Part shown: one piece after another, positions 1 to 64,000 of the stretch
How the letters are laid out: each line of letters starts with the position of its first letter
How positions within the stretch are numbered: the first letter of the stretch is position 1
Origin: a virus
Length of the DNA: 64,000 nucleotides
Reading direction: 5' to 3' (one strand)
Virus record (IMG/VR): IMGVR_UViG_3300042922_000542
Span: 126,001 to 190,000 of that record
Program-made: the position numbers and the translations under genes
Notes under the pieces: model-generated
Database searches by the model: none
What the model saw: the letters and a program-made list of their open reading frames with translations, nothing else
Told to the model about the DNA's origin: nothing

Positions 1-449
1 ACTTCGATATCATCACCGTACTTACGTATTACACCAGTAGATGTTATGATATTATCATTAGCGATTATATTCTCCAAATTCTTCTTACTTAAAGCGGATT
101 GTAGTTTTTGATAATAATATGGATTTATTACTTTATACGGATAGAAGTTTAGCCATCCTGTATACAAAATATCCACATCGGTGTATTCTATCTTTGTATT
201 ACACTCTGGACATATTTCACCCTCAAGTATAGCTCCGATGTAATGACCGCACTTGCATCTATACCTATCTGAAAATTCATTATTATCGCCATATGTAGTT
301 CCATATAAGGGTGAGCGTGGCCCACCCATATTTCGTATAGATTTGTCGATATCACTAAACGGTTTATCCGTTATTAAGAAGCCTTTATCATTCATGATAT
401 CATAGTAACATTCTGTCTCAAAGTTGATTCTTGAAAATTTCATTCGCAT
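1..449 (-). CDS. RNA polymerase beta' chain, N-terminal part (runs off the window)
   Basis: Open from an ATG at 449 to the window edge, so the 3' end is missing; about 149 residues are visible. Around residues 45-100 it has the beta' N-terminal zinc-finger pattern: a GPRSPLYG stretch, then RCKCGHYIG, a GEICPEC pair and a TGWLNF motif in place of the usual GHI(E)L segment. In cellular beta' this domain lies at the clamp next to upstream DNA. The likely role is part of a phage multi-subunit RNA polymerase, matching the beta' C-terminal half at 32013-34154. The catalytic NADFDGD loop is not in the visible part. An AAGGAG site lies 11 bases before the ATG. Family assignment rests on the zinc-finger spacing and flanking motifs, read by eye. 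Confidence 0.75.
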   Translation of the reverse strand, partial: MRMKFSRINFETECYYDIMNDKGFLITDKPFSDIDKSIRNMGGPRSPLYGTTYGDNNEFSDRYRCKCGHYIGAILEGEICPECNTKIEYTDVDILYTGWLNFYPYKVINPYYYQKLQSALSKKNLENIIANDNIITSTGVIRKYGDDIE

Positions 450-505
450 TGTTTACCATTCTCCTTGCCAAATCATTATTTATGTTTAATCGGTAATGAC
501 TACAT

Positions 506-1183
506 TTATTTTCCATCAATCTTCATTTTATCAAGTTTCTCAAAACATTCTTTGATTATCATTGTATCAAAGAATGCATTGTGTTTTGATGATGAGAGTT
601 CAGGTGTTGCAGATATATTGGTATCCATGATATCCTTGTCACCTGCTTTTATACCTGCAAATTCTTCTCTAGATATATCGGGATCAATATCATTAGCCCA
701 TAACAAGGTCGATAAATCGATTGGAATATAATTTATAAACTTTGGCATACCCATTGCAGATTTATTAACACCATCATCTTTAGATAACAAATCCACAAAT
801 AGTATCCAGTCATATGCATAACAATCAGTATAGATTTGTACCTGATCAGTATCTAATATTTCTGCTTCAGTTTCCAACCAATGATGCAATTCTTTTTTGA
901 TATCTTCTCTGGTGCCAACCATTTCTATATTATATTGCTTCACACCACTATGATTATTAGATGCAAGGCTCTTCAATAAATATGAAAAATCTTCGATATT
1001 ACCATGGGAATGAATTAAATGTCCAATAACTTCTTTTTGAATCCAATCATTAACCTGATTTTTATCATAATCTGTAAATTCGGCGTAGAAATAATTACCC
1101 GATTCTGATATAAATGCTAAACTTATATAAGTACTATTGCGATGCAATCCCGTAAACTCGGAATCATGATAAATTCTATTCAT
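506..1183 (-). CDS. 3'-5' exoribonuclease-like protein (DEDDh fold)
   Basis: 225 residues. The N-terminus carries DSEFTGL (a D-x-E exonuclease I motif) followed by an alternating strand pattern. The middle has YTDCYAYDW and the C-terminal part HNAFFDT, which fits the His and last Asp of a DEDDh active site. This matches the phage and mycobacterial Rv2179c-like exoribonuclease family, which trims RNA 3' ends. The start is the ATG at 1183 behind GGAGG; an earlier TTG in frame lies on the ribosome binding site itself. It sits directly upstream of the beta' N-terminal gene in the same minus-strand run. The RNA substrate is unknown. Confidence 0.7.
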   Translation of the reverse strand: MNRIYHDSEFTGLHRNSTYISLAFISESGNYFYAEFTDYDKNQVNDWIQKEVIGHLIHSHGNIEDFSYLLKSLASNNHSGVKQYNIEMVGTREDIKKELHHWLETEAEILDTDQVQIYTDCYAYDWILFVDLLSKDDGVNKSAMGMPKFINYIPIDLSTLLWANDIDPDISREEFAGIKAGDKDIMDTNISATPELSSSKHNAFFDTMIIKECFEKLDKMKIDGK

Positions 1184-1216
1184 ATTAATATACCCTCCAA
1201 TTAGATCCAAATCTCA

Positions 1217-1402
1217 TCATTTATTATCATCAATCTCACCCGGACATGCATTATCATTATATCCATATGGGTTACAGTGGTGACAGAAACAAAATCCACA
1301 TATAATACATTTTGGTCCGTTACAACAACGTCCATCCTCTTCGACTTCATATGCAAAATCATCAATGTCGCCATCTTTATCCAATTGCCATGTATGTTTC
1401 AT
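1217..1402 (-). CDS. Small cysteine/histidine-rich protein
   Basis: 61 residues with a dense CCNGPKCIICGFCFCHHC cluster in the centre and acidic ends, which suggests one or two bound zinc ions. No named family is recognised. It has a GAAAGGATG ribosome binding site and lies 14 bases after the preceding gene, so it belongs to the minus-strand replication/transcription operon. A structural metal site or a small nucleic-acid-binding role are both possible. Confidence 0.6.
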   Translation of the reverse strand: MKHTWQLDKDGDIDDFAYEVEEDGRCCNGPKCIICGFCFCHHCNPYGYNDNACPGEIDDNK

Positions 1403-1417
1403 ATACGCGCATCCTTT

Positions 1418-3112
1418 CTATACGTTGATTCCAATATTTTGATTTGCTAGAATTAAAAATGTTATTAGCTCATCTATCAATTGCCTTTTATTGAATGTAA
1501 TTTCTTTATCATATATATCGGGATTTTCATATAGTACGAATTTATATTTACTATTAGCAAACGTTATTAAAAATTTCTTAATTATATCATCATTGATATT
1601 GATTATGTTAGAATAATATTTCTTTACCAATGCAACATAATCATCGTTATCCTTTAAATATTTCATATCTTTGATGTACATTTTTTCTCCAACTGGGCGT
1701 TCTTCTATATTGGCAGTTAATATTAAAGGAAGTGCTGAATCACAGAGCGTGTTTTTATCAACATTGAAACGTTTCATAATATCACATCTCATGATTAATA
1801 GCAGTTTATACCAATCGAGATTTCTTAATAGAGCAAATTCTTGAGATGAGCCTGTATAGTTGAAGAAATATATTTCGATCATTAATTGATGGAGTCTCCC
1901 GGGTTTCATATTTCGTCTATAGTATTCAACCTCAGCAATAGATATTTCCTTTTCGTATTTCTTATAGAGGCTTTCAACCAACTGCTTCATATCGAGACTG
2001 CATAATGTTACATATTCTTCATTTATCTTCATTTTAGATGCTCGATATCTATCATTTTTACTATTACCATCCGCATCTGGTATGATTGATGTTTCAATTA
2101 GATTACGACGGAATACTTGCATAATAAAGTTACTGATGTGGGTATTCACTATGGAACATAGAAAAGATAGCACTCGCTCCCTAGGTTGTTCTTTAATACC
2201 ATCCCACGTTTGTGGCATTTGAAACTTGATAAAATTATCAATAATAACATTTCTGCTCATTAATTGATTTATGATTATTGATTTATCTTTACCTTCAATT
2301 TCCTGCTGTTCAAATATTGACTTATTGAAGTTATATGATGAATTAACTTTATTTTCAATATACGCAAATATTTTATTGTATATATTGAAATCATGTTCGA
2401 ACACTTCAAACATGTCTATGTAGAATTTATGGAATAGGTCTATGTTTTTCTGAATATTGATACTACGCATAACTGCGAAGTGATTTATAATGAATGATAA
2501 TATTTTTATACCAAATGCTATTTCGAGCATGGCTTTCACATGTTCGTTTAAAAATTCAAGTGATTTCTTTTTACGTTGCATAATGGATAACATGTCTGGG
2601 TTCTTCATGTTATTGGTGTTTTCAGCTTCAATATCATCCATATAATTTTCTTCAACCATTTGAGTTATTTTAGCTTTAATTGAAGGCGTGAATATAGTTT
2701 TATAACATAAATCTTTAAATGCATCAAAGTTCTTCAATGTAAATGAAATGTTATCAACATCTATCAAATATTTTATTCTAAATAATGCTGCTATGAGTTC
2801 ACCTTCTTTATCATACATCGTTTCAAAGAAGTTCAATTCCTCACATAGTTTTGGAAGATATGTTGAGTATGATAGCTTAGTCACCTTCCATTCATTAAGA
2901 ACTGATATATTTTCATTTCCTAATTGATTTAATTCTTTATTGAATTTTATTATTAATATCTTTGGTAATGCGAAAAATCTAGCATCGTCCGGATATAATT
3001 TCCATTTAATCCAATATGATGATGCTCCATTAGGGAATGAGTGTTTCTTATAATCCCACCTAGGTAAGTCCTTTACTTTTTCAACCGGTTTTAGTGCATT
3101 AATTTGAAGCAT
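1418..3112 (-). CDS. Unknown protein, 564 aa, in the replication/transcription operon
   Basis: No family recognised. The protein is mostly helical by composition, rich in K, I, N and F, without signal peptide or membrane segment. An AAGGAGG site sits 12 bases before the ATG, and its start overlaps the end of the 258-aa gene by 14 bases, so the two are probably translationally coupled. Neighbours (beta', exonuclease, ssDNA-binding-like protein, DNA polymerase piece) suggest a role in replication or transcription. It shows no polymerase or helicase motifs, so it is not an obvious missing polymerase half. Confidence 0.75.
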   Translation of the reverse strand: MLQINALKPVEKVKDLPRWDYKKHSFPNGASSYWIKWKLYPDDARFFALPKILIIKFNKELNQLGNENISVLNEWKVTKLSYSTYLPKLCEELNFFETMYDKEGELIAALFRIKYLIDVDNISFTLKNFDAFKDLCYKTIFTPSIKAKITQMVEENYMDDIEAENTNNMKNPDMLSIMQRKKKSLEFLNEHVKAMLEIAFGIKILSFIINHFAVMRSINIQKNIDLFHKFYIDMFEVFEHDFNIYNKIFAYIENKVNSSYNFNKSIFEQQEIEGKDKSIIINQLMSRNVIIDNFIKFQMPQTWDGIKEQPRERVLSFLCSIVNTHISNFIMQVFRRNLIETSIIPDADGNSKNDRYRASKMKINEEYVTLCSLDMKQLVESLYKKYEKEISIAEVEYYRRNMKPGRLHQLMIEIYFFNYTGSSQEFALLRNLDWYKLLLIMRCDIMKRFNVDKNTLCDSALPLILTANIEERPVGEKMYIKDMKYLKDNDDYVALVKKYYSNIININDDIIKKFLITFANSKYKFVLYENPDIYDKEITFNKRQLIDELITFLILANQNIGINV

Positions 3113-3875
3113 ATTCCGTCAAGTCCTCCTTTTTATATGATGATAGTATTTTTTCTGTTTCAACAGCTAGGTTATGTAAATCAGCTGCAGAGAATGATTC
3201 AACACGTAATGTGAGATTATCTTTTGATATTTCATAGAGGTCATGCTTAAACGTCTTATTATTATCGATATAATTGTATCGATAATCATGTGCTAACAAA
3301 AGATGTGAATATGTTCCAACTAAAACATCTGATAGTTCTTTAAATAATTCAATATCAGATATTATATATGTGAAATTATGATCACAATGCTTGATTGCCG
3401 CTGTTAAGTCACCATAAACATATTTAACGGGTATTCCCCTGAATATATTCACAATGTCATCTTCTATATGCGGTTCATACTCTCTACTGTATATAAACAC
3501 TGGAAATGTCATATGTTGCTTCTTATACACTGATAATAGTTTACATATATTTAGTGACGGCGCCAGATCATATAGCGATTTATCAGTGTTTAATATTTCT
3601 AAAATCATTTTATCAAGATCTTCATGTTTATATTTATTGAGATAATCAATGCATATTAATGGATTCTGATATCGTCTCTTAACATACCATTCTACCATTG
3701 ATAATGATTTATTTTTCGATAAAATATTAATCGGTAAATTGTATTTATCTTCGTTTAATATCATTTTTAATGTAGCCCATAAATATACAGGCTTTACAAT
3801 ATCATGATATTGAATGAACATCCCAGCTCCACCTGAGAAGAATATATTTGTATCAAATTTATTATTAAAATCCAT
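3099..3875 (-). CDS. Unknown protein, 258 aa
   Basis: A complete gene with a GAGGTGA site before the ATG. No domain recognised. The N-terminus (FFSGGAGMF) is glycine-rich but does not form a Walker A. The alternating hydrophobic stretches in the C-terminal half (FPVFIYSREYEP, FTYIISDIELF) suggest an alpha/beta fold. It is the first gene after a hairpin at 3905-3930 and overlaps the next gene, so these two form a sub-operon. Confidence 0.7.
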   Translation of the reverse strand: MDFNNKFDTNIFFSGGAGMFIQYHDIVKPVYLWATLKMILNEDKYNLPINILSKNKSLSMVEWYVKRRYQNPLICIDYLNKYKHEDLDKMILEILNTDKSLYDLAPSLNICKLLSVYKKQHMTFPVFIYSREYEPHIEDDIVNIFRGIPVKYVYGDLTAAIKHCDHNFTYIISDIELFKELSDVLVGTYSHLLLAHDYRYNYIDNNKTFKHDLYEISKDNLTLRVESFSAADLHNLAVETEKILSSYKKEDLTEYASN

Positions 3876-3904
3876 TTTAAAATATCACCTCAAGCCATAA
3901 GATT

Positions 3905-3930
3905 GAAAAGGATACTATCAGTATCCTTTC
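3905..3930 (-). terminator. Hairpin between the ssDNA-binding-like gene and the next operon
   Basis: A perfect 10-bp inverted repeat (AAAGGATACT / AGTATCCTTT) with a 3-base loop lies just downstream of the gene ending at 3943. In minus-strand sense it is followed by TTTTC. It probably ends or attenuates the transcript from 4737. Confidence 0.6.
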
Positions 3931-3942
3931 CATATAAAATTA

Positions 3943-4737
3943 TTATTCTTGGATACTATATGATCCCATTCCTATAGATTGTGATGGAGTATTATTAGCC
4001 CATGGTGCAGGTGCATTGTTATTTTGATTATTATTTTGATAATTGTTTTGGTATCCATTATTTTGATATGGTTTCTTGTAGTTGTTATAAGGCTTCTTCT
4101 GGTATCCATTATTTTGATATTTATTTTGATAGCCGCCTTGCTGTTGCTGCTGATTGCCATCACCTTGAGGTTGTTTATTTTCCTGAGCCTTTGCAAAATC
4201 TTCAGTTAATTTATTGAGGTGTCTATCGGCATTAATTCCAGTTAAATAACCTTCTATAATTTTTATAAATACCAGCAACCCACTTTCTATTATTTGAGAT
4301 ATGTTTTGGCCATTCTTGGTTATCTGAATGATTTTTGTATCAAATTTGAATAACACTGTTTCACCATTCTTTTCAATTGATAACCAGGTAGTCATTTGAT
4401 TGTTTTGATCAAGTTTACGCTCAAGTACTACTCGCACTCCATTATTGCATTCGACTGGTACTCTCATTGTATCAGTGTGATTTATATTTTTTATGATATC
4501 CATTGCAGCATATTGTAGTAATGCAGCACCTTCATAATTTATAGTAGTGGTAATTGATTTAGGCTCATTGTATTTATTCTTACCATTTGCATCTTTAGTC
4601 ATAAATGGTACAAATTTAAATGATAGATTTGTATTATAGAATGTAATCGTTAGGTACGATAAATTCTCTGAATATAGTGTACGGATATGTGTGCTAGTTC
4701 CTTTGCTAGCATTATTGTTATTATTAAACTCTGCCAT
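3943..4737 (-). CDS. Putative ssDNA-binding protein with Q/N/G/Y-rich tail
   Basis: 264 residues. The first ~190 look like a compact beta-rich domain (strands around SYLTITFY, SITTTINYEG, VRVVLERKL and TTWLSIEK, then a helix). The last ~75 are low complexity: poly-Q followed by repeated YQNNGYQ/KPY units, ending in an acidic SYSIQE. A folded beta domain plus a disordered, aromatic/glutamine-rich tail with an acidic end is the usual plan of bacterial and phage SSBs. Start chosen at 4737, 9 bases after GGAGG; an ATG at 4746 touches the ribosome site. Its place beside the DNA polymerase piece supports the role. No sequence family match is certain. Confidence 0.55.
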   Translation of the reverse strand: MAEFNNNNNASKGTSTHIRTLYSENLSYLTITFYNTNLSFKFVPFMTKDANGKNKYNEPKSITTTINYEGAALLQYAAMDIIKNINHTDTMRVPVECNNGVRVVLERKLDQNNQMTTWLSIEKNGETVLFKFDTKIIQITKNGQNISQIIESGLLVFIKIIEGYLTGINADRHLNKLTEDFAKAQENKQPQGDGNQQQQQGGYQNKYQNNGYQKKPYNNYKKPYQNNGYQNNYQNNNQNNNAPAPWANNTPSQSIGMGSYSIQE

Positions 4738-4763
4738 GTGTGTCATCCTCCAAATTTATTTTT

Positions 4764-5549
4764 TTAATTTTCTTGACTTGATAAATTTAATTTCATATCT
4801 TCTTCAAATAATCTAATCATAGTTGTATAATTTATGATTTCCATAGAAAATACTTCATTCTGATATAGTTTAGGTGTATATTTTCGAAGAAAGTTTCCTA
4901 TGATTTGATTATTAGTAAATAAATCATATATTTCTTTATCCCCTGTTAACTGAATAAATTCAACTGGTGTCACCTTTTGAATTAATGGTGAAAATAGTTC
5001 CATTAATGTTTGAACTTGATTAAAATATGCATCATCATCAAGACCATCTTCAATCATACCATTGATTGATGATGCAATAACTGTCTTGAAATTATTCTTA
5101 GCATTCAATATAAAATATTCATATGCACGTTGAATCATGAATTGAAGATCTTCACGATTACTATTCTCAGCATCATTTATTGATATAAATAATCTAGTCT
5201 CGAATAAATGTAATATATTGTCAGTAAATACATCATATATTTTATCGAGACACACTTTAACTTCATGCGGATAATCTTCGCCTTCATTATCACATAATGC
5301 TTTATATGAATTTGCAAGTTGCTCATAAAATACATTTACATAATTTGCAGTGTCTTCCATATTGATATAATCATCAAATTGAACCTTAATACTTTCAATG
5401 ATAGTCTTAAATGAAATGTCACCAAGGAAGTGCACCTGCTGCATCAACTGATTATAATCTATGGGTTTATCGTCATAGTCATAATCATCCACTTCTTCCA
5501 AATCATCGTCAAGCGTGATATCATCCTGCTGAATTATTCCATTATTCAT
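4764..5549 (-). CDS. Unknown acidic-headed protein, 261 aa
   Basis: The first ~35 residues are very acidic (DDDLEEVDDYDYDD); the rest is predicted helical. No family recognised. The start at 5549 follows GAGAGGTGG by 7 bases; an upstream TTG at 5567 overlaps that site. It lies between the split DNA polymerase and the candidate SSB, so a replication accessory role is plausible but is only inferred from position. Confidence 0.7.
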   Translation of the reverse strand: MNNGIIQQDDITLDDDLEEVDDYDYDDKPIDYNQLMQQVHFLGDISFKTIIESIKVQFDDYINMEDTANYVNVFYEQLANSYKALCDNEGEDYPHEVKVCLDKIYDVFTDNILHLFETRLFISINDAENSNREDLQFMIQRAYEYFILNAKNNFKTVIASSINGMIEDGLDDDAYFNQVQTLMELFSPLIQKVTPVEFIQLTGDKEIYDLFTNNQIIGNFLRKYTPKLYQNEVFSMEIINYTTMIRLFEEDMKLNLSSQEN

Positions 5550-5601
5550 AATTAATCCACCTCTCAATTTTATTTATTTTTACATATGTTATGTTCAAGT
5601 A

Positions 5602-7620
5602 CTATAAAGATATTAAACTAGTTGTAATATTAGCTTTACCATTCGGGGTCTTAATTGGAATAGTTTCTAATTTGAATGCATCTAATACAGATCTAAAAGA
5701 ACTGCATACATCCGAGATGATTGTAGTGTAATCTATTAATTCTCTAATCCATTCAGGTGTTTCATGTATAGTTGACGGTATTGCGATAACTTTCATTCCA
5801 GCTTTAATTAATTCAGGATCCGATGATTTAAATATATTATTATAAATTAATTTATATTCTTCTGGATATTTATCTTTTATCTTATCTAGATCCTGTAAAC
5901 CTGTCACAACTGTCTTTACTAATTTAACTTTGTCCAATGAATATATTTTATTATTAGGATACATTGCATTCCATACTGCCACTGCTTTATATACTTGAAC
6001 CGACCATGGTTTCTTATAAGCATCTCCTGATTTATAACTCTGAGGTTTGAGATATTGAGTTCCACCTTGTTTTAGATCATGATATATTTCCTTCTCAAAT
6101 CTTTTTACCTCTCGCATCAACTCATGTAGTTGCAATTCCTCTGAGAACAAAATATATTTTTCTAGCATTTTTGTAAATACCTTAGTAACGTGATCGCTAA
6201 CACCGGCCTTTATAAAATCCAATCCTTTGATTTCAGTCTTATATGGAACCATAATGTGACCCTCACGTAATACAATGCTACTAGCATATCTCTTTTTCTT
6301 TTGCATCAATAAAAATCGTTTAAATAGGAATTCATTTTTCATTGTCATTTCTTTACGTGCATCCGCATTTGCATTATGTAAGATACCGTATGTGTCAAGT
6401 ATTTTTTTAACTGGGGTATCGAGTAGCGTTGCTAATATGTTAACTGTTATCATTTCATTATACAAACGATTTCTATTGAATGTTTCATCCTTACATATTG
6501 CATCAAGTATAAATGTTACAAATTCATTAGTATACAATACATTTGAATCAGTATCAACTAACAATACCCTATTTCGGAAATGATTATTCAATTTAATAAT
6601 ACTATCCGGAGTTAAATAATTCACAAAGCACATCTGTGTTACGATTTCAACTAATTTTGTCATTTCATTCTTTATAATATCTGGAATCGTATATGGGTCT
6701 AGGAACATTTCTCGAGATACCCAATCATTGTATTTATTGATCTCTGAAAATTTATTTTTGAATTCATCAGGTATTGTATCTTCAGATGCTTCATATAATG
6801 GGAGATTACTTAATACATCCCGAATTATATTTTTAACTTTATCATGTCTCTCAATAAACGTGTGCAAGTTATTTGCATAAAATATATAACATAGCTCACT
6901 ATCAGTACAATTATCGATATATGCATTAATTGTAACTGTATCTTTTATATCGAATGGCATGAAATGTGATATAATACGATGACGGATTTCATCTCTACTT
7001 GGAATTACAACCCATTTTGGAATCTCATCTTCTTTTGCACAAATATGATTTAACCAATCAATACATTCATTAATATGGAAAAATTTCATATTATCGCCAA
7101 TATATCCTTCAAAGAACGCTGCCATTGTGGTTATGATACTTTGCGCCATAAGAGTTGTTGCAGCGGGTGAATATTTTGTATAGAAAGCTGCAGTTGGAGC
7201 ACCAGATCCGCCATATTCAGCATTCATTACAACTTTAACATTACTTTGACCAAGATCCAACATAGCATATTTATCATCACTAGGTTTATATTTAAACATT
7301 TCACCCTTGATGCTTTTTCTTTCCTTCTTTAACGATCGGAGCATGTTTGACGTTGGAGACTGTAATACTTCAGGTTGAACATAGAAAGTAGCATTACCTG
7401 ATACAACCGGACACTTTGTATCAATCCAATGACATAAATCAACTAAATTTGTTACTAAATTTTCTTTTGTTACATTATTATCCATAATTATCGTCGGATT
7501 CGACATATCTTGTTTCATACTTTTTATAACAGTTTTTCTAACAAGTTCTGCATCTAAGGTTGGATCCATTTTCAAGATGGTGTCAACTGCTGTTTCTACA
7601 TATTTTGATTTAAAACTCAT
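5602..7620 (-). CDS. Family B DNA polymerase, C-terminal piece (palm motifs B and C)
   Basis: 672 residues. Residues ~110-140 carry RSLKKERKSIKG, then KVVMNAEYG, which is polymerase motif B (KxxxNSxYG). Residues ~350-355 carry VDTDS, motif C with its catalytic aspartates. KKKRYA, typical of the palm-thumb junction of family B enzymes, follows further on. The 3'-5' exonuclease domain and motif A (DxxSLYPS) are absent from this chain and were not found elsewhere in the window, so the enzyme is split just before motif B. The gap between motifs B and C (~215 residues) is much longer than usual. Start taken at 7620, 8 bases after AGAAGG; GTG and ATG codons just upstream are too close to it. Confidence 0.82.
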   Translation of the reverse strand: MSFKSKYVETAVDTILKMDPTLDAELVRKTVIKSMKQDMSNPTIIMDNNVTKENLVTNLVDLCHWIDTKCPVVSGNATFYVQPEVLQSPTSNMLRSLKKERKSIKGEMFKYKPSDDKYAMLDLGQSNVKVVMNAEYGGSGAPTAAFYTKYSPAATTLMAQSIITTMAAFFEGYIGDNMKFFHINECIDWLNHICAKEDEIPKWVVIPSRDEIRHRIISHFMPFDIKDTVTINAYIDNCTDSELCYIFYANNLHTFIERHDKVKNIIRDVLSNLPLYEASEDTIPDEFKNKFSEINKYNDWVSREMFLDPYTIPDIIKNEMTKLVEIVTQMCFVNYLTPDSIIKLNNHFRNRVLLVDTDSNVLYTNEFVTFILDAICKDETFNRNRLYNEMITVNILATLLDTPVKKILDTYGILHNANADARKEMTMKNEFLFKRFLLMQKKKRYASSIVLREGHIMVPYKTEIKGLDFIKAGVSDHVTKVFTKMLEKYILFSEELQLHELMREVKRFEKEIYHDLKQGGTQYLKPQSYKSGDAYKKPWSVQVYKAVAVWNAMYPNNKIYSLDKVKLVKTVVTGLQDLDKIKDKYPEEYKLIYNNIFKSSDPELIKAGMKVIAIPSTIHETPEWIRELIDYTTIISDVCSSFRSVLDAFKLETIPIKTPNGKANITTSLISL

Positions 7621-7692
7621 ACTCATCACCTTCTTTATTTCATTTATTAATTTTATAATATATCATTAATATTAAATATGTAAATTTAATAA

Positions 7693-7722
7693 TATATAGG
7701 AGTCGTTTCGGACTCCTATATA
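7693..7722 (-). terminator. Hairpin terminator after the 269-aa gene
   Basis: A 12-bp perfect stem (TATATAGGAGTC / GACTCCTATATA) with a 6-base loop lies between the gene ending at 7736 and the DNA polymerase piece. The flanks are A/T-rich, as for intrinsic termination. Confidence 0.75.
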
Positions 7723-7735
7723 ATAAAAAAATATT

Positions 7736-8545
7736 TTATACTTTAGTTTTTAATATTGTGATAACTGCCTGATTGTATGGGCTGGTATTAATTCGATATA
7801 TCTGCTCGTCATCATCAAGTGTACCTGATGTAATAACAGTTGATGTTACGAATTTTAATAATTCCATAATACCACTATTATTAATTACTTGCTTATTAAA
7901 ATGAATTAATGATATCGCATTTTCATTCCCTATAGTGAGAAACGCATGACTATCATCAGGTATTATAATATCTGAATTATTTTCTATCATAGTGACAATT
8001 TTTTTTATTTTTGGTGTGATATTGAGCATGTGCAATATAGTTTGGTCGACGATATATTTTGTATATGATTTATTTAAATAAATTGACTGCCTTTGAAATA
8101 TATCGATCTCATTACTCTCAACGAATAATTGCACTTCAGGATTCCCAATTCCAAATTTATTAGCGATTGTGGATGTTATTACTCTTGACACATTCGGTAA
8201 TATATAAAGATCTGTGATGGCTTTTAGTATCTCAATATCTTCATTATTGAATAATGCAAAATCATCTATATTTGAAAATTCTCTAAATAATTCGTTTTTA
8301 ACTATATCATCAATCAAATTATTAGATAGATATACCATAAATTCTCCATCAGGATCCAATAACATTCTGACTTGTTGTAATTCTGGTATAAATACTTTGT
8401 GCACTGGTTTGTATACTTGTTTAAAATTTTTAATAAATTCTGAGAATATTAATCCAGCCAGTGATGATATAATTGATAATTGAAATAGTTCAACTTGAGC
8501 TTTGTTTTCTTTCAATATTTCTTTAATTCGATTTGAAATAGACAT
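7736..8545 (-). CDS. Unknown protein, 269 aa
   Basis: No family recognised. The N-terminal ~40 residues hold an amphipathic to hydrophobic stretch (LFQLSIISSLAGLIFSEF) that could be a short membrane or packing helix. The remainder is mixed alpha/beta. It has a GGTGG site before the ATG, starts the leftward run and is divergent from the metalloprotease gene across a 60-base promoter-sized gap. Confidence 0.7.
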   Translation of the reverse strand: MSISNRIKEILKENKAQVELFQLSIISSLAGLIFSEFIKNFKQVYKPVHKVFIPELQQVRMLLDPDGEFMVYLSNNLIDDIVKNELFREFSNIDDFALFNNEDIEILKAITDLYILPNVSRVITSTIANKFGIGNPEVQLFVESNEIDIFQRQSIYLNKSYTKYIVDQTILHMLNITPKIKKIVTMIENNSDIIIPDDSHAFLTIGNENAISLIHFNKQVINNSGIMELLKFVTSTVITSGTLDDDEQIYRINTSPYNQAVITILKTKV

Positions 8546-8605
8546 AGTATGTTAACCACCTTTTTAATATAATTTATTAAATATAATTGTAAAGGAGAAA
8601 TATAA

Positions 8606-10042
8606 ATGTATAATGATAATATGTTTTCATTAAATATTTTTGAAGAATCACAAAAGTCGGAATTTATCACCGAGGCAGTTTTTAAGGATGGTAAGAATAA
8701 AATTAAACCAATACAGGATTCCTTCGATAAACTAGCTAGAGTTTATTCAACAATGAAAAAAGGTTTGAACGGTTATAGTTCTACATATGATAATCATGTA
8801 AAATTTTATAAAGATGATGCTTGGAAAGAATTAGAGAAGAGTATGATAGAAATACTGGGAGTTAGAAGTATAGTATTTGATCATATGTCCATGCGATCAG
8901 GACATGCTGGTAAATATTGGTTGAATTGCTACACATATACAAATATGTATGATAGATTCCCGATTGATAGTTTAATATCAGATGCTGGATTTTACGACCA
9001 GTCTCATACATTAATGTGTGAAATGACAATATCACAACAGTTATTTGAAATATGTACACCTGAAGAAATCACTGCAATATTTTTACATGAGTTGGGGCAT
9101 AATATAGATCCAGCTTTAGTTGATATTAAATATTCAGGCGTCGATGTATTAATCGATTCAATGTTGGGTAGAACAACATCAGAATCCAAAATAGATAAAT
9201 TAAAATCAAAATTGGGTATTAAAAAGAAAGGTCTTGTCGAAGACGTAGTTTTTACAATATATGTATTATTCTTGATGATTATTACATTTGGTCCACTTGT
9301 TGCCATATTGATAGACACATTGATTAGAAGATTTGAATCTAAAGAGAAAAAAATGAATAAAATTAAGGAATTATTAAAAGAAGCCAATGAATTTAATAGA
9401 AAAAATAATACAGAAGCATACGCTGATAATATAGCTAGAATGTATGGATATGGTGCAGCTCTTATGACGGGTTTAGAAAAGGTCGGAAAACAGAATGAAG
9501 ATATTGCACTTTATTCATATAGAAAAAAAGCTAAACGTAGAGAAAAAGTAATATTAGATATGTATATTGATTCATTGAGAGATGTACATGGTACAGATGT
9601 TCAACGTATAGTTGCACTTATAAAAGAATACGAAACTGACCTTAAAGATCCATCAATCCCAGACGGCACTAAAAAGTGGATACGAGCAGATAAAGAAAAA
9701 TTAGAAGCAGTCTTAAATGCATATGTAAATAATAAAGACAAAGTTAAAGCTAACGTTAATAAGATGATTAAAACTGCAATGGACGGATTGGATTCAGAAA
9801 AAGATGGAGAAAATATTGTAGAAAGTGTTGAATTGTTTGAAGAGAAACATCGTGATGATTATCAATCATTAACTGCGGCTGAACGAGAAATCGCTAATGA
9901 GCGATTTGGTAAAATACAATGTAGTATCATGAAGGATAAGGATGGATATTTTGCTAGAACTCATAGGATGAGGAGCAAGTCTTATACATCCTTGGAAAAA
10001 CTCCCTATATCAGTGGTTGAACGTGTATCATCCTCCAGTTAA
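8606..10042 (+). CDS. Membrane-anchored zinc metalloprotease (HExxH)
   Basis: 478 residues. IFLHELGHNID near residue 165 is a zinc-binding HExxH site, and NTEAYADNIARMYG near residue 272 supplies a plausible third ligand in the ExxxD pattern of M48-like proteases. A hydrophobic segment at ~residues 217-240 (VLFLMIITFGPLVAILI) separates the two, giving the HExxH/TM/ExxAD order of membrane gluzincins. The C-terminal half is charged and helical. FITEAV near residue 20 resembles a prohead-protease cleavage site, so the mature protein may be packaged in the head. AGGAGA precedes the ATG. Whether it acts on host or virion proteins is not known. Confidence 0.72.
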   Translation: MYNDNMFSLNIFEESQKSEFITEAVFKDGKNKIKPIQDSFDKLARVYSTMKKGLNGYSSTYDNHVKFYKDDAWKELEKSMIEILGVRSIVFDHMSMRSGHAGKYWLNCYTYTNMYDRFPIDSLISDAGFYDQSHTLMCEMTISQQLFEICTPEEITAIFLHELGHNIDPALVDIKYSGVDVLIDSMLGRTTSESKIDKLKSKLGIKKKGLVEDVVFTIYVLFLMIITFGPLVAILIDTLIRRFESKEKKMNKIKELLKEANEFNRKNNTEAYADNIARMYGYGAALMTGLEKVGKQNEDIALYSYRKKAKRREKVILDMYIDSLRDVHGTDVQRIVALIKEYETDLKDPSIPDGTKKWIRADKEKLEAVLNAYVNNKDKVKANVNKMIKTAMDGLDSEKDGENIVESVELFEEKHRDDYQSLTAAEREIANERFGKIQCSIMKDKDGYFARTHRMRSKSYTSLEKLPISVVERVSSSS

Positions 10043-10086
10043 ATTATATATTATTAATATAATAAATATAAAAGGGAGAATAATAT

Positions 10087-10251
10087 ATGAGCGAGTTTGA
10101 TTGGTTTGGTCCAAAGAAAAAATCTAAACCCGTTAATGTTTTTGTCGAGGGTCCTATAACGAAAAAGATTATTAAAAAATTAAAACGTGATAAACCCGGT
10201 CGCACAATTATCATTAATGGAAAAATATATATCGATCCTGATACTGATTAA
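10087..10251 (+). CDS. Small basic protein, 54 aa
   Basis: The reading frame starts at an ATG preceded by AAGGGAG and ends at the TAA that opens a terminator hairpin. The product begins MSEFDWFGPKKKSK and is lysine/arginine-rich with an alternating C-terminal strand region (RTIIINGKIYIDPDTD). No family recognised. Spacing to the metalloprotease gene (44 bases) suggests co-transcription. Confidence 0.6.
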   Translation: MSEFDWFGPKKKSKPVNVFVEGPITKKIIKKLKRDKPGRTIIINGKIYIDPDTD

Positions 10252-10286
10252 AAAATAGGAGGGAGTCAAACCCCTCCTATTTTTTT
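10250..10286. terminator. Bidirectional hairpin terminator
   Basis: A 14-bp stem (AAAAAATAGGAGGG / CCCTCCTATTTTTT) lies between two convergent genes. It has A and T tracts on both sides, so it can end transcription from either strand. Confidence 0.88.
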
Positions 10287-10470
10287 ATTTATTATAGTCG
10301 TAATATGGTAATCTAAAGAATGCATCAAGTGGTCTATTTGGGAATATGCAATTATATGGAAAATATTTTTTTATATCTGATATCAATTGAAATTCCGCAA
10401 AACACGTATTGCAGAAATAATGATCACCTATTATTTTTATATCTTGAGAATCACATTTTGGACATTTCAT
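10285..10470 (-). CDS. Small zinc-ribbon protein
   Basis: 61 residues. CPKC near the N-terminus and CNTC about 16 residues later form a four-cysteine zinc ribbon, followed by an aromatic-rich tail. Such ribbons occur in transcription factors and many phage small proteins; the target is unknown. AGGAGG-type site before the ATG. It is divergent from the large beta gene. Confidence 0.65.
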   Translation of the reverse strand: MKCPKCDSQDIKIIGDHYFCNTCFAEFQLISDIKKYFPYNCIFPNRPLDAFFRLPYYDYNK

Positions 10471-10565
10471 ATATTTAATCCTCCTTAAACATATTATAAA
10501 CTTGTAAAGACGTTTGACATGGAGATAATAAAAATAATTAAAAATCAGAAAGGACTGGATTTACT

Positions 10566-13500
10566 ATGATTGATAATATAACCACTGGAATTGAATTAAG
10601 TAATTTAGACTATGATACATATGCTCTTACACAAGACGGTTCATTTTCAGAAGCATATAAATTTACATCAATTGAATTTAATCGAATATATACTTCAAAA
10701 GTTCGTTTACCAGATGGAAAGAGTAATATCATATATTTATTATCTGATACATTTGATAAAACAGTTGATTTATTAAATCACAATAGTATTAGTATACCAC
10801 CTACATATCGTAAAGTATATTATCCAATTGTGAAGCAAGGAACATTTCTCAATAGACGTTATCGTATGAATTTTCTTAAAGCTAAAGTTGAAAGGGATGC
10901 ATTCATAAAAACTCAAACAAATCGAAAAAGGATTGCATATCCAAGTAGAACCATTTCAGCAACATCTACTGATAATTTATTTTTCATTACATCTGATTTA
11001 TATAATGTAGTCTCACCTGTAATGAAAAATGTTTCGATTAATAAATTAATGAAAACATTTTTTAATGATTTTATTGATATACTGCAGTCAATGACACCTG
11101 CTAATCAGGAGGCTAAAGGTCCTGAATTTAGTAATAGAATCTTAATCGTCGATGCAGATGCATTTAGATTCTCGGGTGGATCGTTAACTGAAAATAAAAC
11201 AAATCTATTATTTTTATTATATCTATCATTTTTAAGAACTCGTGACAACTCAGCAACGGGTGCTGATATTGATATAGTTATATTAAGTAAAAATTTACTT
11301 ATGAAATTTAATCCTGCAAGAATAAATCCAAATAAATTTAATAAATTTAGAACAGCATTATTTAGAATAATGAAAACCAATTTGGATGATTATACTGCAA
11401 CATTAACTGAGGATGAACAAAAGGAACTTACGATATCATCTGATGATATAATTACGAAAAATATAGTAGATAAAAAGGTTGATGTTTATACAAAATACAG
11501 TTCACCTGCAGTACGTACTGCATTAGCAAGTGCTATTGATAGTGAATTACGTTCAAAACATATGCAATCAATGGCTCGTGAAGATATAACTAAATCTACG
11601 CAAAACGAAATATCTACTGGTAAAAAAATGACTGGTAAAGATTATGATAATATTAATCACTCGATCGAATATAAAATGTCTAAAACTGTAGTGAATGATT
11701 TGAGTAGAACGCCTAAGACTGTTAAAGACTCTCAAGATACAAGAAAGCGTGATTTATTTAAATCGGTTATCGGTGGCGGTTATGAACCTCTCGTTAGTGA
11801 AGAAGAAATTGATATGGGTGCAGTTGAGGATGATATTATCGGTAAACAGGATCCTGCGGAGTTGGATGATTATATCGATAATGTATCAGATGAAATTGAT
11901 AATATCATATTAAATGATAAAAGCATTGCTGAAGATATAATTGATGAAATACAAACTCGTACGATTCCTATGGGTAGTAAACGAAACTCCCCAGTTAATG
12001 GACCATTAGATGAGAAACTAAGGGAACAACAGAAAAAGGTTGTCGTTAGGGATTCTACAATAGAAGAAATTTTATCACGTGAAAATTCAGCAATACCTGT
12101 TCAAACCGATGATAAGTCCGCAAGTTTCAAAAGCTTAAATCCGAATGTTAAAACTATTACGTTTGCTAACTTTGATAAGACTTATATAGAGGAATTATAT
12201 AGTGCCGATTTAGTTGCAGTATTCAATTCACTACAGGATAAATCAACGCCGTTTTATATAACATCGATTGATATCACCGATGCTTCAACTGCGTTAGATC
12301 TTAAAGAAACATGGAAAGTACACCTAAAAGATGAAACTGGTAAGTCCCATACTATTACGGTAGATATACCAAAATTTTATCAAAATAAATTCTTATGGCT
12401 CGGCGGCAATAAGAAAATGATAATGAAACAAAATCTATATAATCCAATAGTAAAAGACACGGCAGATTCAGTTATAATAACAACTAACTACAATAAAGTC
12501 ACTGTAACTCGTAGAGCTACAAAATCATTTGCTCAAATTGAAAATTTATTTTCACTGGTTAAAAAAGTGGATGATGTCGAAATGTTTATTGCAGGTGATG
12601 CATCTAAAATAAACATGAAATATATATCGACATTAGAATATGATGAGATCGGTAAATCATTATTTAAATTTAAATCGGGTGATTGTGAATTATTCTTTAA
12701 TAGGGAATATATTAATAATAATATTAATACCACAGAGACTATTGGTAACAATGAATTTATTATAGGTTTCGAAGGTAAAACGCCTGTAATCATACATGAA
12801 GATACCGGTAAAGATAGAAATAATAGAACAATCATCGAAGTCATATATCAAAATCTATCTGATGAACATAAGGCTATATTTGATTCGACTAAGGCTAGAA
12901 AACAAGCTATGTATGCTGAAGGAAAATTATTAGGTCAATTTGTTCCAGTGATTGTGACATTGATAGTATGGAATGGAATAACTAAAACATTAGACGCGAT
13001 GGATATCCAATGGCAATTCCATAAAGATGTAAAACGATTACCAAAAATGAATTTTAATATGAGTTATATTAAATTTGAAGATGGAATCCTTGAATATGAA
13101 TCAAACCTATTTACCCAGCTCATATTAAATGGATTAAATAAGCTAGGACCTGAACACCTTACATTTGAATCATTAAATGATGAAAGTGGATATATTGAAT
13201 ATCTCCATTCAATATTCGGTACATATACAATCGTGACACAGTTCAGAACATTCTATGAATTTTTAGTAGATCCTGTAACAAAAGATATTTGCCGAGATAT
13301 GTTTTTACCACAGACACCTGAAGGCCTTATGATACATTCTGTAAAATTATTAGCAAATAATGCATATATTAATAAAGCATCAGATAAATCATATAGAATT
13401 AGATCTGTGGAAATAATACCCGCTATATTATATAATAAAATAGCTGCACAATACACGAAATATGTTACATCGGGTAGAAGAATACCATTTAGTTTACCAA

Positions 13501-15050
13501 AAGAAACTGTTATCAAAGAATTATTAGCAGTTAACACGGTTGAGGATTATTCAACTCTTAACCCAGCAATCGAAATTGGTAAATCATATGGAATATCAGC
13601 GAGAGGTTATAAAGGTTCTAATACCGATAGATCATATGATGAGGAAAAACGTTCATACGATGAATCATCAATTGGTAAACTAGCGATGTCATCTCCAAAT
13701 GATGCCAATATCGGTATAACTCGTGAGTTAGTTGTTGAGCCTACAATTACAAATGCAAGAGGGTGCCGCGCACCAGTAGAGGATCTCGACGACCTTAAGG
13801 ATGTTAATATATTTAGTCCTGTGGAGCTTTTGACACCCGGTACTGTAAGAATGGATGATCCAATACGTACTGCAATTGCAGGTAAACAAACTCGTCACTT
13901 GGTTCCTGTTGCAAATGCATCTCCTGCGTTAATATCTAATGGATTTGATGAGGCGATTCAATTTCATCTCTCATCGGACTTTGTTGTTAATGCGGAAGAA
14001 GATGGTGAAGTTGTAGAAGTAAATGAAGAAGTTGGTTTCATTATCGTTAAATATAAATCAGGTAATACACAGGCAATAAACATTAATCCTGAAATAGTAA
14101 AAAATGGCGGTGGAGGATTCTATCTATCAAATACTTTAAGAGCGACTGTTAAATTGCACGATAAATTTAAAAAAGATGATGTGTTGGCATATCATGATAA
14201 ATATTTTAAATTCTCAAAGAATAATGGATTGCGTTTTGCTATAGGTCCGCTTGTAAAATGCGCATTTATATCAACATATAATACCTATGAGGATGCTGGT
14301 ATATGTACAGAAAAATTGGCGGATATGATGAAAACATCCATCGTATATAAAGAGGTTGGTACGTTTAAACGAAATTCAAACGTAATTAATATGGTTAATG
14401 TAGGTGATCATGTTAATATTGGAGATTCATTAATTAAATATGATACATCGTTTGATGACACTGAAATTTCAAAACTCATGGCTCATCTGTCGGATGAAAA
14501 TAAAGAATTGATTGAAGAAACCTCCAAGAATGATGTTATAACGCAACATGCGGGTAAAGTTGTTGACATTAAGATATTTACTCTACATGATCCTTCTAAT
14601 CTATCACCAACTTTAGGTGATGTTGTTAAAAAATACTTTGATGTAGGATTATCTAGAAAAGAATTATTAACGAAATATGATTCATCTGAAGGAATTATAA
14701 AAGCTGGTTATCTATTAACAGAAACAATTGAGCCGGTTGTATCTAGATATAATGATATTAAAGGTATAAAGACTGATGTGTTAATAGAATTTTATATTGA
14801 ACATGGTGATGTTGCCGGCATCGGTGATAAAATAGTATTATACGGACCTAATAAGCAGATTATCTCTGAAGTAATTCCAAAAGGATATGAACCATACTCA
14901 GAATTACATCCGGATGAGGAGATATCAGTATTTACAAGTCCGGGTACTATAGCAAGGCGTATGACATCAAGTATTATTCCTATTTCTATGGGGATGAAAA
15001 TCATGGTCGAGCTAAAAAGAAAAATTAAAGATATTATAAAATATAAGTAA
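10566..15050 (+). CDS. RNA polymerase beta chain (domains 1-6) with long N-terminal extension
   Basis: 1494 residues. From ~residue 520 on it follows bacterial beta: a lobe/protrusion segment IPKFYQNKFLWLGGNKKM (~600-620), FLPQTPEGLM (~912; the ICPxETPEGxN region), RTAIAGKQTRHLVPV (~1100; the RxxMGxNMxRQAVP region), YNTYEDAG (~1235; YNFEDA), and GDKIVLYGPNKQIISEV (~1419; GDKxxxRxGNKG), then IARRMTSS near the end. Both active-site lysine positions are kept but the Arg and the final Gly of that loop are changed. It stops before domain 7, which is encoded separately at 29874-30593. The first ~500 residues, rich in charged disordered sequence, have no counterpart in bacterial beta. AAAGGA precedes the ATG. 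Confidence 0.85.
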   Translation: MIDNITTGIELSNLDYDTYALTQDGSFSEAYKFTSIEFNRIYTSKVRLPDGKSNIIYLLSDTFDKTVDLLNHNSISIPPTYRKVYYPIVKQGTFLNRRYRMNFLKAKVERDAFIKTQTNRKRIAYPSRTISATSTDNLFFITSDLYNVVSPVMKNVSINKLMKTFFNDFIDILQSMTPANQEAKGPEFSNRILIVDADAFRFSGGSLTENKTNLLFLLYLSFLRTRDNSATGADIDIVILSKNLLMKFNPARINPNKFNKFRTALFRIMKTNLDDYTATLTEDEQKELTISSDDIITKNIVDKKVDVYTKYSSPAVRTALASAIDSELRSKHMQSMAREDITKSTQNEISTGKKMTGKDYDNINHSIEYKMSKTVVNDLSRTPKTVKDSQDTRKRDLFKSVIGGGYEPLVSEEEIDMGAVEDDIIGKQDPAELDDYIDNVSDEIDNIILNDKSIAEDIIDEIQTRTIPMGSKRNSPVNGPLDEKLREQQKKVVVRDSTIEEILSRENSAIPVQTDDKSASFKSLNPNVKTITFANFDKTYIEELYSADLVAVFNSLQDKSTPFYITSIDITDASTALDLKETWKVHLKDETGKSHTITVDIPKFYQNKFLWLGGNKKMIMKQNLYNPIVKDTADSVIITTNYNKVTVTRRATKSFAQIENLFSLVKKVDDVEMFIAGDASKINMKYISTLEYDEIGKSLFKFKSGDCELFFNREYINNNINTTETIGNNEFIIGFEGKTPVIIHEDTGKDRNNRTIIEVIYQNLSDEHKAIFDSTKARKQAMYAEGKLLGQFVPVIVTLIVWNGITKTLDAMDIQWQFHKDVKRLPKMNFNMSYIKFEDGILEYESNLFTQLILNGLNKLGPEHLTFESLNDESGYIEYLHSIFGTYTIVTQFRTFYEFLVDPVTKDICRDMFLPQTPEGLMIHSVKLLANNAYINKASDKSYRIRSVEIIPAILYNKIAAQYTKYVTSGRRIPFSLPKETVIKELLAVNTVEDYSTLNPAIEIGKSYGISARGYKGSNTDRSYDEEKRSYDESSIGKLAMSSPNDANIGITRELVVEPTITNARGCRAPVEDLDDLKDVNIFSPVELLTPGTVRMDDPIRTAIAGKQTRHLVPVANASPALISNGFDEAIQFHLSSDFVVNAEEDGEVVEVNEEVGFIIVKYKSGNTQAININPEIVKNGGGGFYLSNTLRATVKLHDKFKKDDVLAYHDKYFKFSKNNGLRFAIGPLVKCAFISTYNTYEDAGICTEKLADMMKTSIVYKEVGTFKRNSNVINMVNVGDHVNIGDSLIKYDTSFDDTEISKLMAHLSDENKELIEETSKNDVITQHAGKVVDIKIFTLHDPSNLSPTLGDVVKKYFDVGLSRKELLTKYDSSEGIIKAGYLLTETIEPVVSRYNDIKGIKTDVLIEFYIEHGDVAGIGDKIVLYGPNKQIISEVIPKGYEPYSELHPDEEISVFTSPGTIARRMTSSIIPISMGMKIMVELKRKIKDIIKYK

Positions 15051-15052
15051 AA

Positions 15053-15084
15053 AAAATAGTTGGGATTTAAATCCCAACTATTTT
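15053..15084. terminator. Bidirectional hairpin terminator
   Basis: A perfect palindrome (AAAATAGTTGGGATTT and its complement) directly follows the beta gene and faces the end of the convergent minus-strand run. The T-rich flank on the plus strand fits intrinsic termination. Confidence 0.88.
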
Positions 15085-15097
15085 ATATTTTATTTGT

Positions 15098-15415
15098 TTA
15101 ATCTTCTATTATTTGTAACTGCAATAAGCTGGCAATATCGGATATTCTAATTCTTAACATTTCTAGAATATCTGACAACTTCCGCGGTGCACCACTATTA
15201 ATATATATTTCATAATACCATGTATCTAATTTTTCAAGAAATTCAAATATATCGATAAAAGCATTTATATATGTTTTATTATCTAAATTTTTAGCAATAT
15301 GCTTGAAACAATTGATAGTATAAATACGTGATAAGAATTCAACTTTATCACCATCTTCCCAGAATTCAACTTCAAATAAATTATCATTAGTTTCATTTCT
15401 TAAATAAATGACCAT
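15098..15415 (-). CDS. Unknown small protein, 105 aa
   Basis: Complete gene with AGGAGA before the ATG; last gene of the 15-17 kb minus-strand run. The N-terminus alternates strands (VIYLRNET, LFEVEFWEDGD), the C-terminus is helical. No family recognised. Such runs of short genes in large phages often encode host-takeover proteins, but nothing here shows that directly. Confidence 0.65.
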   Translation of the reverse strand: MVIYLRNETNDNLFEVEFWEDGDKVEFLSRIYTINCFKHIAKNLDNKTYINAFIDIFEFLEKLDTWYYEIYINSGAPRKLSDILEMLRIRISDIASLLQLQIIED

Positions 15416-15441
15416 AATAATTTCTCCTATTTATGATATTT

Positions 15442-15735
15442 TCACCTATCAACATTTTGACTGTTGCGTAATTCATCAATAATGCGTTGAGCCGATCCAC
15501 TACCATTATCTCTATCATATAGCCATTCTTCGAACTCTTCATCCGATTTCAAATCTATCTTCATCACTCTACCATTTAAATAGTCAAAATATGTGCTGCG
15601 TTTAAGCATTTCTTCAGCTTCATCTTCGGTAATCTGTTTTTGGAATGGTGCAAATATACCCATTCCTTGAACTTGTGCTTCATTATAAAGTGCAATTAAA
15701 ACTGTTGATTTTTTTAAACCTTTAATATTTACCAT
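15442..15735 (-). CDS. Unknown small protein, 97 aa
   Basis: GGGGTGA site before the ATG. The sequence has an N-terminal basic part, a helix-strand region (FAPFQKQITEDEAEEML) and DYLNGRVMKIDLKSDEEF, a layout seen in short phage proteins with a (F)xYLxGRxxKxD(L) motif of unknown function. Same operon as its neighbours. Confidence 0.65.
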   Translation of the reverse strand: MVNIKGLKKSTVLIALYNEAQVQGMGIFAPFQKQITEDEAEEMLKRSTYFDYLNGRVMKIDLKSDEEFEEWLYDRDNGSGSAQRIIDELRNSQNVDR

Positions 15736-15765
15736 AATCGTTCACCCCTATAATATTGTATTTTT

Positions 15766-16035
15766 TTACCATCTTGATTTAGTTGCAAGAAGCACACCAC
15801 TCAGTACAATGCTAGTGTACCAAAACTCTGGGTAATCCCCTCCAAATGCTTCCTTAATTTTATCACAACGATCATTCCAATCTTTTTCAGATGTTGCCTT
15901 CGTCATAAATTCAACTAAATCGTCAGGTGTTTTAATGGTATCTCTACAGGTCGTTAATATTCTATTATCTGTTGTCTCATTTGAGGCTGTTGTTATAACA
16001 TCTTTTAATATTGAACACTTTTCAAAATCCTTCAT
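15766..16035 (-). CDS. Unknown small protein, 89 aa
   Basis: GAGGAT site before the ATG; starts 2 bases after the stop of the 149-aa gene, so translation is probably coupled. It is helical and acidic in the middle with two cysteines. No family recognised. Confidence 0.65.
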   Translation of the reverse strand: MKDFEKCSILKDVITTASNETTDNRILTTCRDTIKTPDDLVEFMTKATSEKDWNDRCDKIKEAFGGDYPEFWYTSIVLSGVLLATKSRW

Positions 16036-16037
16036 TA

Positions 16038-16487
16038 TTATATCCTCATTTCATCCATATTGAGATTTGTTAATTTTAAAATTCGTATCAATTCATCATA
16101 TACTGTTTTTGTTATAGGCTGACCATTCAACGTTGCAACCTCAAACGCACGATTATCATACCATGTAAAGAAATAATTATCGAAGAACTCTCTATATCCT
16201 TCTCCATCATTTGATTCTCCATCAATTATTATATTTAAAAATAATTGCTTATCACCAGGTCTGATAAATGATATCATTACTGTTAAGGAATCATATTTAT
16301 CATTTTCTAATTCGATATCATCACATACCATGACCGATGTTTGATCACCATACCAAAACTCATTATGATATAATATTTTACGTAATTCATGAAAATCATT
16401 ATCTAGACTTAAAACATCAATTGTCGGTAATGTTTTTAATTCATCACATATTTTATTTGTTTCCAATTTAATATTATCTTTATTCAT
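16038..16487 (-). CDS. Unknown protein, 149 aa
   Basis: AGGAGG site before the ATG. An N-terminal helix region is followed by alternating strands (SLTVMISFIRP, FLNIIIDGES) and an aromatic stretch FFTWYDNRAF. No membrane segment. No family recognised. Confidence 0.65.
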   Translation of the reverse strand: MNKDNIKLETNKICDELKTLPTIDVLSLDNDFHELRKILYHNEFWYGDQTSVMVCDDIELENDKYDSLTVMISFIRPGDKQLFLNIIIDGESNDGEGYREFFDNYFFTWYDNRAFEVATLNGQPITKTVYDELIRILKLTNLNMDEMRI

Positions 16488-16515
16488 TTATTATACATAC
16501 CTCCTATTTTGCATA

Positions 16516-16788
16516 TTATATTATGCAGCAAACAAATTTGCATCCTTGTTTTTCATGTTGGGTTAAATCAATATATTTTTCCAACAAATGATAATCGTCT
16601 GGTAATATTTCGACGTAATCATCGCCACCTTTATTTTTCTTATATAAGGCCGCTCGTATATCATAAAATTCAATGAGTGGTCTTCTTTCCTCAAATATTA
16701 ATGGCGCATTTTTAAATTCGTCAACCCAGGGAAGTAATGTCGTATTAGTTTCTTCTTTTACTTGAAATATACTAAATTCAGTTGCCAT
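16516..16788 (-). CDS. Unknown small protein, 90 aa
   Basis: AGAGGG before the ATG. Overlaps the end of the upstream 146-aa gene by 11 bases, indicating coupled translation. It ends in a cysteine pair (CKFVCCII). No family recognised. Confidence 0.65.
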   Translation of the reverse strand: MATEFSIFQVKEETNTTLLPWVDEFKNAPLIFEERRPLIEFYDIRAALYKKNKGGDDYVEILPDDYHLLEKYIDLTQHEKQGCKFVCCII

Positions 16789-17218
16789 TTATAGACCCTC
16801 TCAATATATTCGATGTACACTTTTCCATATGATGCATATGAATTTCCGAAAGTTCATTCTTCATAGTGTATCCCACCTTTATTGCATATACCAATGCATC
16901 CTGAATCGGCATATTATCAGCAATCGCAACTTTAATCACCGCCCTAAAACAATTATCAGTTTCATATAATCGCAATAGTTCCGGATCATTTACGATAAAA
17001 TCTTCAATTGATGTATATCGATTAGTTTCACCTGTTGTTGTTACATGAATATGTTTAGAATTTTTTTCCATAAGATATTTTGCATCTGAATAATCACCAT
17101 GGGTTATTAAATTATTAACTACACTCATTAATTCAATATTATTATTTACCATATTTATGTCAGCGCATTGTTTCCTAAATTGATTATTATTAATAGCATT
17201 ATTGATTATTGAACACAT
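16778..17218 (-). CDS. Unknown protein, 146 aa
   Basis: GGGGAG before the ATG at 17218; first gene of the run that continues to 15098. Helical throughout, with a histidine-rich patch (SEIHMHHMEKC) near the C-terminus. No recognised family. The upstream 170-base gap (17219-17388) contains a terminator for the preceding operon and AT-rich sequence suitable for a promoter. Confidence 0.65.
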   Translation of the reverse strand: MCSIINNAINNNQFRKQCADINMVNNNIELMSVVNNLITHGDYSDAKYLMEKNSKHIHVTTTGETNRYTSIEDFIVNDPELLRLYETDNCFRAVIKVAIADNMPIQDALVYAIKVGYTMKNELSEIHMHHMEKCTSNILRGSINGN

Positions 17219-17300
17219 TATTTATTTATCTCCCCGTTATAGTTATTAATTTATTCGTCAATCCTCTTTTATAAATTATAACATATTTCTCAATAATAAG

Positions 17301-17327
17301 ATGAGTAGGGTAATGAACCCTACTCAT
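17301..17327 (-). terminator. Hairpin terminator between small-gene operons
   Basis: A perfect 11-bp stem (ATGAGTAGGGT / ACCCTACTCAT) with a 5-base loop, downstream of the gene ending at 17389. The remaining ~80 bases to 17218 are AT-rich, with no further structure seen. Confidence 0.72.
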
Positions 17328-17388
17328 TATAAGATAATAATTTTATTTAGATAGTAATATTGTTAGTTATTTTAATTCCATATTTTCC

Positions 17389-17646
17389 TTAATCTGATAT
17401 TATAATCGGATCTCCATCGAAATCTCCTGGCAAGGTTACCCTTTCATGACGTTTACGTAGGAGATGTGCCAAATTAGTATTATCCATTTTACGTCTACGC
17501 TTAAATGGATATTTTGCCCTCCCCCTCCTCATTTTCTTACCATGCAGTCTCAACCAATTATTTGTATTACGATATGAATATAGCGACATCCTATACTCAT
17601 TTAACCAAATATCATCTTCGTCACAATTAGTTATTTTTATATCCAT
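17389..17646 (-). CDS. Small basic protein, 85 aa
   Basis: GAGGAT before the ATG. The middle is strongly basic (KKMRRGRAKYPFKRRRK), followed by a helix with LLRKRHERV. This composition suggests nucleic-acid binding, but no domain is recognised. Last gene of its operon, before the hairpin at 17301. Confidence 0.62.
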   Translation of the reverse strand: MDIKITNCDEDDIWLNEYRMSLYSYRNTNNWLRLHGKKMRRGRAKYPFKRRRKMDNTNLAHLLRKRHERVTLPGDFDGDPIIISD

Positions 17647-17673
17647 ACTATATCCTCATTTTCACCATTTTAA

Positions 17674-17868
17674 TTATAAACAAACTTTCGCAATGTATTC
17701 AGCATCCAATATTCTTTCTGAATTTAATACATGACCGCATTCACATTTTATCAATGGGTCGATATAAAATTCTCCATTTTTATCTTTATATATTGCACAT
17801 ATAGTAAAGTGTGCAACATATTCCTTATTACATTTCGCACACTTAATTTTTATTACTTTACCAAGCAT
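17674..17868 (-). CDS. Small zinc-ribbon-like protein
   Basis: 64 residues. CAKC near the N-terminus and CECG ~30 residues later make a probable four-cysteine zinc site with strands between. Start placed at ATG 17868, behind AGAGGTGG; a GTG at 17880 would overlap that site. Function unknown; the fold is common in transcription- and translation-related small proteins. Confidence 0.62.
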   Translation of the reverse strand: MLGKVIKIKCAKCNKEYVAHFTICAIYKDKNGEFYIDPLIKCECGHVLNSERILDAEYIAKVCL

Positions 17869-17900
17869 ATACCCATCCACCTCTCGAATTAATATTTATT

Positions 17901-18290
17901 TTATATGGATAGTAATATAGTTAATGGATCCCTCTCATCTTTATGAATTTCATTAAGCCTAAAATTATATTCTGTTCGACCTGCCTTAAATTCCTCAAGT
18001 TTTATTTGTGATTTTTCAGCTGCTTCTTTATAACTATTGGCATGTACATAAATAGTCTTCATATGATCGCGGTGATCACAAAATCCATCACAATAGTTAT
18101 GAGTTATTTCGGTAAAGAAAATCATAGGTTGTTCTAATTCCATATCTTCTTCAACTATATAGTACTCAATCGTTCCATGTATTAACCTAACTGGAGAAAT
18201 ACATTCTTTACTTTCAGCCTCGACAAACTTGGTTGATAAGTATAATTTTCTAGATTTATCATGAAATATGTCTATTTTATATCTTGGCAT
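17901..18290 (-). CDS. Unknown protein, 129 aa
   Basis: GGTGG before the ATG. Overlaps the 3' end of the sigma-like gene by 19 bases, so the two are translated together. Contains a C/H cluster (HNYCDGFCDHRDHM) that may bind metal, embedded between beta-strand-like stretches. The overlap suggests a partner or regulator of the sigma-like protein, but that is only inferred. Confidence 0.65.
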   Translation of the reverse strand: MPRYKIDIFHDKSRKLYLSTKFVEAESKECISPVRLIHGTIEYYIVEEDMELEQPMIFFTEITHNYCDGFCDHRDHMKTIYVHANSYKEAAEKSQIKLEEFKAGRTEYNFRLNEIHKDERDPLTILLSI

Positions 18291-19699
18291 ATTACCACCG
18301 TCCTATCACATTTTTGTTTAGCAACTAGAATTGGAATGTTTAGAATATTTGCTAAAATTATTAGGTCACCATTCATAACATACTCTTTATCATTAATATT
18401 AATATTGCTAAAATATTCACTAAGATCAATAAATGATAATTCATTTATTATTTTATCATTAATATATTCATTTTCATCATTTAGACATCTAGTGCGTTTC
18501 CAATAATTTTTCATTTTATATAATTTATCATCAGTTACGTCTTTTACATTTGGCATATAATCACTCAACTCAAATACCATTGCCGATGCAATGGTATTAA
18601 ATTCAACCTCAGCATACATCCACTTTTCTGCAATATCCGCACCTACAAATTCATCAACGATATTACATTCCAGAATACGCCCGTTTGGTAGCATGTATTT
18701 ATATCTAGTTTTTGTGATTAATGGTTTACTAATAAAGAATTTCAAATATTCATATAACATTTTACCAATAGATATTTCTAACTCTGCTCTTGAAATAGTT
18801 CCATCTGATTTACCTGTTATAAAATACTCAGGTCCGGCGTCAATTGACGTCACCTTTCTAATTCGAATTTCATTATCAAATGATTCCAAATAACCCTGTT
18901 CGATATTACATTTTGATATACATTTTAAATTGTCAGGGAGTGATTCTATCAAATATTTCTTTTCAATTTCTTTGTCAAAAACAGTTATTGGTGTACAATT
19001 ATAGATCATATCTATAGATCCATCAATAATATTATCTGATTTTTCAGGTTGATTTACATTAGATGTAGGGCGCCATGAAGTCACTAGCTTATATATATTG
19101 CCATTATTTTTTACATGAACTGCCGCATCTAAATATTTATCTATCTTTTCAACCCATTCATTGAATCCTAGTTCAGACATTGCATGTAATAATATATTGG
19201 CACTATTCTTACCAAAGTTTCTCATAGCTAATAAATCATATGCACTTAATCTAAGAAGATCTTGAATATATTTGACATGACCACGCATTAAACTGTTACG
19301 TGTCAATGTTGGTAGATTCAAAATGGATATACTGGATCTCATCAATTCATATTGTGTAGGTTGATCAATGAGTTTAGTGATATTACTTAAATGATAATTT
19401 AATAGACGGATTACCTTAGACTTAATTTGGCTAACTCTTGTAGATGTTCTATCAATTATTAAAGCAATTTCATTTGAATTATGTCGATCGTTTCCGTCTA
19501 AACCGTAATAAAGGTTTATTACACGTTGCTGTATTTCTGTTAATTTTTTAATGCCATCCATTAATACTAATGAAAGTTCTTCAGATTTATTATATTTTGA
19601 TAATAAATCTTTCAATGTATTTGGATCTTTTTTGAATATATCTTGTAACAATTTTCTTTCACGTTCATTAACGTTGTCAATACTTATACAATGTCCCAT
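18272..19699 (-). CDS. Transcription factor: sigma region 4 joined to an alpha-CTD-like domain
   Basis: 475 residues. Residues ~50-105 are sigma-70 region 4: LTEIQQRVINLYYGLDG, then a helix-turn-helix NEIALIIDRTSTRVSQIKSK. Residues ~120-180 match the C-terminal domain of RNA polymerase alpha: an ILNLPTLTRNSLMRG helix, IQDLLRLSAYDLLAM and NFGKNSANILLHAMSELG. Alpha-CTD binds AT-rich UP elements and activators; region 4 binds -35 boxes. The remaining ~290 residues are unrecognised. Regions 1-3 of sigma are missing, so it cannot melt a -10 element as an ordinary sigma would. It may guide a phage polymerase, or redirect the host enzyme. AGGGAGA precedes the ATG. Confidence 0.8.
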   Translation of the reverse strand: MGHCISIDNVNERERKLLQDIFKKDPNTLKDLLSKYNKSEELSLVLMDGIKKLTEIQQRVINLYYGLDGNDRHNSNEIALIIDRTSTRVSQIKSKVIRLLNYHLSNITKLIDQPTQYELMRSSISILNLPTLTRNSLMRGHVKYIQDLLRLSAYDLLAMRNFGKNSANILLHAMSELGFNEWVEKIDKYLDAAVHVKNNGNIYKLVTSWRPTSNVNQPEKSDNIIDGSIDMIYNCTPITVFDKEIEKKYLIESLPDNLKCISKCNIEQGYLESFDNEIRIRKVTSIDAGPEYFITGKSDGTISRAELEISIGKMLYEYLKFFISKPLITKTRYKYMLPNGRILECNIVDEFVGADIAEKWMYAEVEFNTIASAMVFELSDYMPNVKDVTDDKLYKMKNYWKRTRCLNDENEYINDKIINELSFIDLSEYFSNININDKEYVMNGDLIILANILNIPILVAKQKCDRTVVICQDIK

Positions 19700-19719
19700 T
19701 TCAAGTTCTCCCTTAAATT

Positions 19720-19923
19720 TTATGATTTGAAGTGACCAGGATAGTTATTATGATATAATTCCACTTTCATTAAATATATCGACTCACCCGTTTCAAGCGT
19801 TTTACTTAATTCATCCAATAATGTCTCCCCAGTTTCATTATTATCAGGATCGACAGACCTTATAGTATAGCTACCATCGATATGTTCTATAATTATTGCC
19901 CCATTTTCAAATTCATTATACAT
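19720..19923 (-). CDS. Unknown small protein, 67 aa
   Basis: AAGGAG before the ATG; 20 bases upstream of the sigma-like gene. Two short strand-rich halves (GAIIIEHIDGSYTIRSV and IYLMKVELYHNN) joined by an acidic helix. No family recognised. Confidence 0.62.
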   Translation of the reverse strand: MYNEFENGAIIIEHIDGSYTIRSVDPDNNETGETLLDELSKTLETGESIYLMKVELYHNNYPGHFKS

Positions 19924-19926
19924 AAT

Positions 19927-20244
19927 CTAATTCTCCTTTATAATTTCAATGCCGCCATGATCTGATAAATGTTTAGTTAGATCATCAATTGATATTAGAT
20001 TATTACTATATTTTTCATACAATTCTAAACATTGATCTATGAAGATAGGAATTTTCTTTTCAGCAGTTTTAGGCCAGTAATTATCATGTAGAACTGATAC
20101 TGGAATTGATAGCATCATAATAAATACTTTTTCAGTTGCATCCTTAACTGCGTCTTCTTTAAGTTTTTCCATTTGGCTCTCTGTGAGTATATATGTAGTT
20201 TCCTTTTTGCTTTTTTCACTACGCCTGCGCTCTGATCTATTCAT
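19927..20244 (-). CDS. Unknown protein, 105 aa
   Basis: Begins MNRSERRRSEKSKKE, a basic head followed by a helical body; the same sort of head occurs in many Bacillota phage proteins of unknown function. Start at 20244 is 6 bases after AAAGGTG; a GTG at 20253 lies in that site. Three bases separate it from the next gene. Confidence 0.65.
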   Translation of the reverse strand: MNRSERRRSEKSKKETTYILTESQMEKLKEDAVKDATEKVFIMMLSIPVSVLHDNYWPKTAEKKIPIFIDQCLELYEKYSNNLISIDDLTKHLSDHGGIEIIKEN

Positions 20245-20256
20245 ATAAAACACCTT

Positions 20257-20577
20257 TCATTTGAGTGAATTGTCTTCACAAATAATATGTTTCATACTAG
20301 CATCATCTACGTTATATACACTACCATTGAATGCTAAGTATTGATACCCAGTATTTTTTGCGATTTCCCTACATTTATGGTAATCAGACGGCCAGACATT
20401 TTGACTATTAAATACATCCTTCCATAATAGCGAAAGGACCGTAGATGAGGCGGTCCCTTCATGTTTATCACATTCTATTTCAGTAGCCTCTGCATCTGGA
20501 TCTATTCCATTCATTCTGAAAAACATATCATCAAGTCCCATTCCCGCAGCTTTCTCATGTGCTTCCCTGTTTGTCAT
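20257..20577 (-). CDS. Unknown protein, 106 aa
   Basis: Start at ATG 20577, 6 bases after GGAGGTG; the ATG at 20592 is part of the ribosome site. Acidic in the middle and mixed alpha/beta in the C-terminus (GYQYLAFNGSVYNVDD). No family recognised. Confidence 0.65.
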   Translation of the reverse strand: MTNREAHEKAAGMGLDDMFFRMNGIDPDAEATEIECDKHEGTASSTVLSLLWKDVFNSQNVWPSDYHKCREIAKNTGYQYLAFNGSVYNVDDASMKHIICEDNSLK

Positions 20578-20635
20578 TATTGACACCTCCATAATTTATA
20601 AATTGCAATAATAGATATTTAATATCATAATACTT

Positions 20636-21076
20636 TTATCCAAAAACTATTTTACCTTTCTTTGTTGATATAATACCTGATAGCCAACCGAAACTATCCG
20701 CTTCACCAGGTCCTACATTAAAACCATTTTCTTTCATTATATTAATATTTTCCCAATTTGGGGTTCCTTCAGATGTTATAAGAAATATATTTGCCCATTC
20801 TTCAAGTTTGTCATTAGATATTATTTTCTCACCATCTGTTACTTTGCGACAGTAGTGACCAACTTCACCACTTGTTAAATCGGTAAATGTTTCACCTTCA
20901 TTTAGGTTATCCTCATCGGTTGTTAAATAAATATTGATACCTGGAATATCACCATCGACTTCTTCAATTGTCTTAAGAATCAATATAAAAGCATCGATGT
21001 TTTTGCACAATCGATCTTTAAGTCCTTCTTGTTTAAGTATAGGCTTTAATATTGTTACAGCAGTTTTAATATTCAA
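20636..21076 (-). CDS. Unknown protein, 146 aa (TTG start)
   Basis: An open frame reaches up to 21148, but the only good ribosome site (GGAGGT) lies 7 bases before an in-frame TTG at 21076; an ATG between them is out of frame. I therefore place the start at the TTG, removing a hydrophobic leader that would otherwise look like a membrane helix. The product is acidic and mixed alpha/beta. No family recognised. First gene of the 15-21 kb minus-strand block. Confidence 0.6.
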   Translation of the reverse strand: MNIKTAVTILKPILKQEGLKDRLCKNIDAFILILKTIEEVDGDIPGINIYLTTDEDNLNEGETFTDLTSGEVGHYCRKVTDGEKIISNDKLEEWANIFLITSEGTPNWENINIMKENGFNVGPGEADSFGWLSGIISTKKGKIVFG

Positions 21077-21168
21077 TTCATTTACCTCCACAATTTTATT
21101 GTTTAATTCCACATGTATTAATAATATATCAATAATAATATAAAACATGCTATAAAAATATTTTTTAT

Positions 21169-21195
21169 TTGACTATGAACAAACCCCTTTATAAA
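21169..21195 (+). promoter_or_regulatory. Candidate sigma-70-like promoter
   Basis: TTGACT, then 15 bases, then TATAAA, about 40 bases before the structural gene at 21237, in the divergent gap between the two gene blocks. The spacing is slightly short, and host-type recognition is only inferred. Confidence 0.35.
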
Positions 21196-21236
21196 ACACT
21201 ATATTGTAATATATTACGAAAGGAATGATATTATAT

Positions 21237-23510
21237 ATGCCAACAATATTACCAAGTGGGGAAGAGGTGTTTGTAACACCTGAAGAAATATTAAAGTATT
21301 TAAACAGTGATGGACTACGTCAACTCCTACGTCAGGAGCGTCTTCATTGGAATTTAAAACCAAATAAGGATGCCGATTATTATAGTAAAGCAACTAACTA
21401 TAAATATAGTGGTGACCTTCATAACGAAGGAGATCATCAGAGAATGGAAGTTAGAACATTCCCTGATAATGGTGCAAACCCAGGATATGCTGGTGTAGCA
21501 GTCGATGGTGGAGAATTCGGTTTAACTCATAATAGAGAAAAATGGGATCATGCACTAAGCGATGAGTCTAAAGAAGCAATTAGTCAAAGAGTCGAGGTCG
21601 GAGTTTCCGGAGTTCGCGCAGATAAAATGGGATATGGTCTTGAGGGAGAAGTTGTCGAAAAGAATTCCCATAATAGAGAAGCCAGTATGATTTTTGATTC
21701 CGTTGATGGTAGGGCGTATTTATTATCAAATGATGAGCCGTTCTATGTTAATAATGAAGAACGTTCTCCTGAAACAAGATTACCATTAAGAACTGTAGCA
21801 AGAATTGCTGATATTCCAACTAGAATAACAGATCTTGGTAATGATTTCGATTTTATATCAGATTGGGATTATCATCACACTGATAATGATTTTACACATT
21901 CAAACAGATATGTTCTTGATAATTTAGATGATAGGACATTTGTATCACCAGAAATATCGAAAGATGCAAGTGGTAGTTATATAAGTAATAATTATGTCGG
22001 CCTTGCTGGATTGAGTAATTATGCTGAAGGTGACAGTACTGGATCTGATGGTGGTCGTGCATCAAACATTCAACCTGAAATAGGTTCTAATAATGATAGG
22101 CAAAATGCTGCGGTAAATAGTTATAATAAAAATAAAAATTTCAGTGGTAATAACTATTCAAACGGATATTTTCCTGGTGTATTCAAATCATTCGAGGAAT
22201 TAGAAAAGGTGGATATATTAAGACAAAAAAGAACTACATTAAATAGTGCAACGCCTGGCGGCAGACGAAGACAAAATTATTATGAATTCGATGGAATCTG
22301 GGCATATAATAGTTATGATAGAACTGCCAGTGATACAAGTTATCTATCTGAAAGTCATAATCCTACTAATATAGAAAATGCTATTGGATTTAAGCCGACT
22401 TCATTTAATAATTTAAATCAAGACACTACATTTAATTCTTCAATGTTATACCAATGGAGATACAATAGGGTTAGTGTTTATTGGGAATCTAAAAATATTA
22501 CTATATTAATTGCGGATCCTGGAGTTGATTATAAAGTTGGCGACTTGTTAAGATATACATACACTAATGAAATTATAACATATAAAGTCAATAGTGTTGG
22601 ACCTAATGGAGAAATACTAAGTGGTCAATATCTAACACCAGATATACCAGTCAGATTTGAACAAGACCCATCTACAAATGGAATTGGTGTCCCATTCACT
22701 GATTATGTTTCTGGTGGAAAAGGTGCAACTTTGATTATTGCATGTAAAGCATCAGTATATGTAAATGCAACTCAAATAAAAAATAATTTATATGCATATG
22801 TCGATGTTGTACCTACAGTGCGTAGTGACAATACATCTAAATGGTCAGATATTAATAATCCATCTACCGACAATGGTGTTGTTGTTCGTAGTACTGCACC
22901 ATCGCCAGCATACACTGGAGTTAATAGTGGTCGCGGAGGAGATGCCCCATCAAGTTTATCATCCGAACATGCATTCTATGAGCATGGTGGAAATGCTACA
23001 GCTGGGCCGCATATACACATATTCAAATATGTTATAAATACAACTGATCCAACATGGGAAATTGTGGACGGCGTAAAAGTATATACTGGTAAATGGGTTG
23101 ATTGCGGTCCTCTAGGTTTGGAAAGACCTGCTGATATCAAGGCGTTATTATTTTCCAATTCAGATTGTAATAACTTTAATAATTATTATAAATTTACTTT
23201 GGATATAATGTTAGATATGATGAATCGTAATCCTGATAGAGTTATATCCAACAATGAAACCGCTTTGAGTAATATGTATATACATATGGCGGAATCAGAT
23301 CCGGAACCTGATAAAAAATTCTATATTAAACGTATAAATCCAATAACATCTGCAATTGAAACAGTTGATATTACAAATAAAGTGTATTATATCAATATGG
23401 GTACAAGGGTTCCATTTGTATATAACGCCGGACCTAAAAATGACCCAACTTTCGGTTATGGAAATACTCCAATAGGCTGGGTATCACTTGTAGGAACAAT
23501 TGGTAATTAA
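21237..23510 (+). CDS. Putative virion structural protein, 757 aa
   Basis: Start at ATG 21237 (MPTILPSGEEV), 9 bases after AAAGGA; an upstream in-frame ATG at 21225 touches that site. The protein is rich in N, D, S, G and Y with many short strand/turn repeats and no membrane segment, typical of large phage baseplate or appendage proteins. It is co-oriented and closely spaced with the next gene, which also looks structural. No named family recognised. Confidence 0.6.
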   Translation: MPTILPSGEEVFVTPEEILKYLNSDGLRQLLRQERLHWNLKPNKDADYYSKATNYKYSGDLHNEGDHQRMEVRTFPDNGANPGYAGVAVDGGEFGLTHNREKWDHALSDESKEAISQRVEVGVSGVRADKMGYGLEGEVVEKNSHNREASMIFDSVDGRAYLLSNDEPFYVNNEERSPETRLPLRTVARIADIPTRITDLGNDFDFISDWDYHHTDNDFTHSNRYVLDNLDDRTFVSPEISKDASGSYISNNYVGLAGLSNYAEGDSTGSDGGRASNIQPEIGSNNDRQNAAVNSYNKNKNFSGNNYSNGYFPGVFKSFEELEKVDILRQKRTTLNSATPGGRRRQNYYEFDGIWAYNSYDRTASDTSYLSESHNPTNIENAIGFKPTSFNNLNQDTTFNSSMLYQWRYNRVSVYWESKNITILIADPGVDYKVGDLLRYTYTNEIITYKVNSVGPNGEILSGQYLTPDIPVRFEQDPSTNGIGVPFTDYVSGGKGATLIIACKASVYVNATQIKNNLYAYVDVVPTVRSDNTSKWSDINNPSTDNGVVVRSTAPSPAYTGVNSGRGGDAPSSLSSEHAFYEHGGNATAGPHIHIFKYVINTTDPTWEIVDGVKVYTGKWVDCGPLGLERPADIKALLFSNSDCNNFNNYYKFTLDIMLDMMNRNPDRVISNNETALSNMYIHMAESDPEPDKKFYIKRINPITSAIETVDITNKVYYINMGTRVPFVYNAGPKNDPTFGYGNTPIGWVSLVGTIGN

Positions 23511-23547
23511 TTATATAATTAAAAAATATTAAGGATGTGATGAAAAA

Positions 23548-24267
23548 GTGAATATAAGTCGATGTACATCATCATTAATACAACAACTCGGATTATATAA
23601 TGTTAATCTTCCATTCAAAGAACCAACCGAGAAGGTTATTCAAAACATATTAAAAACTACTACTATCCCAGAATACTCGGAATTTGTACCTTGGATAAAG
23701 CAAGACACTGTAGACATTAGAGCATTAAAATGTGTTAATCCAAACGAGCACATATACATATTGCCGGGTTCATTAACTATGACACCTGTGAAATATGTGT
23801 CAGACGTAGCTATACCATCAAATCAATTTAGAGGTTCATATGGTGCGGTTGCTCCTTCATATGGTATCACTCGTGCAGCTCAAGGTGTTGCTACAGGTCA
23901 GGCTGCAATGATGTTAGTCGGGCAGATGCGATCTGAGCCAACATTTGAATATTTAGGATATAATCAGATTAGATTGTATGCATTTCCGAAGAGCCTTGTT
24001 ACATTCAAAGTAGCTTGCGAACATTTGGAAAACGGTGAATCGATAGAACCAAGTTGTTATGATTCATTTATGCAGCTTGCATTATTAGACGTAAAGATGT
24101 TTCTATATAACAATCTGAAGTTGTATGATGGTATTACTACAGCATTTGGCACAATACAATTGAAAACAGATGAGTTTCAAAGTGCTGAATCTGATAGAAA
24201 TGCTTTACTTGAGGATTGGAGAAATACGTTTCATTTGGATAATATTGATTGGATCGAATGGATGTAA
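23548..24267 (+). CDS. Putative virion (neck/connector-type) protein, 239 aa
   Basis: GTG start preceded by AAGGATGTGATG. The pattern TTTIPEYSEFVPW followed by a short beta region (HIYILPGSLTMTPV) and a helical C-terminus resembles neck or head-tail connector proteins of large myophages, but the match is weak. Ala/Gly-rich central helix (RAAQGVATGQAAMMLVGQM). Ends just before a terminator. Confidence 0.5.
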   Translation: MNISRCTSSLIQQLGLYNVNLPFKEPTEKVIQNILKTTTIPEYSEFVPWIKQDTVDIRALKCVNPNEHIYILPGSLTMTPVKYVSDVAIPSNQFRGSYGAVAPSYGITRAAQGVATGQAAMMLVGQMRSEPTFEYLGYNQIRLYAFPKSLVTFKVACEHLENGESIEPSCYDSFMQLALLDVKMFLYNNLKLYDGITTAFGTIQLKTDEFQSAESDRNALLEDWRNTFHLDNIDWIEWM

Positions 24268-24280
24268 AATTTAAACAAAA

Positions 24281-24313
24281 AAATAGATAGGGGATATAAT
24301 CCCCTATCTATTT
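24281..24313. terminator. Bidirectional hairpin terminator
   Basis: A 13-bp stem (AAATAGATAGGGG / CCCCTATCTATTT) with a 7-base AT loop between two convergent genes. It has A/T tracts on both sides. Confidence 0.87.
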
Positions 24314-24704
24314 AACTCTTTTTTATTTTTCCATATGGAGTCTTTTGTTCTGGAACAGTTGGATCTTTATATACGAATCCATCCATATATGGTTTTGGTA
24401 ATTTAGTCCAAGTAATAACATTATTCGTGCGGTCCTGTCCAATATCATCAAGTTTCTTACCACTATATCCAATGACATCGTATGTTTCACAGACATTTTT
24501 TCTAATGTTATCTATAAATCTCTCTGTAGATGGATACCAATATAAATTCATAATGTACCTTTGTTGATTCGGCACTTCAATGGTACATTGGTACCAATCC
24601 TGTTCTGTCGGTTTAACTTTGGGGAAGATATTCCATTTCGGATAGGTTAATTTACCAAATATTATCCCCCGTAAAAATTGATATATGTTGCGTAGTGTTT
24701 TCAT
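24312..24704 (-). CDS. Unknown protein, 130 aa
   Basis: GGGGG-type ribosome site about 10 bases before the ATG. Basic and aromatic-rich, with proline-rich ends (TVPEQKTPYGKIKKS). Last gene of the 24-27 kb minus-strand block; its stop lies within the terminator stem. No family recognised. Confidence 0.62.
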   Translation of the reverse strand: MKTLRNIYQFLRGIIFGKLTYPKWNIFPKVKPTEQDWYQCTIEVPNQQRYIMNLYWYPSTERFIDNIRKNVCETYDVIGYSGKKLDDIGQDRTNNVITWTKLPKPYMDGFVYKDPTVPEQKTPYGKIKKS

Positions 24705-24733
24705 AAATCAATGTAACCCCCTTATTTGTTATT

Positions 24734-24994
24734 TTATTTAAATGAAATATTTTCTATAGATATGTGATCATCATATTCATAGATATATGCAGTTACTGTT
24801 GCCGAACCTACTCTTATTTTACTAAATGTACAGATATCCTCAGTATTAATTATTTTTCTACCATTAATAAATTTAGATAATAAACCATTAGCACTGAGTT
24901 TATTGCTACATAATCCGTTAAATACATTTCGATTGAAAAATCCCATTTTTACAGGTTTACCATTCCAGTTTAATTGGTTTATATCATCGGGCAT
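24734..24994 (-). CDS. Unknown small protein, 86 aa
   Basis: GAGGAG before the ATG; only 3 bases after the preceding stop. C-terminal strand-rich half (RVGSATVTAYIYEYDD). No family recognised. Confidence 0.62.
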   Translation of the reverse strand: MPDDINQLNWNGKPVKMGFFNRNVFNGLCSNKLSANGLLSKFINGRKIINTEDICTFSKIRVGSATVTAYIYEYDDHISIENISFK

Positions 24995-24997
24995 AGT

Positions 24998-25396
24998 TTA
25001 AAACTCCTCTTGAATTAGTTTATTGATGGGAACTCCCCTAATTAATTTTCGCCAACCTTTATGATTTAATACAACATTGAAGTGATTTCGACAATGATCG
25101 ATTAATTCAGCTATATCATATGTTGCACAATCACGACCCTCAATTCCGCCAACATAATTTGAATCAGGAGTTTCTTTATACCCACACCTGACCCAATATT
25201 TACCATCTAATTTATTTTTTCTAATCATGACAGTGAAGATCTTTCCATCAAATATTTCATATTCTCTGAATATTTCGTCATATGTATCACAAGATGTTTT
25301 TGCTGGCACCGCATACTCATTTTCATCTTTATGAAGACATAAAGATTCTTTACGTAATTCCTGGTCTAATTTATTACATACATTTGAAAGTGGCAT
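24998..25396 (-). CDS. Unknown protein, 132 aa
   Basis: Start at 25396 (MPLSNVCNKL), 5 bases after GGAGG; an ATG at 25408 overlaps the site. Contains five cysteines and a strand pattern FTVMIRKNKLDGKYWVRCGY. No family recognised. Confidence 0.62.
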   Translation of the reverse strand: MPLSNVCNKLDQELRKESLCLHKDENEYAVPAKTSCDTYDEIFREYEIFDGKIFTVMIRKNKLDGKYWVRCGYKETPDSNYVGGIEGRDCATYDIAELIDHCRNHFNVVLNHKGWRKLIRGVPINKLIQEEF

Positions 25397-25476
25397 ATAA
25401 ACCTCCATAAATTTTTATTCATATATGTATTAATAATATATAATACGTTATCGATTATATGCGGTATGCAATATGA

Positions 25477-25887
25477 TTAAACTATGTATGATAGTATAAA
25501 TAAAACGAATTCGTGTAATCTTTGATCTATGTTAATATGCATAAACCCGTATGTGTTATAATCATTAATTTGATCCCACGACATTCCTTTAAATCGCATA
25601 ATTAACTTAACTGGGATTCTAGTATCAATTATTACATGCGATATAAATAATGTTAATGACACAGTAGATACTTGAAAATCTGTTACTATAACACGTAACA
25701 GTACGAGAATAGTCAAAGTGAAGAATGCATAAACGTAACTATGTGAGACGAGTGCCCCAATTGCGTTTAAATAATTTCCTTTAATCCATTTACCCTTATT
25801 TATTGCTTGACACTCCCATTGTAATATCCAATCCACAAATAGACTTACAAAATAGGATATAACTAAAAATTGAACATTAATTCTCAT
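25477..25887 (-). CDS. DUF3307-like integral membrane protein
   Basis: 136 residues with about four hydrophobic segments. Conserved polar positions fit DUF3307 membrane proteins: DWILQW near the start, a SHSY histidine, SHVIIDTR in the middle and NIDQRLHEF near the end. Members are common in bacteria and phages; their activity is not established. AAAGGAATGATG precedes the ATG. It lies among cytoplasmic small genes, so it may act at the host membrane during infection. Confidence 0.68.
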   Translation of the reverse strand: MRINVQFLVISYFVSLFVDWILQWECQAINKGKWIKGNYLNAIGALVSHSYVYAFFTLTILVLLRVIVTDFQVSTVSLTLFISHVIIDTRIPVKLIMRFKGMSWDQINDYNTYGFMHINIDQRLHEFVLFILSYIV

Positions 25888-25893
25888 TATACA

Positions 25894-26214
25894 TCATTCC
25901 TTTTCTTTATATTGGTTTAAGTTGCTTGGTATGCTACACGTTTCTTTCAAATCATCTTTATCAATTAGATTTAATAAAGCAATACCTAGTGCAGTATTCT
26001 GGAGGATTCTCTTTCGTAATTCAATCTTAGCATGGGGATTCATAGGATCGATATCATCAATTTTTACGATACGTTTTTTGAACATTAATTTCCATTCTTC
26101 CAAATCCCATTGTTTATTATATTCTCCCCATAAGAATTCTTGTACCTTTCTGGCGCTCATAATTGCTTCAAATAAATATTTTTCTTCTTCAGTTAATATA
26201 TCAAAATTGTTCAT
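25894..26214 (-). CDS. Conserved small phage-type protein, 106 aa
   Basis: The pattern EFLWGEYNKQWDLEEWKLMF then KKRIVKIDDID, NPHAKIELRKRILQ is a conserved block seen in unnamed proteins of Bacillota and their phages. All-helical. The function is not known. Overlaps the upstream gene by 14 bases, so translation is coupled; the ribosome site is weak (GGGAA). Confidence 0.62.
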   Translation of the reverse strand: MNNFDILTEEEKYLFEAIMSARKVQEFLWGEYNKQWDLEEWKLMFKKRIVKIDDIDPMNPHAKIELRKRILQNTALGIALLNLIDKDDLKETCSIPSNLNQYKEKE

Positions 26215-26551
26215 TTAACAATTCCCATAGAGGATCTTCGAATGGTTTGATTATAATTTTAGCGCCAATAAATTTTTTCACAGCTTCTTCTACGGCATCA
26301 TCATATATGAATCTAATATCTCTAAAGAATATAATTTCTTCAATAATATTATCTTCATTTACTTTAATACCTCCTCGTGTTGCACCCGGAAACCTTAATG
26401 CATAGCATCCATGTTCGTTAGGCTTACCTTCATAGATGTATGTACAAACGTAGTCTGGATAATTTCCTATGAGGTGCTTATCAATTTCTTTTGTTAGATC
26501 ATTTACATAATCATTATCATTCCTATATTTCGGTGTAGTAATTAGATCCAT
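26201..26551 (-). CDS. Unknown protein, 116 aa
   Basis: AAGGAGA before the ATG. Mixed alpha/beta: an N-terminal helix, then YVCTYIYEGKPN and GCYALRFPGATRGG strands. The glycine/arginine turn may be a binding loop, but no family is recognised. Confidence 0.62.
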   Translation of the reverse strand: MDLITTPKYRNDNDYVNDLTKEIDKHLIGNYPDYVCTYIYEGKPNEHGCYALRFPGATRGGIKVNEDNIIEEIIFFRDIRFIYDDAVEEAVKKFIGAKIIIKPFEDPLWELLNEQF

Positions 26552-26589
26552 TTGATATCTCCTTATTCCTATTTTATTTTATAAAATAT

Positions 26590-26823
26590 TTACCATTTAT
26601 AACTCCATCCGCTAGTGCATTTAAGATCTTCCCCGTCATAAGGATTAGATGAATTATAATATTTACCTCTATCACAAGTGGCACCTTTTACATAATTAAC
26701 TAATAAAATTACCCGACGATCTAATCTCTGTCTAAGTTTATATTCAACAACATCTCTTGCTTTAGAGGTATTATCGGTATCTATATTATAAGTTGTGCCA
26801 TCCTTTAAAACCACTATACACAT
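26590..26823 (-). CDS. Unknown small protein, 77 aa
   Basis: GAGGGAG before the ATG. A beta hairpin start (CIVVLKDGTTYNID) is followed by a basic helix and a C-terminal part with two cysteines and WSYKW. No family recognised. Confidence 0.6.
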   Translation of the reverse strand: MCIVVLKDGTTYNIDTDNTSKARDVVEYKLRQRLDRRVILLVNYVKGATCDRGKYYNSSNPYDGEDLKCTSGWSYKW

Positions 26824-26842
26824 TTTATCAATCTCCCTCGTA

Positions 26843-27268
26843 TTATACGATATTAAATTTCCTTTTTAATTCATCTTTTATGTCATATAGCTTATGTATA
26901 CTACCTGTAAATGGACAATTAATAAAACTGTCTACACAGTTGTGTTTTTGAAGTTCTTCCATAGCCCCAATACTTATACCATCTTCGATCCAAATGAACC
27001 TCCTATTCCAATCTTTTATTCCGGAGGCTTTATCAATTGGACCATGCTCCCAATTCGCAGTTTTAAATCTAGATGCGATTTTATCACCATATATCAATTT
27101 TAAGACATCATTGAAACCTGAACCCCATGATGATAACCAATAACAGTTTTCAAAATTATTAACTAAGAAATGAAGAAATCCTAGCGCACCATCTCTCAAC
27201 TCGAGTATTCCATTTTCGCGACAAAATAGAACACCATCGACATCTAGGTATATATCGACATCAATCAA
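26843..27268 (-). CDS. HAD-superfamily hydrolase
   Basis: 141 residues from a TTG at 27268, placed about 6 bases after GGGGGTTG; an ATG at 27295 has no ribosome site. IYLDVDGVLF is HAD motif I with the nucleophile and acid aspartates; WLSSWG fits motif II and FIWIEDG motif III. No large cap is present, so it belongs to the small phage HAD group. Such enzymes remove phosphate from nucleotides or nucleic acid ends; the substrate cannot be read from the sequence. First gene of the minus-strand block. Confidence 0.75.
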   Translation of the reverse strand: MIDVDIYLDVDGVLFCRENGILELRDGALGFLHFLVNNFENCYWLSSWGSGFNDVLKLIYGDKIASRFKTANWEHGPIDKASGIKDWNRRFIWIEDGISIGAMEELQKHNCVDSFINCPFTGSIHKLYDIKDELKRKFNIV

Positions 27269-27405
27269 TAATAACAACCCCCATTCCATTTGCATATTAT
27301 TATGATAATATATAATTTTTAAATAGTATTCGTAATGTTTTCTATTATGATGCCAACAACCCCAATAATAAAAAAATACTTAACGATTGGATGTGAATTA
27401 ATAAA

Positions 27406-27948
27406 ATGGCTGGAAATAAAAAATATTATTTAGGTCTATCAGATAGACCAAACGAGTACCGTATTTGCTATTTGTTAGAAGGTAGCATGATTTATCTACG
27501 TAGATACAATGACTCAGTTATTGCAGTAAGTGATTTAGACAGATATAACTTAATTGGCACTAGTGATGTAATAGGTTCATCTATACTCAACCAGTTGGTT
27601 ATATATGTATATGGTGATATAGATGTGCGCGATTTCATACTCTCGATGTTTGATATTTTTAAATATTCGGGTACAGTTGAATTACAACAACTGATCGAAA
27701 TATTAAATTTAATTGACAAGGATTTAGATCCATATGTTTATGAGAGTTATTTAGATCACTATTCAGAATGCTTATATCCCGATAATGTTGAATTAAAAAT
27801 ATATGTATCTATATACAAGCTGCTAAGATCAATAGAATCAACACTAAATATAGATACTTTGTATGATCCTAGGGTGGAAACAATTTCATTATTCATAAAT
27901 AACATAATGATATTATTTGGATATGAAGCTGTTGAAATTACAGAATAG
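27406..27948 (+). CDS. Unknown protein, 180 aa
   Basis: TTGGATGTGAA-type site before the ATG. An N-terminal strand-rich part (RICYLLEGSMIYLRRY) precedes a helical body with many acidic residues. No family recognised. First gene of the long plus-strand block that runs to 53.4 kb. Confidence 0.65.
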   Translation: MAGNKKYYLGLSDRPNEYRICYLLEGSMIYLRRYNDSVIAVSDLDRYNLIGTSDVIGSSILNQLVIYVYGDIDVRDFILSMFDIFKYSGTVELQQLIEILNLIDKDLDPYVYESYLDHYSECLYPDNVELKIYVSIYKLLRSIESTLNIDTLYDPRVETISLFINNIMILFGYEAVEITE

Positions 27949-27956
27949 TGTGAAAT

Positions 27957-28005
27957 CGCATATTCCCTGGATTTAGTTGTATATTATACAAATATCAAAG
28001 AATAA
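27957..28005 (+). promoter_or_regulatory. 49-bp conserved upstream element, copy 1
   Basis: The arrangement is CGCATATT, 6 bases, ATTTA, 4 bases, TATATT, 8 bases, ATCAAAGAATAA. It recurs with the same internal spacing at 28707-28755. Copy 1 lies 15 bases before the ribosome site of the gene at 28036. Likely a phage promoter or operator. Confidence 0.5.
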
Positions 28006-28035
28006 TTCTTGTATAAAATAGGGAGGTTGAATCAT

Positions 28036-28656
28036 ATGATTCCAACATTTAGTTTGAGACAAATAGATTTTTCAGCATTGAATGGAAAATACACAGGTAT
28101 ATTAAATTTTACACACATTATGCATGATGCCTATAAGAGTGAGAACAGATTACACGGATCAATTGAAATTGACGGAAAGCCCCAGCCATTATATGCTACA
28201 TTTGAATATTTTGTCGATAACAAAAGTATTCGATTTGTTGGTAAAAATGATGGCGACAAAAGTCCATTTACAATCAGTATTAAGCCGGTAATAAAATTTG
28301 GTAAAGTATATTTAAATATTGATGGGATATATGGTAATAAAAATTTATCTCATATAGTAGAACCTGAATTTACTAAAATTAAAATTGCAGGATCTGCAGT
28401 ATTTAATGATAAAGAATATCCTGTAAATTTTGTAATAAGTGGAAGTATGACTGGAAACGGGTTTAAGATAACAGGTGTCAATAACCTAGATAGAAAGTTA
28501 TTTATACTTTCAGTAACACCAAAAATGGGAATAGGTGGAAAGTGTAAGATTGAAGGTAGTTATGGAGCTAAAGTAATTCCTGCTTTATTAATACCGATGG
28601 ATGCCACTGCATTACCGCAAATAATAAGGACGTTAAAACAATTTGTAATTAAATAA
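28036..28656 (+). CDS. Unknown beta-rich protein, 206 aa
   Basis: Start at ATG 28036, 8 bases after GGGAGG; an in-frame codon at 28009 lacks a ribosome site. The sequence appears to contain two similar beta-sandwich-like halves, each with a hydrophobic/glycine strand pattern (HGSIEIDGK, IRFVGKNDGD; IAGSAVFNDK, FKITGVNNLD). No signal peptide. A secreted or virion role is possible but not shown. Preceded by the conserved 49-bp element. Confidence 0.65.
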   Translation: MIPTFSLRQIDFSALNGKYTGILNFTHIMHDAYKSENRLHGSIEIDGKPQPLYATFEYFVDNKSIRFVGKNDGDKSPFTISIKPVIKFGKVYLNIDGIYGNKNLSHIVEPEFTKIKIAGSAVFNDKEYPVNFVISGSMTGNGFKITGVNNLDRKLFILSVTPKMGIGGKCKIEGSYGAKVIPALLIPMDATALPQIIRTLKQFVIK

Positions 28657-28706
28657 TCAATTAATACGTAATACATAATGTAATTATATAAGTAAATATG
28701 AATTAT

Positions 28707-28755
28707 CGCATATTATCATAATTTACTTATATATTCTTCAATTATCAAAGAATAA
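28707..28755 (+). promoter_or_regulatory. 49-bp conserved upstream element, copy 2
   Basis: Same blocks and spacing as 27957-28005. Its ATTTACTTATAT block also pairs with ATATAAGTAAAT at 28686-28697, giving a hairpin that copy 1 does not have. A TATAATATAA stretch follows ~20 bases downstream, before the ribosome site of the gene at 28807. Confidence 0.5.
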
Positions 28756-28806
28756 AAATTTATTCAAAAAAATATTATAATATAAAAAAATGAGGAGGAC
28801 ATTGAC

Positions 28807-29292
28807 ATGTCATACAAAAAAGATTTAGAAGGATTTATAGCAAGAGGAACAATAACACCAGAAGAGGCAATAGCATTTGTAATCGGGAAAAAACATTTAA
28901 GACTTCCTAAGCTAACAGAAGTAAATCAATTATGTGATATATTAAACACTGAATCAGAAGATGCTGATAGCGCAATTGATTTTGAAACTGTAAAAGGTAG
29001 CAATAAAGCTGCTATGGAAAATTTACAAGCAATCATCAGAAATGTAACTTTAACAAAGAAGAATTTACTTCAACTTTGGTATCTTGCAAAAGATAAAAGA
29101 AAGAGACAATATATGATAGCTTTAATTGGTATTGGATCTGTAGCTGCAATCGGTGGAATCGCATATGGTATAAAAACAGTAATGGATAAGAGGAATAACA
29201 AAGATCAAGGTACTGATACTACTGGCGATATCTTAGAAGATACATACAGAGATGATATTCCACAAGTAGAAATGGAAGAAGTAGAAATCTAA
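28807..29292 (+). CDS. Single-pass membrane protein, 161 aa
   Basis: GAGGAGG before the ATG. About 95 helical N-terminal residues, a basic KDKRKRQ stop-transfer stretch, one membrane segment (MIALIGIGSVAAIGGIAYGI) and an acidic C-terminal tail. No family recognised. It has its own upstream element and its own terminator, so it is probably a separately controlled transcript. Confidence 0.68.
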   Translation: MSYKKDLEGFIARGTITPEEAIAFVIGKKHLRLPKLTEVNQLCDILNTESEDADSAIDFETVKGSNKAAMENLQAIIRNVTLTKKNLLQLWYLAKDKRKRQYMIALIGIGSVAAIGGIAYGIKTVMDKRNNKDQGTDTTGDILEDTYRDDIPQVEMEEVEI

Positions 29293-29299
29293 AACTTTG

Positions 29300-29337
29300 G
29301 AGCTATTTGAATTATTCAAATAGCTCTTTATTTTTTT
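29300..29337 (+). terminator. Intrinsic terminator
   Basis: A perfect 12-bp stem (GAGCTATTTGAA / TTCAAATAGCTC), 3-base loop, followed by TTTATTTTTTT, just after the membrane-protein gene. Confidence 0.92.
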
Positions 29338-29402
29338 AACCTGTTTATAAATGTTTTATGTACAATTGATCATAATGAATACACGGAGAGGTGATATAAA
29401 TT

Positions 29403-29852
29403 ATGTATAACAATATAGGATATGATTGTACTTTTGAAATGAATGATTTTAATGAACCACGATTACGTGAAGAAGCTGAGCTAATAAAAAATGTTGTGTT
29501 ATTAATATTATTTATGAAGCCTGGTCAGTACCCATCAATTCCTCATCTAGGTATGAATATACAAGATAGATTATATTCATATTATGATGAGATCGATGAA
29601 TCTGCCTTTGCGAGAGAATTAATGGATCAATGTCAAATACTGGGAACATACATCCAACAGGGATCCATAGTAATTAAGAAAATGATTTATAGAAATATGC
29701 CATCGTTGATCATTTACATAACAACCGCAACCGATGATGATAGAATTGTCGATTATAATCGAACTAGAAATAAGATTAATGAATTCTATATAGGCATATC
29801 GGTGAATGAATTAAATAAATTATTGTATAATGTAAATGCTAGGGCATCATAG
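29403..29852 (+). CDS. Baseplate wedge protein, gp25/W-like
   Basis: 149 residues. The segment LLILFMKPGQYPSIPHLGM followed by a DRLYSYYDE helix fits the GPW/gp25 family, where a glycine/proline turn and FG(x)xL motif follow two N-terminal strands. That protein anchors the tail sheath to the baseplate in contractile tails, consistent with sheath and tube genes at the right edge of the window. GAGAGGTGA precedes the ATG. The similarity is moderate. Confidence 0.55.
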   Translation: MYNNIGYDCTFEMNDFNEPRLREEAELIKNVVLLILFMKPGQYPSIPHLGMNIQDRLYSYYDEIDESAFARELMDQCQILGTYIQQGSIVIKKMIYRNMPSLIIYITTATDDDRIVDYNRTRNKINEFYIGISVNELNKLLYNVNARAS

Positions 29853-29873
29853 AGAGGAGGTTTATTTTTTTAT

Positions 29874-30593
29874 ATGGTTACTAATCGTAAAGAAATTGAA
29901 AAGCTAATATACGACGTATTTGATGCAATTGATCCCAGTGGAAATAATACTGCAAAATATAGAGGTATGTATGAACCAATGAGTGACGCACAGTTCGAGA
30001 AGCATATGAAATCATTTCTATCAAGCGATGATGAAAACTTTATATTAGACATAGTTGAGTTTGAGCATGATCTTAATTTCAATCAATGTGAGGCTGCGGC
30101 AAAGGTTTTAAATATTCCATTAGCAGAATATGTATTTATGCCACATTTAACAATGGATAAATCTCGAGTGGTAGTATCAAAAGAAAAATGTTTAGTTGGG
30201 TGGATGAATGTAAAACGTCCACAGCAATTACTCCATAAGAAAAATGGGTTGGCAATGTCTGATGAAAAAATTTCACCTATAACAGGTCAAGTCGTTGGTG
30301 AAGATAAAGGTGCTAGAGATAGTGATATCGAGGCTGCCATGTTAGTATCACTAGGCGCTGAAAAGATATTACAAGAATTGCACGGTCCTAGAGCCGATGA
30401 TATTGTAATGAAGCGACAAATGACTCAAGATATTACTACCAAAGGATATGTTTTGTTAGATGAATTAGAAAATGATGTTACAAATAAAACATCATTACGA
30501 GCATTGGATTCGTATTTAATCAGTATGGGAGTTAAAAGCGATCTCATAACAGAAACTTATATTTTACGGAATACAGCTGAAAATGCATTCTAA
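29874..30593 (+). CDS. RNA polymerase beta C-terminal domain (domain 7) as a separate chain
   Basis: 239 residues. CLVGWMNVKRPQQLLHKKNG (~105-125) corresponds to the beta segment around GYMYxLKLxHxxxDKxHAR. GARDSDIEAAMLVSLGAEKI followed by LQELHGPRADDI (~145-176) corresponds to GxxRxGEMEVWALxAYGAAxxLxE...SDD. In cellular enzymes this is the beta C-terminal clamp that contacts beta'. The 1494-residue beta chain (10566-15050) lacks exactly this domain, so this is probably its missing end, encoded 15 kb away. GGAGG lies 13 bases before the ATG. Confidence 0.75.
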   Translation: MVTNRKEIEKLIYDVFDAIDPSGNNTAKYRGMYEPMSDAQFEKHMKSFLSSDDENFILDIVEFEHDLNFNQCEAAAKVLNIPLAEYVFMPHLTMDKSRVVVSKEKCLVGWMNVKRPQQLLHKKNGLAMSDEKISPITGQVVGEDKGARDSDIEAAMLVSLGAEKILQELHGPRADDIVMKRQMTQDITTKGYVLLDELENDVTNKTSLRALDSYLISMGVKSDLITETYILRNTAENAF

Positions 30594-30631
30594 ATAAAAA
30601 ATAATATAAATGAAAGGAAGGTACATATAAT

Positions 30632-31264
30632 ATGTTACCAATTATTTGTAAAGGAAAGGGGTTAATACCGAGAGTTGGTATGATCGCTCCAATATTAGTA
30701 CCATTTAAAGTAGATATTCAAACATTAACGATTATAATAAAAACACCTGGTTCAGTTTTAAAGCCTCATTTTGTTGATCCTGTAACAGCTAAAGAAGTAT
30801 TATTAACTAATACTAATTATAAAGATATTTATAATGAATATCAAAATAGAACTCCTGCAGCTATAGTACAGAAAGAAAAAGAGATTATTATAACGCCACC
30901 TACAGGTGGTTCAGTTACCGAAGATGATTCTGATTCAAAACCGAATATTTCATCAGAAGATGAGAATACTGTAATAAACATTATAACTAAACCTGCGGAT
31001 GATTATAATGCAGATGAGGTAATTGTAGATAATATAGCAAATACTGCAGAAAAAACTGAAATCGATAATATACATTCTGTAAATGCTGATGTGTCAATCC
31101 CAGTCATCACAAAAATTGACGATCCAACAACTTCAGTTAATGAAAATGCTGATACTAGATCAATTCCAGTTATTACGAAAGCTATTGATAATAACGGCGG
31201 CAACAATAATAGGCATAATAACAATAATAGACATAATAACAATAATAGATATAATAACAAATAA
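30632..31264 (+). CDS. Unknown protein with Asn/His-rich tail
   Basis: 210 residues. The first ~75 residues are hydrophobic and strand-like (ILVPFKVDIQTLTIIIKTPG). The rest is disordered: acidic/Asn-rich, ending in three near-identical NNNRHN-type units encoded by 18-bp repeats. AAAGGAAGG precedes the ATG. No family recognised; a structural or assembly role is possible. Confidence 0.6.
   Translation: MLPIICKGKGLIPRVGMIAPILVPFKVDIQTLTIIIKTPGSVLKPHFVDPVTAKEVLLTNTNYKDIYNEYQNRTPAAIVQKEKEIIITPPTGGSVTEDDSDSKPNISSEDENTVINIITKPADDYNADEVIVDNIANTAEKTEIDNIHSVNADVSIPVITKIDDPTTSVNENADTRSIPVITKAIDNNGGNNNRHNNNNRHNNNNRYNNK
31205..31258 (+). repeat. 18-bp tandem repeat, three copies
   Basis: AATAATAGgCATAATAAC repeated three times with one or two base changes, encoding the Asn/Arg/His-rich C-terminus of the 210-aa protein. 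Such a tract can change copy number by slippage without shifting the frame. Confidence 0.8.
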
Positions 31265-31270
31265 CATGCA

Positions 31271-31300
31271 ATATCATCGTGACTTCGGTCACGATGATAT
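31271..31300 (+). terminator. Hairpin with TTCG tetraloop
   Basis: A perfect 13-bp stem (ATATCATCGTGAC / GTCACGATGATAT) closed by TTCG, 6 bases after the stop, followed by AAATTTTAT. A stable RNA hairpin likely ends or protects the upstream transcript. Confidence 0.8.
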
Positions 31301-31370
31301 AAATTTTATAATTATATATTTTCAATATATCGTAGGGTTTAAATAATTAAAATTGAAAGGGAATAATAAA

Positions 31371-31931
31371 ATGGAATCAGATAAAGAAATAATAAATGAA
31401 AATGCAACGGATGAAGAAATAATTAATCGGTTAGTGGCCGATGCTGTGGTTTCTATGACAGAAAATATGCTTAAACAAACTTGTCAGATGCATACTGAAA
31501 ATATGGATGAATTATTTAATATTACAAATAAAATGATACTTGTGACAGTTGATACTTTAATTGATAAAATTAAAGAAATTCAGATGGATAATATGAGAAA
31601 CATGGATTTTATAAAGGCCGTATTATTCACGCAGAATTTATCAAATAATGAATGTTATGCAAACTATGTCAATGAATGGAATCGACTTAATGCAAATAAA
31701 TTCAAAAAAGTAATTGATCCTGCAGTTGATCCAACTGTATATAAAAGTATTGATGCTAAATCGCATGTATGTGATCATGAAAAATCTTATACAGCGTTAC
31801 CAATAATACCAGCAGGAATAACCCTTCAATGGAAATGTATAAAATGCGGAAAGGAAGGATTGGAGCGCGTTAATAATTCGGAGAGTGAGACTACTGATGC
31901 ATCAATTAAAACGAGAGTTGATAATAATTGA
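31371..31931 (+). CDS. Unknown protein with C-terminal zinc site, 186 aa
   Basis: Start at ATG 31371, 9 bases after GAAAGGG; a TTG at 31353 is less likely. A long helical N-terminus is followed by HVCDHEKS and, ~25 residues later, WKCIKCGKEG, a probable zinc knuckle. It lies directly upstream of the beta' C-terminal gene. No family recognised; a transcription-related role is only suggested by position. Confidence 0.62.
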   Translation: MESDKEIINENATDEEIINRLVADAVVSMTENMLKQTCQMHTENMDELFNITNKMILVTVDTLIDKIKEIQMDNMRNMDFIKAVLFTQNLSNNECYANYVNEWNRLNANKFKKVIDPAVDPTVYKSIDAKSHVCDHEKSYTALPIIPAGITLQWKCIKCGKEGLERVNNSESETTDASIKTRVDNN

Positions 31932-32012
31932 TATTACATATTTTATTTAATAACTATTTTGAGCATAACAATACAATATCAAAATTATATATGAAATGGG
32001 GCTGGTGATATT

Positions 32013-34154
32013 ATGTACGTTCTACCACATATACGAACAATACATGACTGTGAGAGGGAGTTTGGGGATGTTATAATCATTTCTCATTATAATACCTATG
32101 AAAAATTTGATGAATTATATTGGAAAGTATATTATGCAATTTGCGCATGTTATGAAATTTCAGAGTGCGTTAAATATAAAATACGTTTCAAATTTTACGA
32201 TTCCGATAGTAAGACCTATGAGCTATCTATGGTTAAATTTCTTTTAAATATAAACGCATGGAGACCACTAATTGAATTATATCAATTGCAAAAATATTAT
32301 CATTATAAATTAGAAGTATTGGATGAAAGCTTCATCATTAACAGAATGATGAGTGATACATTAAGAATAGGATTGGAATCTAAAGTATTGAAGACATTAG
32401 ATGATTATGGTATCTCATTTGAAAGATCATCTGATCTAATAAAGACTGTTATCGAAAGATATCAAGAGATATCGATCGAGTTTTCGTTGTTAGCTCCAGC
32501 CGGAATATTTACTCTTGAGAATTGTTTCCTAAACGATTATATGAATAATGAAAAGATTCGAGAGTTAAATAATACTGTAATATCACAAAATATTCAAACT
32601 GCCGATGTTGAGGAATTATTAAAAGAGAAGTATAATGAGCTTGTCGTAGAGTTAGGTAAAACTAAGAACCCGATATGGTATGTTAGTAAAGCAGGTAATC
32701 ACATCAAAGCTAAACAGGTACAAGAATTATTTATTTCGTACGGTCAGGTTCCGAATGTTGATGGTAATGTAATTCCTTATACGATGGAAGGTAATGGATT
32801 CAGTACTGGGTTTAATAGCCCATCTGCATATTATGTTGCCGCAACTGGTGCTAGATTATCGGCTATCATGAATAAAACTAAAATGGGTGAAGCGGGTTAT
32901 CTATCTCGTAATTTAATTTTATTGAGTAGAACAATGCATCTCTCTACAACTACATTTGATTGTGGTACTAAACACATGCTTGAATTATTTGTATCAAGTT
33001 CAACTATGTTGAGGAGATTGGAGAATCGTTGGTTTTGTGAATATTTGGGGGATCCATTACAATGCATTCATTATGAAACCCATAAACATTTAATTGGTAA
33101 GAAAATTTATGTGAGGTCTTTGTTAACATGTGCAGGTGGTGATGAGGTATGTCATGTATGTTACGGACGAGATAGTCACCTTGTTGCAAATATGCCAGGT
33201 ATGGCAATATTTAATACGGAAGTTTATTCAGAACCAGTATCGCAAAATATATTATCCACTAAACATTTATTGTTTACAGCCGCCAATAAATTGACATTCA
33301 GCGATTCGTTTGATAAATATTTTAAATTTAATGCAGGGGATATTTATTTGAAGGATCAAGATGAATGGAATAATGAGTTACCATTTGAATATTTAAGCAT
33401 AAGAATTGAAGAAAGCAATGTGCTATCCGTTAATGAACAGGATATAATTGAATATAGTACATTCGGTAATAATATAGAATCCCCATTCTTTATATATAAT
33501 AAAAAGACCGGCGAATATGATAAAATAGAAATAATAAATGCTGAATCCATGTTTATAGATGCGACATCTATGAAATTATTCAAAACAGTTATTGATAAGA
33601 AGCATGCGAATAGTAAGTTTTATGAACTTCCGCTACATACAATAGCTACTGAATTAGAGGGTCGTTTAATGTCAGTTGATATTAAAAATAATGGATTAAC
33701 CGATAACCTCTATATGATAATGGACTTATTAAATAAAAATGCATCTAAATATGATGATTATAATCAACTTGCACAATACTTCTTTGAAATGTTAATTAAT
33801 GTTGGAATCCGTTGCAGAAATATTCAAGCAGAAATTATATTAAATCGATTGATACGCGATAATAATGATATATATGCTAGACCTGATTTTTCTAAATTCA
33901 AAGCGCCTGAATATAAAATATTGACATTGAATCAAGCATTGATAAATACCAAAGCACCTACAATAGGTTTATCATATCAAGAAATCAAACGTCAATTACT
34001 CAGCGATGATCTTTATGCCAGTAAGAATGGAGCATCATATTTAGATCCTATGTATGCGACATCAATCAGTACTGATCGTTTAAAAGAAATACATAATAAG
34101 TTAAGAAATAAATTAAAGGAGAAAAAGGAAAATGAGCAATCAGAACATAAATAA
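32013..34154 (+). CDS. RNA polymerase beta' chain, C-terminal half (trigger loop, second zinc site)
   Basis: 713 residues. ATGARLSAIMNKTKMGEAGY (~276-295), followed by LSRNL, matches the trigger-loop region THGARKGLxDTALKTAdSGYLTRRL. DCGT (~316) and CAGGDEVCHVCYGRD (~373-387) keep the four cysteines of the beta' zinc-binding domain. The SEPVSQNILSTKHL segment (~407) stands for the usual IGEPGTQLTMRTFH. The N-terminal ~250 residues are divergent. It needs a separate N-terminal half, probably the gene cut by the window's left edge. GGTGAT precedes the ATG; the end overlaps the next gene by 23 bases. Confidence 0.88.
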   Translation: MYVLPHIRTIHDCEREFGDVIIISHYNTYEKFDELYWKVYYAICACYEISECVKYKIRFKFYDSDSKTYELSMVKFLLNINAWRPLIELYQLQKYYHYKLEVLDESFIINRMMSDTLRIGLESKVLKTLDDYGISFERSSDLIKTVIERYQEISIEFSLLAPAGIFTLENCFLNDYMNNEKIRELNNTVISQNIQTADVEELLKEKYNELVVELGKTKNPIWYVSKAGNHIKAKQVQELFISYGQVPNVDGNVIPYTMEGNGFSTGFNSPSAYYVAATGARLSAIMNKTKMGEAGYLSRNLILLSRTMHLSTTTFDCGTKHMLELFVSSSTMLRRLENRWFCEYLGDPLQCIHYETHKHLIGKKIYVRSLLTCAGGDEVCHVCYGRDSHLVANMPGMAIFNTEVYSEPVSQNILSTKHLLFTAANKLTFSDSFDKYFKFNAGDIYLKDQDEWNNELPFEYLSIRIEESNVLSVNEQDIIEYSTFGNNIESPFFIYNKKTGEYDKIEIINAESMFIDATSMKLFKTVIDKKHANSKFYELPLHTIATELEGRLMSVDIKNNGLTDNLYMIMDLLNKNASKYDDYNQLAQYFFEMLINVGIRCRNIQAEIILNRLIRDNNDIYARPDFSKFKAPEYKILTLNQALINTKAPTIGLSYQEIKRQLLSDDLYASKNGASYLDPMYATSISTDRLKEIHNKLRNKLKEKKENEQSEHK

Positions 34155-34617
34155 TTCAAATATATCAATATTGAATCAACATGCTTTTGAAGAGGCTGCA
34201 GTAGAAATTAAGCAATTGCAAGATAAGATCGATGACAAATTAAAGGAAAAATGCCCAGATGAATTAGAATCTCATGAGAATTTATTATTTAAAGAAATCA
34301 GCTCTACTATAATTAAAATACTCACAGACACTTCTACTCAAGAGGCATTCAGAGAGTTGCAGAATAAAATAGGAACTGATATTTCGAAGGAATTAGTTGA
34401 ACTGATCTCAACTGTAACAACATTTGCAACATATAATGCAATTGCATTTTATGATATGACTGTTAAAGAACAAATTTCAGAAAATTTTACAGAGTGGGGA
34501 AAAACTATTATGAAACATGATAGTGATATAAATGTCATGGCTGCTAAAATTGGAGATATCGAAAAGAAATCAATTGTTTCTAAATTGCAAAATATTGTTG
34601 ATAATGATGTAATATAG
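34132..34617 (+). CDS. Unknown helical protein, 161 aa
   Basis: Starts inside the end of the beta' gene, with GGAGAAAAAGG before the ATG, so its translation is coupled to that of beta'. Predominantly helical, with a likely coiled-coil N-terminus. No family recognised; coupling suggests it could be an accessory or assembly factor of the polymerase, but this is only inferred. Confidence 0.65.
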   Translation: MSNQNINNSNISILNQHAFEEAAVEIKQLQDKIDDKLKEKCPDELESHENLLFKEISSTIIKILTDTSTQEAFRELQNKIGTDISKELVELISTVTTFATYNAIAFYDMTVKEQISENFTEWGKTIMKHDSDINVMAAKIGDIEKKSIVSKLQNIVDNDVI

Positions 34618-34648
34618 ATACATATTATACAAAAGCAATTAGTTTAAA

Positions 34649-34697
34649 TATGAGAGGGGATGGGCGGCCATCCTCCTTCATATTCTTATTTTTTTAT
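34649..34697 (+). terminator. Intrinsic terminator
   Basis: A 15-bp stem with one mismatch and wobble pairs (TATGAGAGGGGATGG / CCATCCTCCTTCATA), GCGG loop, followed by TTCTTATTTTTTTA. It ends the beta'-containing transcript and leaves the polyphosphate kinase gene to start a new one. Confidence 0.82.
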
Positions 34698-34753
34698 TTA
34701 TATATTATAATTATATAATAATTGAATAACAAAATAAAGTGAGGGTTTATGAT

Positions 34754-36571
34754 ATGTCAAAAATATCTGCAATTAAAAGTCTTATTATGTTTAATCAAAG
34801 AGTCTTATCACTAGGCGAAGTAATAGATGGTAAAACATATACAATGAATGAATTAAAAAAGACATTATCATTCAATCAAATATTCATTAATAATATGAAT
34901 GAAATTTTCAAAAATCAGAAGAAGTTCACTGAGTGCATTGATGAGTATAATGCCGACCTAAAGAAAGTTCATTTAAATTTATATAACATTATTAACAAAA
35001 TAATGGAGATTGATAAATCGATCATGATAGAGTTGGATGACAGATATCAGTTCGAATGTAGATTTGCAATATTGGATTTTATTAAGAATGGACTGATGAT
35101 TGATGTTATTAATAAAACTGAATTAGAAACATACCATTTTGATGAAGGTTTAATCTATTATATAATATCCGCGGGCAGTAGTTATATCATTTATCATATG
35201 GATTCTAAATGCAAATTATATCAATGCTTAATATCATATAAATTTAATGATTATATTAGATATTGGAAAACTGATGCAGCGATGTTATCATATCTTAAAA
35301 ATAATCACAAAGATGATAGTAATGATATATATGGAATTGTAATGAAAGTTACGAAATCATCAGACAGCCATGATCTGGTTAAGGTCGACATGTATGGAGA
35401 AACCGATGATATGCAGTCAATATATAATGATATGGTGACACATTCAAATTGGCATGATAAGTTCATTATAAAAAATCAATTCATGTATATGAGTGATATT
35501 GAACAAATCATTACATCGTCTAAGCTATATCAAAATATACCCGCCCATACTAATGTATTTGCATCAGATAATGATAAAGAATCGTTCTTACTATCAGATA
35601 TATTTGATAAAGATATATTAGTTGAATACCCTAATGATTCATTTGATTCATATTTACGATTATTACATCTTGCATCAATCGATAATAGGGTTGAATCGAT
35701 ATCCGTAACATTATATAGAATAGGTAATAATCCTATTATATATTATATTCTTAGAGACGCTGTAAGGAGAGGTGTTCAAGTGCATGTAAATTTAGAACTT
35801 AGAGCATCTGAAGAAAAGATTAATAAATTCTGGGCAAGTGAGATGAAGGCAGTTGGTATAGATGTGGCGCATTATGCGGATGGATATTTAAAGGTCCATT
35901 GCAAATTGACATTAATAAAATTCAAAGATAATAAAATGATAGCCCAGATCGGTACGGGTAATTATCATTCTCAAACCACATCGCAATATACAGATTTTTC
36001 ACTCATGACTACAGATAAAAAAATGACGTCACAAATATCAGATCTATTTGATGTTATATTTAATAGAGCGACAAAAGTTAAATTTAATAAAGACTTATTG
36101 GTCACTCAATATAATATGAGGGATACTCTTAAAGAGCTAATATTGAATCAAACAAATCTAGGTCCTAAAGGGTTAATTCAAATTAAATGCAATGCTCTTG
36201 ATGACGACGAAATGATAAAATATTTGGATTCAGCTGCATTAGCTGGATGTAAGATGCAATTAATAATAAGAGGTGTATGCACATGGATTCCACCTGAAAA
36301 TACACTTAATAAAAATGTGACAATCAAATCTATAGTATGGGATAAATTGGAACATTCCAGGGTATACTGTTTTGGAAATATTAACCCTAATGTATATTTA
36401 GGATCGCTAGACTTAATAACACGAAAATTAGATAATCGAATCGAAACATTGGTTCGAATAACTAATAAACATACACTAGTTGAGTTATGCAATTATATGA
36501 CTAGATATAATAATTTTAGCGGGGCTTGGAGTATGATTTATGATGGTGGAAATATTAAATATGTAAAATAA
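34754..36571 (+). CDS. ppk1: Polyphosphate kinase 1 (PPK1) homologue
   Basis: 605 residues (bacterial PPK1 is ~690). The N-terminus shows the PPK1 opening pattern (MFNQRVLSLGE, then NQIFINNMNEIFK). The catalytic half is clear: VTLYRIGNNPII, LKVHCKL (the autophosphorylated His of the HAK motif), IGTGNYHSQTTSQYTDFS, RGVCTW, LEHSRVYCFGN (second active-site His) and YLGSLDLITRKLDNRIE. The ELQAR(F)DEE segment is altered to ELRASEE, replacing its Arg by Ser and dropping two residues. PPK1 makes polyphosphate from ATP and runs in reverse to make ATP. Start at ATG 34754, 8 bases after GAGGG; a GTG at 34739 lies at the ribosome site. Role in infection unknown. Confidence 0.9.
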   Translation: MSKISAIKSLIMFNQRVLSLGEVIDGKTYTMNELKKTLSFNQIFINNMNEIFKNQKKFTECIDEYNADLKKVHLNLYNIINKIMEIDKSIMIELDDRYQFECRFAILDFIKNGLMIDVINKTELETYHFDEGLIYYIISAGSSYIIYHMDSKCKLYQCLISYKFNDYIRYWKTDAAMLSYLKNNHKDDSNDIYGIVMKVTKSSDSHDLVKVDMYGETDDMQSIYNDMVTHSNWHDKFIIKNQFMYMSDIEQIITSSKLYQNIPAHTNVFASDNDKESFLLSDIFDKDILVEYPNDSFDSYLRLLHLASIDNRVESISVTLYRIGNNPIIYYILRDAVRRGVQVHVNLELRASEEKINKFWASEMKAVGIDVAHYADGYLKVHCKLTLIKFKDNKMIAQIGTGNYHSQTTSQYTDFSLMTTDKKMTSQISDLFDVIFNRATKVKFNKDLLVTQYNMRDTLKELILNQTNLGPKGLIQIKCNALDDDEMIKYLDSAALAGCKMQLIIRGVCTWIPPENTLNKNVTIKSIVWDKLEHSRVYCFGNINPNVYLGSLDLITRKLDNRIETLVRITNKHTLVELCNYMTRYNNFSGAWSMIYDGGNIKYVK

Positions 36572-36587
36572 CTGAGAGGTGACGTTA

Positions 36588-37304
36588 ATGTATACTCCTA
36601 ATATGAGTATTTGGTTAAATCCTAATTTAGAATATCTATTCAATACAGAGATAATCGAATATGATATGAAGGAAGCAGGATTTAGCTTAATAAAGCAATT
36701 TCATTTATTATCTGACGATGAAATTCATAAATTAAATATGATTGAAAAGTCTGAAAGGACGATAGCTATTGGCAAACTGCAACGTGATAAGATTTTATCA
36801 AGTTCTGCATTATCTGATAAATTCACAGAAATGCGAGCTGCATTTATCGAAGCTAATAAAATAACAGATAATGATATTATATCTGTTAAAAAAGATGCTA
36901 TATTTACTATAGGTAAATGTAAAAGGCAGAAATTTGGCGGTATTGAATTTGTAGAAAAGCATAATTATTCATCATATATTAGATTTGTGAATAATTCTAA
37001 TATTGAAATATTTTATAATGATGGGGATGGTTTAGAAATAAAAGGTATTGGTGATATAGGAATTAATAGACACAGATTGTACTTAATCCCATTCCTTGAA
37101 AAAATAATTAAATATATTGAGTTAAAGAATCCATCGGTAAAACGACAGATTAGAACATTTATAGATGATTATAAGGCTATGAAATTGGATGAGGGGTACT
37201 ATATTGAATTCAATAATAAGAGTGCATCAGTAGATCCGATGTACAATTATCAGAAATTATTAATACCCCTAGTTCAATTAGTTGTGGAGGAACTTAACAA
37301 ATGA
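36588..37304 (+). CDS. Conserved unknown protein, 238 aa
   Basis: Start at ATG 36588 after GAGAGGTGA; a GTG at 36579 overlaps the site. MSIWLNPNLEYLFNTEIIEYD, split here as MSIWLNPNLEY and FNTEIIEYDMKEAGF, and the basic GKLQRDK motif resemble an unnamed family seen in large Bacillota phages, possibly polymerase- or exonuclease-related, but I cannot name it. Ends overlapping the next gene by 4 bases (ATGA). Sits just after PPK1. Confidence 0.65.
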   Translation: MYTPNMSIWLNPNLEYLFNTEIIEYDMKEAGFSLIKQFHLLSDDEIHKLNMIEKSERTIAIGKLQRDKILSSSALSDKFTEMRAAFIEANKITDNDIISVKKDAIFTIGKCKRQKFGGIEFVEKHNYSSYIRFVNNSNIEIFYNDGDGLEIKGIGDIGINRHRLYLIPFLEKIIKYIELKNPSVKRQIRTFIDDYKAMKLDEGYYIEFNNKSASVDPMYNYQKLLIPLVQLVVEELNK

Positions 37305-37948
37305 AATATGATGATGCAGAAGATCAAGTATATTATCTTGTATATAAAACATCCGATGATCGACATGGTGGAATCGAGGATCTATATGGATGGTCACATA
37401 GTAAATCAGTTGTAAATGCATTTCTGAAGCAACGGAATCCAAAAAAATATGTTATTGATAAAATGGTAATAACTGCAGACAAAAGTGGGGCATATAGTAA
37501 GAGAGGTTTAGTTGACACAAGATATCTAGATTTGAGTGATCCAATTATGTTAAATATACTCCCATTAAAATCATGCAACACTGGTGAAACCGTTAAATTA
37601 TTTACAACAAGTGATGAACAAATTAGGATAGTTAGCGACATCGATTCAATGTTTGATCAACTTAGATCATTTGACAGAGTCGAAGATACATCCATAGCTC
37701 ATCTCGTTAATATATATAAATCAATTAAACCAAAATATATTAATGCACTTGAATGGATTGGATATAACCCCACAGAGATATCATATTTATATGACACAGT
37801 GGATGATATATATAATGAAATAAACTTTGGTCAAGATTATATCGATGAATCTGATGATGAAATCGATAAAGGTGGATTGAATTTAATTAAGGCGATGTTT
37901 TATTCACTAGAGTCTGTAATTAAAGTTTTGAAGGATGAGTTGATTTAG
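37301..37948 (+). CDS. Unknown protein, 215 aa (paralogue of next gene)
   Basis: Starts in an ATGA overlap with the previous gene. VYYLVYKTSDDRHGG and LYGWSHSKSVV near the start, and IKPKYINALEWIGYN further on, match corresponding stretches of the 174-aa product at 37964, so the two arose by duplication. The C-terminal ~50 residues are acidic. Function unknown. Confidence 0.68.
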   Translation: MKYDDAEDQVYYLVYKTSDDRHGGIEDLYGWSHSKSVVNAFLKQRNPKKYVIDKMVITADKSGAYSKRGLVDTRYLDLSDPIMLNILPLKSCNTGETVKLFTTSDEQIRIVSDIDSMFDQLRSFDRVEDTSIAHLVNIYKSIKPKYINALEWIGYNPTEISYLYDTVDDIYNEINFGQDYIDESDDEIDKGGLNLIKAMFYSLESVIKVLKDELI

Positions 37949-37963
37949 GAGGATCAGGTAACT

Positions 37964-38488
37964 ATGAAGAATTATGAAAGAGAAGATAATGTCACATTCT
38001 ATTTCGTTTTGTCTAAACGTGCATCAGGCGGTAATGATATTAAAGCTTGGAGTGATGATAAATGCTGCGTAGAGTTTTATGTGAAATTTCACAATTGCCC
38101 AAATCATCATATACGCAAAGTTAGTAAAAAGATGAGAGATATATCATCAATACTAAATGAGAATCATAATGACGAGATTGAAATTATGAATATTATAACC
38201 AGGGATAAAAATAATCGACCTAAAATTATACAGATTCCAATGACTACAACAGAACGAAGTGTAGTTGATGATGCATCTAAAACATTCTGTTCTGCAATGG
38301 TTGATTATTCGGCATTAAATGATCATGTGGGTATATTAAAACCAAAATATCAAAAATCTTTAGAAAGAATTGGAATGATGGATATCATTCGTTCGACGAT
38401 ATATAATAAGTCTACAAAATTTATATCTGAAATTGAAATCGACCAACTGCGCCTACTAGCACGATTATTCAAAGGTGATTTCAATTAA
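37964..38488 (+). CDS. Unknown protein, 174 aa (paralogue of previous gene)
   Basis: TAGGAGGATC before the ATG. VTFYFVLSKRASGGN, IKAWSDDKCCV and LKPKYQKSLERIGMM align with the previous gene product in the same order. It is shorter and lacks the acidic tail. Probably a tandem duplication, diverged. No named family. Confidence 0.68.
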   Translation: MKNYEREDNVTFYFVLSKRASGGNDIKAWSDDKCCVEFYVKFHNCPNHHIRKVSKKMRDISSILNENHNDEIEIMNIITRDKNNRPKIIQIPMTTTERSVVDDASKTFCSAMVDYSALNDHVGILKPKYQKSLERIGMMDIIRSTIYNKSTKFISEIEIDQLRLLARLFKGDFN

Positions 38489-38544
38489 GATTATATATTA
38501 TTGATATATAGTAATATGGAACAAAATATTATCGAGAGGAGATT

Positions 38545-39405
38545 GTGAATACATACATGCAGAAAGTATTAAGATCAACAATATGTGAATTATTTCCGTT
38601 TGATCTTCGTGTGGAGTTGGAATTATTATCAAAACGAAGAGATATATCTAATAAAGAAAAACAAACGGAATTATTTAACTTATTTAGAAAATATGATATA
38701 GAGGCAGTTCCTCTTGGACCCGGAACTAATCGTTATGCATTTAAATTGAATTCATATGCGATCAAGTTTGCAACCAATAATGACGGTAAGATAGATAATC
38801 TTAAAGAGTTTAAAATGGCTAAAAGATTATATCCCAACGTTATTAAAGTATATGAAGTAAGTATGAATGGAACAATTCTAGTTACAGAGTATATACAACC
38901 ATTTGAAAGTTTTTCAGAGATGTTGTCTCATGAGAAAGAAATCAAAAAAATATTAAGCGACATGTCATCAGTATATATGTTTGGTGATGTAGGGGTAATA
39001 GAAAAGAATTATGCCAATTGGGGTATTAGAATTGGAACGACCGAGCCAGTCTGTTTAGATTTTGCATATGTATATGATGTTAGCAGTGATATATTTATAT
39101 GCCATGCTTGTCATAATGATGCAATGTTATCATTAACATCTGACTTCGCTTCATTAAAATGTCCCAGTTGTGGTAAAGTTTATAAGTTCGAAGAGATTCG
39201 AAGAAGAATCGGTAATGATATACACAATCATGAAATCGGTGATTTAACAACAGAAGGATACGTATTAGAGACATCTAATGTGCCAGTAACATTAGATGAG
39301 AATCGAAGTCCGTATTTAAAGAAGAAAGCATCTAAAATTAAAAATAATGAAATAAAAGTAGTTATAACAGAAGAGCCAATCGACACCTTTATTATGCCAT
39401 CATAA
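38545..39405 (+). CDS. Protein-kinase-like protein with zinc ribbon
   Basis: About 286 residues. The N-terminal domain shows a kinase-like layout: GPGTNRYAFKL as a nucleotide loop, YAIKFA with the ATP-binding Lys, ILVTEYIQPF as hinge, GDVG...NYANWGI in the position of the catalytic loop, and CLDFAYVYD in place of DFG. The HRD motif is lost (GDV), so activity is uncertain. A CHAC...CPSC zinc ribbon follows (~187-211), then a basic tail. Start taken as GTG 38545 behind GAGAGG; ATG 38557 is the alternative. It could phosphorylate, or bind, host or phage proteins. Confidence 0.62.
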   Translation: MNTYMQKVLRSTICELFPFDLRVELELLSKRRDISNKEKQTELFNLFRKYDIEAVPLGPGTNRYAFKLNSYAIKFATNNDGKIDNLKEFKMAKRLYPNVIKVYEVSMNGTILVTEYIQPFESFSEMLSHEKEIKKILSDMSSVYMFGDVGVIEKNYANWGIRIGTTEPVCLDFAYVYDVSSDIFICHACHNDAMLSLTSDFASLKCPSCGKVYKFEEIRRRIGNDIHNHEIGDLTTEGYVLETSNVPVTLDENRSPYLKKKASKIKNNEIKVVITEEPIDTFIMPS

Positions 39406-39448
39406 AATTATTTAATATATTAAATCAAAATCTTAGGAGGATTTATCC

Positions 39449-41410
39449 ATGGTAAACATTATTAGAAATCAAGGTACAGTGAAAGTTATTCAGCAGAATA
39501 ACAATACCCAACATGAAGACAATTTCGTATTACAGACACCTATTAAAGAAACTTTAGCTGTGCCTGTTACAAAATTTGTATTTGAGGGTGACATTGATAG
39601 TTCAATCGAATCGCAATCATATAATAATATTTCACAAAAATCAAATACTAACATCAATGCAAATGATAGATATGATGATTTCGTTTTAGCTAAACCTGGT
39701 AATGAACAATTAGTAGATGGGGTTACTAAGAAAACTATGAATTCCCAAGAACCTCATAAAATCAATAGATTTGATAATCCTGAAAGTATACCATCCATTG
39801 TAGATGTGACTAGATCGATATCAAAGATAGCTAACATGATTAGGGAATCATTAAAACGAAATGACGTTTATGGTAAAATAACTTATGACAAAATGAAAGA
39901 ATCTGAATTTTACTATAAATTGAGCAATCCTATCTGGAAAAGTTTATTGCAAATATGCAATATTGAACAACTACCAGGTGAGAATCAATTTAATATCCCA
40001 AAGGTAGATATGAATACACCTTATCTAGAAACTTGGAGATTTTTCGATAGGATGTATCATGATACAAGGGTTAGTTTCGACAAAGATCCTATTATAGCAA
40101 TCACTAATTATAAGAATATATTCCAGGTTAATGGCGGAATCACTAGTAAATTAATACCAGTACTATTTTCGAAAATAGGGGAAAAATTAAATGGTATATC
40201 ACCATCAGATCTAAATATTATAGTGAATAACATTGGTGGTGTATGGTGTTATCGTGACCCATCTTATATCGAATCCATTGGAGTCGACAGTCCAATGCCA
40301 CCACGCATGACACTGTTTGATCCATTTGCACATAATGATACTGATGAAGAATTCTCTATCGGTAATGAAGTGCAGGTGCATATTCCAATAGCACAGATGG
40401 ATAAAGTGAATAAAAATAATAATATATATCAAACTGATGATAATGATGATTACGAAGATGATTGCGATGATGAATCTGATTATGATGAGGATTGTGATGA
40501 TTATGACGACTGCTGCGATGAATATGAAGATGAGGATCATGATGATGAGGTATTAACTATCGATATACAGAATGATACAGATGTTAATGAAGCCATTATT
40601 TCTATATCAGCATGGAATGGTACTACAACGGCATTATATGAAGTATTAGAAGTTAAACCAGAAACTGAAGAATCATTAGATTGGTCTTGGTTACGTCATT
40701 TTATACCAAATGCTGTAATTGTTACAGAAGAACCAGATGCATATTTAGAATACAATGAAATGTTGGATTGTATTAGATTTGCACAGTTGGCAAAATCTAA
40801 AGATGTAACTGAAGAGCCGAATGATAGTGCTACGATAATAGGTTTATACTATATTGATGAAGAAGTTGAAAATATGGAAGATAACTTATTGCACACTATT
40901 GGTAATATCGTTGAGCAAAATATGTCGGTTGCACCAAATTTAAGCCATCTAGTAAGAACCCTTCAGATGGATAGATTAATAGTTGATGAAATATCACTTT
41001 TAAAATGCATTGGTCAAATTGATGATGATGATAATGGAAATTATGCTAATCCAGATGCCGATGAATGTGAAGACGAAGATGAAGAATATGAATCAACATT
41101 AGCATTTGCAGCTTCATTAATATCGGGCAATAATGACATGGAAGCACCAACGCCTACAGAAATTATTGAAGAAGATGATTATGAGGATGATAATCAAGAA
41201 GTGATGGAAGAACCAGATGCAGAAGCCGAGGTAAATGAAGAGATATATGAGGTATATGAAGAAGAGGAAGAAATAGTAGAGTCAGATACTTCTGATAATT
41301 GTGAAAATACAATCGGCGATTACATCCGTAATAAATATGGTGATGCGGATGGTCTAGTATTACAACCAATCGTAAAAGGTCGAAATAGTAAATATCAAGA
41401 CGTTGAGTAA
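39449..41410 (+). CDS. Unknown protein with long acidic stretches, 653 aa
   Basis: TAGGAGGAT before the ATG. A folded-looking centre (residues ~110-290, with TWRFFDRMYHDTRVSF) is followed by an Asp/Glu-rich segment (~330-365, repeated DD/DE), another mixed region, and a second acidic stretch (~525-620). Such acidic tracts occur in scaffold, DNA-mimic or chaperone-like proteins. No family recognised. Terminator follows. Confidence 0.65.
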   Translation: MVNIIRNQGTVKVIQQNNNTQHEDNFVLQTPIKETLAVPVTKFVFEGDIDSSIESQSYNNISQKSNTNINANDRYDDFVLAKPGNEQLVDGVTKKTMNSQEPHKINRFDNPESIPSIVDVTRSISKIANMIRESLKRNDVYGKITYDKMKESEFYYKLSNPIWKSLLQICNIEQLPGENQFNIPKVDMNTPYLETWRFFDRMYHDTRVSFDKDPIIAITNYKNIFQVNGGITSKLIPVLFSKIGEKLNGISPSDLNIIVNNIGGVWCYRDPSYIESIGVDSPMPPRMTLFDPFAHNDTDEEFSIGNEVQVHIPIAQMDKVNKNNNIYQTDDNDDYEDDCDDESDYDEDCDDYDDCCDEYEDEDHDDEVLTIDIQNDTDVNEAIISISAWNGTTTALYEVLEVKPETEESLDWSWLRHFIPNAVIVTEEPDAYLEYNEMLDCIRFAQLAKSKDVTEEPNDSATIIGLYYIDEEVENMEDNLLHTIGNIVEQNMSVAPNLSHLVRTLQMDRLIVDEISLLKCIGQIDDDDNGNYANPDADECEDEDEEYESTLAFAASLISGNNDMEAPTPTEIIEEDDYEDDNQEVMEEPDAEAEVNEEIYEVYEEEEEIVESDTSDNCENTIGDYIRNKYGDADGLVLQPIVKGRNSKYQDVE

Positions 41411-41421
41411 AAACATTAATG

Positions 41422-41467
41422 TACACAGGGTTCTATTACCAGAACCCTGTGTAAATTATTATTTTTT
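41422..41467 (+). terminator. Intrinsic terminator
   Basis: A perfect 13-bp stem (TACACAGGGTTCT / AGAACCCTGTGTA) with 6-base loop, followed by AATTATTATTTTTTG. It separates the acidic-protein gene from the next one and decides the start of that gene. Confidence 0.9.
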
Positions 41468-41489
41468 GAAAGGGGAAGTGACATTATAT

Positions 41490-42152
41490 ATGTTATTTAG
41501 GATTAACCATGAAAACTTTATATATCATATGATTGATTATTTTACTAGAGAAGAAATAACAAATTTATCATATATGATAATAAGTGCTTCCATTCGTAAT
41601 CAAGGTACACAGCCAAACATTGTTAAATGTAATGATTTATATCCTTCTAGTGATGATGCAATATCGAATTATATTCAACTTGAGGATAAAAAATTATTTC
41701 ATAAAACATATTATAGGGAATTAAAGCAGACTGAAAATATAATATATCAGGCAATTATTGATCCTATATTGAAGCATCGACATAATATTGTATTAATATG
41801 TGCTGAGCGTGAAGATATGTATATTGACGTCCTATGCGACTTTTTAAAACAAGAATTCGCTTTAAAGACCGTCGATCTAAATAAATTATTCGATGAGGGT
41901 GAAACTGATATATTTGTTATAGATAAAACCGAAGTTAACAACAAATCCATAGAAATAAAACGTAATGCAGTGCGTGAAAGTATCAGAAGTAGAGAACAAA
42001 CCCCAGATGGTCGTGCACATTTATTGTCATTAATGGCAAAAGAAGATAAATTGAAGAAATTAAAATCACTCGGCATTAAAGTGGATAAATCAATGAAAGA
42101 TTCAGAATTAACTGAATTATTGAAAGATGAGTGGGTGGCATCTGGGGAATAG
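41490..42152 (+). CDS. Unknown protein with C-terminal SAP/HeH-like motif, 220 aa
   Basis: The open frame extends back to 41403, but that part covers a terminator hairpin; the ATG at 41490 follows AAAGGGGAAGTG and is the likely start. The last ~30 residues (LKKLKSLGIKVDKSMKDSE, then LTELL) match the helix-extended-helix/SAP motif, often used for DNA binding or as a virion-protein tail. The remainder is unrecognised. Confidence 0.65.
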   Translation: MLFRINHENFIYHMIDYFTREEITNLSYMIISASIRNQGTQPNIVKCNDLYPSSDDAISNYIQLEDKKLFHKTYYRELKQTENIIYQAIIDPILKHRHNIVLICAEREDMYIDVLCDFLKQEFALKTVDLNKLFDEGETDIFVIDKTEVNNKSIEIKRNAVRESIRSREQTPDGRAHLLSLMAKEDKLKKLKSLGIKVDKSMKDSELTELLKDEWVASGE

Positions 42153-42181
42153 ATAATATTCCTCGGATCCATCTTTTTTTT
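42134..42181 (+). terminator. Terminator overlapping the gene's 3' end
   Basis: An imperfect stem around GGGGAATA / TATTCCTC, extended by ATC / GAT pairs, followed by TTTTTTTT at 42174-42181. Its left arm lies in the last codons of the preceding gene. Confidence 0.75.
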
Positions 42182-42268
42182 GTATTTATTACCTGAAACA
42201 GAAGCATAATGAATATGTAAACATAACACTAAAAAATATTTTTTATAAAGATAAGGAGAGATAATCAT

Positions 42269-44125
42269 ATGATTACTGTAAATTCTAAAACAAATAAAAA
42301 CCCGTCATCAGGTGATGAAAATTTTAATGAATTTAAATTACCAGAAGCAATGCAAGTTAAAAATGATGGGCTTGAAAAAATGGATAAACATGCAGAGCAA
42401 ATTCAAAAGGATATTAAACCTGTGGGGGATTGGGCGGATTTATTGAATACAACAACCGACAGCGTTACCAATGCAATAAATTCTGCTACAACTGATCGTC
42501 GTTCAATTATAGCCAGAGCTAAAAATTCAATAATACAATTTCCAATATACATAGTTGACAATGTTAATATTAGTGCAGCTCATATAGTCGCTAAAGCATT
42601 TGAACGTGTATATGCTTCATTTGTACAAACGGTATTATCACAGTATCCGGTAGTAGACGAAAATTCTATAAATGACTTAGCATTTTTAAAACAATTCCAT
42701 ACAAATATAAGAGAATCTGCAAATTCATTATTCAATGAATATTATCAACCAATTGATGATTTTGATGAAATTATGCAGGAAAGTATATCTAATACAGTAT
42801 TATGCGAAGATGGTATTATGGCAAATTTCAATGTCGCTCCATGCACCAATAGTTATCTTATTGCCGAAAATGCAAGACTACTAAATGAGCCATTACAGGG
42901 ATTTGAAAATTACTTCATCGAAGCTAAAATGAATGATGCTGCTAACCTTAAGAAACTAGATTCTGATAGACAGGATGTTAGATCGACACATGATCCACAG
43001 GGTGATATAATAGCGGGTATGAACGAGCAAGATGTTCTTGCATTATTCGATCAGAAGGAACCCGTAGAACCGAAGGAACCTACAAAAAATACACTTCCTC
43101 CAGAACCCAAATTTTTTATTAGAGATGGTGAAGAGAAGTCAGAGGCTCAAATTAGACATGCTAAAGATCTTGCTGAATATAATGCAATTGTTGATGAAAA
43201 AATGGGTGAATATGAAGATGCGGTTATTGCCTATAAAGATGCATTAGAAAAGTATGGTGCTGATAAGGAAATATTCCTTCAAAGTATAAAAGATGGCGTA
43301 AAGGTTGTATATAATAAAGATGGTGCACCAGTATTATATAATAAGGAAAAAGATCAATTCTATGTTATTAAACCTGGCGTACACAAAATCACTACATCTT
43401 CACGACAAGTATCTGCTGAATTTAAAGCACCTGCTATGTTAAGAGACTCAGATATTAAAAAGATAAATGGTATGTTGCCATATACATTTGATGCTAGTTT
43501 TACAATAAAGAGTAAAACTACTCCTATCAACAATATAGTGCATTATATAATTGGAGTGAAGTCTGTTCTTCATCTAATTAAGGCGAATGATCTTAGTGAA
43601 GAACTTCAAGGTCTAGTTACCGGGGATATCAAGAATTTACAAAAGGTTCGTTATAAAACTGGCGAAATTGCATTCTGGAAAGATTACATATTCAGAAAAG
43701 GTGAACTTAAGAGAGATGCATCTAAACAATTAGATAGCGGCAAGAGATGGATAAATACTCTTAAACAATTATCGCAATATAATAAAGAATATGGTAGCTT
43801 ACTAGATAAACCTGCCTCTCTATTGGCCGGTGGAGATATTCCAATTCCTAATGCCACATTAATTTTAACACAACCTGTTGTACAAAAAATGAAAAATGAA
43901 ACTGGTATTAATTTGGAAGATGTTGCTATGGCTAAAAAATTAGCAAAAAATTTATTCTTGATATCGATTGTAATTCTTGACTCATCTGCAGGTAATATGA
44001 AAGTACTATTTACTGATACAAATAATGCCTGGGACATTCAATCGTTAGCATCTATAGAAACAGAAATTGCTAAGACTGATAATAGCAATTTGATAAAAGA
44101 GCTCAATCAGATTATAAATAAATAA
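42269..44125 (+). CDS. Putative head/internal virion protein, 618 aa
   Basis: AAGGAGAG before the ATG. Helical, with a proline/glutamate-rich linker in the middle (residues ~255-275, KEPVEPKEPTKN). It is the first of a co-directional group with the prohead protease (42.3-46.7 kb) and contains KLPEAM (~27) and NYFIEAKM (~215), which resemble T4-type protease cleavage sites. This suggests a scaffold or internal protein matured during head assembly. No family match by eye. Confidence 0.55.
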   Translation: MITVNSKTNKNPSSGDENFNEFKLPEAMQVKNDGLEKMDKHAEQIQKDIKPVGDWADLLNTTTDSVTNAINSATTDRRSIIARAKNSIIQFPIYIVDNVNISAAHIVAKAFERVYASFVQTVLSQYPVVDENSINDLAFLKQFHTNIRESANSLFNEYYQPIDDFDEIMQESISNTVLCEDGIMANFNVAPCTNSYLIAENARLLNEPLQGFENYFIEAKMNDAANLKKLDSDRQDVRSTHDPQGDIIAGMNEQDVLALFDQKEPVEPKEPTKNTLPPEPKFFIRDGEEKSEAQIRHAKDLAEYNAIVDEKMGEYEDAVIAYKDALEKYGADKEIFLQSIKDGVKVVYNKDGAPVLYNKEKDQFYVIKPGVHKITTSSRQVSAEFKAPAMLRDSDIKKINGMLPYTFDASFTIKSKTTPINNIVHYIIGVKSVLHLIKANDLSEELQGLVTGDIKNLQKVRYKTGEIAFWKDYIFRKGELKRDASKQLDSGKRWINTLKQLSQYNKEYGSLLDKPASLLAGGDIPIPNATLILTQPVVQKMKNETGINLEDVAMAKKLAKNLFLISIVILDSSAGNMKVLFTDTNNAWDIQSLASIETEIAKTDNSNLIKELNQIINK

Positions 44126-44149
44126 AAAATTCATGCTAGGAGAATTATT

Positions 44150-45202
44150 ATGAATAACGAATATAAAATATCAAATGATTTTTATGAAATCATTTCTGGT
44201 ACCAATAATAAAACATTACCAGTATATACTGAAGCTGTTAATGCAACAGAATCTGATGATAAAAAATCTTTATTATTCATCAAAAAATTTTTAAGATCAA
44301 TTGGTAGGGTTGCACCTGATGGAAGAATAAAAAATACAGATATATCTAAAAGTAAAGGAAATATTAAAACATTCAATAAATATAAAGAGCTGGATGAATC
44401 GTTCAAATTACTTGAAAAATATATTCCAAAAAATGCCGAATTTAAATCATTAAAAAATATAAAGGCTAAATTAGAAGAAAATGCAGAATACTATATAGAA
44501 TCATATAGAAGAAATATAGATATTCTAATTATGGAATATGAAGCATCAATGTATTTATTGACTGAAGGTTTAGGATTTGTCATCGTAACATATATTACCG
44601 TAGAAAATACTAAGCTCGGTTTGACAATAAAACCTAATGCATCTGCAGCAATGAACAGAGGTATTATATTTAAATTGATTACCGATTTAGATAAAGAATT
44701 ATCCAGTGCAAATCATACTAACTATATCAAAGAATTTATTAATATGGATAAAACCGGTGTAGTTAAAGAGGCTGCAGGTGATGCTACAGTAGCAACAATT
44801 GAATTGATCACAACAATCTTCAATCAAAGTGCAAACATATTTAAACGAGGGAAATATGCAATTAAAGTATTCATTAAATCTATTTTTGGTATACTTCCTC
44901 TTATAAGATCTATTATATATTTACATTACAAACGCAAGGCGGATCAGATTAACTCATTAGAAGTAAATGCTCAGTTTATACAATTGAATATTGAAATGCT
45001 TAAAAATAGGACCAATATAGATCCTAATAAGAAAGCAGAAATAATTAAGAAACAGGAAGCTAAAGTATCAGCATATTTAAAGAGAGCTGAAAAATTGAGA
45101 GCTGAACTTGTTGACACGGAAAAAGACACTGCTGCATCACTGGAGGATGATAATAAAATTATGTCTAAACCTTCGAATGATGATGATTTCATTTTAGATT
45201 AA
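44150..45202 (+). CDS. Putative head-associated protein with membrane-like segment, 350 aa
   Basis: TAGGAGAATT before the ATG. VYTEAV near residue 27 resembles a prohead-protease site; helical body, one hydrophobic stretch near 245-258 (FIKSIFGILPLIRSIIYL), and a coiled-coil C-terminus (~275-335). Between the 618-aa protein and the protease, it is probably an internal or scaffold component. No named family. Confidence 0.55.
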   Translation: MNNEYKISNDFYEIISGTNNKTLPVYTEAVNATESDDKKSLLFIKKFLRSIGRVAPDGRIKNTDISKSKGNIKTFNKYKELDESFKLLEKYIPKNAEFKSLKNIKAKLEENAEYYIESYRRNIDILIMEYEASMYLLTEGLGFVIVTYITVENTKLGLTIKPNASAAMNRGIIFKLITDLDKELSSANHTNYIKEFINMDKTGVVKEAAGDATVATIELITTIFNQSANIFKRGKYAIKVFIKSIFGILPLIRSIIYLHYKRKADQINSLEVNAQFIQLNIEMLKNRTNIDPNKKAEIIKKQEAKVSAYLKRAEKLRAELVDTEKDTAASLEDDNKIMSKPSNDDDFILD

Positions 45203-45221
45203 AAGAAAGGAAGTAGATTAT

Positions 45222-46085
45222 ATGACAGGAAATTTATCAACTCTTTGTTATATAAGCGAGCAAACATCTTTCGCTGAAGATTACAAAGATTTTGGATATA
45301 AAGTACATGATCGTGGCAACCGATTCTTTTTAACATTCGATGCTACATTACAATCATTCGGTATAAAAAATCGTAATAAGAGAGTATATGAATCGGCTAA
45401 TATTTTAAATAGGATTGAACAAGATGATTTTATACAATCTATGCTAAAACAGCAATCATGGATAGGCGAGATCGATCATCCAGGATCAACAATTGAAGGA
45501 CAAGATTTAACTCAGAACCGTATTGGAAATCCTGATCCAAAAATGTCTTCTCATTTTATCAGAAAACCTTGGCTAGTCGGAAATTTATTGAAAGCTCCGA
45601 TTCAAACGGATTCTTCAAATGAGCATGGAATGAATATGGCAATCAAGATTGTCGATGGAAAGATAGTGCCAGCATTTAGTGCAAGGGTATTTGGTGAATT
45701 AATTAATAAATTGGGTGTTCCTACTGTTATCGTTAAAAGATTAATAACATATGATTGGGTAATGTACCCATCTCACCCAGAAGCACTCGCAGATATTAAA
45801 CCTGGTATATTAACTGAATCTACCAATATGATTGAGGGTGCTATGAATGGAACGATAATATTCATAAAAGAATTGGCGAAAATGGCCGCAAACAATTCTA
45901 AAGAAACTGAATGGTTGTGCGAATCATTCGGATTGACGATTGATAATATCATTGGTATTAATGATACTGGCGATTCTATTATTATTCAAGAAAATAAGAA
46001 TATATACGCCCAGCCGATATCTGATAAATTCATACGTGAAAAGACCAAAAATCAATTATCTGACTTTTTAGGAAGGAGAGTTTAA
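45222..46085 (+). CDS. Prohead maturation protease (T4 gp21 / S80-like)
   Basis: 287 residues. The order KNRNKRVYESANIL, then GEIDHPGS (catalytic His in the E-[LI]-D-H-P motif), then PAFSARVFGEL (candidate Ser) matches phage prohead core proteases of the herpesvirus-type serine protease fold. These enzymes cleave scaffold and head proteins during capsid maturation. AAAGGAAG precedes the ATG. The neighbours upstream (618 and 350 aa) carry possible substrate sites. Confidence 0.82.
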   Translation: MTGNLSTLCYISEQTSFAEDYKDFGYKVHDRGNRFFLTFDATLQSFGIKNRNKRVYESANILNRIEQDDFIQSMLKQQSWIGEIDHPGSTIEGQDLTQNRIGNPDPKMSSHFIRKPWLVGNLLKAPIQTDSSNEHGMNMAIKIVDGKIVPAFSARVFGELINKLGVPTVIVKRLITYDWVMYPSHPEALADIKPGILTESTNMIEGAMNGTIIFIKELAKMAANNSKETEWLCESFGLTIDNIIGINDTGDSIIIQENKNIYAQPISDKFIREKTKNQLSDFLGRRV

Positions 46086-46087
46086 AC

Positions 46088-46651
46088 ATGATTATAGATA
46101 AAGCCCTTCAGACATTTAAGGAAACATATGATAGAGAAGCTATTGAATCAATAGTTCAATTATCTGAGGATAGATCTTTGTATAAATCGTCATTCAAAGG
46201 ATTTAATATTCAAGAAGCTGTTAATAAATTTATAACATATTTAAATGGATATGCTGAATATCGTATTGAAAATGTTGATAAAACGGAAGTCATGGATAAT
46301 AATACCATTACGGAACATACAAAATCTTTCATTAAGAATAAATCAAATGATAATATTTTATTTGAAGAAGCAGTGATCCCATTTAATGATTCAACAAAAT
46401 TTATTCAAGAGTATTTTGAATGTATTGGACTATTAATTGAATCTGTTAATAAAAATCAGACGATTCTGATGGAATCAATAGATGATTCTGAAAGCAGTGG
46501 CTGCATATTAAAATTCACAGAAATGTTCTTGGAAGACGTTAATGAACGAATTCATCCAATAATGGAATACTTACTTCAAAGCAGTGGATATTATTCTAGA
46601 AAACGTTTACGTGCACCATCCGTAAAAAAGGAACAAAATTTTTTCTTATAA
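46088..46651 (+). CDS. Unknown protein, 187 aa, after the prohead protease
   Basis: Begins 3 bases after the protease stop, with GGAAGGAGAG before the ATG. Helical and acidic until a basic C-terminus (YSRKRLRAPSVKKEQ). A head-assembly role fits its place, but the sequence is not recognised. A terminator follows. Confidence 0.62.
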   Translation: MIIDKALQTFKETYDREAIESIVQLSEDRSLYKSSFKGFNIQEAVNKFITYLNGYAEYRIENVDKTEVMDNNTITEHTKSFIKNKSNDNILFEEAVIPFNDSTKFIQEYFECIGLLIESVNKNQTILMESIDDSESSGCILKFTEMFLEDVNERIHPIMEYLLQSSGYYSRKRLRAPSVKKEQNFFL

Positions 46652-46658
46652 AAGATAA

Positions 46659-46694
46659 AATAATAGGATGGGGCTTTAACCCCATCCTATTATT
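46659..46694 (+). terminator. Intrinsic terminator
   Basis: A perfect 15-bp stem (AATAATAGGATGGGG / CCCCATCCTATTATT) just after the 187-aa gene. The following ~170 bases (46695-46866) hold no gene; they are AT-rich and include CATAATGAATA at 46744, so they probably carry the tail-fibre promoter. Confidence 0.88.
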
Positions 46695-46872
46695 TATTAA
46701 AACAACTATACTCGTTTCAAATGATTATTGATGGAACCAAATTCATAATGAATATTATTCACATAATGATAGATTGATATTTTTTAGTAATGACAATAAT
46801 ATATTTATATCATACTTATCAATTGTAAGTTACATTGTTCTAAATAAAAATAAATATGGGAGTTGAATGCAT

Positions 46873-48711
46873 ATGGCAAATATAAATCAACCCACATTAA
46901 TACTATTTGAAGATATTAGAAGGGAGTTGGATTATACACCTCCTGCTAATAGCAATGAAGTATTTAGCGTGGGATCCGGAAATATTGTTTTACAAACATT
47001 ACGAGATAATCAAGATGATTATAGATTTGATATAAGAATACAGAATAGGTCTGTCGATACTGGCATTGGTGAATTTTATATATCAGGAGAATGTAATAAC
47101 AAGCTTAGACCATATCGTCGAATGTATATTAATTCTGCTGCAACCTTTAATGTTACCGAACGATTAAGTGTATCAAATACATCAAATGATATATCATTGA
47201 ATCCTCTTATAACGAACGATGGTACGATGGTATTCAAGAGTAATTCTATAATAAATATTGGCAATGGTGTAGAAGTTGTTAATACAAGCATAGGAATATT
47301 AAATATTGAAGATAATGTAAAAATAATTATCGGAAATAATAATGCCTCATTTAAAATATATGGAACTATTAATATTTCATATTCCAGCGTTCGAAATTTA
47401 TTAGCTAATCCTAAAATAATTATTGATAATAGTACAATCGTAAATATACTAGGATTGCCTACCGGACGATTATTTAGCTTAACGGATTACATTGCTGATT
47501 TAAGAAAGAAATATCAAAATCAAAATACAATTGGTAGTAGATATATATCTGATTCATCCAGGGTGACATATTATTGGAAAGCCGGGGACCCACTACAACC
47601 GTCAGATGTATTATCACTGGTTGTAGAAACAGGCACTTCTATATTAGGAGATTTTACAGTACCATTAGTCGGAATGCCTGAGCATATTGAACAATTTATG
47701 CAAACATTAAGTGATCTAACGATAAGTAGATTTGCAACATTATACATTGGAGATAGCTATAATGGATCGACATATATAAGTCCATTGTTATATATTACAG
47801 AGATACCAGGAAATTCAGCTAATACTGGATTCTGCAATGTTGATGGTACTATTATTGTGGATGGACAATTATCATCAATTAATGTCGATAGAGGTGCGTA
47901 TATTCGGATTAAGGAAACTGGTAAAATTATATTGACAAATGGTGGCAAAATAATAAATAGTAACAATAGCGATGAATCATCATTATATATTAATGGATCA
48001 CTTATAATAGACGATATATCTCAGCTAGAAGGATTTGATCCAAAGAATATTGAATTTGGAATAAACGGTAAATTGATAATATTAAATACAAATAATACCG
48101 ACGATAAAAAGATATTATTTTCTACTCCAAATGGTATTTTAACATCCGAATTGTATAGATTATTCAAAGATAGACTCATTCATATTGAATATCACATTCA
48201 AAATAATGATGGTATACGTATTGATGAATTTAATAATGGTTATGAGCTATCAAATTGGTATGGTGGTATGAGACTTGAAAAGGCTGTAAAGCTCGGATAT
48301 ATAATATGGCACGATGGTGCATATATAGAATTAGATAAATCTATAGTACCGTGGGTTGATGATGATTCAACATTATCCAAAGTAGGACGATTATTTAATG
48401 TATTCGGCGATACCGATCAAAAAAAACTACAGAGTGCAATTGAGCGTTTAATATATGCAGGATTTGATAATATCGTATTCAGATTTATATCTGGTAATAA
48501 TGTTAAAGATATAACATTAACACTTGAAAGCTGCTATATCAAAACTGCGTTATATAATAATAGTAATAAAAGATATAAAATATCTGCAACAAATTCAGGT
48601 TCAATGTTTATTAGAAATAACATTAACTCTGCGGATACTGACGATATCATCAATACGGCATCAAAGGTTTATAATATTAATAATCCTGAAAAAACGGAGT
48701 TTTTATTATAA
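46873..48711 (+). CDS. Putative tail appendage protein with beta-solenoid-like middle
   Basis: 612 residues from ATG 46873, 10 bases after GGGAG (an ATG at 46867 is only 4 bases away). Residues ~100-400 are a succession of short I/V/N-rich strands with glycine and asparagine turns (FKIYGTINISYSS, GTIIVDGQLSS, GKLIILNTNN), as in right-handed beta-helices of phage spikes and fibres. It starts the adsorption cluster. No receptor-binding or enzymatic site is recognised. Confidence 0.6.
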   Translation: MANINQPTLILFEDIRRELDYTPPANSNEVFSVGSGNIVLQTLRDNQDDYRFDIRIQNRSVDTGIGEFYISGECNNKLRPYRRMYINSAATFNVTERLSVSNTSNDISLNPLITNDGTMVFKSNSIINIGNGVEVVNTSIGILNIEDNVKIIIGNNNASFKIYGTINISYSSVRNLLANPKIIIDNSTIVNILGLPTGRLFSLTDYIADLRKKYQNQNTIGSRYISDSSRVTYYWKAGDPLQPSDVLSLVVETGTSILGDFTVPLVGMPEHIEQFMQTLSDLTISRFATLYIGDSYNGSTYISPLLYITEIPGNSANTGFCNVDGTIIVDGQLSSINVDRGAYIRIKETGKIILTNGGKIINSNNSDESSLYINGSLIIDDISQLEGFDPKNIEFGINGKLIILNTNNTDDKKILFSTPNGILTSELYRLFKDRLIHIEYHIQNNDGIRIDEFNNGYELSNWYGGMRLEKAVKLGYIIWHDGAYIELDKSIVPWVDDDSTLSKVGRLFNVFGDTDQKKLQSAIERLIYAGFDNIVFRFISGNNVKDITLTLESCYIKTALYNNSNKRYKISATNSGSMFIRNNINSADTDDIINTASKVYNINNPEKTEFLL

Positions 48712-48740
48712 TTACAAAATAATATGAAAGGAATGATAAT

Positions 48741-51341
48741 ATGGCTCATCAGAATATTACGATACAAACTAAATCAAAACAATCAGACCAATACGCATGG
48801 GATGATGGTATGGTTAAGACAACGGCAAGTCAGGTAATTGAAGAACCTGATAAAAAATTTATTAATGCTGCTGAAAAAATTAAGATCCATAATATACCTT
48901 CTGCAATGGATGGTATTTCATTAAATGGACAAGGTAATCTAATTCATTTATATATGACTGGAGATTCCAGTGAAACTGTAACAAAAACTATTACGTATAT
49001 TAATGAATTGCATAACACAGAACCTGCAACTGAAGATGGTACTAACATTTATATTTTATTTATAAATGGTCATTCACGACCTTCGATGATCCTAAAATTT
49101 GAAGGCGGCACATCTTATCCTGTAAAATATTTTGGTAATACTAATTCTTTACTATTTGAACGCATCGTTGCCAATACAATTATTGAATTTCAATTTCATA
49201 ATAATGCATGGAATATTATAGGTGCATTAGATGCGATATCCTTGATAAATGAGAAAGTATTATCGAATGCTCCTATAGTACCTGGCAGTGGTGCTAAAAT
49301 ATCTTATGACGCAAAGGGATTGGTAATAGGAAGCGAACAATTAGTAGAAGCAGACATCCCTATGATCCCAATCAGCAAAGTTTCAGGATTAGTACAGGTC
49401 ATCGATGAATTAAAAGATACTACAGTTATTGATAATATTATCACTCAATTAAATACGAAAATAACGGCAAATGGAAATATTGAAGCTAAAACGGCTACAA
49501 AAATATCATATGATAATAAAGGTCTGGTAACAGGAGGAAGCGATTTAATAGAATCAGATATACCCATTATACCTATATCAAAAGTTCAAAATTTACAAGA
49601 ATCATTAAATACAAAAATTAATAAGAGAACCCCGATTGATCCTGGAGTTGGTACCAAAATTGTATATAATAGTGATGGACTTGTTACCGGAAAATATGAC
49701 TTATTAGCAACAGATATACCGCTATTAGATATAAATAAGATTGTTAATCTTCAAACGATATTAGATAATAAAGTTACCGCTAATGCAAATATTATTGCTA
49801 AAACTGCTGCAAAAATATCTTATGACGCAAAAGGATTGGTAACAGGCGGTCAGGATTTAAATATAGACGATATTCCTACATTACCTACATCAAAGATAAC
49901 TGGATTGGATAATGCGTTAGCTAATGTTGCATCAGCTAGTACTGTAACTGAATTGCAGTCGCAAATGATAGATAAATTAGATAAAAATGTTGACATTATT
50001 GCTGGCACTGCCACAAAGATAACCTATGATGTTAAAGGTTTAATAACTGGCGGTAGTGCACTATCCATCATAGATATACCCGAAATACCGATATCGAAGG
50101 TAACAGGACTTATAGCTGCATTAGACGCTGCCGGTTCTGAATCATCAATTGAAGATATCCGAACTCAATTAAATAATAAATTAGATAAGAATATAGATAT
50201 CATGTCAGGAACCGGTACTAAGCTTAGTTATGACAGTAAAGGTTTAATAACGGGTAAATCCGATTTAGTAGTAACAGATATCCCTCAATTGTCTATTGAT
50301 AAAATTAGTAATCTTCAAGATATAATAGATACTAAACTGAACAGAAATAATGAAATATCATCAGGTACTGCTACTAAAATCACTTATGATGTCAATGGTT
50401 TAATAACTAACGGATCATTATTAACTGCTGCTGATATTCCGACTATTGAGATTATTCAGGTAAATCAATTGCAGGATATACTAAACCAAAAAGCACTAGA
50501 TTCGGCATTAACTGATTTAGACACAAGAGTAACTGACTCACTAAGTACAATGGACATTTCATTATCACAGAAAATGACTGGTAATGTTGCTATAACTCCG
50601 GGAACTGCTACTAAGCTTACTTATGATGAAAAAGGTTTGATTGTTGAAGGTTTATTATTAACTGCAGATGATATACCATCTTTACCTATTTTAAAAATAA
50701 ATACACTACAAGATGCATTAGATAGTAAAGCACCCATGTCACATGCAATATCAGATGATAGATATGGTATTGCAACAGCTTTTGTTTACGGTCATGTCAG
50801 GGCGGGAGATGTAATTTTAGCTCCCGGTGAACCATCTACCGGAACTGATAATGGAAGATATGCTAGAGCCGACCACGTACATCCACTTCAAGTAAATATT
50901 ACTGGTGATGCTGCAACTGTGAATGGATTTACAATAGACCAAAATCTACAAACAACCGATACCCCATCATTTAATTCTATTAATGTTGGTAGTGAAATCA
51001 ATATTGGAAGTAATGGTGGTGTATTTAGTCGCAATCTTACCGATATCCCGGTATCGATGATAAATATGGTTGGGGATAATGTACAAGTTGGATCCGGTGA
51101 CGCCGATTTAATATTGAATGGTAATGGGGTTAAATTGAAGAGTGGTCAACAAGTTGCTACGATAGATCAAATCCCTGCAGAACTTACGGGTACTGTAACT
51201 TCACATAGGCATGATTTAGATATACCGAACATGACTATTATAAATGCGACAATAGCTAATACAACACTTAAATTACAATTATCAATGACTGAACCAAGTG
51301 GTGTAATCGCTGCAAATACATTATATGGTGTATATGCTTAG
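48741..51341 (+). CDS. Long tail fibre protein with ~60-residue repeats
   Basis: 866 residues. About six copies of a ~60-residue unit occupy ~170-670: (G)TATKITYDxKGLxTGG, a short spacer, then DIPxIPISKVxxLQ and a short helix. This is a well-known tail-fibre shaft repeat. The C-terminal part has the fibre-tip pattern FVYGHVRAGD...YARADHVHP, common in Bacillota phage and prophage fibres. AAAGGAATG precedes the ATG. Confidence 0.85.
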   Translation: MAHQNITIQTKSKQSDQYAWDDGMVKTTASQVIEEPDKKFINAAEKIKIHNIPSAMDGISLNGQGNLIHLYMTGDSSETVTKTITYINELHNTEPATEDGTNIYILFINGHSRPSMILKFEGGTSYPVKYFGNTNSLLFERIVANTIIEFQFHNNAWNIIGALDAISLINEKVLSNAPIVPGSGAKISYDAKGLVIGSEQLVEADIPMIPISKVSGLVQVIDELKDTTVIDNIITQLNTKITANGNIEAKTATKISYDNKGLVTGGSDLIESDIPIIPISKVQNLQESLNTKINKRTPIDPGVGTKIVYNSDGLVTGKYDLLATDIPLLDINKIVNLQTILDNKVTANANIIAKTAAKISYDAKGLVTGGQDLNIDDIPTLPTSKITGLDNALANVASASTVTELQSQMIDKLDKNVDIIAGTATKITYDVKGLITGGSALSIIDIPEIPISKVTGLIAALDAAGSESSIEDIRTQLNNKLDKNIDIMSGTGTKLSYDSKGLITGKSDLVVTDIPQLSIDKISNLQDIIDTKLNRNNEISSGTATKITYDVNGLITNGSLLTAADIPTIEIIQVNQLQDILNQKALDSALTDLDTRVTDSLSTMDISLSQKMTGNVAITPGTATKLTYDEKGLIVEGLLLTADDIPSLPILKINTLQDALDSKAPMSHAISDDRYGIATAFVYGHVRAGDVILAPGEPSTGTDNGRYARADHVHPLQVNITGDAATVNGFTIDQNLQTTDTPSFNSINVGSEINIGSNGGVFSRNLTDIPVSMINMVGDNVQVGSGDADLILNGNGVKLKSGQQVATIDQIPAELTGTVTSHRHDLDIPNMTIINATIANTTLKLQLSMTEPSGVIAANTLYGVYA
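49250..50730 (+). repeat. Tail-fibre shaft repeats
   Basis: Diverged direct repeats of about 180-190 bp encode the ~60-residue shaft units of the fibre protein. ATATCTTATGACGCAAA(A/G)GG and similar phrases recur. Copy number can vary among fibres by recombination. Confidence 0.75.
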
Positions 51342-51358
51342 GGGAAGGTGGTAACGAT

Positions 51359-52390
51359 ATGTCAATATATAGTTCAGTAGGTGGCGTTAATAAAGAAATT
51401 ATAAAACTATATGGTCTTTCGGGTGGGGTTAACCGAGAAATTAAAAACTTATTCGGTGTAGATGGCGGTGCTAATAGAGAAATATTTGGCTCAATTTTAC
51501 CAGGTACTATATGGACTGAGCGTAGTGTGGTATTTGGAACTTTCATATATTGTTATTATGCTAACGGATTATGGGTAGCTTGTAGCGATATGGGTTTACA
51601 TTATTCAATCGATGGTATCGAATGGTATATGAGTAATATAATAACTGGAATTTTTAATAATTGCAATTATGGTAATAATACATGGGTAGCTTGTGGTATT
51701 AATAATGGTCTATATTATTCAACTGATGGTACAGAATGGACTCAGAGTAATATAACAATTGGAAGTTTTAAATATTGTTATTATAGTAATAATACATGGA
51801 TTGCTTGTAGTGATAATAGTGGGTTACGTTATTCAACTGATGGTATAACATGGACTCTGAGTACAGGTGGAAATTTTTATCATTGTTATTATGGTAATAA
51901 TAAATGGGTAGCTGCTGGAGCTAGTGGGTTACGTTATTCAACTGATGGTATAACATGGACTATGAGTAATATTGAATCAACTGTATTTTATCATTGTTAT
52001 TATGGTAATAATATATGGGTAACTTGTAATAATAGTAATTATGGTTTATGGTATTCAACTGATGGTATAACATGGTCTCAAAGTAATATAACGACTGGAA
52101 TTTTTAATAATTGCAATTATGGTAATAATACATGGGTAGCTTGTGGTAATAGTGGTCTATATTATTCAACTGATGGTATAACATGGAATCTGAGTACAGG
52201 TGGAAATTTTAAATATTGTTATTATGCTAACAGATTATGGGTTGCATGTAGTGCTAATGGTTTATGGTATTCAACTGATGGTATAACATGGTCTCAAAGT
52301 AATATAACGACTGGAATTTTTAATAATTGCAATTATGGTAATAATACATGGGTAGCTTGTGGTAATAACAATTTATATTATTCAAAATAA
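51359..52390 (+). CDS. Eight-repeat propeller-like adsorption protein (A)
   Basis: 343 residues. The N-terminal ~50 hold three short GG(V/A)N(R/K)EI repeats; eight units of ~33-36 residues follow, each of the form F..C.Y.N..WVA(C)...GL.YS.DG..W. This resembles BNR/sialidase-like propeller blades with a conserved DG-W turn. One Cys follows the phenylalanine in every blade. GGGGAAGGTGG precedes the ATG. A paralogue of the same plan lies on the opposite strand at 55135-56220. Likely a virion receptor-binding or fibre-attached protein; no catalytic residues recognised. Confidence 0.75.
   Translation: MSIYSSVGGVNKEIIKLYGLSGGVNREIKNLFGVDGGANREIFGSILPGTIWTERSVVFGTFIYCYYANGLWVACSDMGLHYSIDGIEWYMSNIITGIFNNCNYGNNTWVACGINNGLYYSTDGTEWTQSNITIGSFKYCYYSNNTWIACSDNSGLRYSTDGITWTLSTGGNFYHCYYGNNKWVAAGASGLRYSTDGITWTMSNIESTVFYHCYYGNNIWVTCNNSNYGLWYSTDGITWSQSNITTGIFNNCNYGNNTWVACGNSGLYYSTDGITWNLSTGGNFKYCYYANRLWVACSANGLWYSTDGITWSQSNITTGIFNNCNYGNNTWVACGNNNLYYSK
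52041..52151 (+). repeat. 111-bp exact direct repeat, copy 1
   Basis: Identical base for base to 52257-52367, 216 bp apart, inside the propeller-like gene. The last ~55 bases also recur near 51645-51700. The identity, including third codon positions, points to recent duplication or gene conversion. Confidence 0.9.
52257..52367 (+). repeat. 111-bp exact direct repeat, copy 2
   Basis: Second copy of the 111-bp unit at 52041-52151. Recombination between the copies would remove or add exactly 216 bp (72 codons, two blades) without a frameshift. Confidence 0.9.
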
Positions 52391-52410
52391 AAATAAAGGA
52401 GAATTAAATT

Positions 52411-53394
52411 ATGGCTATGGAAAGAACACCCCATTGGGGTAATGATTATTATGATGCATTAGTTAAATCGGGGATGCAATTAGATCCGCAGAATATGGAA
52501 GATCAGGTAACATGGGCTGAATTGTATGCATTTACATGTAAATTGAAAGGTATTCAAGTAACGCCGAGTGGAATAGTTACTCCAGTTCCTCCGACGCCTG
52601 TGATTCAGACAAATAGTATATTTGAAACGAAATCGAATAAAGGTATCATATACGAATTTAAAAATAAATCTAATATAAAATCAACATATGGTACAGATCC
52701 TAACAATGAATCGGTTCGTTTCATAAAGATTCATCCTGATAATTTTGCTATATGGGAAGCAGAATCTGCTAATAATCCGGAAAATATATTACACAAGAAA
52801 GCATTCAATATTGAACAAGTTAATGGTTATGGTATGAATGCTATATTCTTTGGAACCGGATCTGCTATAATCAATGGTAAAAAAACAACAATATGGGCAC
52901 ACGATGGTATATTTGGTGTAGAAAATAAAGTACTATGTGATCATGCATGTCATGCAAAACCATGGAATGATCCAAAGACATGGTATCCGCAAAGTTGCAT
53001 AATCTACTATAAGGATGGAACTTTTGGAATAGAAGTAGTTAAAAATATAAAAGAAATAACAAAACCATATTTCTGGGTATTATCAGGTATTGGTTTGACA
53101 AACTGGAACCCTGCTAGAGAAGGATTTATTGGTGCTATGACTGGACCACTTAGATTTACAGACCATACGTCTATAGGTATTACTGAAGATAATTATATAA
53201 TACTAGCTAGAAGTTATCAATGTAATAGAATTGATACAATACAACATATGAAAAAACTAGGATGTAAGATGGCAGTAGGTTTGGATGGCGGAGGTAGTAC
53301 ACAATATAGAGTTCCTGGAGCACAGAGACCTTCATCCTCATCAAGCATGAGATTAGTTCCATCGATGGTATTTGCAAGAGACTTAATGATATAA
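52411..53394 (+). CDS. Phosphodiester glycosidase (NAGPA-like) with SLH-like N-terminus
   Basis: 327 residues. The first ~50 (HWGNDYYDALVKSGM, then VTWAELYAFTCKLKG) resemble the SLH-like HWA...GI...TRGE.. module of Bacillota wall proteins and lysins. The C-terminal ~200 fit the NAGPA/phosphodiester glycosidase family, including AVGLDGGGSTQYR near the end. Such enzymes remove sugars from phosphodiester-linked glycans. AAAGGAGA precedes the ATG. In a tail-fibre cluster this suggests trimming of wall teichoic acid or glycan receptors. Confidence 0.75.
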   Translation: MAMERTPHWGNDYYDALVKSGMQLDPQNMEDQVTWAELYAFTCKLKGIQVTPSGIVTPVPPTPVIQTNSIFETKSNKGIIYEFKNKSNIKSTYGTDPNNESVRFIKIHPDNFAIWEAESANNPENILHKKAFNIEQVNGYGMNAIFFGTGSAIINGKKTTIWAHDGIFGVENKVLCDHACHAKPWNDPKTWYPQSCIIYYKDGTFGIEVVKNIKEITKPYFWVLSGIGLTNWNPAREGFIGAMTGPLRFTDHTSIGITEDNYIILARSYQCNRIDTIQHMKKLGCKMAVGLDGGGSTQYRVPGAQRPSSSSSMRLVPSMVFARDLMI

Positions 53395-53399
53395 ACATA

Positions 53400-53432
53400 A
53401 ATAAGGTGCGGGAATTACTCCCGCACCTTATT
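53400..53432. terminator. Bidirectional hairpin terminator
   Basis: A perfect 14-bp stem (AATAAGGTGCGGGA / TCCCGCACCTTATT) between convergent genes, with AT-rich flanks on both sides. Confidence 0.9.
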
Positions 53433-53443
53433 ATATTATTTTG

Positions 53444-53818
53444 TTACCCTTCAACCGGTGGTGTCAGTGCTTCAACAGCTGCTTCCAGTGCAGCTATCCT
53501 AGTTTCATAATCAATAATAGCTGCTTTATCTTCTTTACTCATAGCACCATCTGCAAGTTCAGTTGCCAGTGTCAATGTTAATACACCATCAACGCCTATA
53601 GATAGTCCACCACCAGTAATTTTAACACCGCCTAAAACAGTATCTGTTGCAACAGGCATTTCATATAATACTGCTTCATTACTCAATCCGGCCAATTTCG
53701 TCTTTTCAGCTGTAGAAAAATCATTTGTTGATAAGACCTTACCTTCAACTTTATCTACCTTTTTTTCTAAAAATTTTAAAGTTAAAGATGTAGCTAAAGC
53801 ATTATTCGTTTTGGACAT
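53444..53818 (-). CDS. Small fibre-type virion protein, 124 aa
   Basis: Start placed at ATG 53818 (MSKTNNALAT), 8 bases after GAAGGAG; the open frame to 53839 lies upstream of that site. KVDKVEGKVLSTNDFSTAEK and KTKLAGL form a phrase common in Bacillota phage fibre and structural proteins, followed by a GGVKITGGGLSIG beta turn region and a helical end. Probably a fibre tip or decoration component. Confidence 0.72.
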   Translation of the reverse strand: MSKTNNALATSLTLKFLEKKVDKVEGKVLSTNDFSTAEKTKLAGLSNEAVLYEMPVATDTVLGGVKITGGGLSIGVDGVLTLTLATELADGAMSKEDKAAIIDYETRIAALEAAVEALTPPVEG

Positions 53819-53901
53819 ATTTTTATCTCCTTCTATCAAATATTTAGTATAATAATTATATTTTTAATTATACTATTATAAAATGGTAGGATTTTTCAAC
53901 A

Positions 53902-55119
53902 CTATGACAATTGTAATATTTTTCTCATAATATAAATTATGATAGGAGTATATAGAAATACATCTAATGTTTTACTACTCGATATCAATGAATCTGCAGT
54001 ATATAATGATATATCTTGAACTGACGTTATGCTACCTTGAATAAATTTCTTAATTAACATTTCATATTCGTTATCTTTTACTAAATGTTCATCTTTAAAA
54101 AAATCAACCTGCTCTTGAGTAAAAAATGTGGCACCAATTTGATCTTGACAATCTTGCATTGGTGGTATCAAGATGCGTACATCATCTTCACTCCACATGA
54201 TAAATGATGATTCCGGATAATAGTCAGCATCTACCAATTTAAATCGAAATTGTTCAATAAATCTTAAAGGAGCATCGATGTCAATCCAATGATATACACT
54301 TCTATTATATCGTGATGGTAATAATAAGTCATTTAGTTTCTGTTGTAATAAAATAACATTTGTAGAATTTTCATAATTCATAATAGAATGTTTTGCAATA
54401 AATTCGTTACCGCATAAATCAAACCACCTAGTCGATGTCTCAGTATCCCGATATAAAAAACAATTATGTTTTTCATTATAAAATAATGCACGGTATGATG
54501 TAATCATATCATTTATCATTTTTTCAATTTGAGATTTCCTAACGAAATCATCATATCTGATGATAGGATTTTTATCAGTGCCAATTGCTGTCATATCACA
54601 TTTATAATGATTTACTGTTTGTGCCTTTAGATTTTCCGATGTTTCACTTGATGTACTTAGTAATCTATATCTAATTTTATAAAATCCTTCAACCCTCATT
54701 GAATCATATGTTACTTCAGTAACTTGGAAGAATGCTTTCATCTTAAGGTGATTTATTGTGAAAATATCATACTGTTTTGGCACTATCATTGATGGTAAAA
54801 TTATGCAATCACCTTCAACAACAATGTCTTCGACCTGCTGCTCGTCCGTGTTATTAGGATTGGCACTATCAAAACCATAGAGTGGTAAATTATCAATTTG
54901 ATTATATCTTATGGGAGATTGTTTTCCAAATATTTGCTCAATATCTTTTAATCCTCTATCAACAGTTGTTGCATCCTCATTGATATTGTAATATGTTGTA
55001 AGTATTGCGCCACTTTCAATATATTTATTAGTAGCACTTTTTAAACGTTGTTCATATTTAAAAATATTATTCGTTAATAGTGATTCTTCATTAAATTGTA
55101 ATCCGTTTATAATAATCAA
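53902..55119 (-). CDS. Putative virion protein, ~405 aa (start uncertain)
   Basis: No ATG or GTG lies near the ribosome site. GAGGAG is followed directly by an in-frame TTG (55119), then ATT, ATT and ATA codons at normal spacing. The start could be TTG or a rare AUU/AUA. The protein is mixed alpha/beta with segments typical of large-phage structural proteins (TYDSMRVEGFYKIRY) and a hydrophobic C-terminal helix. It sits between two adsorption genes. No named family recognised. Confidence 0.62.
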   Translation of the reverse strand: MIIINGLQFNEESLLTNNIFKYEQRLKSATNKYIESGAILTTYYNINEDATTVDRGLKDIEQIFGKQSPIRYNQIDNLPLYGFDSANPNNTDEQQVEDIVVEGDCIILPSMIVPKQYDIFTINHLKMKAFFQVTEVTYDSMRVEGFYKIRYRLLSTSSETSENLKAQTVNHYKCDMTAIGTDKNPIIRYDDFVRKSQIEKMINDMITSYRALFYNEKHNCFLYRDTETSTRWFDLCGNEFIAKHSIMNYENSTNVILLQQKLNDLLLPSRYNRSVYHWIDIDAPLRFIEQFRFKLVDADYYPESSFIMWSEDDVRILIPPMQDCQDQIGATFFTQEQVDFFKDEHLVKDNEYEMLIKKFIQGSITSVQDISLYTADSLISSSKTLDVFLYTPIIIYIMRKILQLS

Positions 55120-55134
55120 CTCCTCATTTATATT

Positions 55135-56220
55135 TTATTTAGAATAACGCATGCCATTAGTACTAAAACCACATATTACCCACATTCCATTATCGTACTG
55201 ACACGATACAAAAGAACCTCCCGTAGTATTACCTCGTAACCAGGTAATACCATCTGTAGAATAATACATACCAGTATTACTATTACTGCATGCTACCCAT
55301 ATACCATTTGCATAATTGCAATTATTAAAACTTCCTGAAGATATACTACTTTGAACCCAAGACATTCCATCTATAGAGTAATATAAACCCTTAGAACTGG
55401 TGCCGCTAGTTATCACCCATATACCGTTGTCATAGTGGCAATCATTGAAATATGATCCTGTCATATTGCTTTGTATCCAGAACATACCATCGGTGGAGTA
55501 AAGAATGCCAGGACAACTAGAACTAGCTCCAGCAGCTACCCAAAGATCATTCGCATAATAACAATCATTACAAAAACCAGCAGTTTTATTACTGCGAGTC
55601 CATGTCATACCATCTGTTGAATACCATAATCCACCAGCGGAGTTACCGACCCATATATTATTCGCATAATAACATTTATAAAAATTAAGATTCGTCACAT
55701 TACTTTGAGTCCATGTAACACCATCTATCGAGTAATATAATCCTTTAGTACTAAAACTACATGCAATCCAAATACCATTTGCGTAATAACAATAAGAAAA
55801 ATTACCAGTTGTTACATCACTTTGAGACCAAGACATTCCATCTATAGAGTAATGTAAACCTGTACCATTATAACTACATGCTACCCAAATACCATTTGCG
55901 TAATAGCAAGATCTGAATTCACCGCTTGTTCTATTACTTTGAGTCCAGTTCATACCATCTATGGAATAATATAAACCCTTAGCAGTAGTACCACTACAAG
56001 CAACCCATATACCATTTCCGTAGTAACATGATCTGAAAGAACCTGTTGTTATATTACTTTGTTTCCAATTTATACCAGGTAAAATGTTACCATATACTTT
56101 TCGATTTATACCATCGTTAACTGTATATATTTCAATAACATTTCTATTTATACCCTCATCCACTATATTATGACCTATAAATTTTTGGTTAACACCTTCC
56201 ACTGATTTATATATCGACAT
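55135..56220 (-). CDS. Eight-repeat propeller-like adsorption protein (B)
   Basis: 361 residues. Same plan as the product of 51359-52390: an N-terminal ~50-residue head with GVNQKFI and GINRNVI-type repeats and a (Y)GNILPG linker, then eight units F..C.Y.NGIWVAC...G.YYS.DG..W. The two differ at most silent positions but keep the order of parts. AAGGAGAG precedes the ATG. A likely alternative or companion receptor-binding protein on the opposite strand. Confidence 0.75.
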   Translation of the reverse strand: MSIYKSVEGVNQKFIGHNIVDEGINRNVIEIYTVNDGINRKVYGNILPGINWKQSNITTGSFRSCYYGNGIWVACSGTTAKGLYYSIDGMNWTQSNRTSGEFRSCYYANGIWVACSYNGTGLHYSIDGMSWSQSDVTTGNFSYCYYANGIWIACSFSTKGLYYSIDGVTWTQSNVTNLNFYKCYYANNIWVGNSAGGLWYSTDGMTWTRSNKTAGFCNDCYYANDLWVAAGASSSCPGILYSTDGMFWIQSNMTGSYFNDCHYDNGIWVITSGTSSKGLYYSIDGMSWVQSSISSGSFNNCNYANGIWVACSNSNTGMYYSTDGITWLRGNTTGGSFVSCQYDNGMWVICGFSTNGMRYSK

Positions 56221-56279
56221 ATTTTACTCTCCTTACGTGTTATAACTTATAAACAGGTTTATTAATCATAAAAATGAAT

Positions 56280-56316
56280 AAAAAAAATAAGTTGCCTGAA
56301 TGACCAGGCAACTTAT
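56280..56316 (-). terminator. Intrinsic terminator
   Basis: A 12-bp stem (ATAAGTTGCCTG / CAGGCAACTTAT) downstream of the minus-strand kinase gene, followed in its own sense by TTTTTTTTATT. Confidence 0.92.
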
Positions 56317-56321
56317 ATGTG

Positions 56322-56837
56322 TTAATTGAGAAATTCTCTTAAAATTAATGATTCAAAGAACATTTTAAGTCTTGAGTCATCAATAATATTATTCTTACTT
56401 GAAAATACAATTTTTAAGAAACCTGGAAAATTTTGTGTACGCATTTCATCATTGAATTTATACCAATTATTTGATATGAATTTAACAAAGTCTTCTGAAC
56501 TACCACGTCTCTCCAATCTCTCGATCCAATCATTCTTTAATGTTCGATCTGGATATATTAATATTGTTTTGATATTATTTTCAGCAAGCGCCCCTCTAAC
56601 AATATCATGACTGCTAACAAATATTACATCAACTTCACCAATATTTGATTTAATATGTTCTATGTAGTTATTTGGAAACTCTGGATTCCTTTCTTTGGTA
56701 TTATTGCCATCTTTATCTTTAATCCAACTAAACTCGCTGCTGTCACTATCAATCATCTTAAAGAGATCTCCATATTTTTTACAACAATAACTTTTTCCTA
56801 CTCCAGGAAATCCAGATATTACAAATGTTCTACGCAT
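56322..56837 (-). CDS. P-loop nucleotide kinase-like protein
   Basis: 171 residues. ISGFPGVGKSYC is a Walker A; MIDSDSSEFSW, VIFVSSHDIVR (Walker B-like) and ILIYPDRTL, then ERLERRG, follow the order of small phage P-loop kinases. These act on nucleotides or nucleic acid ends; the acceptor cannot be told from sequence. GTGGGGGAT precedes the ATG. Last gene of its minus-strand transcript. Confidence 0.75.
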   Translation of the reverse strand: MRRTFVISGFPGVGKSYCCKKYGDLFKMIDSDSSEFSWIKDKDGNNTKERNPEFPNNYIEHIKSNIGEVDVIFVSSHDIVRGALAENNIKTILIYPDRTLKNDWIERLERRGSSEDFVKFISNNWYKFNDEMRTQNFPGFLKIVFSSKNNIIDDSRLKMFFESLILREFLN

Positions 56838-56888
56838 GATTTATTATCCCCCACTAAATTTATTATTTTATGTAATTTATTTTATTGA

Positions 56889-57923
56889 TTAAATATTGAA
56901 AACATTACTTGTTATTTTACCTAAAAATTGATCTTCAAGAGTCATAATATTTTGTAATAATATATTTGCTACATCATCAGATAAATCTTTTCTGATAAAT
57001 TTATCCAACCCTACTATCATTGCCAATACTTTTCTCTTAGTAGTTTCACTCTTGTTATCAACATCATTGAACACTATGAGATTCATAAAATACATGAGCA
57101 GCAAATTACTCTGTGTATGATATTTCTCTTCTAAATATAGCTTTTCAAATTGAGCTATTTCCAAAATGAATTTTTCAGAAATCTTCAGCCTGCTTAATTC
57201 ATTACGCGTTCTTTCAATTATGTATTGAATTTTGCGCGCATCATTGAATGTATTTACGATATGACCCATATTCTTTTCATCGACAGCTTCTTTCAAAAAG
57301 TCCAAATATTTGAAATAAAAGTGATCGTACAGCTGCTTTTCCATAGATGCTTTCTTTTCTGCATCCGTTTCTTGTTCAATAGCAGCTTTTAATTGTTCTA
57401 TACTTAATTTTTCTCTATCTTCAATTATTTGAGAATATTGTTTAGATAGATTATTGAAATCAAACAATGCACGCATATAATTGTAGAATGCTTGAGCTGC
57501 CCATTTAACTCTATCGACAGTCTGAGCCTGATCTACTCCAAATATCTCAGCGTCTTCACCGAATATTTCAATCAATTTTTCTTCGGATATATTATTAATT
57601 CCATTTACGAAATCAAAATCTTCTGGATATGTACTAGGATCATCTAAGTCTATTCCCTCTGGAACAATTCTGTTAGCTTCATTATAATCAATGATTATTC
57701 TCATTTGATTACTATTAACATTAAACTCAGATTGAGTTTGTTGCCAAATTGATTCCTGATAAGATAGCATTTCCTTTACAGTATGCATTAAAGATTGTAA
57801 TTCCTGCATTGATGGCATACTTTGATTTTCAACAGGTTCCGGTGTTTCTACCTCAGTTACAGCGTCAGCTTCACCTACAACTGTTGGTTGTATTTCCATT
57901 ACTTCATCGTGATTATTTTCCAT
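56889..57923 (-). CDS. Unknown coiled-coil protein, 344 aa
   Basis: GAGAGAGG before the ATG. An acidic, proline-containing disordered head (~40 residues) precedes long helices with likely coiled coils. No family recognised. It is co-directional with the beta and tail genes, so a structural or assembly role is possible. Confidence 0.65.
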   Translation of the reverse strand: MENNHDEVMEIQPTVVGEADAVTEVETPEPVENQSMPSMQELQSLMHTVKEMLSYQESIWQQTQSEFNVNSNQMRIIIDYNEANRIVPEGIDLDDPSTYPEDFDFVNGINNISEEKLIEIFGEDAEIFGVDQAQTVDRVKWAAQAFYNYMRALFDFNNLSKQYSQIIEDREKLSIEQLKAAIEQETDAEKKASMEKQLYDHFYFKYLDFLKEAVDEKNMGHIVNTFNDARKIQYIIERTRNELSRLKISEKFILEIAQFEKLYLEEKYHTQSNLLLMYFMNLIVFNDVDNKSETTKRKVLAMIVGLDKFIRKDLSDDVANILLQNIMTLEDQFLGKITSNVFNI

Positions 57924-57945
57924 ATTAATATACCTCTCTCTTTTT

Positions 57946-58413
57946 TTAATTTATAATAGTAATATCTTCAATTGCTCCATCCATTAGTTTATCGATTGTA
58001 ACAATTGCTATATCACTGATATATTTCATATAATATTTTTCTGTTAATAAATTATATCGATCCTTTAAAGGGTCGGTATCTTTAAATGACTCAAATACTT
58101 CAGTTGATATTTGACCTATTAATTGTTGTATTACAGTTCGACTTAATTTAGTCATATCATTATTCATCTTAAATTTCTGAAACTCAATAACTGTAGTTTC
58201 GATTATTAAGAATTTTAGAAATTGATGAAATTCTTTGGTACGAATTGATAGTGTTGATATATTACATACATCATCAACATGTTGCGACTGCAAAACACGA
58301 ATTCTAGATTTTAATAATGATAATATTTTTAATCCAAATATTATCAATACTAAATATATACCAAGATTAGATATGATGTTATATATAATATATCTTAGTG
58401 TAGGTTCAAACAT
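57946..58413 (-). CDS. Membrane-anchored unknown protein, 155 aa
   Basis: An N-terminal hydrophobic segment (NLGIYLVLIIFGLKIL) gives a probable single membrane anchor; the rest is helical. It begins right at the stop of the 173-aa gene (TAAATG), so the two are coupled. GAAAGGAGG precedes. No family recognised. Confidence 0.66.
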   Translation of the reverse strand: MFEPTLRYIIYNIISNLGIYLVLIIFGLKILSLLKSRIRVLQSQHVDDVCNISTLSIRTKEFHQFLKFLIIETTVIEFQKFKMNNDMTKLSRTVIQQLIGQISTEVFESFKDTDPLKDRYNLLTEKYYMKYISDIAIVTIDKLMDGAIEDITIIN

Positions 58414-58935
58414 TTAATGTTCCTCCTTTCTTGATAATTCAGCAACGAACTCATCATGATATGTAATATCGGCTCTATTTCCATAAACAATAGGATTTTT
58501 AATAATATTTACCATTTTATTTAGTGAGTCTGACTCTAATAACATTATGCTATTATCGGGATTTTTATATTTCCATTGTGTTGCAAAATCTCTTATTTCT
58601 AGAATTGATTGCATATCTTTAGAATCAGTTGCGCTAACAATAAAGAACGGTAATTCATACTTCGATGCTAACGCTTCAACTTCAAGACAAAATTGTTTAG
58701 CTTTATTTATATCGTGTGCTCGTGCCTTAATTGTTTCGATAGCATTCGGGATACCTATATTTCTATTCATTAATGGAAATGTCATCGGACCTTCTAATAA
58801 TATCTTAGGTATTCCTGCATTTTCACATATTTGATCTTGTAATGTTTCTACAAGTGTTTTTGGATTCGGCGGTGCAGGTATTTCAAGAATTGAATTCTTT
58901 AATTCAGGACTTATATCATTTAATTTATTATCCAT
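58414..58935 (-). CDS. Unknown protein, 173 aa
   Basis: AAGGAGG before the ATG. After a proline-rich start (EIPAPPNPKTL) it looks alpha/beta, with LPFFIVSATDSKD and NSIMLLESDSL as buried strands. No motif for a known enzyme. Lies between the small 42-aa gene and the membrane protein. Confidence 0.66.
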   Translation of the reverse strand: MDNKLNDISPELKNSILEIPAPPNPKTLVETLQDQICENAGIPKILLEGPMTFPLMNRNIGIPNAIETIKARAHDINKAKQFCLEVEALASKYELPFFIVSATDSKDMQSILEIRDFATQWKYKNPDNSIMLLESDSLNKMVNIIKNPIVYGNRADITYHDEFVAELSRKEEH

Positions 58936-58949
58936 ATTAACCTCCTTTA

Positions 58950-59078
58950 TTATTTTTTAGAATGTAATGGGATATATGTATGTCCTTGATTGTCTGAAAA
59001 ATAAATTTTATTATCAAACATAATAAGTACTAATGTCTGATTATTTATTACTTCAATTTTACATGTCATTGATGGCAT
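58950..59078 (-). CDS. Small protein, 42 aa, overlapping the beta gene stop
   Basis: An ATG shares one base with the stop of the beta chain gene (TAATG), with GGAGGT ~12 bases upstream. The product starts MPSMTCKIEVINNQ, is beta-like (TLVLIMFDNKIYFSDNQG) and ends SKK. It fills the otherwise empty gap to the next gene and is probably translated by coupling. No family recognised. Confidence 0.55.
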   Translation of the reverse strand: MPSMTCKIEVINNQTLVLIMFDNKIYFSDNQGHTYIPLHSKK

Positions 59079-61396
59079 TATATTGTTAATACCTCCAAGT
59101 TACGTTTAAATATATTGATGATATCATCTGTTAAATGTTTCTTCTTAAATGGTAAATTCTCCATCACATAATCCCAGACCTCATCAAAGTCATTGATCAT
59201 ATTAGGATTATCTTTAATATACCTCTTATACATTTTTGACAATTTCTTTACATGATACATTTCATTATTAGTGCAGAATATTACTCTATTCTTGACTGTA
59301 TATGCAATAATTTCTTTGTCGTCGATTTCATCATCTATATATTCATCTTCATCATGAATTGATTCAATTTTAACACCTAATGACTTTAAGTACACCTGGA
59401 GTATTTCTGCAGATCTTGAAGTAAACTTATCTGGTATATTATATTCACCGTCTTCTGATATAATAGCTTCATACATGAATCGTCTACCATCAATAGATGA
59501 GCGATACAGTGCAGTTATTAAAGCAAAATCTTCAGGACGTGTAATTATCATAAAATTAGGTGTTTCATATTCACCGAATCGAATAGGCGTTTCTGAATGC
59601 CATAACTTTCCAATTTTATTTTCATTGCTCTTTTCAGGTAAACTCTCATCAGATATGGCTCCTGCTGATCTAACACTGAATCCTTTTTCACCGCTTTGTT
59701 TTAGTAATAAAATATATTGATATCCAATATGATATTTTCCGACAAATATGTCCCTGCCCCAATTTGGCTTTGGTATAAATAGATTGTACGGTTTAACTAT
59801 ATCATCAAATTCCTTATAAATTCTAATAACTGCATCTCTTATCATATTATCATCATCAAATGGTTCGACTTTTATGTATATACCTTTATTAATTGCAGAT
59901 TTAATAAACTCCCTCTGCTCTCTTTCACTCATTGAATTATATAATTTTTCAGTGTCTTTGGCCTCTTTAGTATTAAATATTTTTATAACATCAAACATTA
60001 TTTTCTTCTTATCATTTATACTATCCAATGTGGCCATATATTCTCTTACACGTTCTAATATAAATGTTTTACTAGCCTCGAATAATGCCATAGGTATACC
60101 TCTATTTATAAAGGCTAATGGATTTGTTATTAATTCAATACGTTTCTTTTCTCCTTTTGGATGGACTGCACCATATTCATCGACATATGAATCTACTGTT
60201 ATGTATGGCATTTCCTCGTCTGGTACAATTTTACTAACAACAGTTTTATTACCATAACGCCCAGTAATTTTACGCCCAATTCTAATTGGCTCTTTTCGTC
60301 TAATTAGTATTTCAACCATCATATTAGAAAATATATTATCGTTAAATGCCCACTTAGCATCCTCATCTAAATAATTCATAGCTTTACGCATCCAGTGGTT
60401 TATTTCACGATCAATTGATTTTGATCCGCTATTAATTATTTTTTTGCATATACGATAAACTTCAGTATAGAATACCTTGGCATCATTATAGTATTGAAAC
60501 AATTGCCTATTTAAATTGTTAGGTTTTAGTTTATGATTATTACAGTATACATTTATATCTATTACTTCACCATCACCATAAAATATTTGATCCGATGAAA
60601 AGTTTATTGTTGTTAGTGATATATCACGAAGATCACTAAACATCCTAGTTTCTTTTATTGTTCGAGTTGCGGCTAGTATACCATTGGTAACAGTATCGCC
60701 GATATTTGGTAAACATTGATAATTATTATCATCACCATATAGATTAATAAATACTGTATTATCATTCACTGGAATTGTGGTAGTGCTAATTTTATTACTC
60801 ATCATTCTTTTAGCAAATGATTCTGATATCTTTATAGCGTCATCCTGAACATATGGATCTACAGCATATAATATTCTACCATTAACACCTATACTCACAT
60901 TCATATCGTCATCATATGAAGTAGATGTATATAGTACAGTATTTGTTGGTATTGTATCGCCAATATTTGAATTATCTAAATAATCATTTTTATAGTCAAA
61001 TCCAAATTTTTCAGTTAAATCTTCACATTCTTTTCTTTCTATTAATCTATAAGAATCGTCATCTTTACAATATAGAAAATATAATGCGCTATATGTTTTC
61101 CCTTTTAATAATTCATTATATTTTTTAACAATGTTTATAACTTTATAGGTCTTATTAGTTCTATAATAGAAAGATGAATTTGCACCAATGAGGTTTTCAT
61201 TACCATTATATATGAATGGAAACTCTGGTTTATCTATTGTCAAATGTTGATTATGATGTTTAATATTCATGGTGGTACGCATCAATGCAGATTTACCTGG
61301 AAAATCCCCTTGTCCTACCATTGATAATTTCTTCTTACCGACTAATTCTTCATTCTTCTTTCTCAGTTCGTTTATTAAATTAAATTTTTCCTTCAT
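59078..61396 (-). CDS. Second RNA polymerase beta chain, C-terminal half
   Basis: 772 residues. ALMRTTMNIKHHNQHL (~38-53) fits the RALMGxNMQRQAVPL block; DPYVQDDAIKISESF (~180) fits YNFEDAILISE; RIGRKITGRYGNKTVVSK (~372-390) fits GDKMAGRHGNKGVISK, followed by MPYI and NPLAFINRGIP (NPLGxPSRM). The C-terminal ~200 keep YHIGYQYILLLKQSGEKGF and VRSAGAISDES, the domain 7 anchor. It thus repeats domains found in 10566-15050 plus 29874-30593, showing a second beta. The N-terminal half is not in the window. GGGAGGG precedes the ATG. Confidence 0.87.
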   Translation of the reverse strand: MKEKFNLINELRKKNEELVGKKKLSMVGQGDFPGKSALMRTTMNIKHHNQHLTIDKPEFPFIYNGNENLIGANSSFYYRTNKTYKVINIVKKYNELLKGKTYSALYFLYCKDDDSYRLIERKECEDLTEKFGFDYKNDYLDNSNIGDTIPTNTVLYTSTSYDDDMNVSIGVNGRILYAVDPYVQDDAIKISESFAKRMMSNKISTTTIPVNDNTVFINLYGDDNNYQCLPNIGDTVTNGILAATRTIKETRMFSDLRDISLTTINFSSDQIFYGDGEVIDINVYCNNHKLKPNNLNRQLFQYYNDAKVFYTEVYRICKKIINSGSKSIDREINHWMRKAMNYLDEDAKWAFNDNIFSNMMVEILIRRKEPIRIGRKITGRYGNKTVVSKIVPDEEMPYITVDSYVDEYGAVHPKGEKKRIELITNPLAFINRGIPMALFEASKTFILERVREYMATLDSINDKKKIMFDVIKIFNTKEAKDTEKLYNSMSEREQREFIKSAINKGIYIKVEPFDDDNMIRDAVIRIYKEFDDIVKPYNLFIPKPNWGRDIFVGKYHIGYQYILLLKQSGEKGFSVRSAGAISDESLPEKSNENKIGKLWHSETPIRFGEYETPNFMIITRPEDFALITALYRSSIDGRRFMYEAIISEDGEYNIPDKFTSRSAEILQVYLKSLGVKIESIHDEDEYIDDEIDDKEIIAYTVKNRVIFCTNNEMYHVKKLSKMYKRYIKDNPNMINDFDEVWDYVMENLPFKKKHLTDDIINIFKRNLEVLTI

Positions 61397-61761
61397 ATAA
61401 TTATCCCTCCCACCTGTTTTATTATATTATGTAAATATAGAATATCATTCTCATCAAATAATAATCCAAATGGGCATTTCCATTGAAACTCAATAGATAT
61501 TAAATCTAAACCCGCTAAGAACCTCATCCAATTCTCCCATAATATCATATGAAAATCATTATTCTCAATATCTAACCCAAATGATTCATTGATCGATGCT
61601 TCATATCTATCATTATAAATAAATAACCCATCAGTATTAAATTTATTGAATAATTCAATGCTCTTTAATATTTCTTTAGCAATAAGATCTACACTAAAAT
61701 CAGAAACAAGTAGAACTTCTTTATCACTGTAGGTTTTAACAGCATCACTTAAATCGAACAT
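61393..61761 (-). CDS. Unknown protein, 122 aa
   Basis: GAGGAGG before the ATG; overlaps the start of the beta gene by 4 bases, so they are coupled. Mixed alpha/beta with a tryptophan-rich centre (MILWENWMRF) and no known motif. Confidence 0.66.
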   Translation of the reverse strand: MFDLSDAVKTYSDKEVLLVSDFSVDLIAKEILKSIELFNKFNTDGLFIYNDRYEASINESFGLDIENNDFHMILWENWMRFLAGLDLISIEFQWKCPFGLLFDENDILYLHNIIKQVGGIII

Positions 61762-61773
61762 ACGAATACCTCC

Positions 61774-62196
61774 TCATATAAATTTGGTGATTTTATTTAA
61801 ATCTTGATATATGACAAGTGTCGTTAATCCATTTAACTCATCTTTATATGAGCAATCAGGCAACTCATTATAAACAAATATCTTTTTATCCTGTCTAAAT
61901 GCTTCATACATCTCTAACATGGTTGCTCCACCTATATATCCTTCTTGTCTAATAGGTAAATCAAGATTGAGAACTAATACAGCATCGCATTCTTGGATTT
62001 GTTCTGCACTATGTATGAACATTGTTGCTTTCCATGATCGGTGTGTAATAGGATCACTAGTATATTCAAATTCCAAATTTGGATTATCATACGAATTTGG
62101 ATAAATAACCTCATGATTAAAATTATTGATTAATTCATCTGCTATCGGTTTGATTTCACCGTAACAATATTTACTGCAGATTAAAAATAGTTTCAT
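61774..62196 (-). CDS. Nucleoside 2-deoxyribosyltransferase-like protein
   Basis: 140 residues. FLICSKYCYGE at the start, CDAVLVLNLD in the middle and GYIGGATMLEMYEAF then follow the Rossmann-like fold of the nucleoside deoxyribosyltransferase / DUF4406 group, widespread in phages. Members act on nucleosides or nucleotides, or are of unknown activity. GGGAGGG precedes the ATG. Confidence 0.6.
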   Translation of the reverse strand: MKLFLICSKYCYGEIKPIADELINNFNHEVIYPNSYDNPNLEFEYTSDPITHRSWKATMFIHSAEQIQECDAVLVLNLDLPIRQEGYIGGATMLEMYEAFRQDKKIFVYNELPDCSYKDELNGLTTLVIYQDLNKITKFI

Positions 62197-62275
62197 TTAA
62201 AACGCCCTCCCATTTATAGTCTAGTAACATCATAAGAAGAATATATAATTATTATGTTAACACGAAACAATAAAT

Positions 62276-62313
62276 GAATATACAGTGTGGCTAAAATGCC
62301 ACACTGTATATTC
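62276..62313 (-). terminator. Hairpin terminator after the tail tube gene
   Basis: A perfect 16-bp stem (GAATATACAGTGTGGC / GCCACACTGTATATTC) with a 6-base loop, just downstream of the gene ending at 62326. It should end the highly expressed tail transcript. Confidence 0.88.
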
Positions 62314-62325
62314 TAGTTATTTTTA

Positions 62326-63402
62326 TTATCTACCAGCAAATCCTTGCCAATCGACAGGTGCTTGTCCAATACTTTCTTGGCCTGCTAGTTTACCATCGTT
62401 CATCGTCTTAGGAGTAACAATGGATGTTTTAGCATTAGCTGTTTGATCGTATGCAGGTAAGTTACCAACATTCGTACCAGTAGCTGAGTCAGATGGTATT
62501 TGACCAAGGCTACGATTAAATAGATTAGCATTGCCTGGTGCATATATAGCATCCCCAAGTTCAGGATTGAAGTTGTAGCTATTTGATACAATACGATATT
62601 GTTTCAATAAATCATTAGCTATACTTGTGATTATTGGAGAACGATATACAACACAGTTGAAGTTAAGATCATATGTAACGATATCATGAGATGGATTGGC
62701 ATCCATGTTAAGCACCTGTTGTGAAATACCAGTTGGATAACAGTCAGCAAGTAACACCGCACGTTCAACTTGAGATCCTGAACGATCATGAAGTACATAT
62801 ATAAATTCACAAGTATGATTTGCTTCATTAAATGGTATACCTTCATCAGATTCATTTTCTCTTCTGTACAATCTCTTTTCTTTACCATCAGCATCTTTTC
62901 CGCCAGATATCCAACCACCGTATGTTGCGAGACCTGAGTTTTCATCACCGATAGCATTCATCCATCCATCAATTACTGTATAGAATGGTGAGCCTGTAAA
63001 TTCATATACACCTATTTGTATTGAGTTTGTAGTTTCTTTCGTTACAGTTGGTATATTGAATTGTCTTCCTGCAAATCCACCTTGTACAGGTGTACTAGCA
63101 TTTTCAAGAACTTTATCCTGGAAACCAGTTACAGATCTATTCATATATTCAAGCATATGTTTTACCTGAATAAATAATGAATCACTACTGTAAATATTAT
63201 CACCGCCAGCAAACATTTTTGCAATTGCTTTTGGTGGTCTAACCATGAATAAACGTCCAAATCCATCCATTAATGGCGAATAGTTTGATAATGCATGATG
63301 TGTCGCATTAACTCCGCCAACAAATAAGCTATATTTTAGTATATCCGGGGAATCAAATTGTCTTCCGCCAGTTTGCGCTGTTATAACATTAGGCATTGCC
63401 AT
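62326..63402 (-). CDS. Tail tube-type virion protein
   Basis: 358 residues. Placed directly after the tail sheath gene, with a TAATG overlap and GGAGGTGG before the ATG. The stretch GFGRLFMVRPPKAIAK near the start and LLADCYPTGISQQVL followed by DIVTYDLNFNCVVYR are strand patterns expected of a myophage tube protein (gp19-like), with a long glycine-rich insertion and disordered C-terminal ~80 residues. Tube proteins line the contractile tail. Assignment rests mostly on order and the strand pattern. Confidence 0.62.
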   Translation of the reverse strand: MAMPNVITAQTGGRQFDSPDILKYSLFVGGVNATHHALSNYSPLMDGFGRLFMVRPPKAIAKMFAGGDNIYSSDSLFIQVKHMLEYMNRSVTGFQDKVLENASTPVQGGFAGRQFNIPTVTKETTNSIQIGVYEFTGSPFYTVIDGWMNAIGDENSGLATYGGWISGGKDADGKEKRLYRRENESDEGIPFNEANHTCEFIYVLHDRSGSQVERAVLLADCYPTGISQQVLNMDANPSHDIVTYDLNFNCVVYRSPIITSIANDLLKQYRIVSNSYNFNPELGDAIYAPGNANLFNRSLGQIPSDSATGTNVGNLPAYDQTANAKTSIVTPKTMNDGKLAGQESIGQAPVDWQGFAGR

Positions 63403-64000
63403 TATTTACCACCTCCTTGAGAATAGTCTGGTTGATTGATATCAATTTCCAGAATAATACGCTTATTGATATTACGGAAAGATACAGCTGCATAGCAATG
63501 CATCATCATATGTTTTTCTTCATATTCATTTGCTTCAAAGTAGATATTTAAATCCTGAACCCAATTTCCAATCCATGGTCTATAAATATCCATTTGAGAA
63601 TCTGTGTATCCTTTACGTACAACTGGATCACTCCACTCGTATAAGTATCCACGATTAGATTTATCTAATCCTTTTTTAAGGATATTGAGTACACGCACAT
63701 TAGTTTCTTCAAGCAATGCTGATGCATCATTTTGACATGTATTTTGAACTGCACGTTGTACCGTAATTCCCTCGTCTAATGTCAGATAATAATTTACACG
63801 ATTCTTGTATAATTCTTCTTTTACATCCCAGTCGATTAGATCTAATTCTGGCATGAATGTGTTTTTAATTATGTTTGGTATTTGTGCGTATGAATTTACA
63901 AACGGCTTATTAGGGCCATACTTAAGAATATGAGGAATTAATCTTTCTGCTAAGAAATATGTTACGGTAACTTTTACCTTTCTACCAGATGTAGGATCTA
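63402..64000 (-). CDS. Tail sheath protein, C-terminal part (runs off the window)
   Basis: The frame stays open from its stop at 63402 to the window edge, so an internal ATG at 63854 is not the start; at least 199 residues are visible. RKVKVTVTYFLAERLIPHIL is followed by helices and then WVQDLNIYFEANEYEEKHMM and AAVSFRNINKRIILEIDIN. This alternation and the conserved C-terminal strands resemble contractile tail sheath subunits. The neighbouring tube gene supports it. Confidence 0.65.
   Translation of the reverse strand, partial: DPTSGRKVKVTVTYFLAERLIPHILKYGPNKPFVNSYAQIPNIIKNTFMPELDLIDWDVKEELYKNRVNYYLTLDEGITVQRAVQNTCQNDASALLEETNVRVLNILKKGLDKSNRGYLYEWSDPVVRKGYTDSQMDIYRPWIGNWVQDLNIYFEANEYEEKHMMMHCYAAVSFRNINKRIILEIDINQPDYSQGGGK

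Follow-up and report, generated by a model that had tools for sequence, protein, structure and literature searches.

The window analysed here is a stretch of 64,000 nucleotides (positions 126,001 to 190,000) of IMG/VR virus record IMGVR_UViG_3300042922_000542, a virus of 246,147 bases with a multisubunit RNA polymerase (RNAP), a DNA polymerase and virion genes. It carries ppk, a gene for a homologue of polyphosphate kinase 1 (PPK1), in the following setting:

32013 to 34154, plus strand: RNA polymerase beta'-like subunit, C-terminal part, a marker of the AR9-like jumbo phage core
34132 to 34617, plus strand: gene for 161 aa, bounding the ppk site on the left in relatives whether or not they carry ppk
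34647 to 34684, plus strand: terminator-like hairpin followed by a T-rich run (z = -5.6)
34699 to 34715, plus strand: AR9-type early (virion RNAP) promoter-like element, TATATATTAT-N6-A, with a predicted +1 at 34715
34741 to 34745, plus strand: ribosome-binding site of ppk, GAGGG, read directly, 8 nt before the ATG at 34754
34754 to 36571, plus strand: ppk1-like gene, 605 aa (open reading frame; Pfam, NCBIfam, PDB, AlphaFold2)
36579 to 37304, plus strand: second operon gene, phrog_21037, conserved in AR9-like jumbo phages, its start probably the ATG at 36588

An alternative in-frame GTG start of ppk at 34739 is less likely than the ATG at 34754, because the alignment of the relatives begins at the ATG. 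The protein consists of an N-terminal part (about residues 1-89), a diverged head (about 90-279) and the catalytic domains C1 (280-440) and C2 (441-598). A preliminary description of this DNA had placed a PPK1 homologue at 34754-36571 and quoted seven of its motifs, both active-site histidines included; the reading frame is exact, all seven motifs are present, and Pfam, PDB and structure matches agree. C1 and C2 are matched far over the Pfam cutoffs (PF17941 PP_kinase_C_1, 1.2e-38; PF13090 PP_kinase_C, 1.2e-32). The profile search proposed at that stage succeeded only in part, as the N-terminal and middle (head) domains (PF13089/PF02503) gave no Pfam match in the window protein. The NCBIfam PPK1 models match it with scores under their cutoffs, the poly_P_kin equivalog TIGR03705 reaching 254 bits against a cutoff of 466. 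Its top PDB match by phmmer is E. coli PPK (5e-44), than which it is 83 aa shorter, close to the 85 residues first estimated, and on sequence comparison its N-terminal half appears both shortened and diverged. A profile built from the phage clade described below matched the PDB PPK1s at 1e-61, with significance only across C1-C2. Neither the window protein nor one canonical jumbo-phage PPK1 had a significant family in PHROGs v4.

The predicted structure leads to the same family. An AlphaFold2 model built with 33 related sequences reached a pLDDT of 85.7 and a pTM of 0.84, and PPK1 structures ranked first in Foldseek (ATP-bound PPK1 9uuh, 4e-41, TM 0.82; E. coli 1xdo, TM 0.83); this full-length match was obtained with an input alignment that contained bacterial rows. 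A model from 11 rows had misplaced the domains relative to PPK1 (TM 0.5), and the 33 rows corrected the placement. Identity as a phospholipase-D-like (PLD-like) nuclease or lipase without the PPK histidines was considered and rejected: PPK1 profiles score about 75-95 bits above PLD profiles, and the E-values of PLD structures are worse than those of PPK1 structures by over 20 orders of magnitude.

The RNAP subunits of the phage find their best matches in AR9, PBS1 and Staphylococcus jumbo phages, phiR1-37 also being among its nearest relatives, and its genes identify the carrier as an AR9/PBS1-like jumbo phage. Positions 30000-50000 had no nucleotide-level match in the phage collection, and searches of the phage for tRNA genes, exopolyphosphatase (PPX) and PPK2 yielded none. 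Two neighbouring proteins may be mentioned in passing. The product of 30632-31264 has a C-terminal low-complexity tail of asparagine, arginine and histidine (NNNRHNNNNRH). That of 38545-39405 (286 aa), behind its own TATATATTAT early-promoter element at 38492, resembles by eye a degenerate protein-kinase fold in its N-terminal half and a CxxC...CxxC zinc ribbon in its C-terminal half; its family matches were limited to weak zinc-ribbon ones.

A single-sequence search of viral contigs with the window protein gave no matches. Alignment-based searches were required, and these yielded seven distinct syntenic relatives (L008, L009 = L010, L011 = L012, L013, L014, L024 = L046 and L045) on contigs of up to 292 kb. 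Over their length the relatives are 38-43% identical to the window protein, and L024 reaches about 51% over the catalytic half; in a further relative, L137, ppk is cut by the contig end. In every complete case the gene order is RNAP beta', the 161-aa gene, ppk and the phrog_21037 gene, the 161-aa gene of the L045 phage not being recognisable by BLAST. Bacterial contamination or a chimeric contig might be suspected, since several PPK1 matches in phage collections are bacterial contigs. Two human faecal 'Bacteriophage sp.' entries (L004 and L006; MT836612.1 and MT835510.1), with ppk beside phosphofructokinase, ClpB and metabolic genes, look from their gene content like plain bacterial DNA, and PPK1 counts in phage collections are therefore inflated. 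For the window this explanation is ruled out, its probability being negligible: viral contigs that come independently from other metagenomes have this gene in the same position, with phage RNAP and virion genes flanking it, which bears out the phage origin assumed at the outset.

Some related phages lack the gene. In L128, the terminator and early promoter run directly into the phrog_21037 gene, which constitutes a clean empty site, and in L132 (289 kb) the same neighbours are joined, with a hairpin present and the exact promoter core absent. No ppk was found anywhere in L025 (289 kb) or AR9, nor did PBS1, phiR1-37 or the Staphylococcus jumbo phages yield a match to it. From the fixed gene order and the existence of related phages without it, ppk can therefore be regarded as an accessory cassette that occupies one fixed place in this group of jumbo phages. 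The RNAP tree is poorly resolved and is compatible with loss of ppk in the sister phages or with gain in the others. In the sister jumbo phage L025, several apparent radical SAM-type genes, one of them supported by PHROGs, lie downstream of the same RNAP gene (12698-16659).

In a tree of C1-C2 from 50 sequences, the eight clade members form one group with 100/100 support; no bacterial member of it was found, and its stem measures 1.86 changes per site. The best bacterial matches, almost all from Bacillota and many from gut isolates or gut MAGs, fall outside it; the phylogeny suggested in the preliminary description thus gave a phage-only clade distinct from the Bacillota enzymes. Further PPK1s are present in other large viral contigs of up to 275 kb (L021, L022, L016-L020 and L015) and were apparently acquired separately. 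Those of L015, L016 and the Vibrio phages GR7B and GR11A cluster elsewhere in the tree, with one bacterial sequence among them, whereas L021 and L022 sit on long branches and are unplaced. One common origin of all jumbo-phage PPKs, which was considered as well, is unsupported by the tree, with L021 and L022 unplaced. The middle domain is recognised by Pfam in L016, L021 and GR7B but not in the window clade. In the L022 enzyme, too, most of the head domain is missing, and its gene lies among baseplate and RNAP genes.

Within the clade, identity is 59% in C2, 55% in C1, 44% in the N-terminal part and 35% in the head, a pattern much like that of bacterial PPK1. The closest pair differs mostly at third codon positions (NG86 dN 0.23; dS about 1.7, near saturation). 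The sequences make ppk look like a gene under purifying selection rather than a relic. In L024 (8873-10282), a single open frame encodes a clade member of 470 aa without nearly the whole head domain (about residues 90-281 of the window protein), possibly a minimal PPK1.

The preliminary description had also noted a flanking terminator and proposed that ppk might be separately controlled. The upstream hairpin is real, and the other clade members have hairpins of differing sequence at the same place. Directly after it, in all eight, comes TATATATTAT-N6-purine, 35-62 nt ahead of the start codon; in shuffled sequences the core was found in 0.1-4% of cases per sequence. The mapped early promoters of the AR9 virion RNAP have the form AAATATATATTAT-N6-G (PMC5312081). 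In the clade, the flanking three bases differ from AAA in most members and most elements begin TTTATATATTAT rather than AAATATATATTAT, and the AR9 virion RNAP has been reported to be intolerant of some departures from its consensus. Across the 246-kb record TATATATTAT occurs 43 times, with 35 occurrences in intergenic sequence of a genome that is 92% coding and 8% non-coding, and it precedes the DNA polymerase, NAD ligase, SMC-like and helicase genes; the matches in the window include those at 7698, 10045, 25442, 27314, 34699 and 38492. Since the fuller promoter pattern was not enriched over shuffles in the window alone, the promoter is argued from its location, its conservation and the preference of the core for intergenic sequence across the genome. 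The 43 elements may be viewed as the putative early regulon of an uncultured AR9-like phage. There is no terminator between ppk and the next gene, and ppk therefore appears to head an operon, not to form the isolated unit that separate control had implied; by its promoter-like element it is probably transcribed early in infection.

The active-site positions that matter most for the interpretation are the following:

35807 to 35809, plus strand: Ser352 codon TCT at the E. coli Arg405 position, beside the Phe406 deletion (by alignment)
35897 to 35899, plus strand: His382, equivalent to the autophosphorylated E. coli His435, invariant in the clade
36353 to 36355, plus strand: His534, equivalent to E. 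coli His592, invariant in the clade

The segment ELQARFDEE reads ELRASEE in the window protein, so that the loss of an active-site arginine noticed in the first reading is real: E. coli Arg405 is replaced by Ser352 and Phe406 is lost. The active-site arginines 375, 564, 594 and 621 are all retained and 405 alone is changed; because of this substitution among conserved arginines, the protein is classed on its sequence as a variant PPK1 homologue and not a standard PPK1. Position 405 carries Ser or Thr in seven of the eight clade members and Arg in L045, and all eight lack Phe406. Of the 83 bacterial PPK1s examined, 82 have Arg at position 405 and one has Lys, and the six other phage PPK1s retain Arg. 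The Asn617 position is Lys throughout the clade (8/8) and Asn in every bacterial sequence (83/83). In a common alignment, the equivalents of E. coli Asn45, Glu48, Arg375, His435, Lys437, Asn459, Tyr468, Arg564, His592, Arg594, Ser610, Arg621 and Glu623 are kept in all eight members. The Asp407 position is altered in the clade too, and Arg53 has no aligned equivalent; together with the change at Asn617, these differences could reduce polyphosphate (polyP) synthesis as well.

In M. tuberculosis PPK1, Ala mutants of Tyr524, Ser668 and Glu681 affect both activities and His491 is essential, while R431A, R461A, N515A, R624A and R654A disrupt only NTP synthesis from polyP, and a change at His510 is reported as mild (PMC3215733). 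These positions were transferred to E. coli numbering through the anchors His491 = His435 and His652 = His592 (PMC6416319) and near-constant offsets, not through the M. tuberculosis sequence, and R461 thereby corresponds to Arg405. Nine of the 11 characterised positions (ten mutated, plus His652) are invariant in all eight clade members, the four needed for polyP synthesis (His491, Tyr524, Ser668 and Glu681) among them; a tenth, His510, is Gln in the clade. The sole tested position that would be harmfully changed is Arg461 (= Arg405), needed there for NTP synthesis alone, a comparison made by analogy, as the phage change is Ser/Thr with a one-residue deletion and not a plain Ala.

The reading that we favour, evenly poised between right and wrong, is an early, synthesis-biased phage PPK1 that makes polyP and does not regenerate ATP in a dying cell. 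The latter role had been offered in the preliminary description and is disfavoured both by the M. tuberculosis R461A phenotype (PMC3215733) and by the early-type promoter upstream. The injected virion RNAP would transcribe ppk early in infection; the enzyme would bind Mg-ATP, the gamma phosphate would pass to His382 with the aid of His534, and His382 would hand it to the growing polyP chain. Because the Arg405 equivalent is gone, we infer that the reverse reaction would be impaired in its use of ADP and that the enzyme would run mainly forward, from ATP to polyP. Two clade members sit awkwardly with this model, L045 by retaining the arginine and L024 by having no head domain at all. The stricter proposal of a natural synthesis-only ('one-way') PPK1, an early jumbo-phage cassette lacking a residue needed for ATP regeneration, is put forward tentatively and with some doubt. 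If true, infection would commit host ATP to polyP, and nature would have separated two PPK1 activities previously split solely by site-directed mutation.

It seems unlikely, though worth serious thought, that the product is an ordinary reversible PPK1, an auxiliary metabolic enzyme that stores and remobilises phosphate and ATP and in which the arginine change is compensated. All remaining catalytic residues are kept, other jumbo phages have canonical PPK1s, and the clade-wide Lys at the Asn617 position could compensate; L045, however, has both this Lys and the Arg, so that Lys is no simple replacement, even if the Arg of L045 in itself suits a reversible enzyme. The R461A mutant, in which NTP synthesis from polyP is disrupted (PMC3215733), and the recurrence of Ser/Thr in seven of eight members that otherwise differ strongly argue for the synthesis-biased enzyme. 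Quite improbable in our judgement is a repurposed PPK1 in which the same histidine chemistry serves another acceptor, such as NDPs/dNDPs or guanosine polyphosphate. M. tuberculosis PPK1 is a reported auxiliary NDP kinase acting on NDPs and dNDPs with polyP (PMC3215733), an activity that could be useful to the phage since some AR9-like relatives have uracil-containing DNA, and the long stem and the head domain, diverged and in L024 absent, fit such a shift; NDP kinase activity is, however, the reverse direction that loss of Arg405 should weaken, and the clade otherwise keeps the residues in contact with the sugar and phosphates of ATP. In E. coli PPK1, the beginning of the N-terminal region serves dimerisation. 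Its partial retention, with one catalytic-site arginine gone, would suit a non-catalytic, dominant-negative protein that would poison the host PPK1 dimer by pairing with it, yet a dead decoy needs none of the catalytic positions that stay invariant (His382, His534 and seven more) across members only about 40-45% identical to the window protein, and this reading is more improbable still.

Under the favoured synthesis-biased reading, the candidate benefits are buffering of phosphate or Mg, altered host proteolysis or stress signalling, and the drawing of ATP from the host. In bacteria, polyP ties together phosphate storage, ATP level, proteolysis and stress tolerance. Many gut Bacillota, which are the likely hosts as we infer them, carry their own PPK1, as seen in the best bacterial matches, and for this reason our first choice is a takeover of the polyP-dependent stress physiology of the host, outside host control. 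No study that establishes a role of polyP in phage infection was found in the literature consulted. A clade that keeps the polyP-making residues, changes one residue needed for ATP regeneration and has an early-type promoter allows a direct test of what a phage gains from polyP, and a forward-only phage PPK1 would supply enzymology with a natural one-direction enzyme.

Compared with E. coli Ppk (1xdo/1xdp) and 9uuh, the window protein shares C1/C2, both histidines, the equivalents of Arg375, Tyr468, Arg564, Arg594, Arg621 and Glu623, and the predicted fold; it differs from the E. coli enzyme in its unrecognisable N-terminal and middle Pfam domains, Arg405 to Ser, the deletion of Phe406, the unaligned Arg53 and Asn617 to Lys. 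With M. tuberculosis PPK1 it shares all synthesis-required residues, whereas Arg461 of that enzyme is replaced in the phage clade (PMC3215733). With the AR9/PBS1-like phages, the window phage has RNAP subunits, the early promoter core and phrog_21037 homologues in common. The Vibrio jumbo phages vB_VcorM_GR7B and GR11A likewise have an annotated PPK1, but theirs keep Arg405, that of GR7B being a canonical four-domain enzyme, and appear to stem from a separate acquisition because they are placed elsewhere in the tree. A ppk1 has also been described among the auxiliary metabolic genes of viruses in reservoir sediments, with no mention, in the part of that report available, of the window clade, an altered active site or a promoter (PMC13188868). 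The initial view of ppk1 as an unusual phage gene therefore has to be narrowed: phage ppk1 as such had already been reported, and what seems new, as far as the literature and databases consulted show, is the phage-only clade with the change at Arg405, the early-operon cassette that carries the gene and the natural empty sites.
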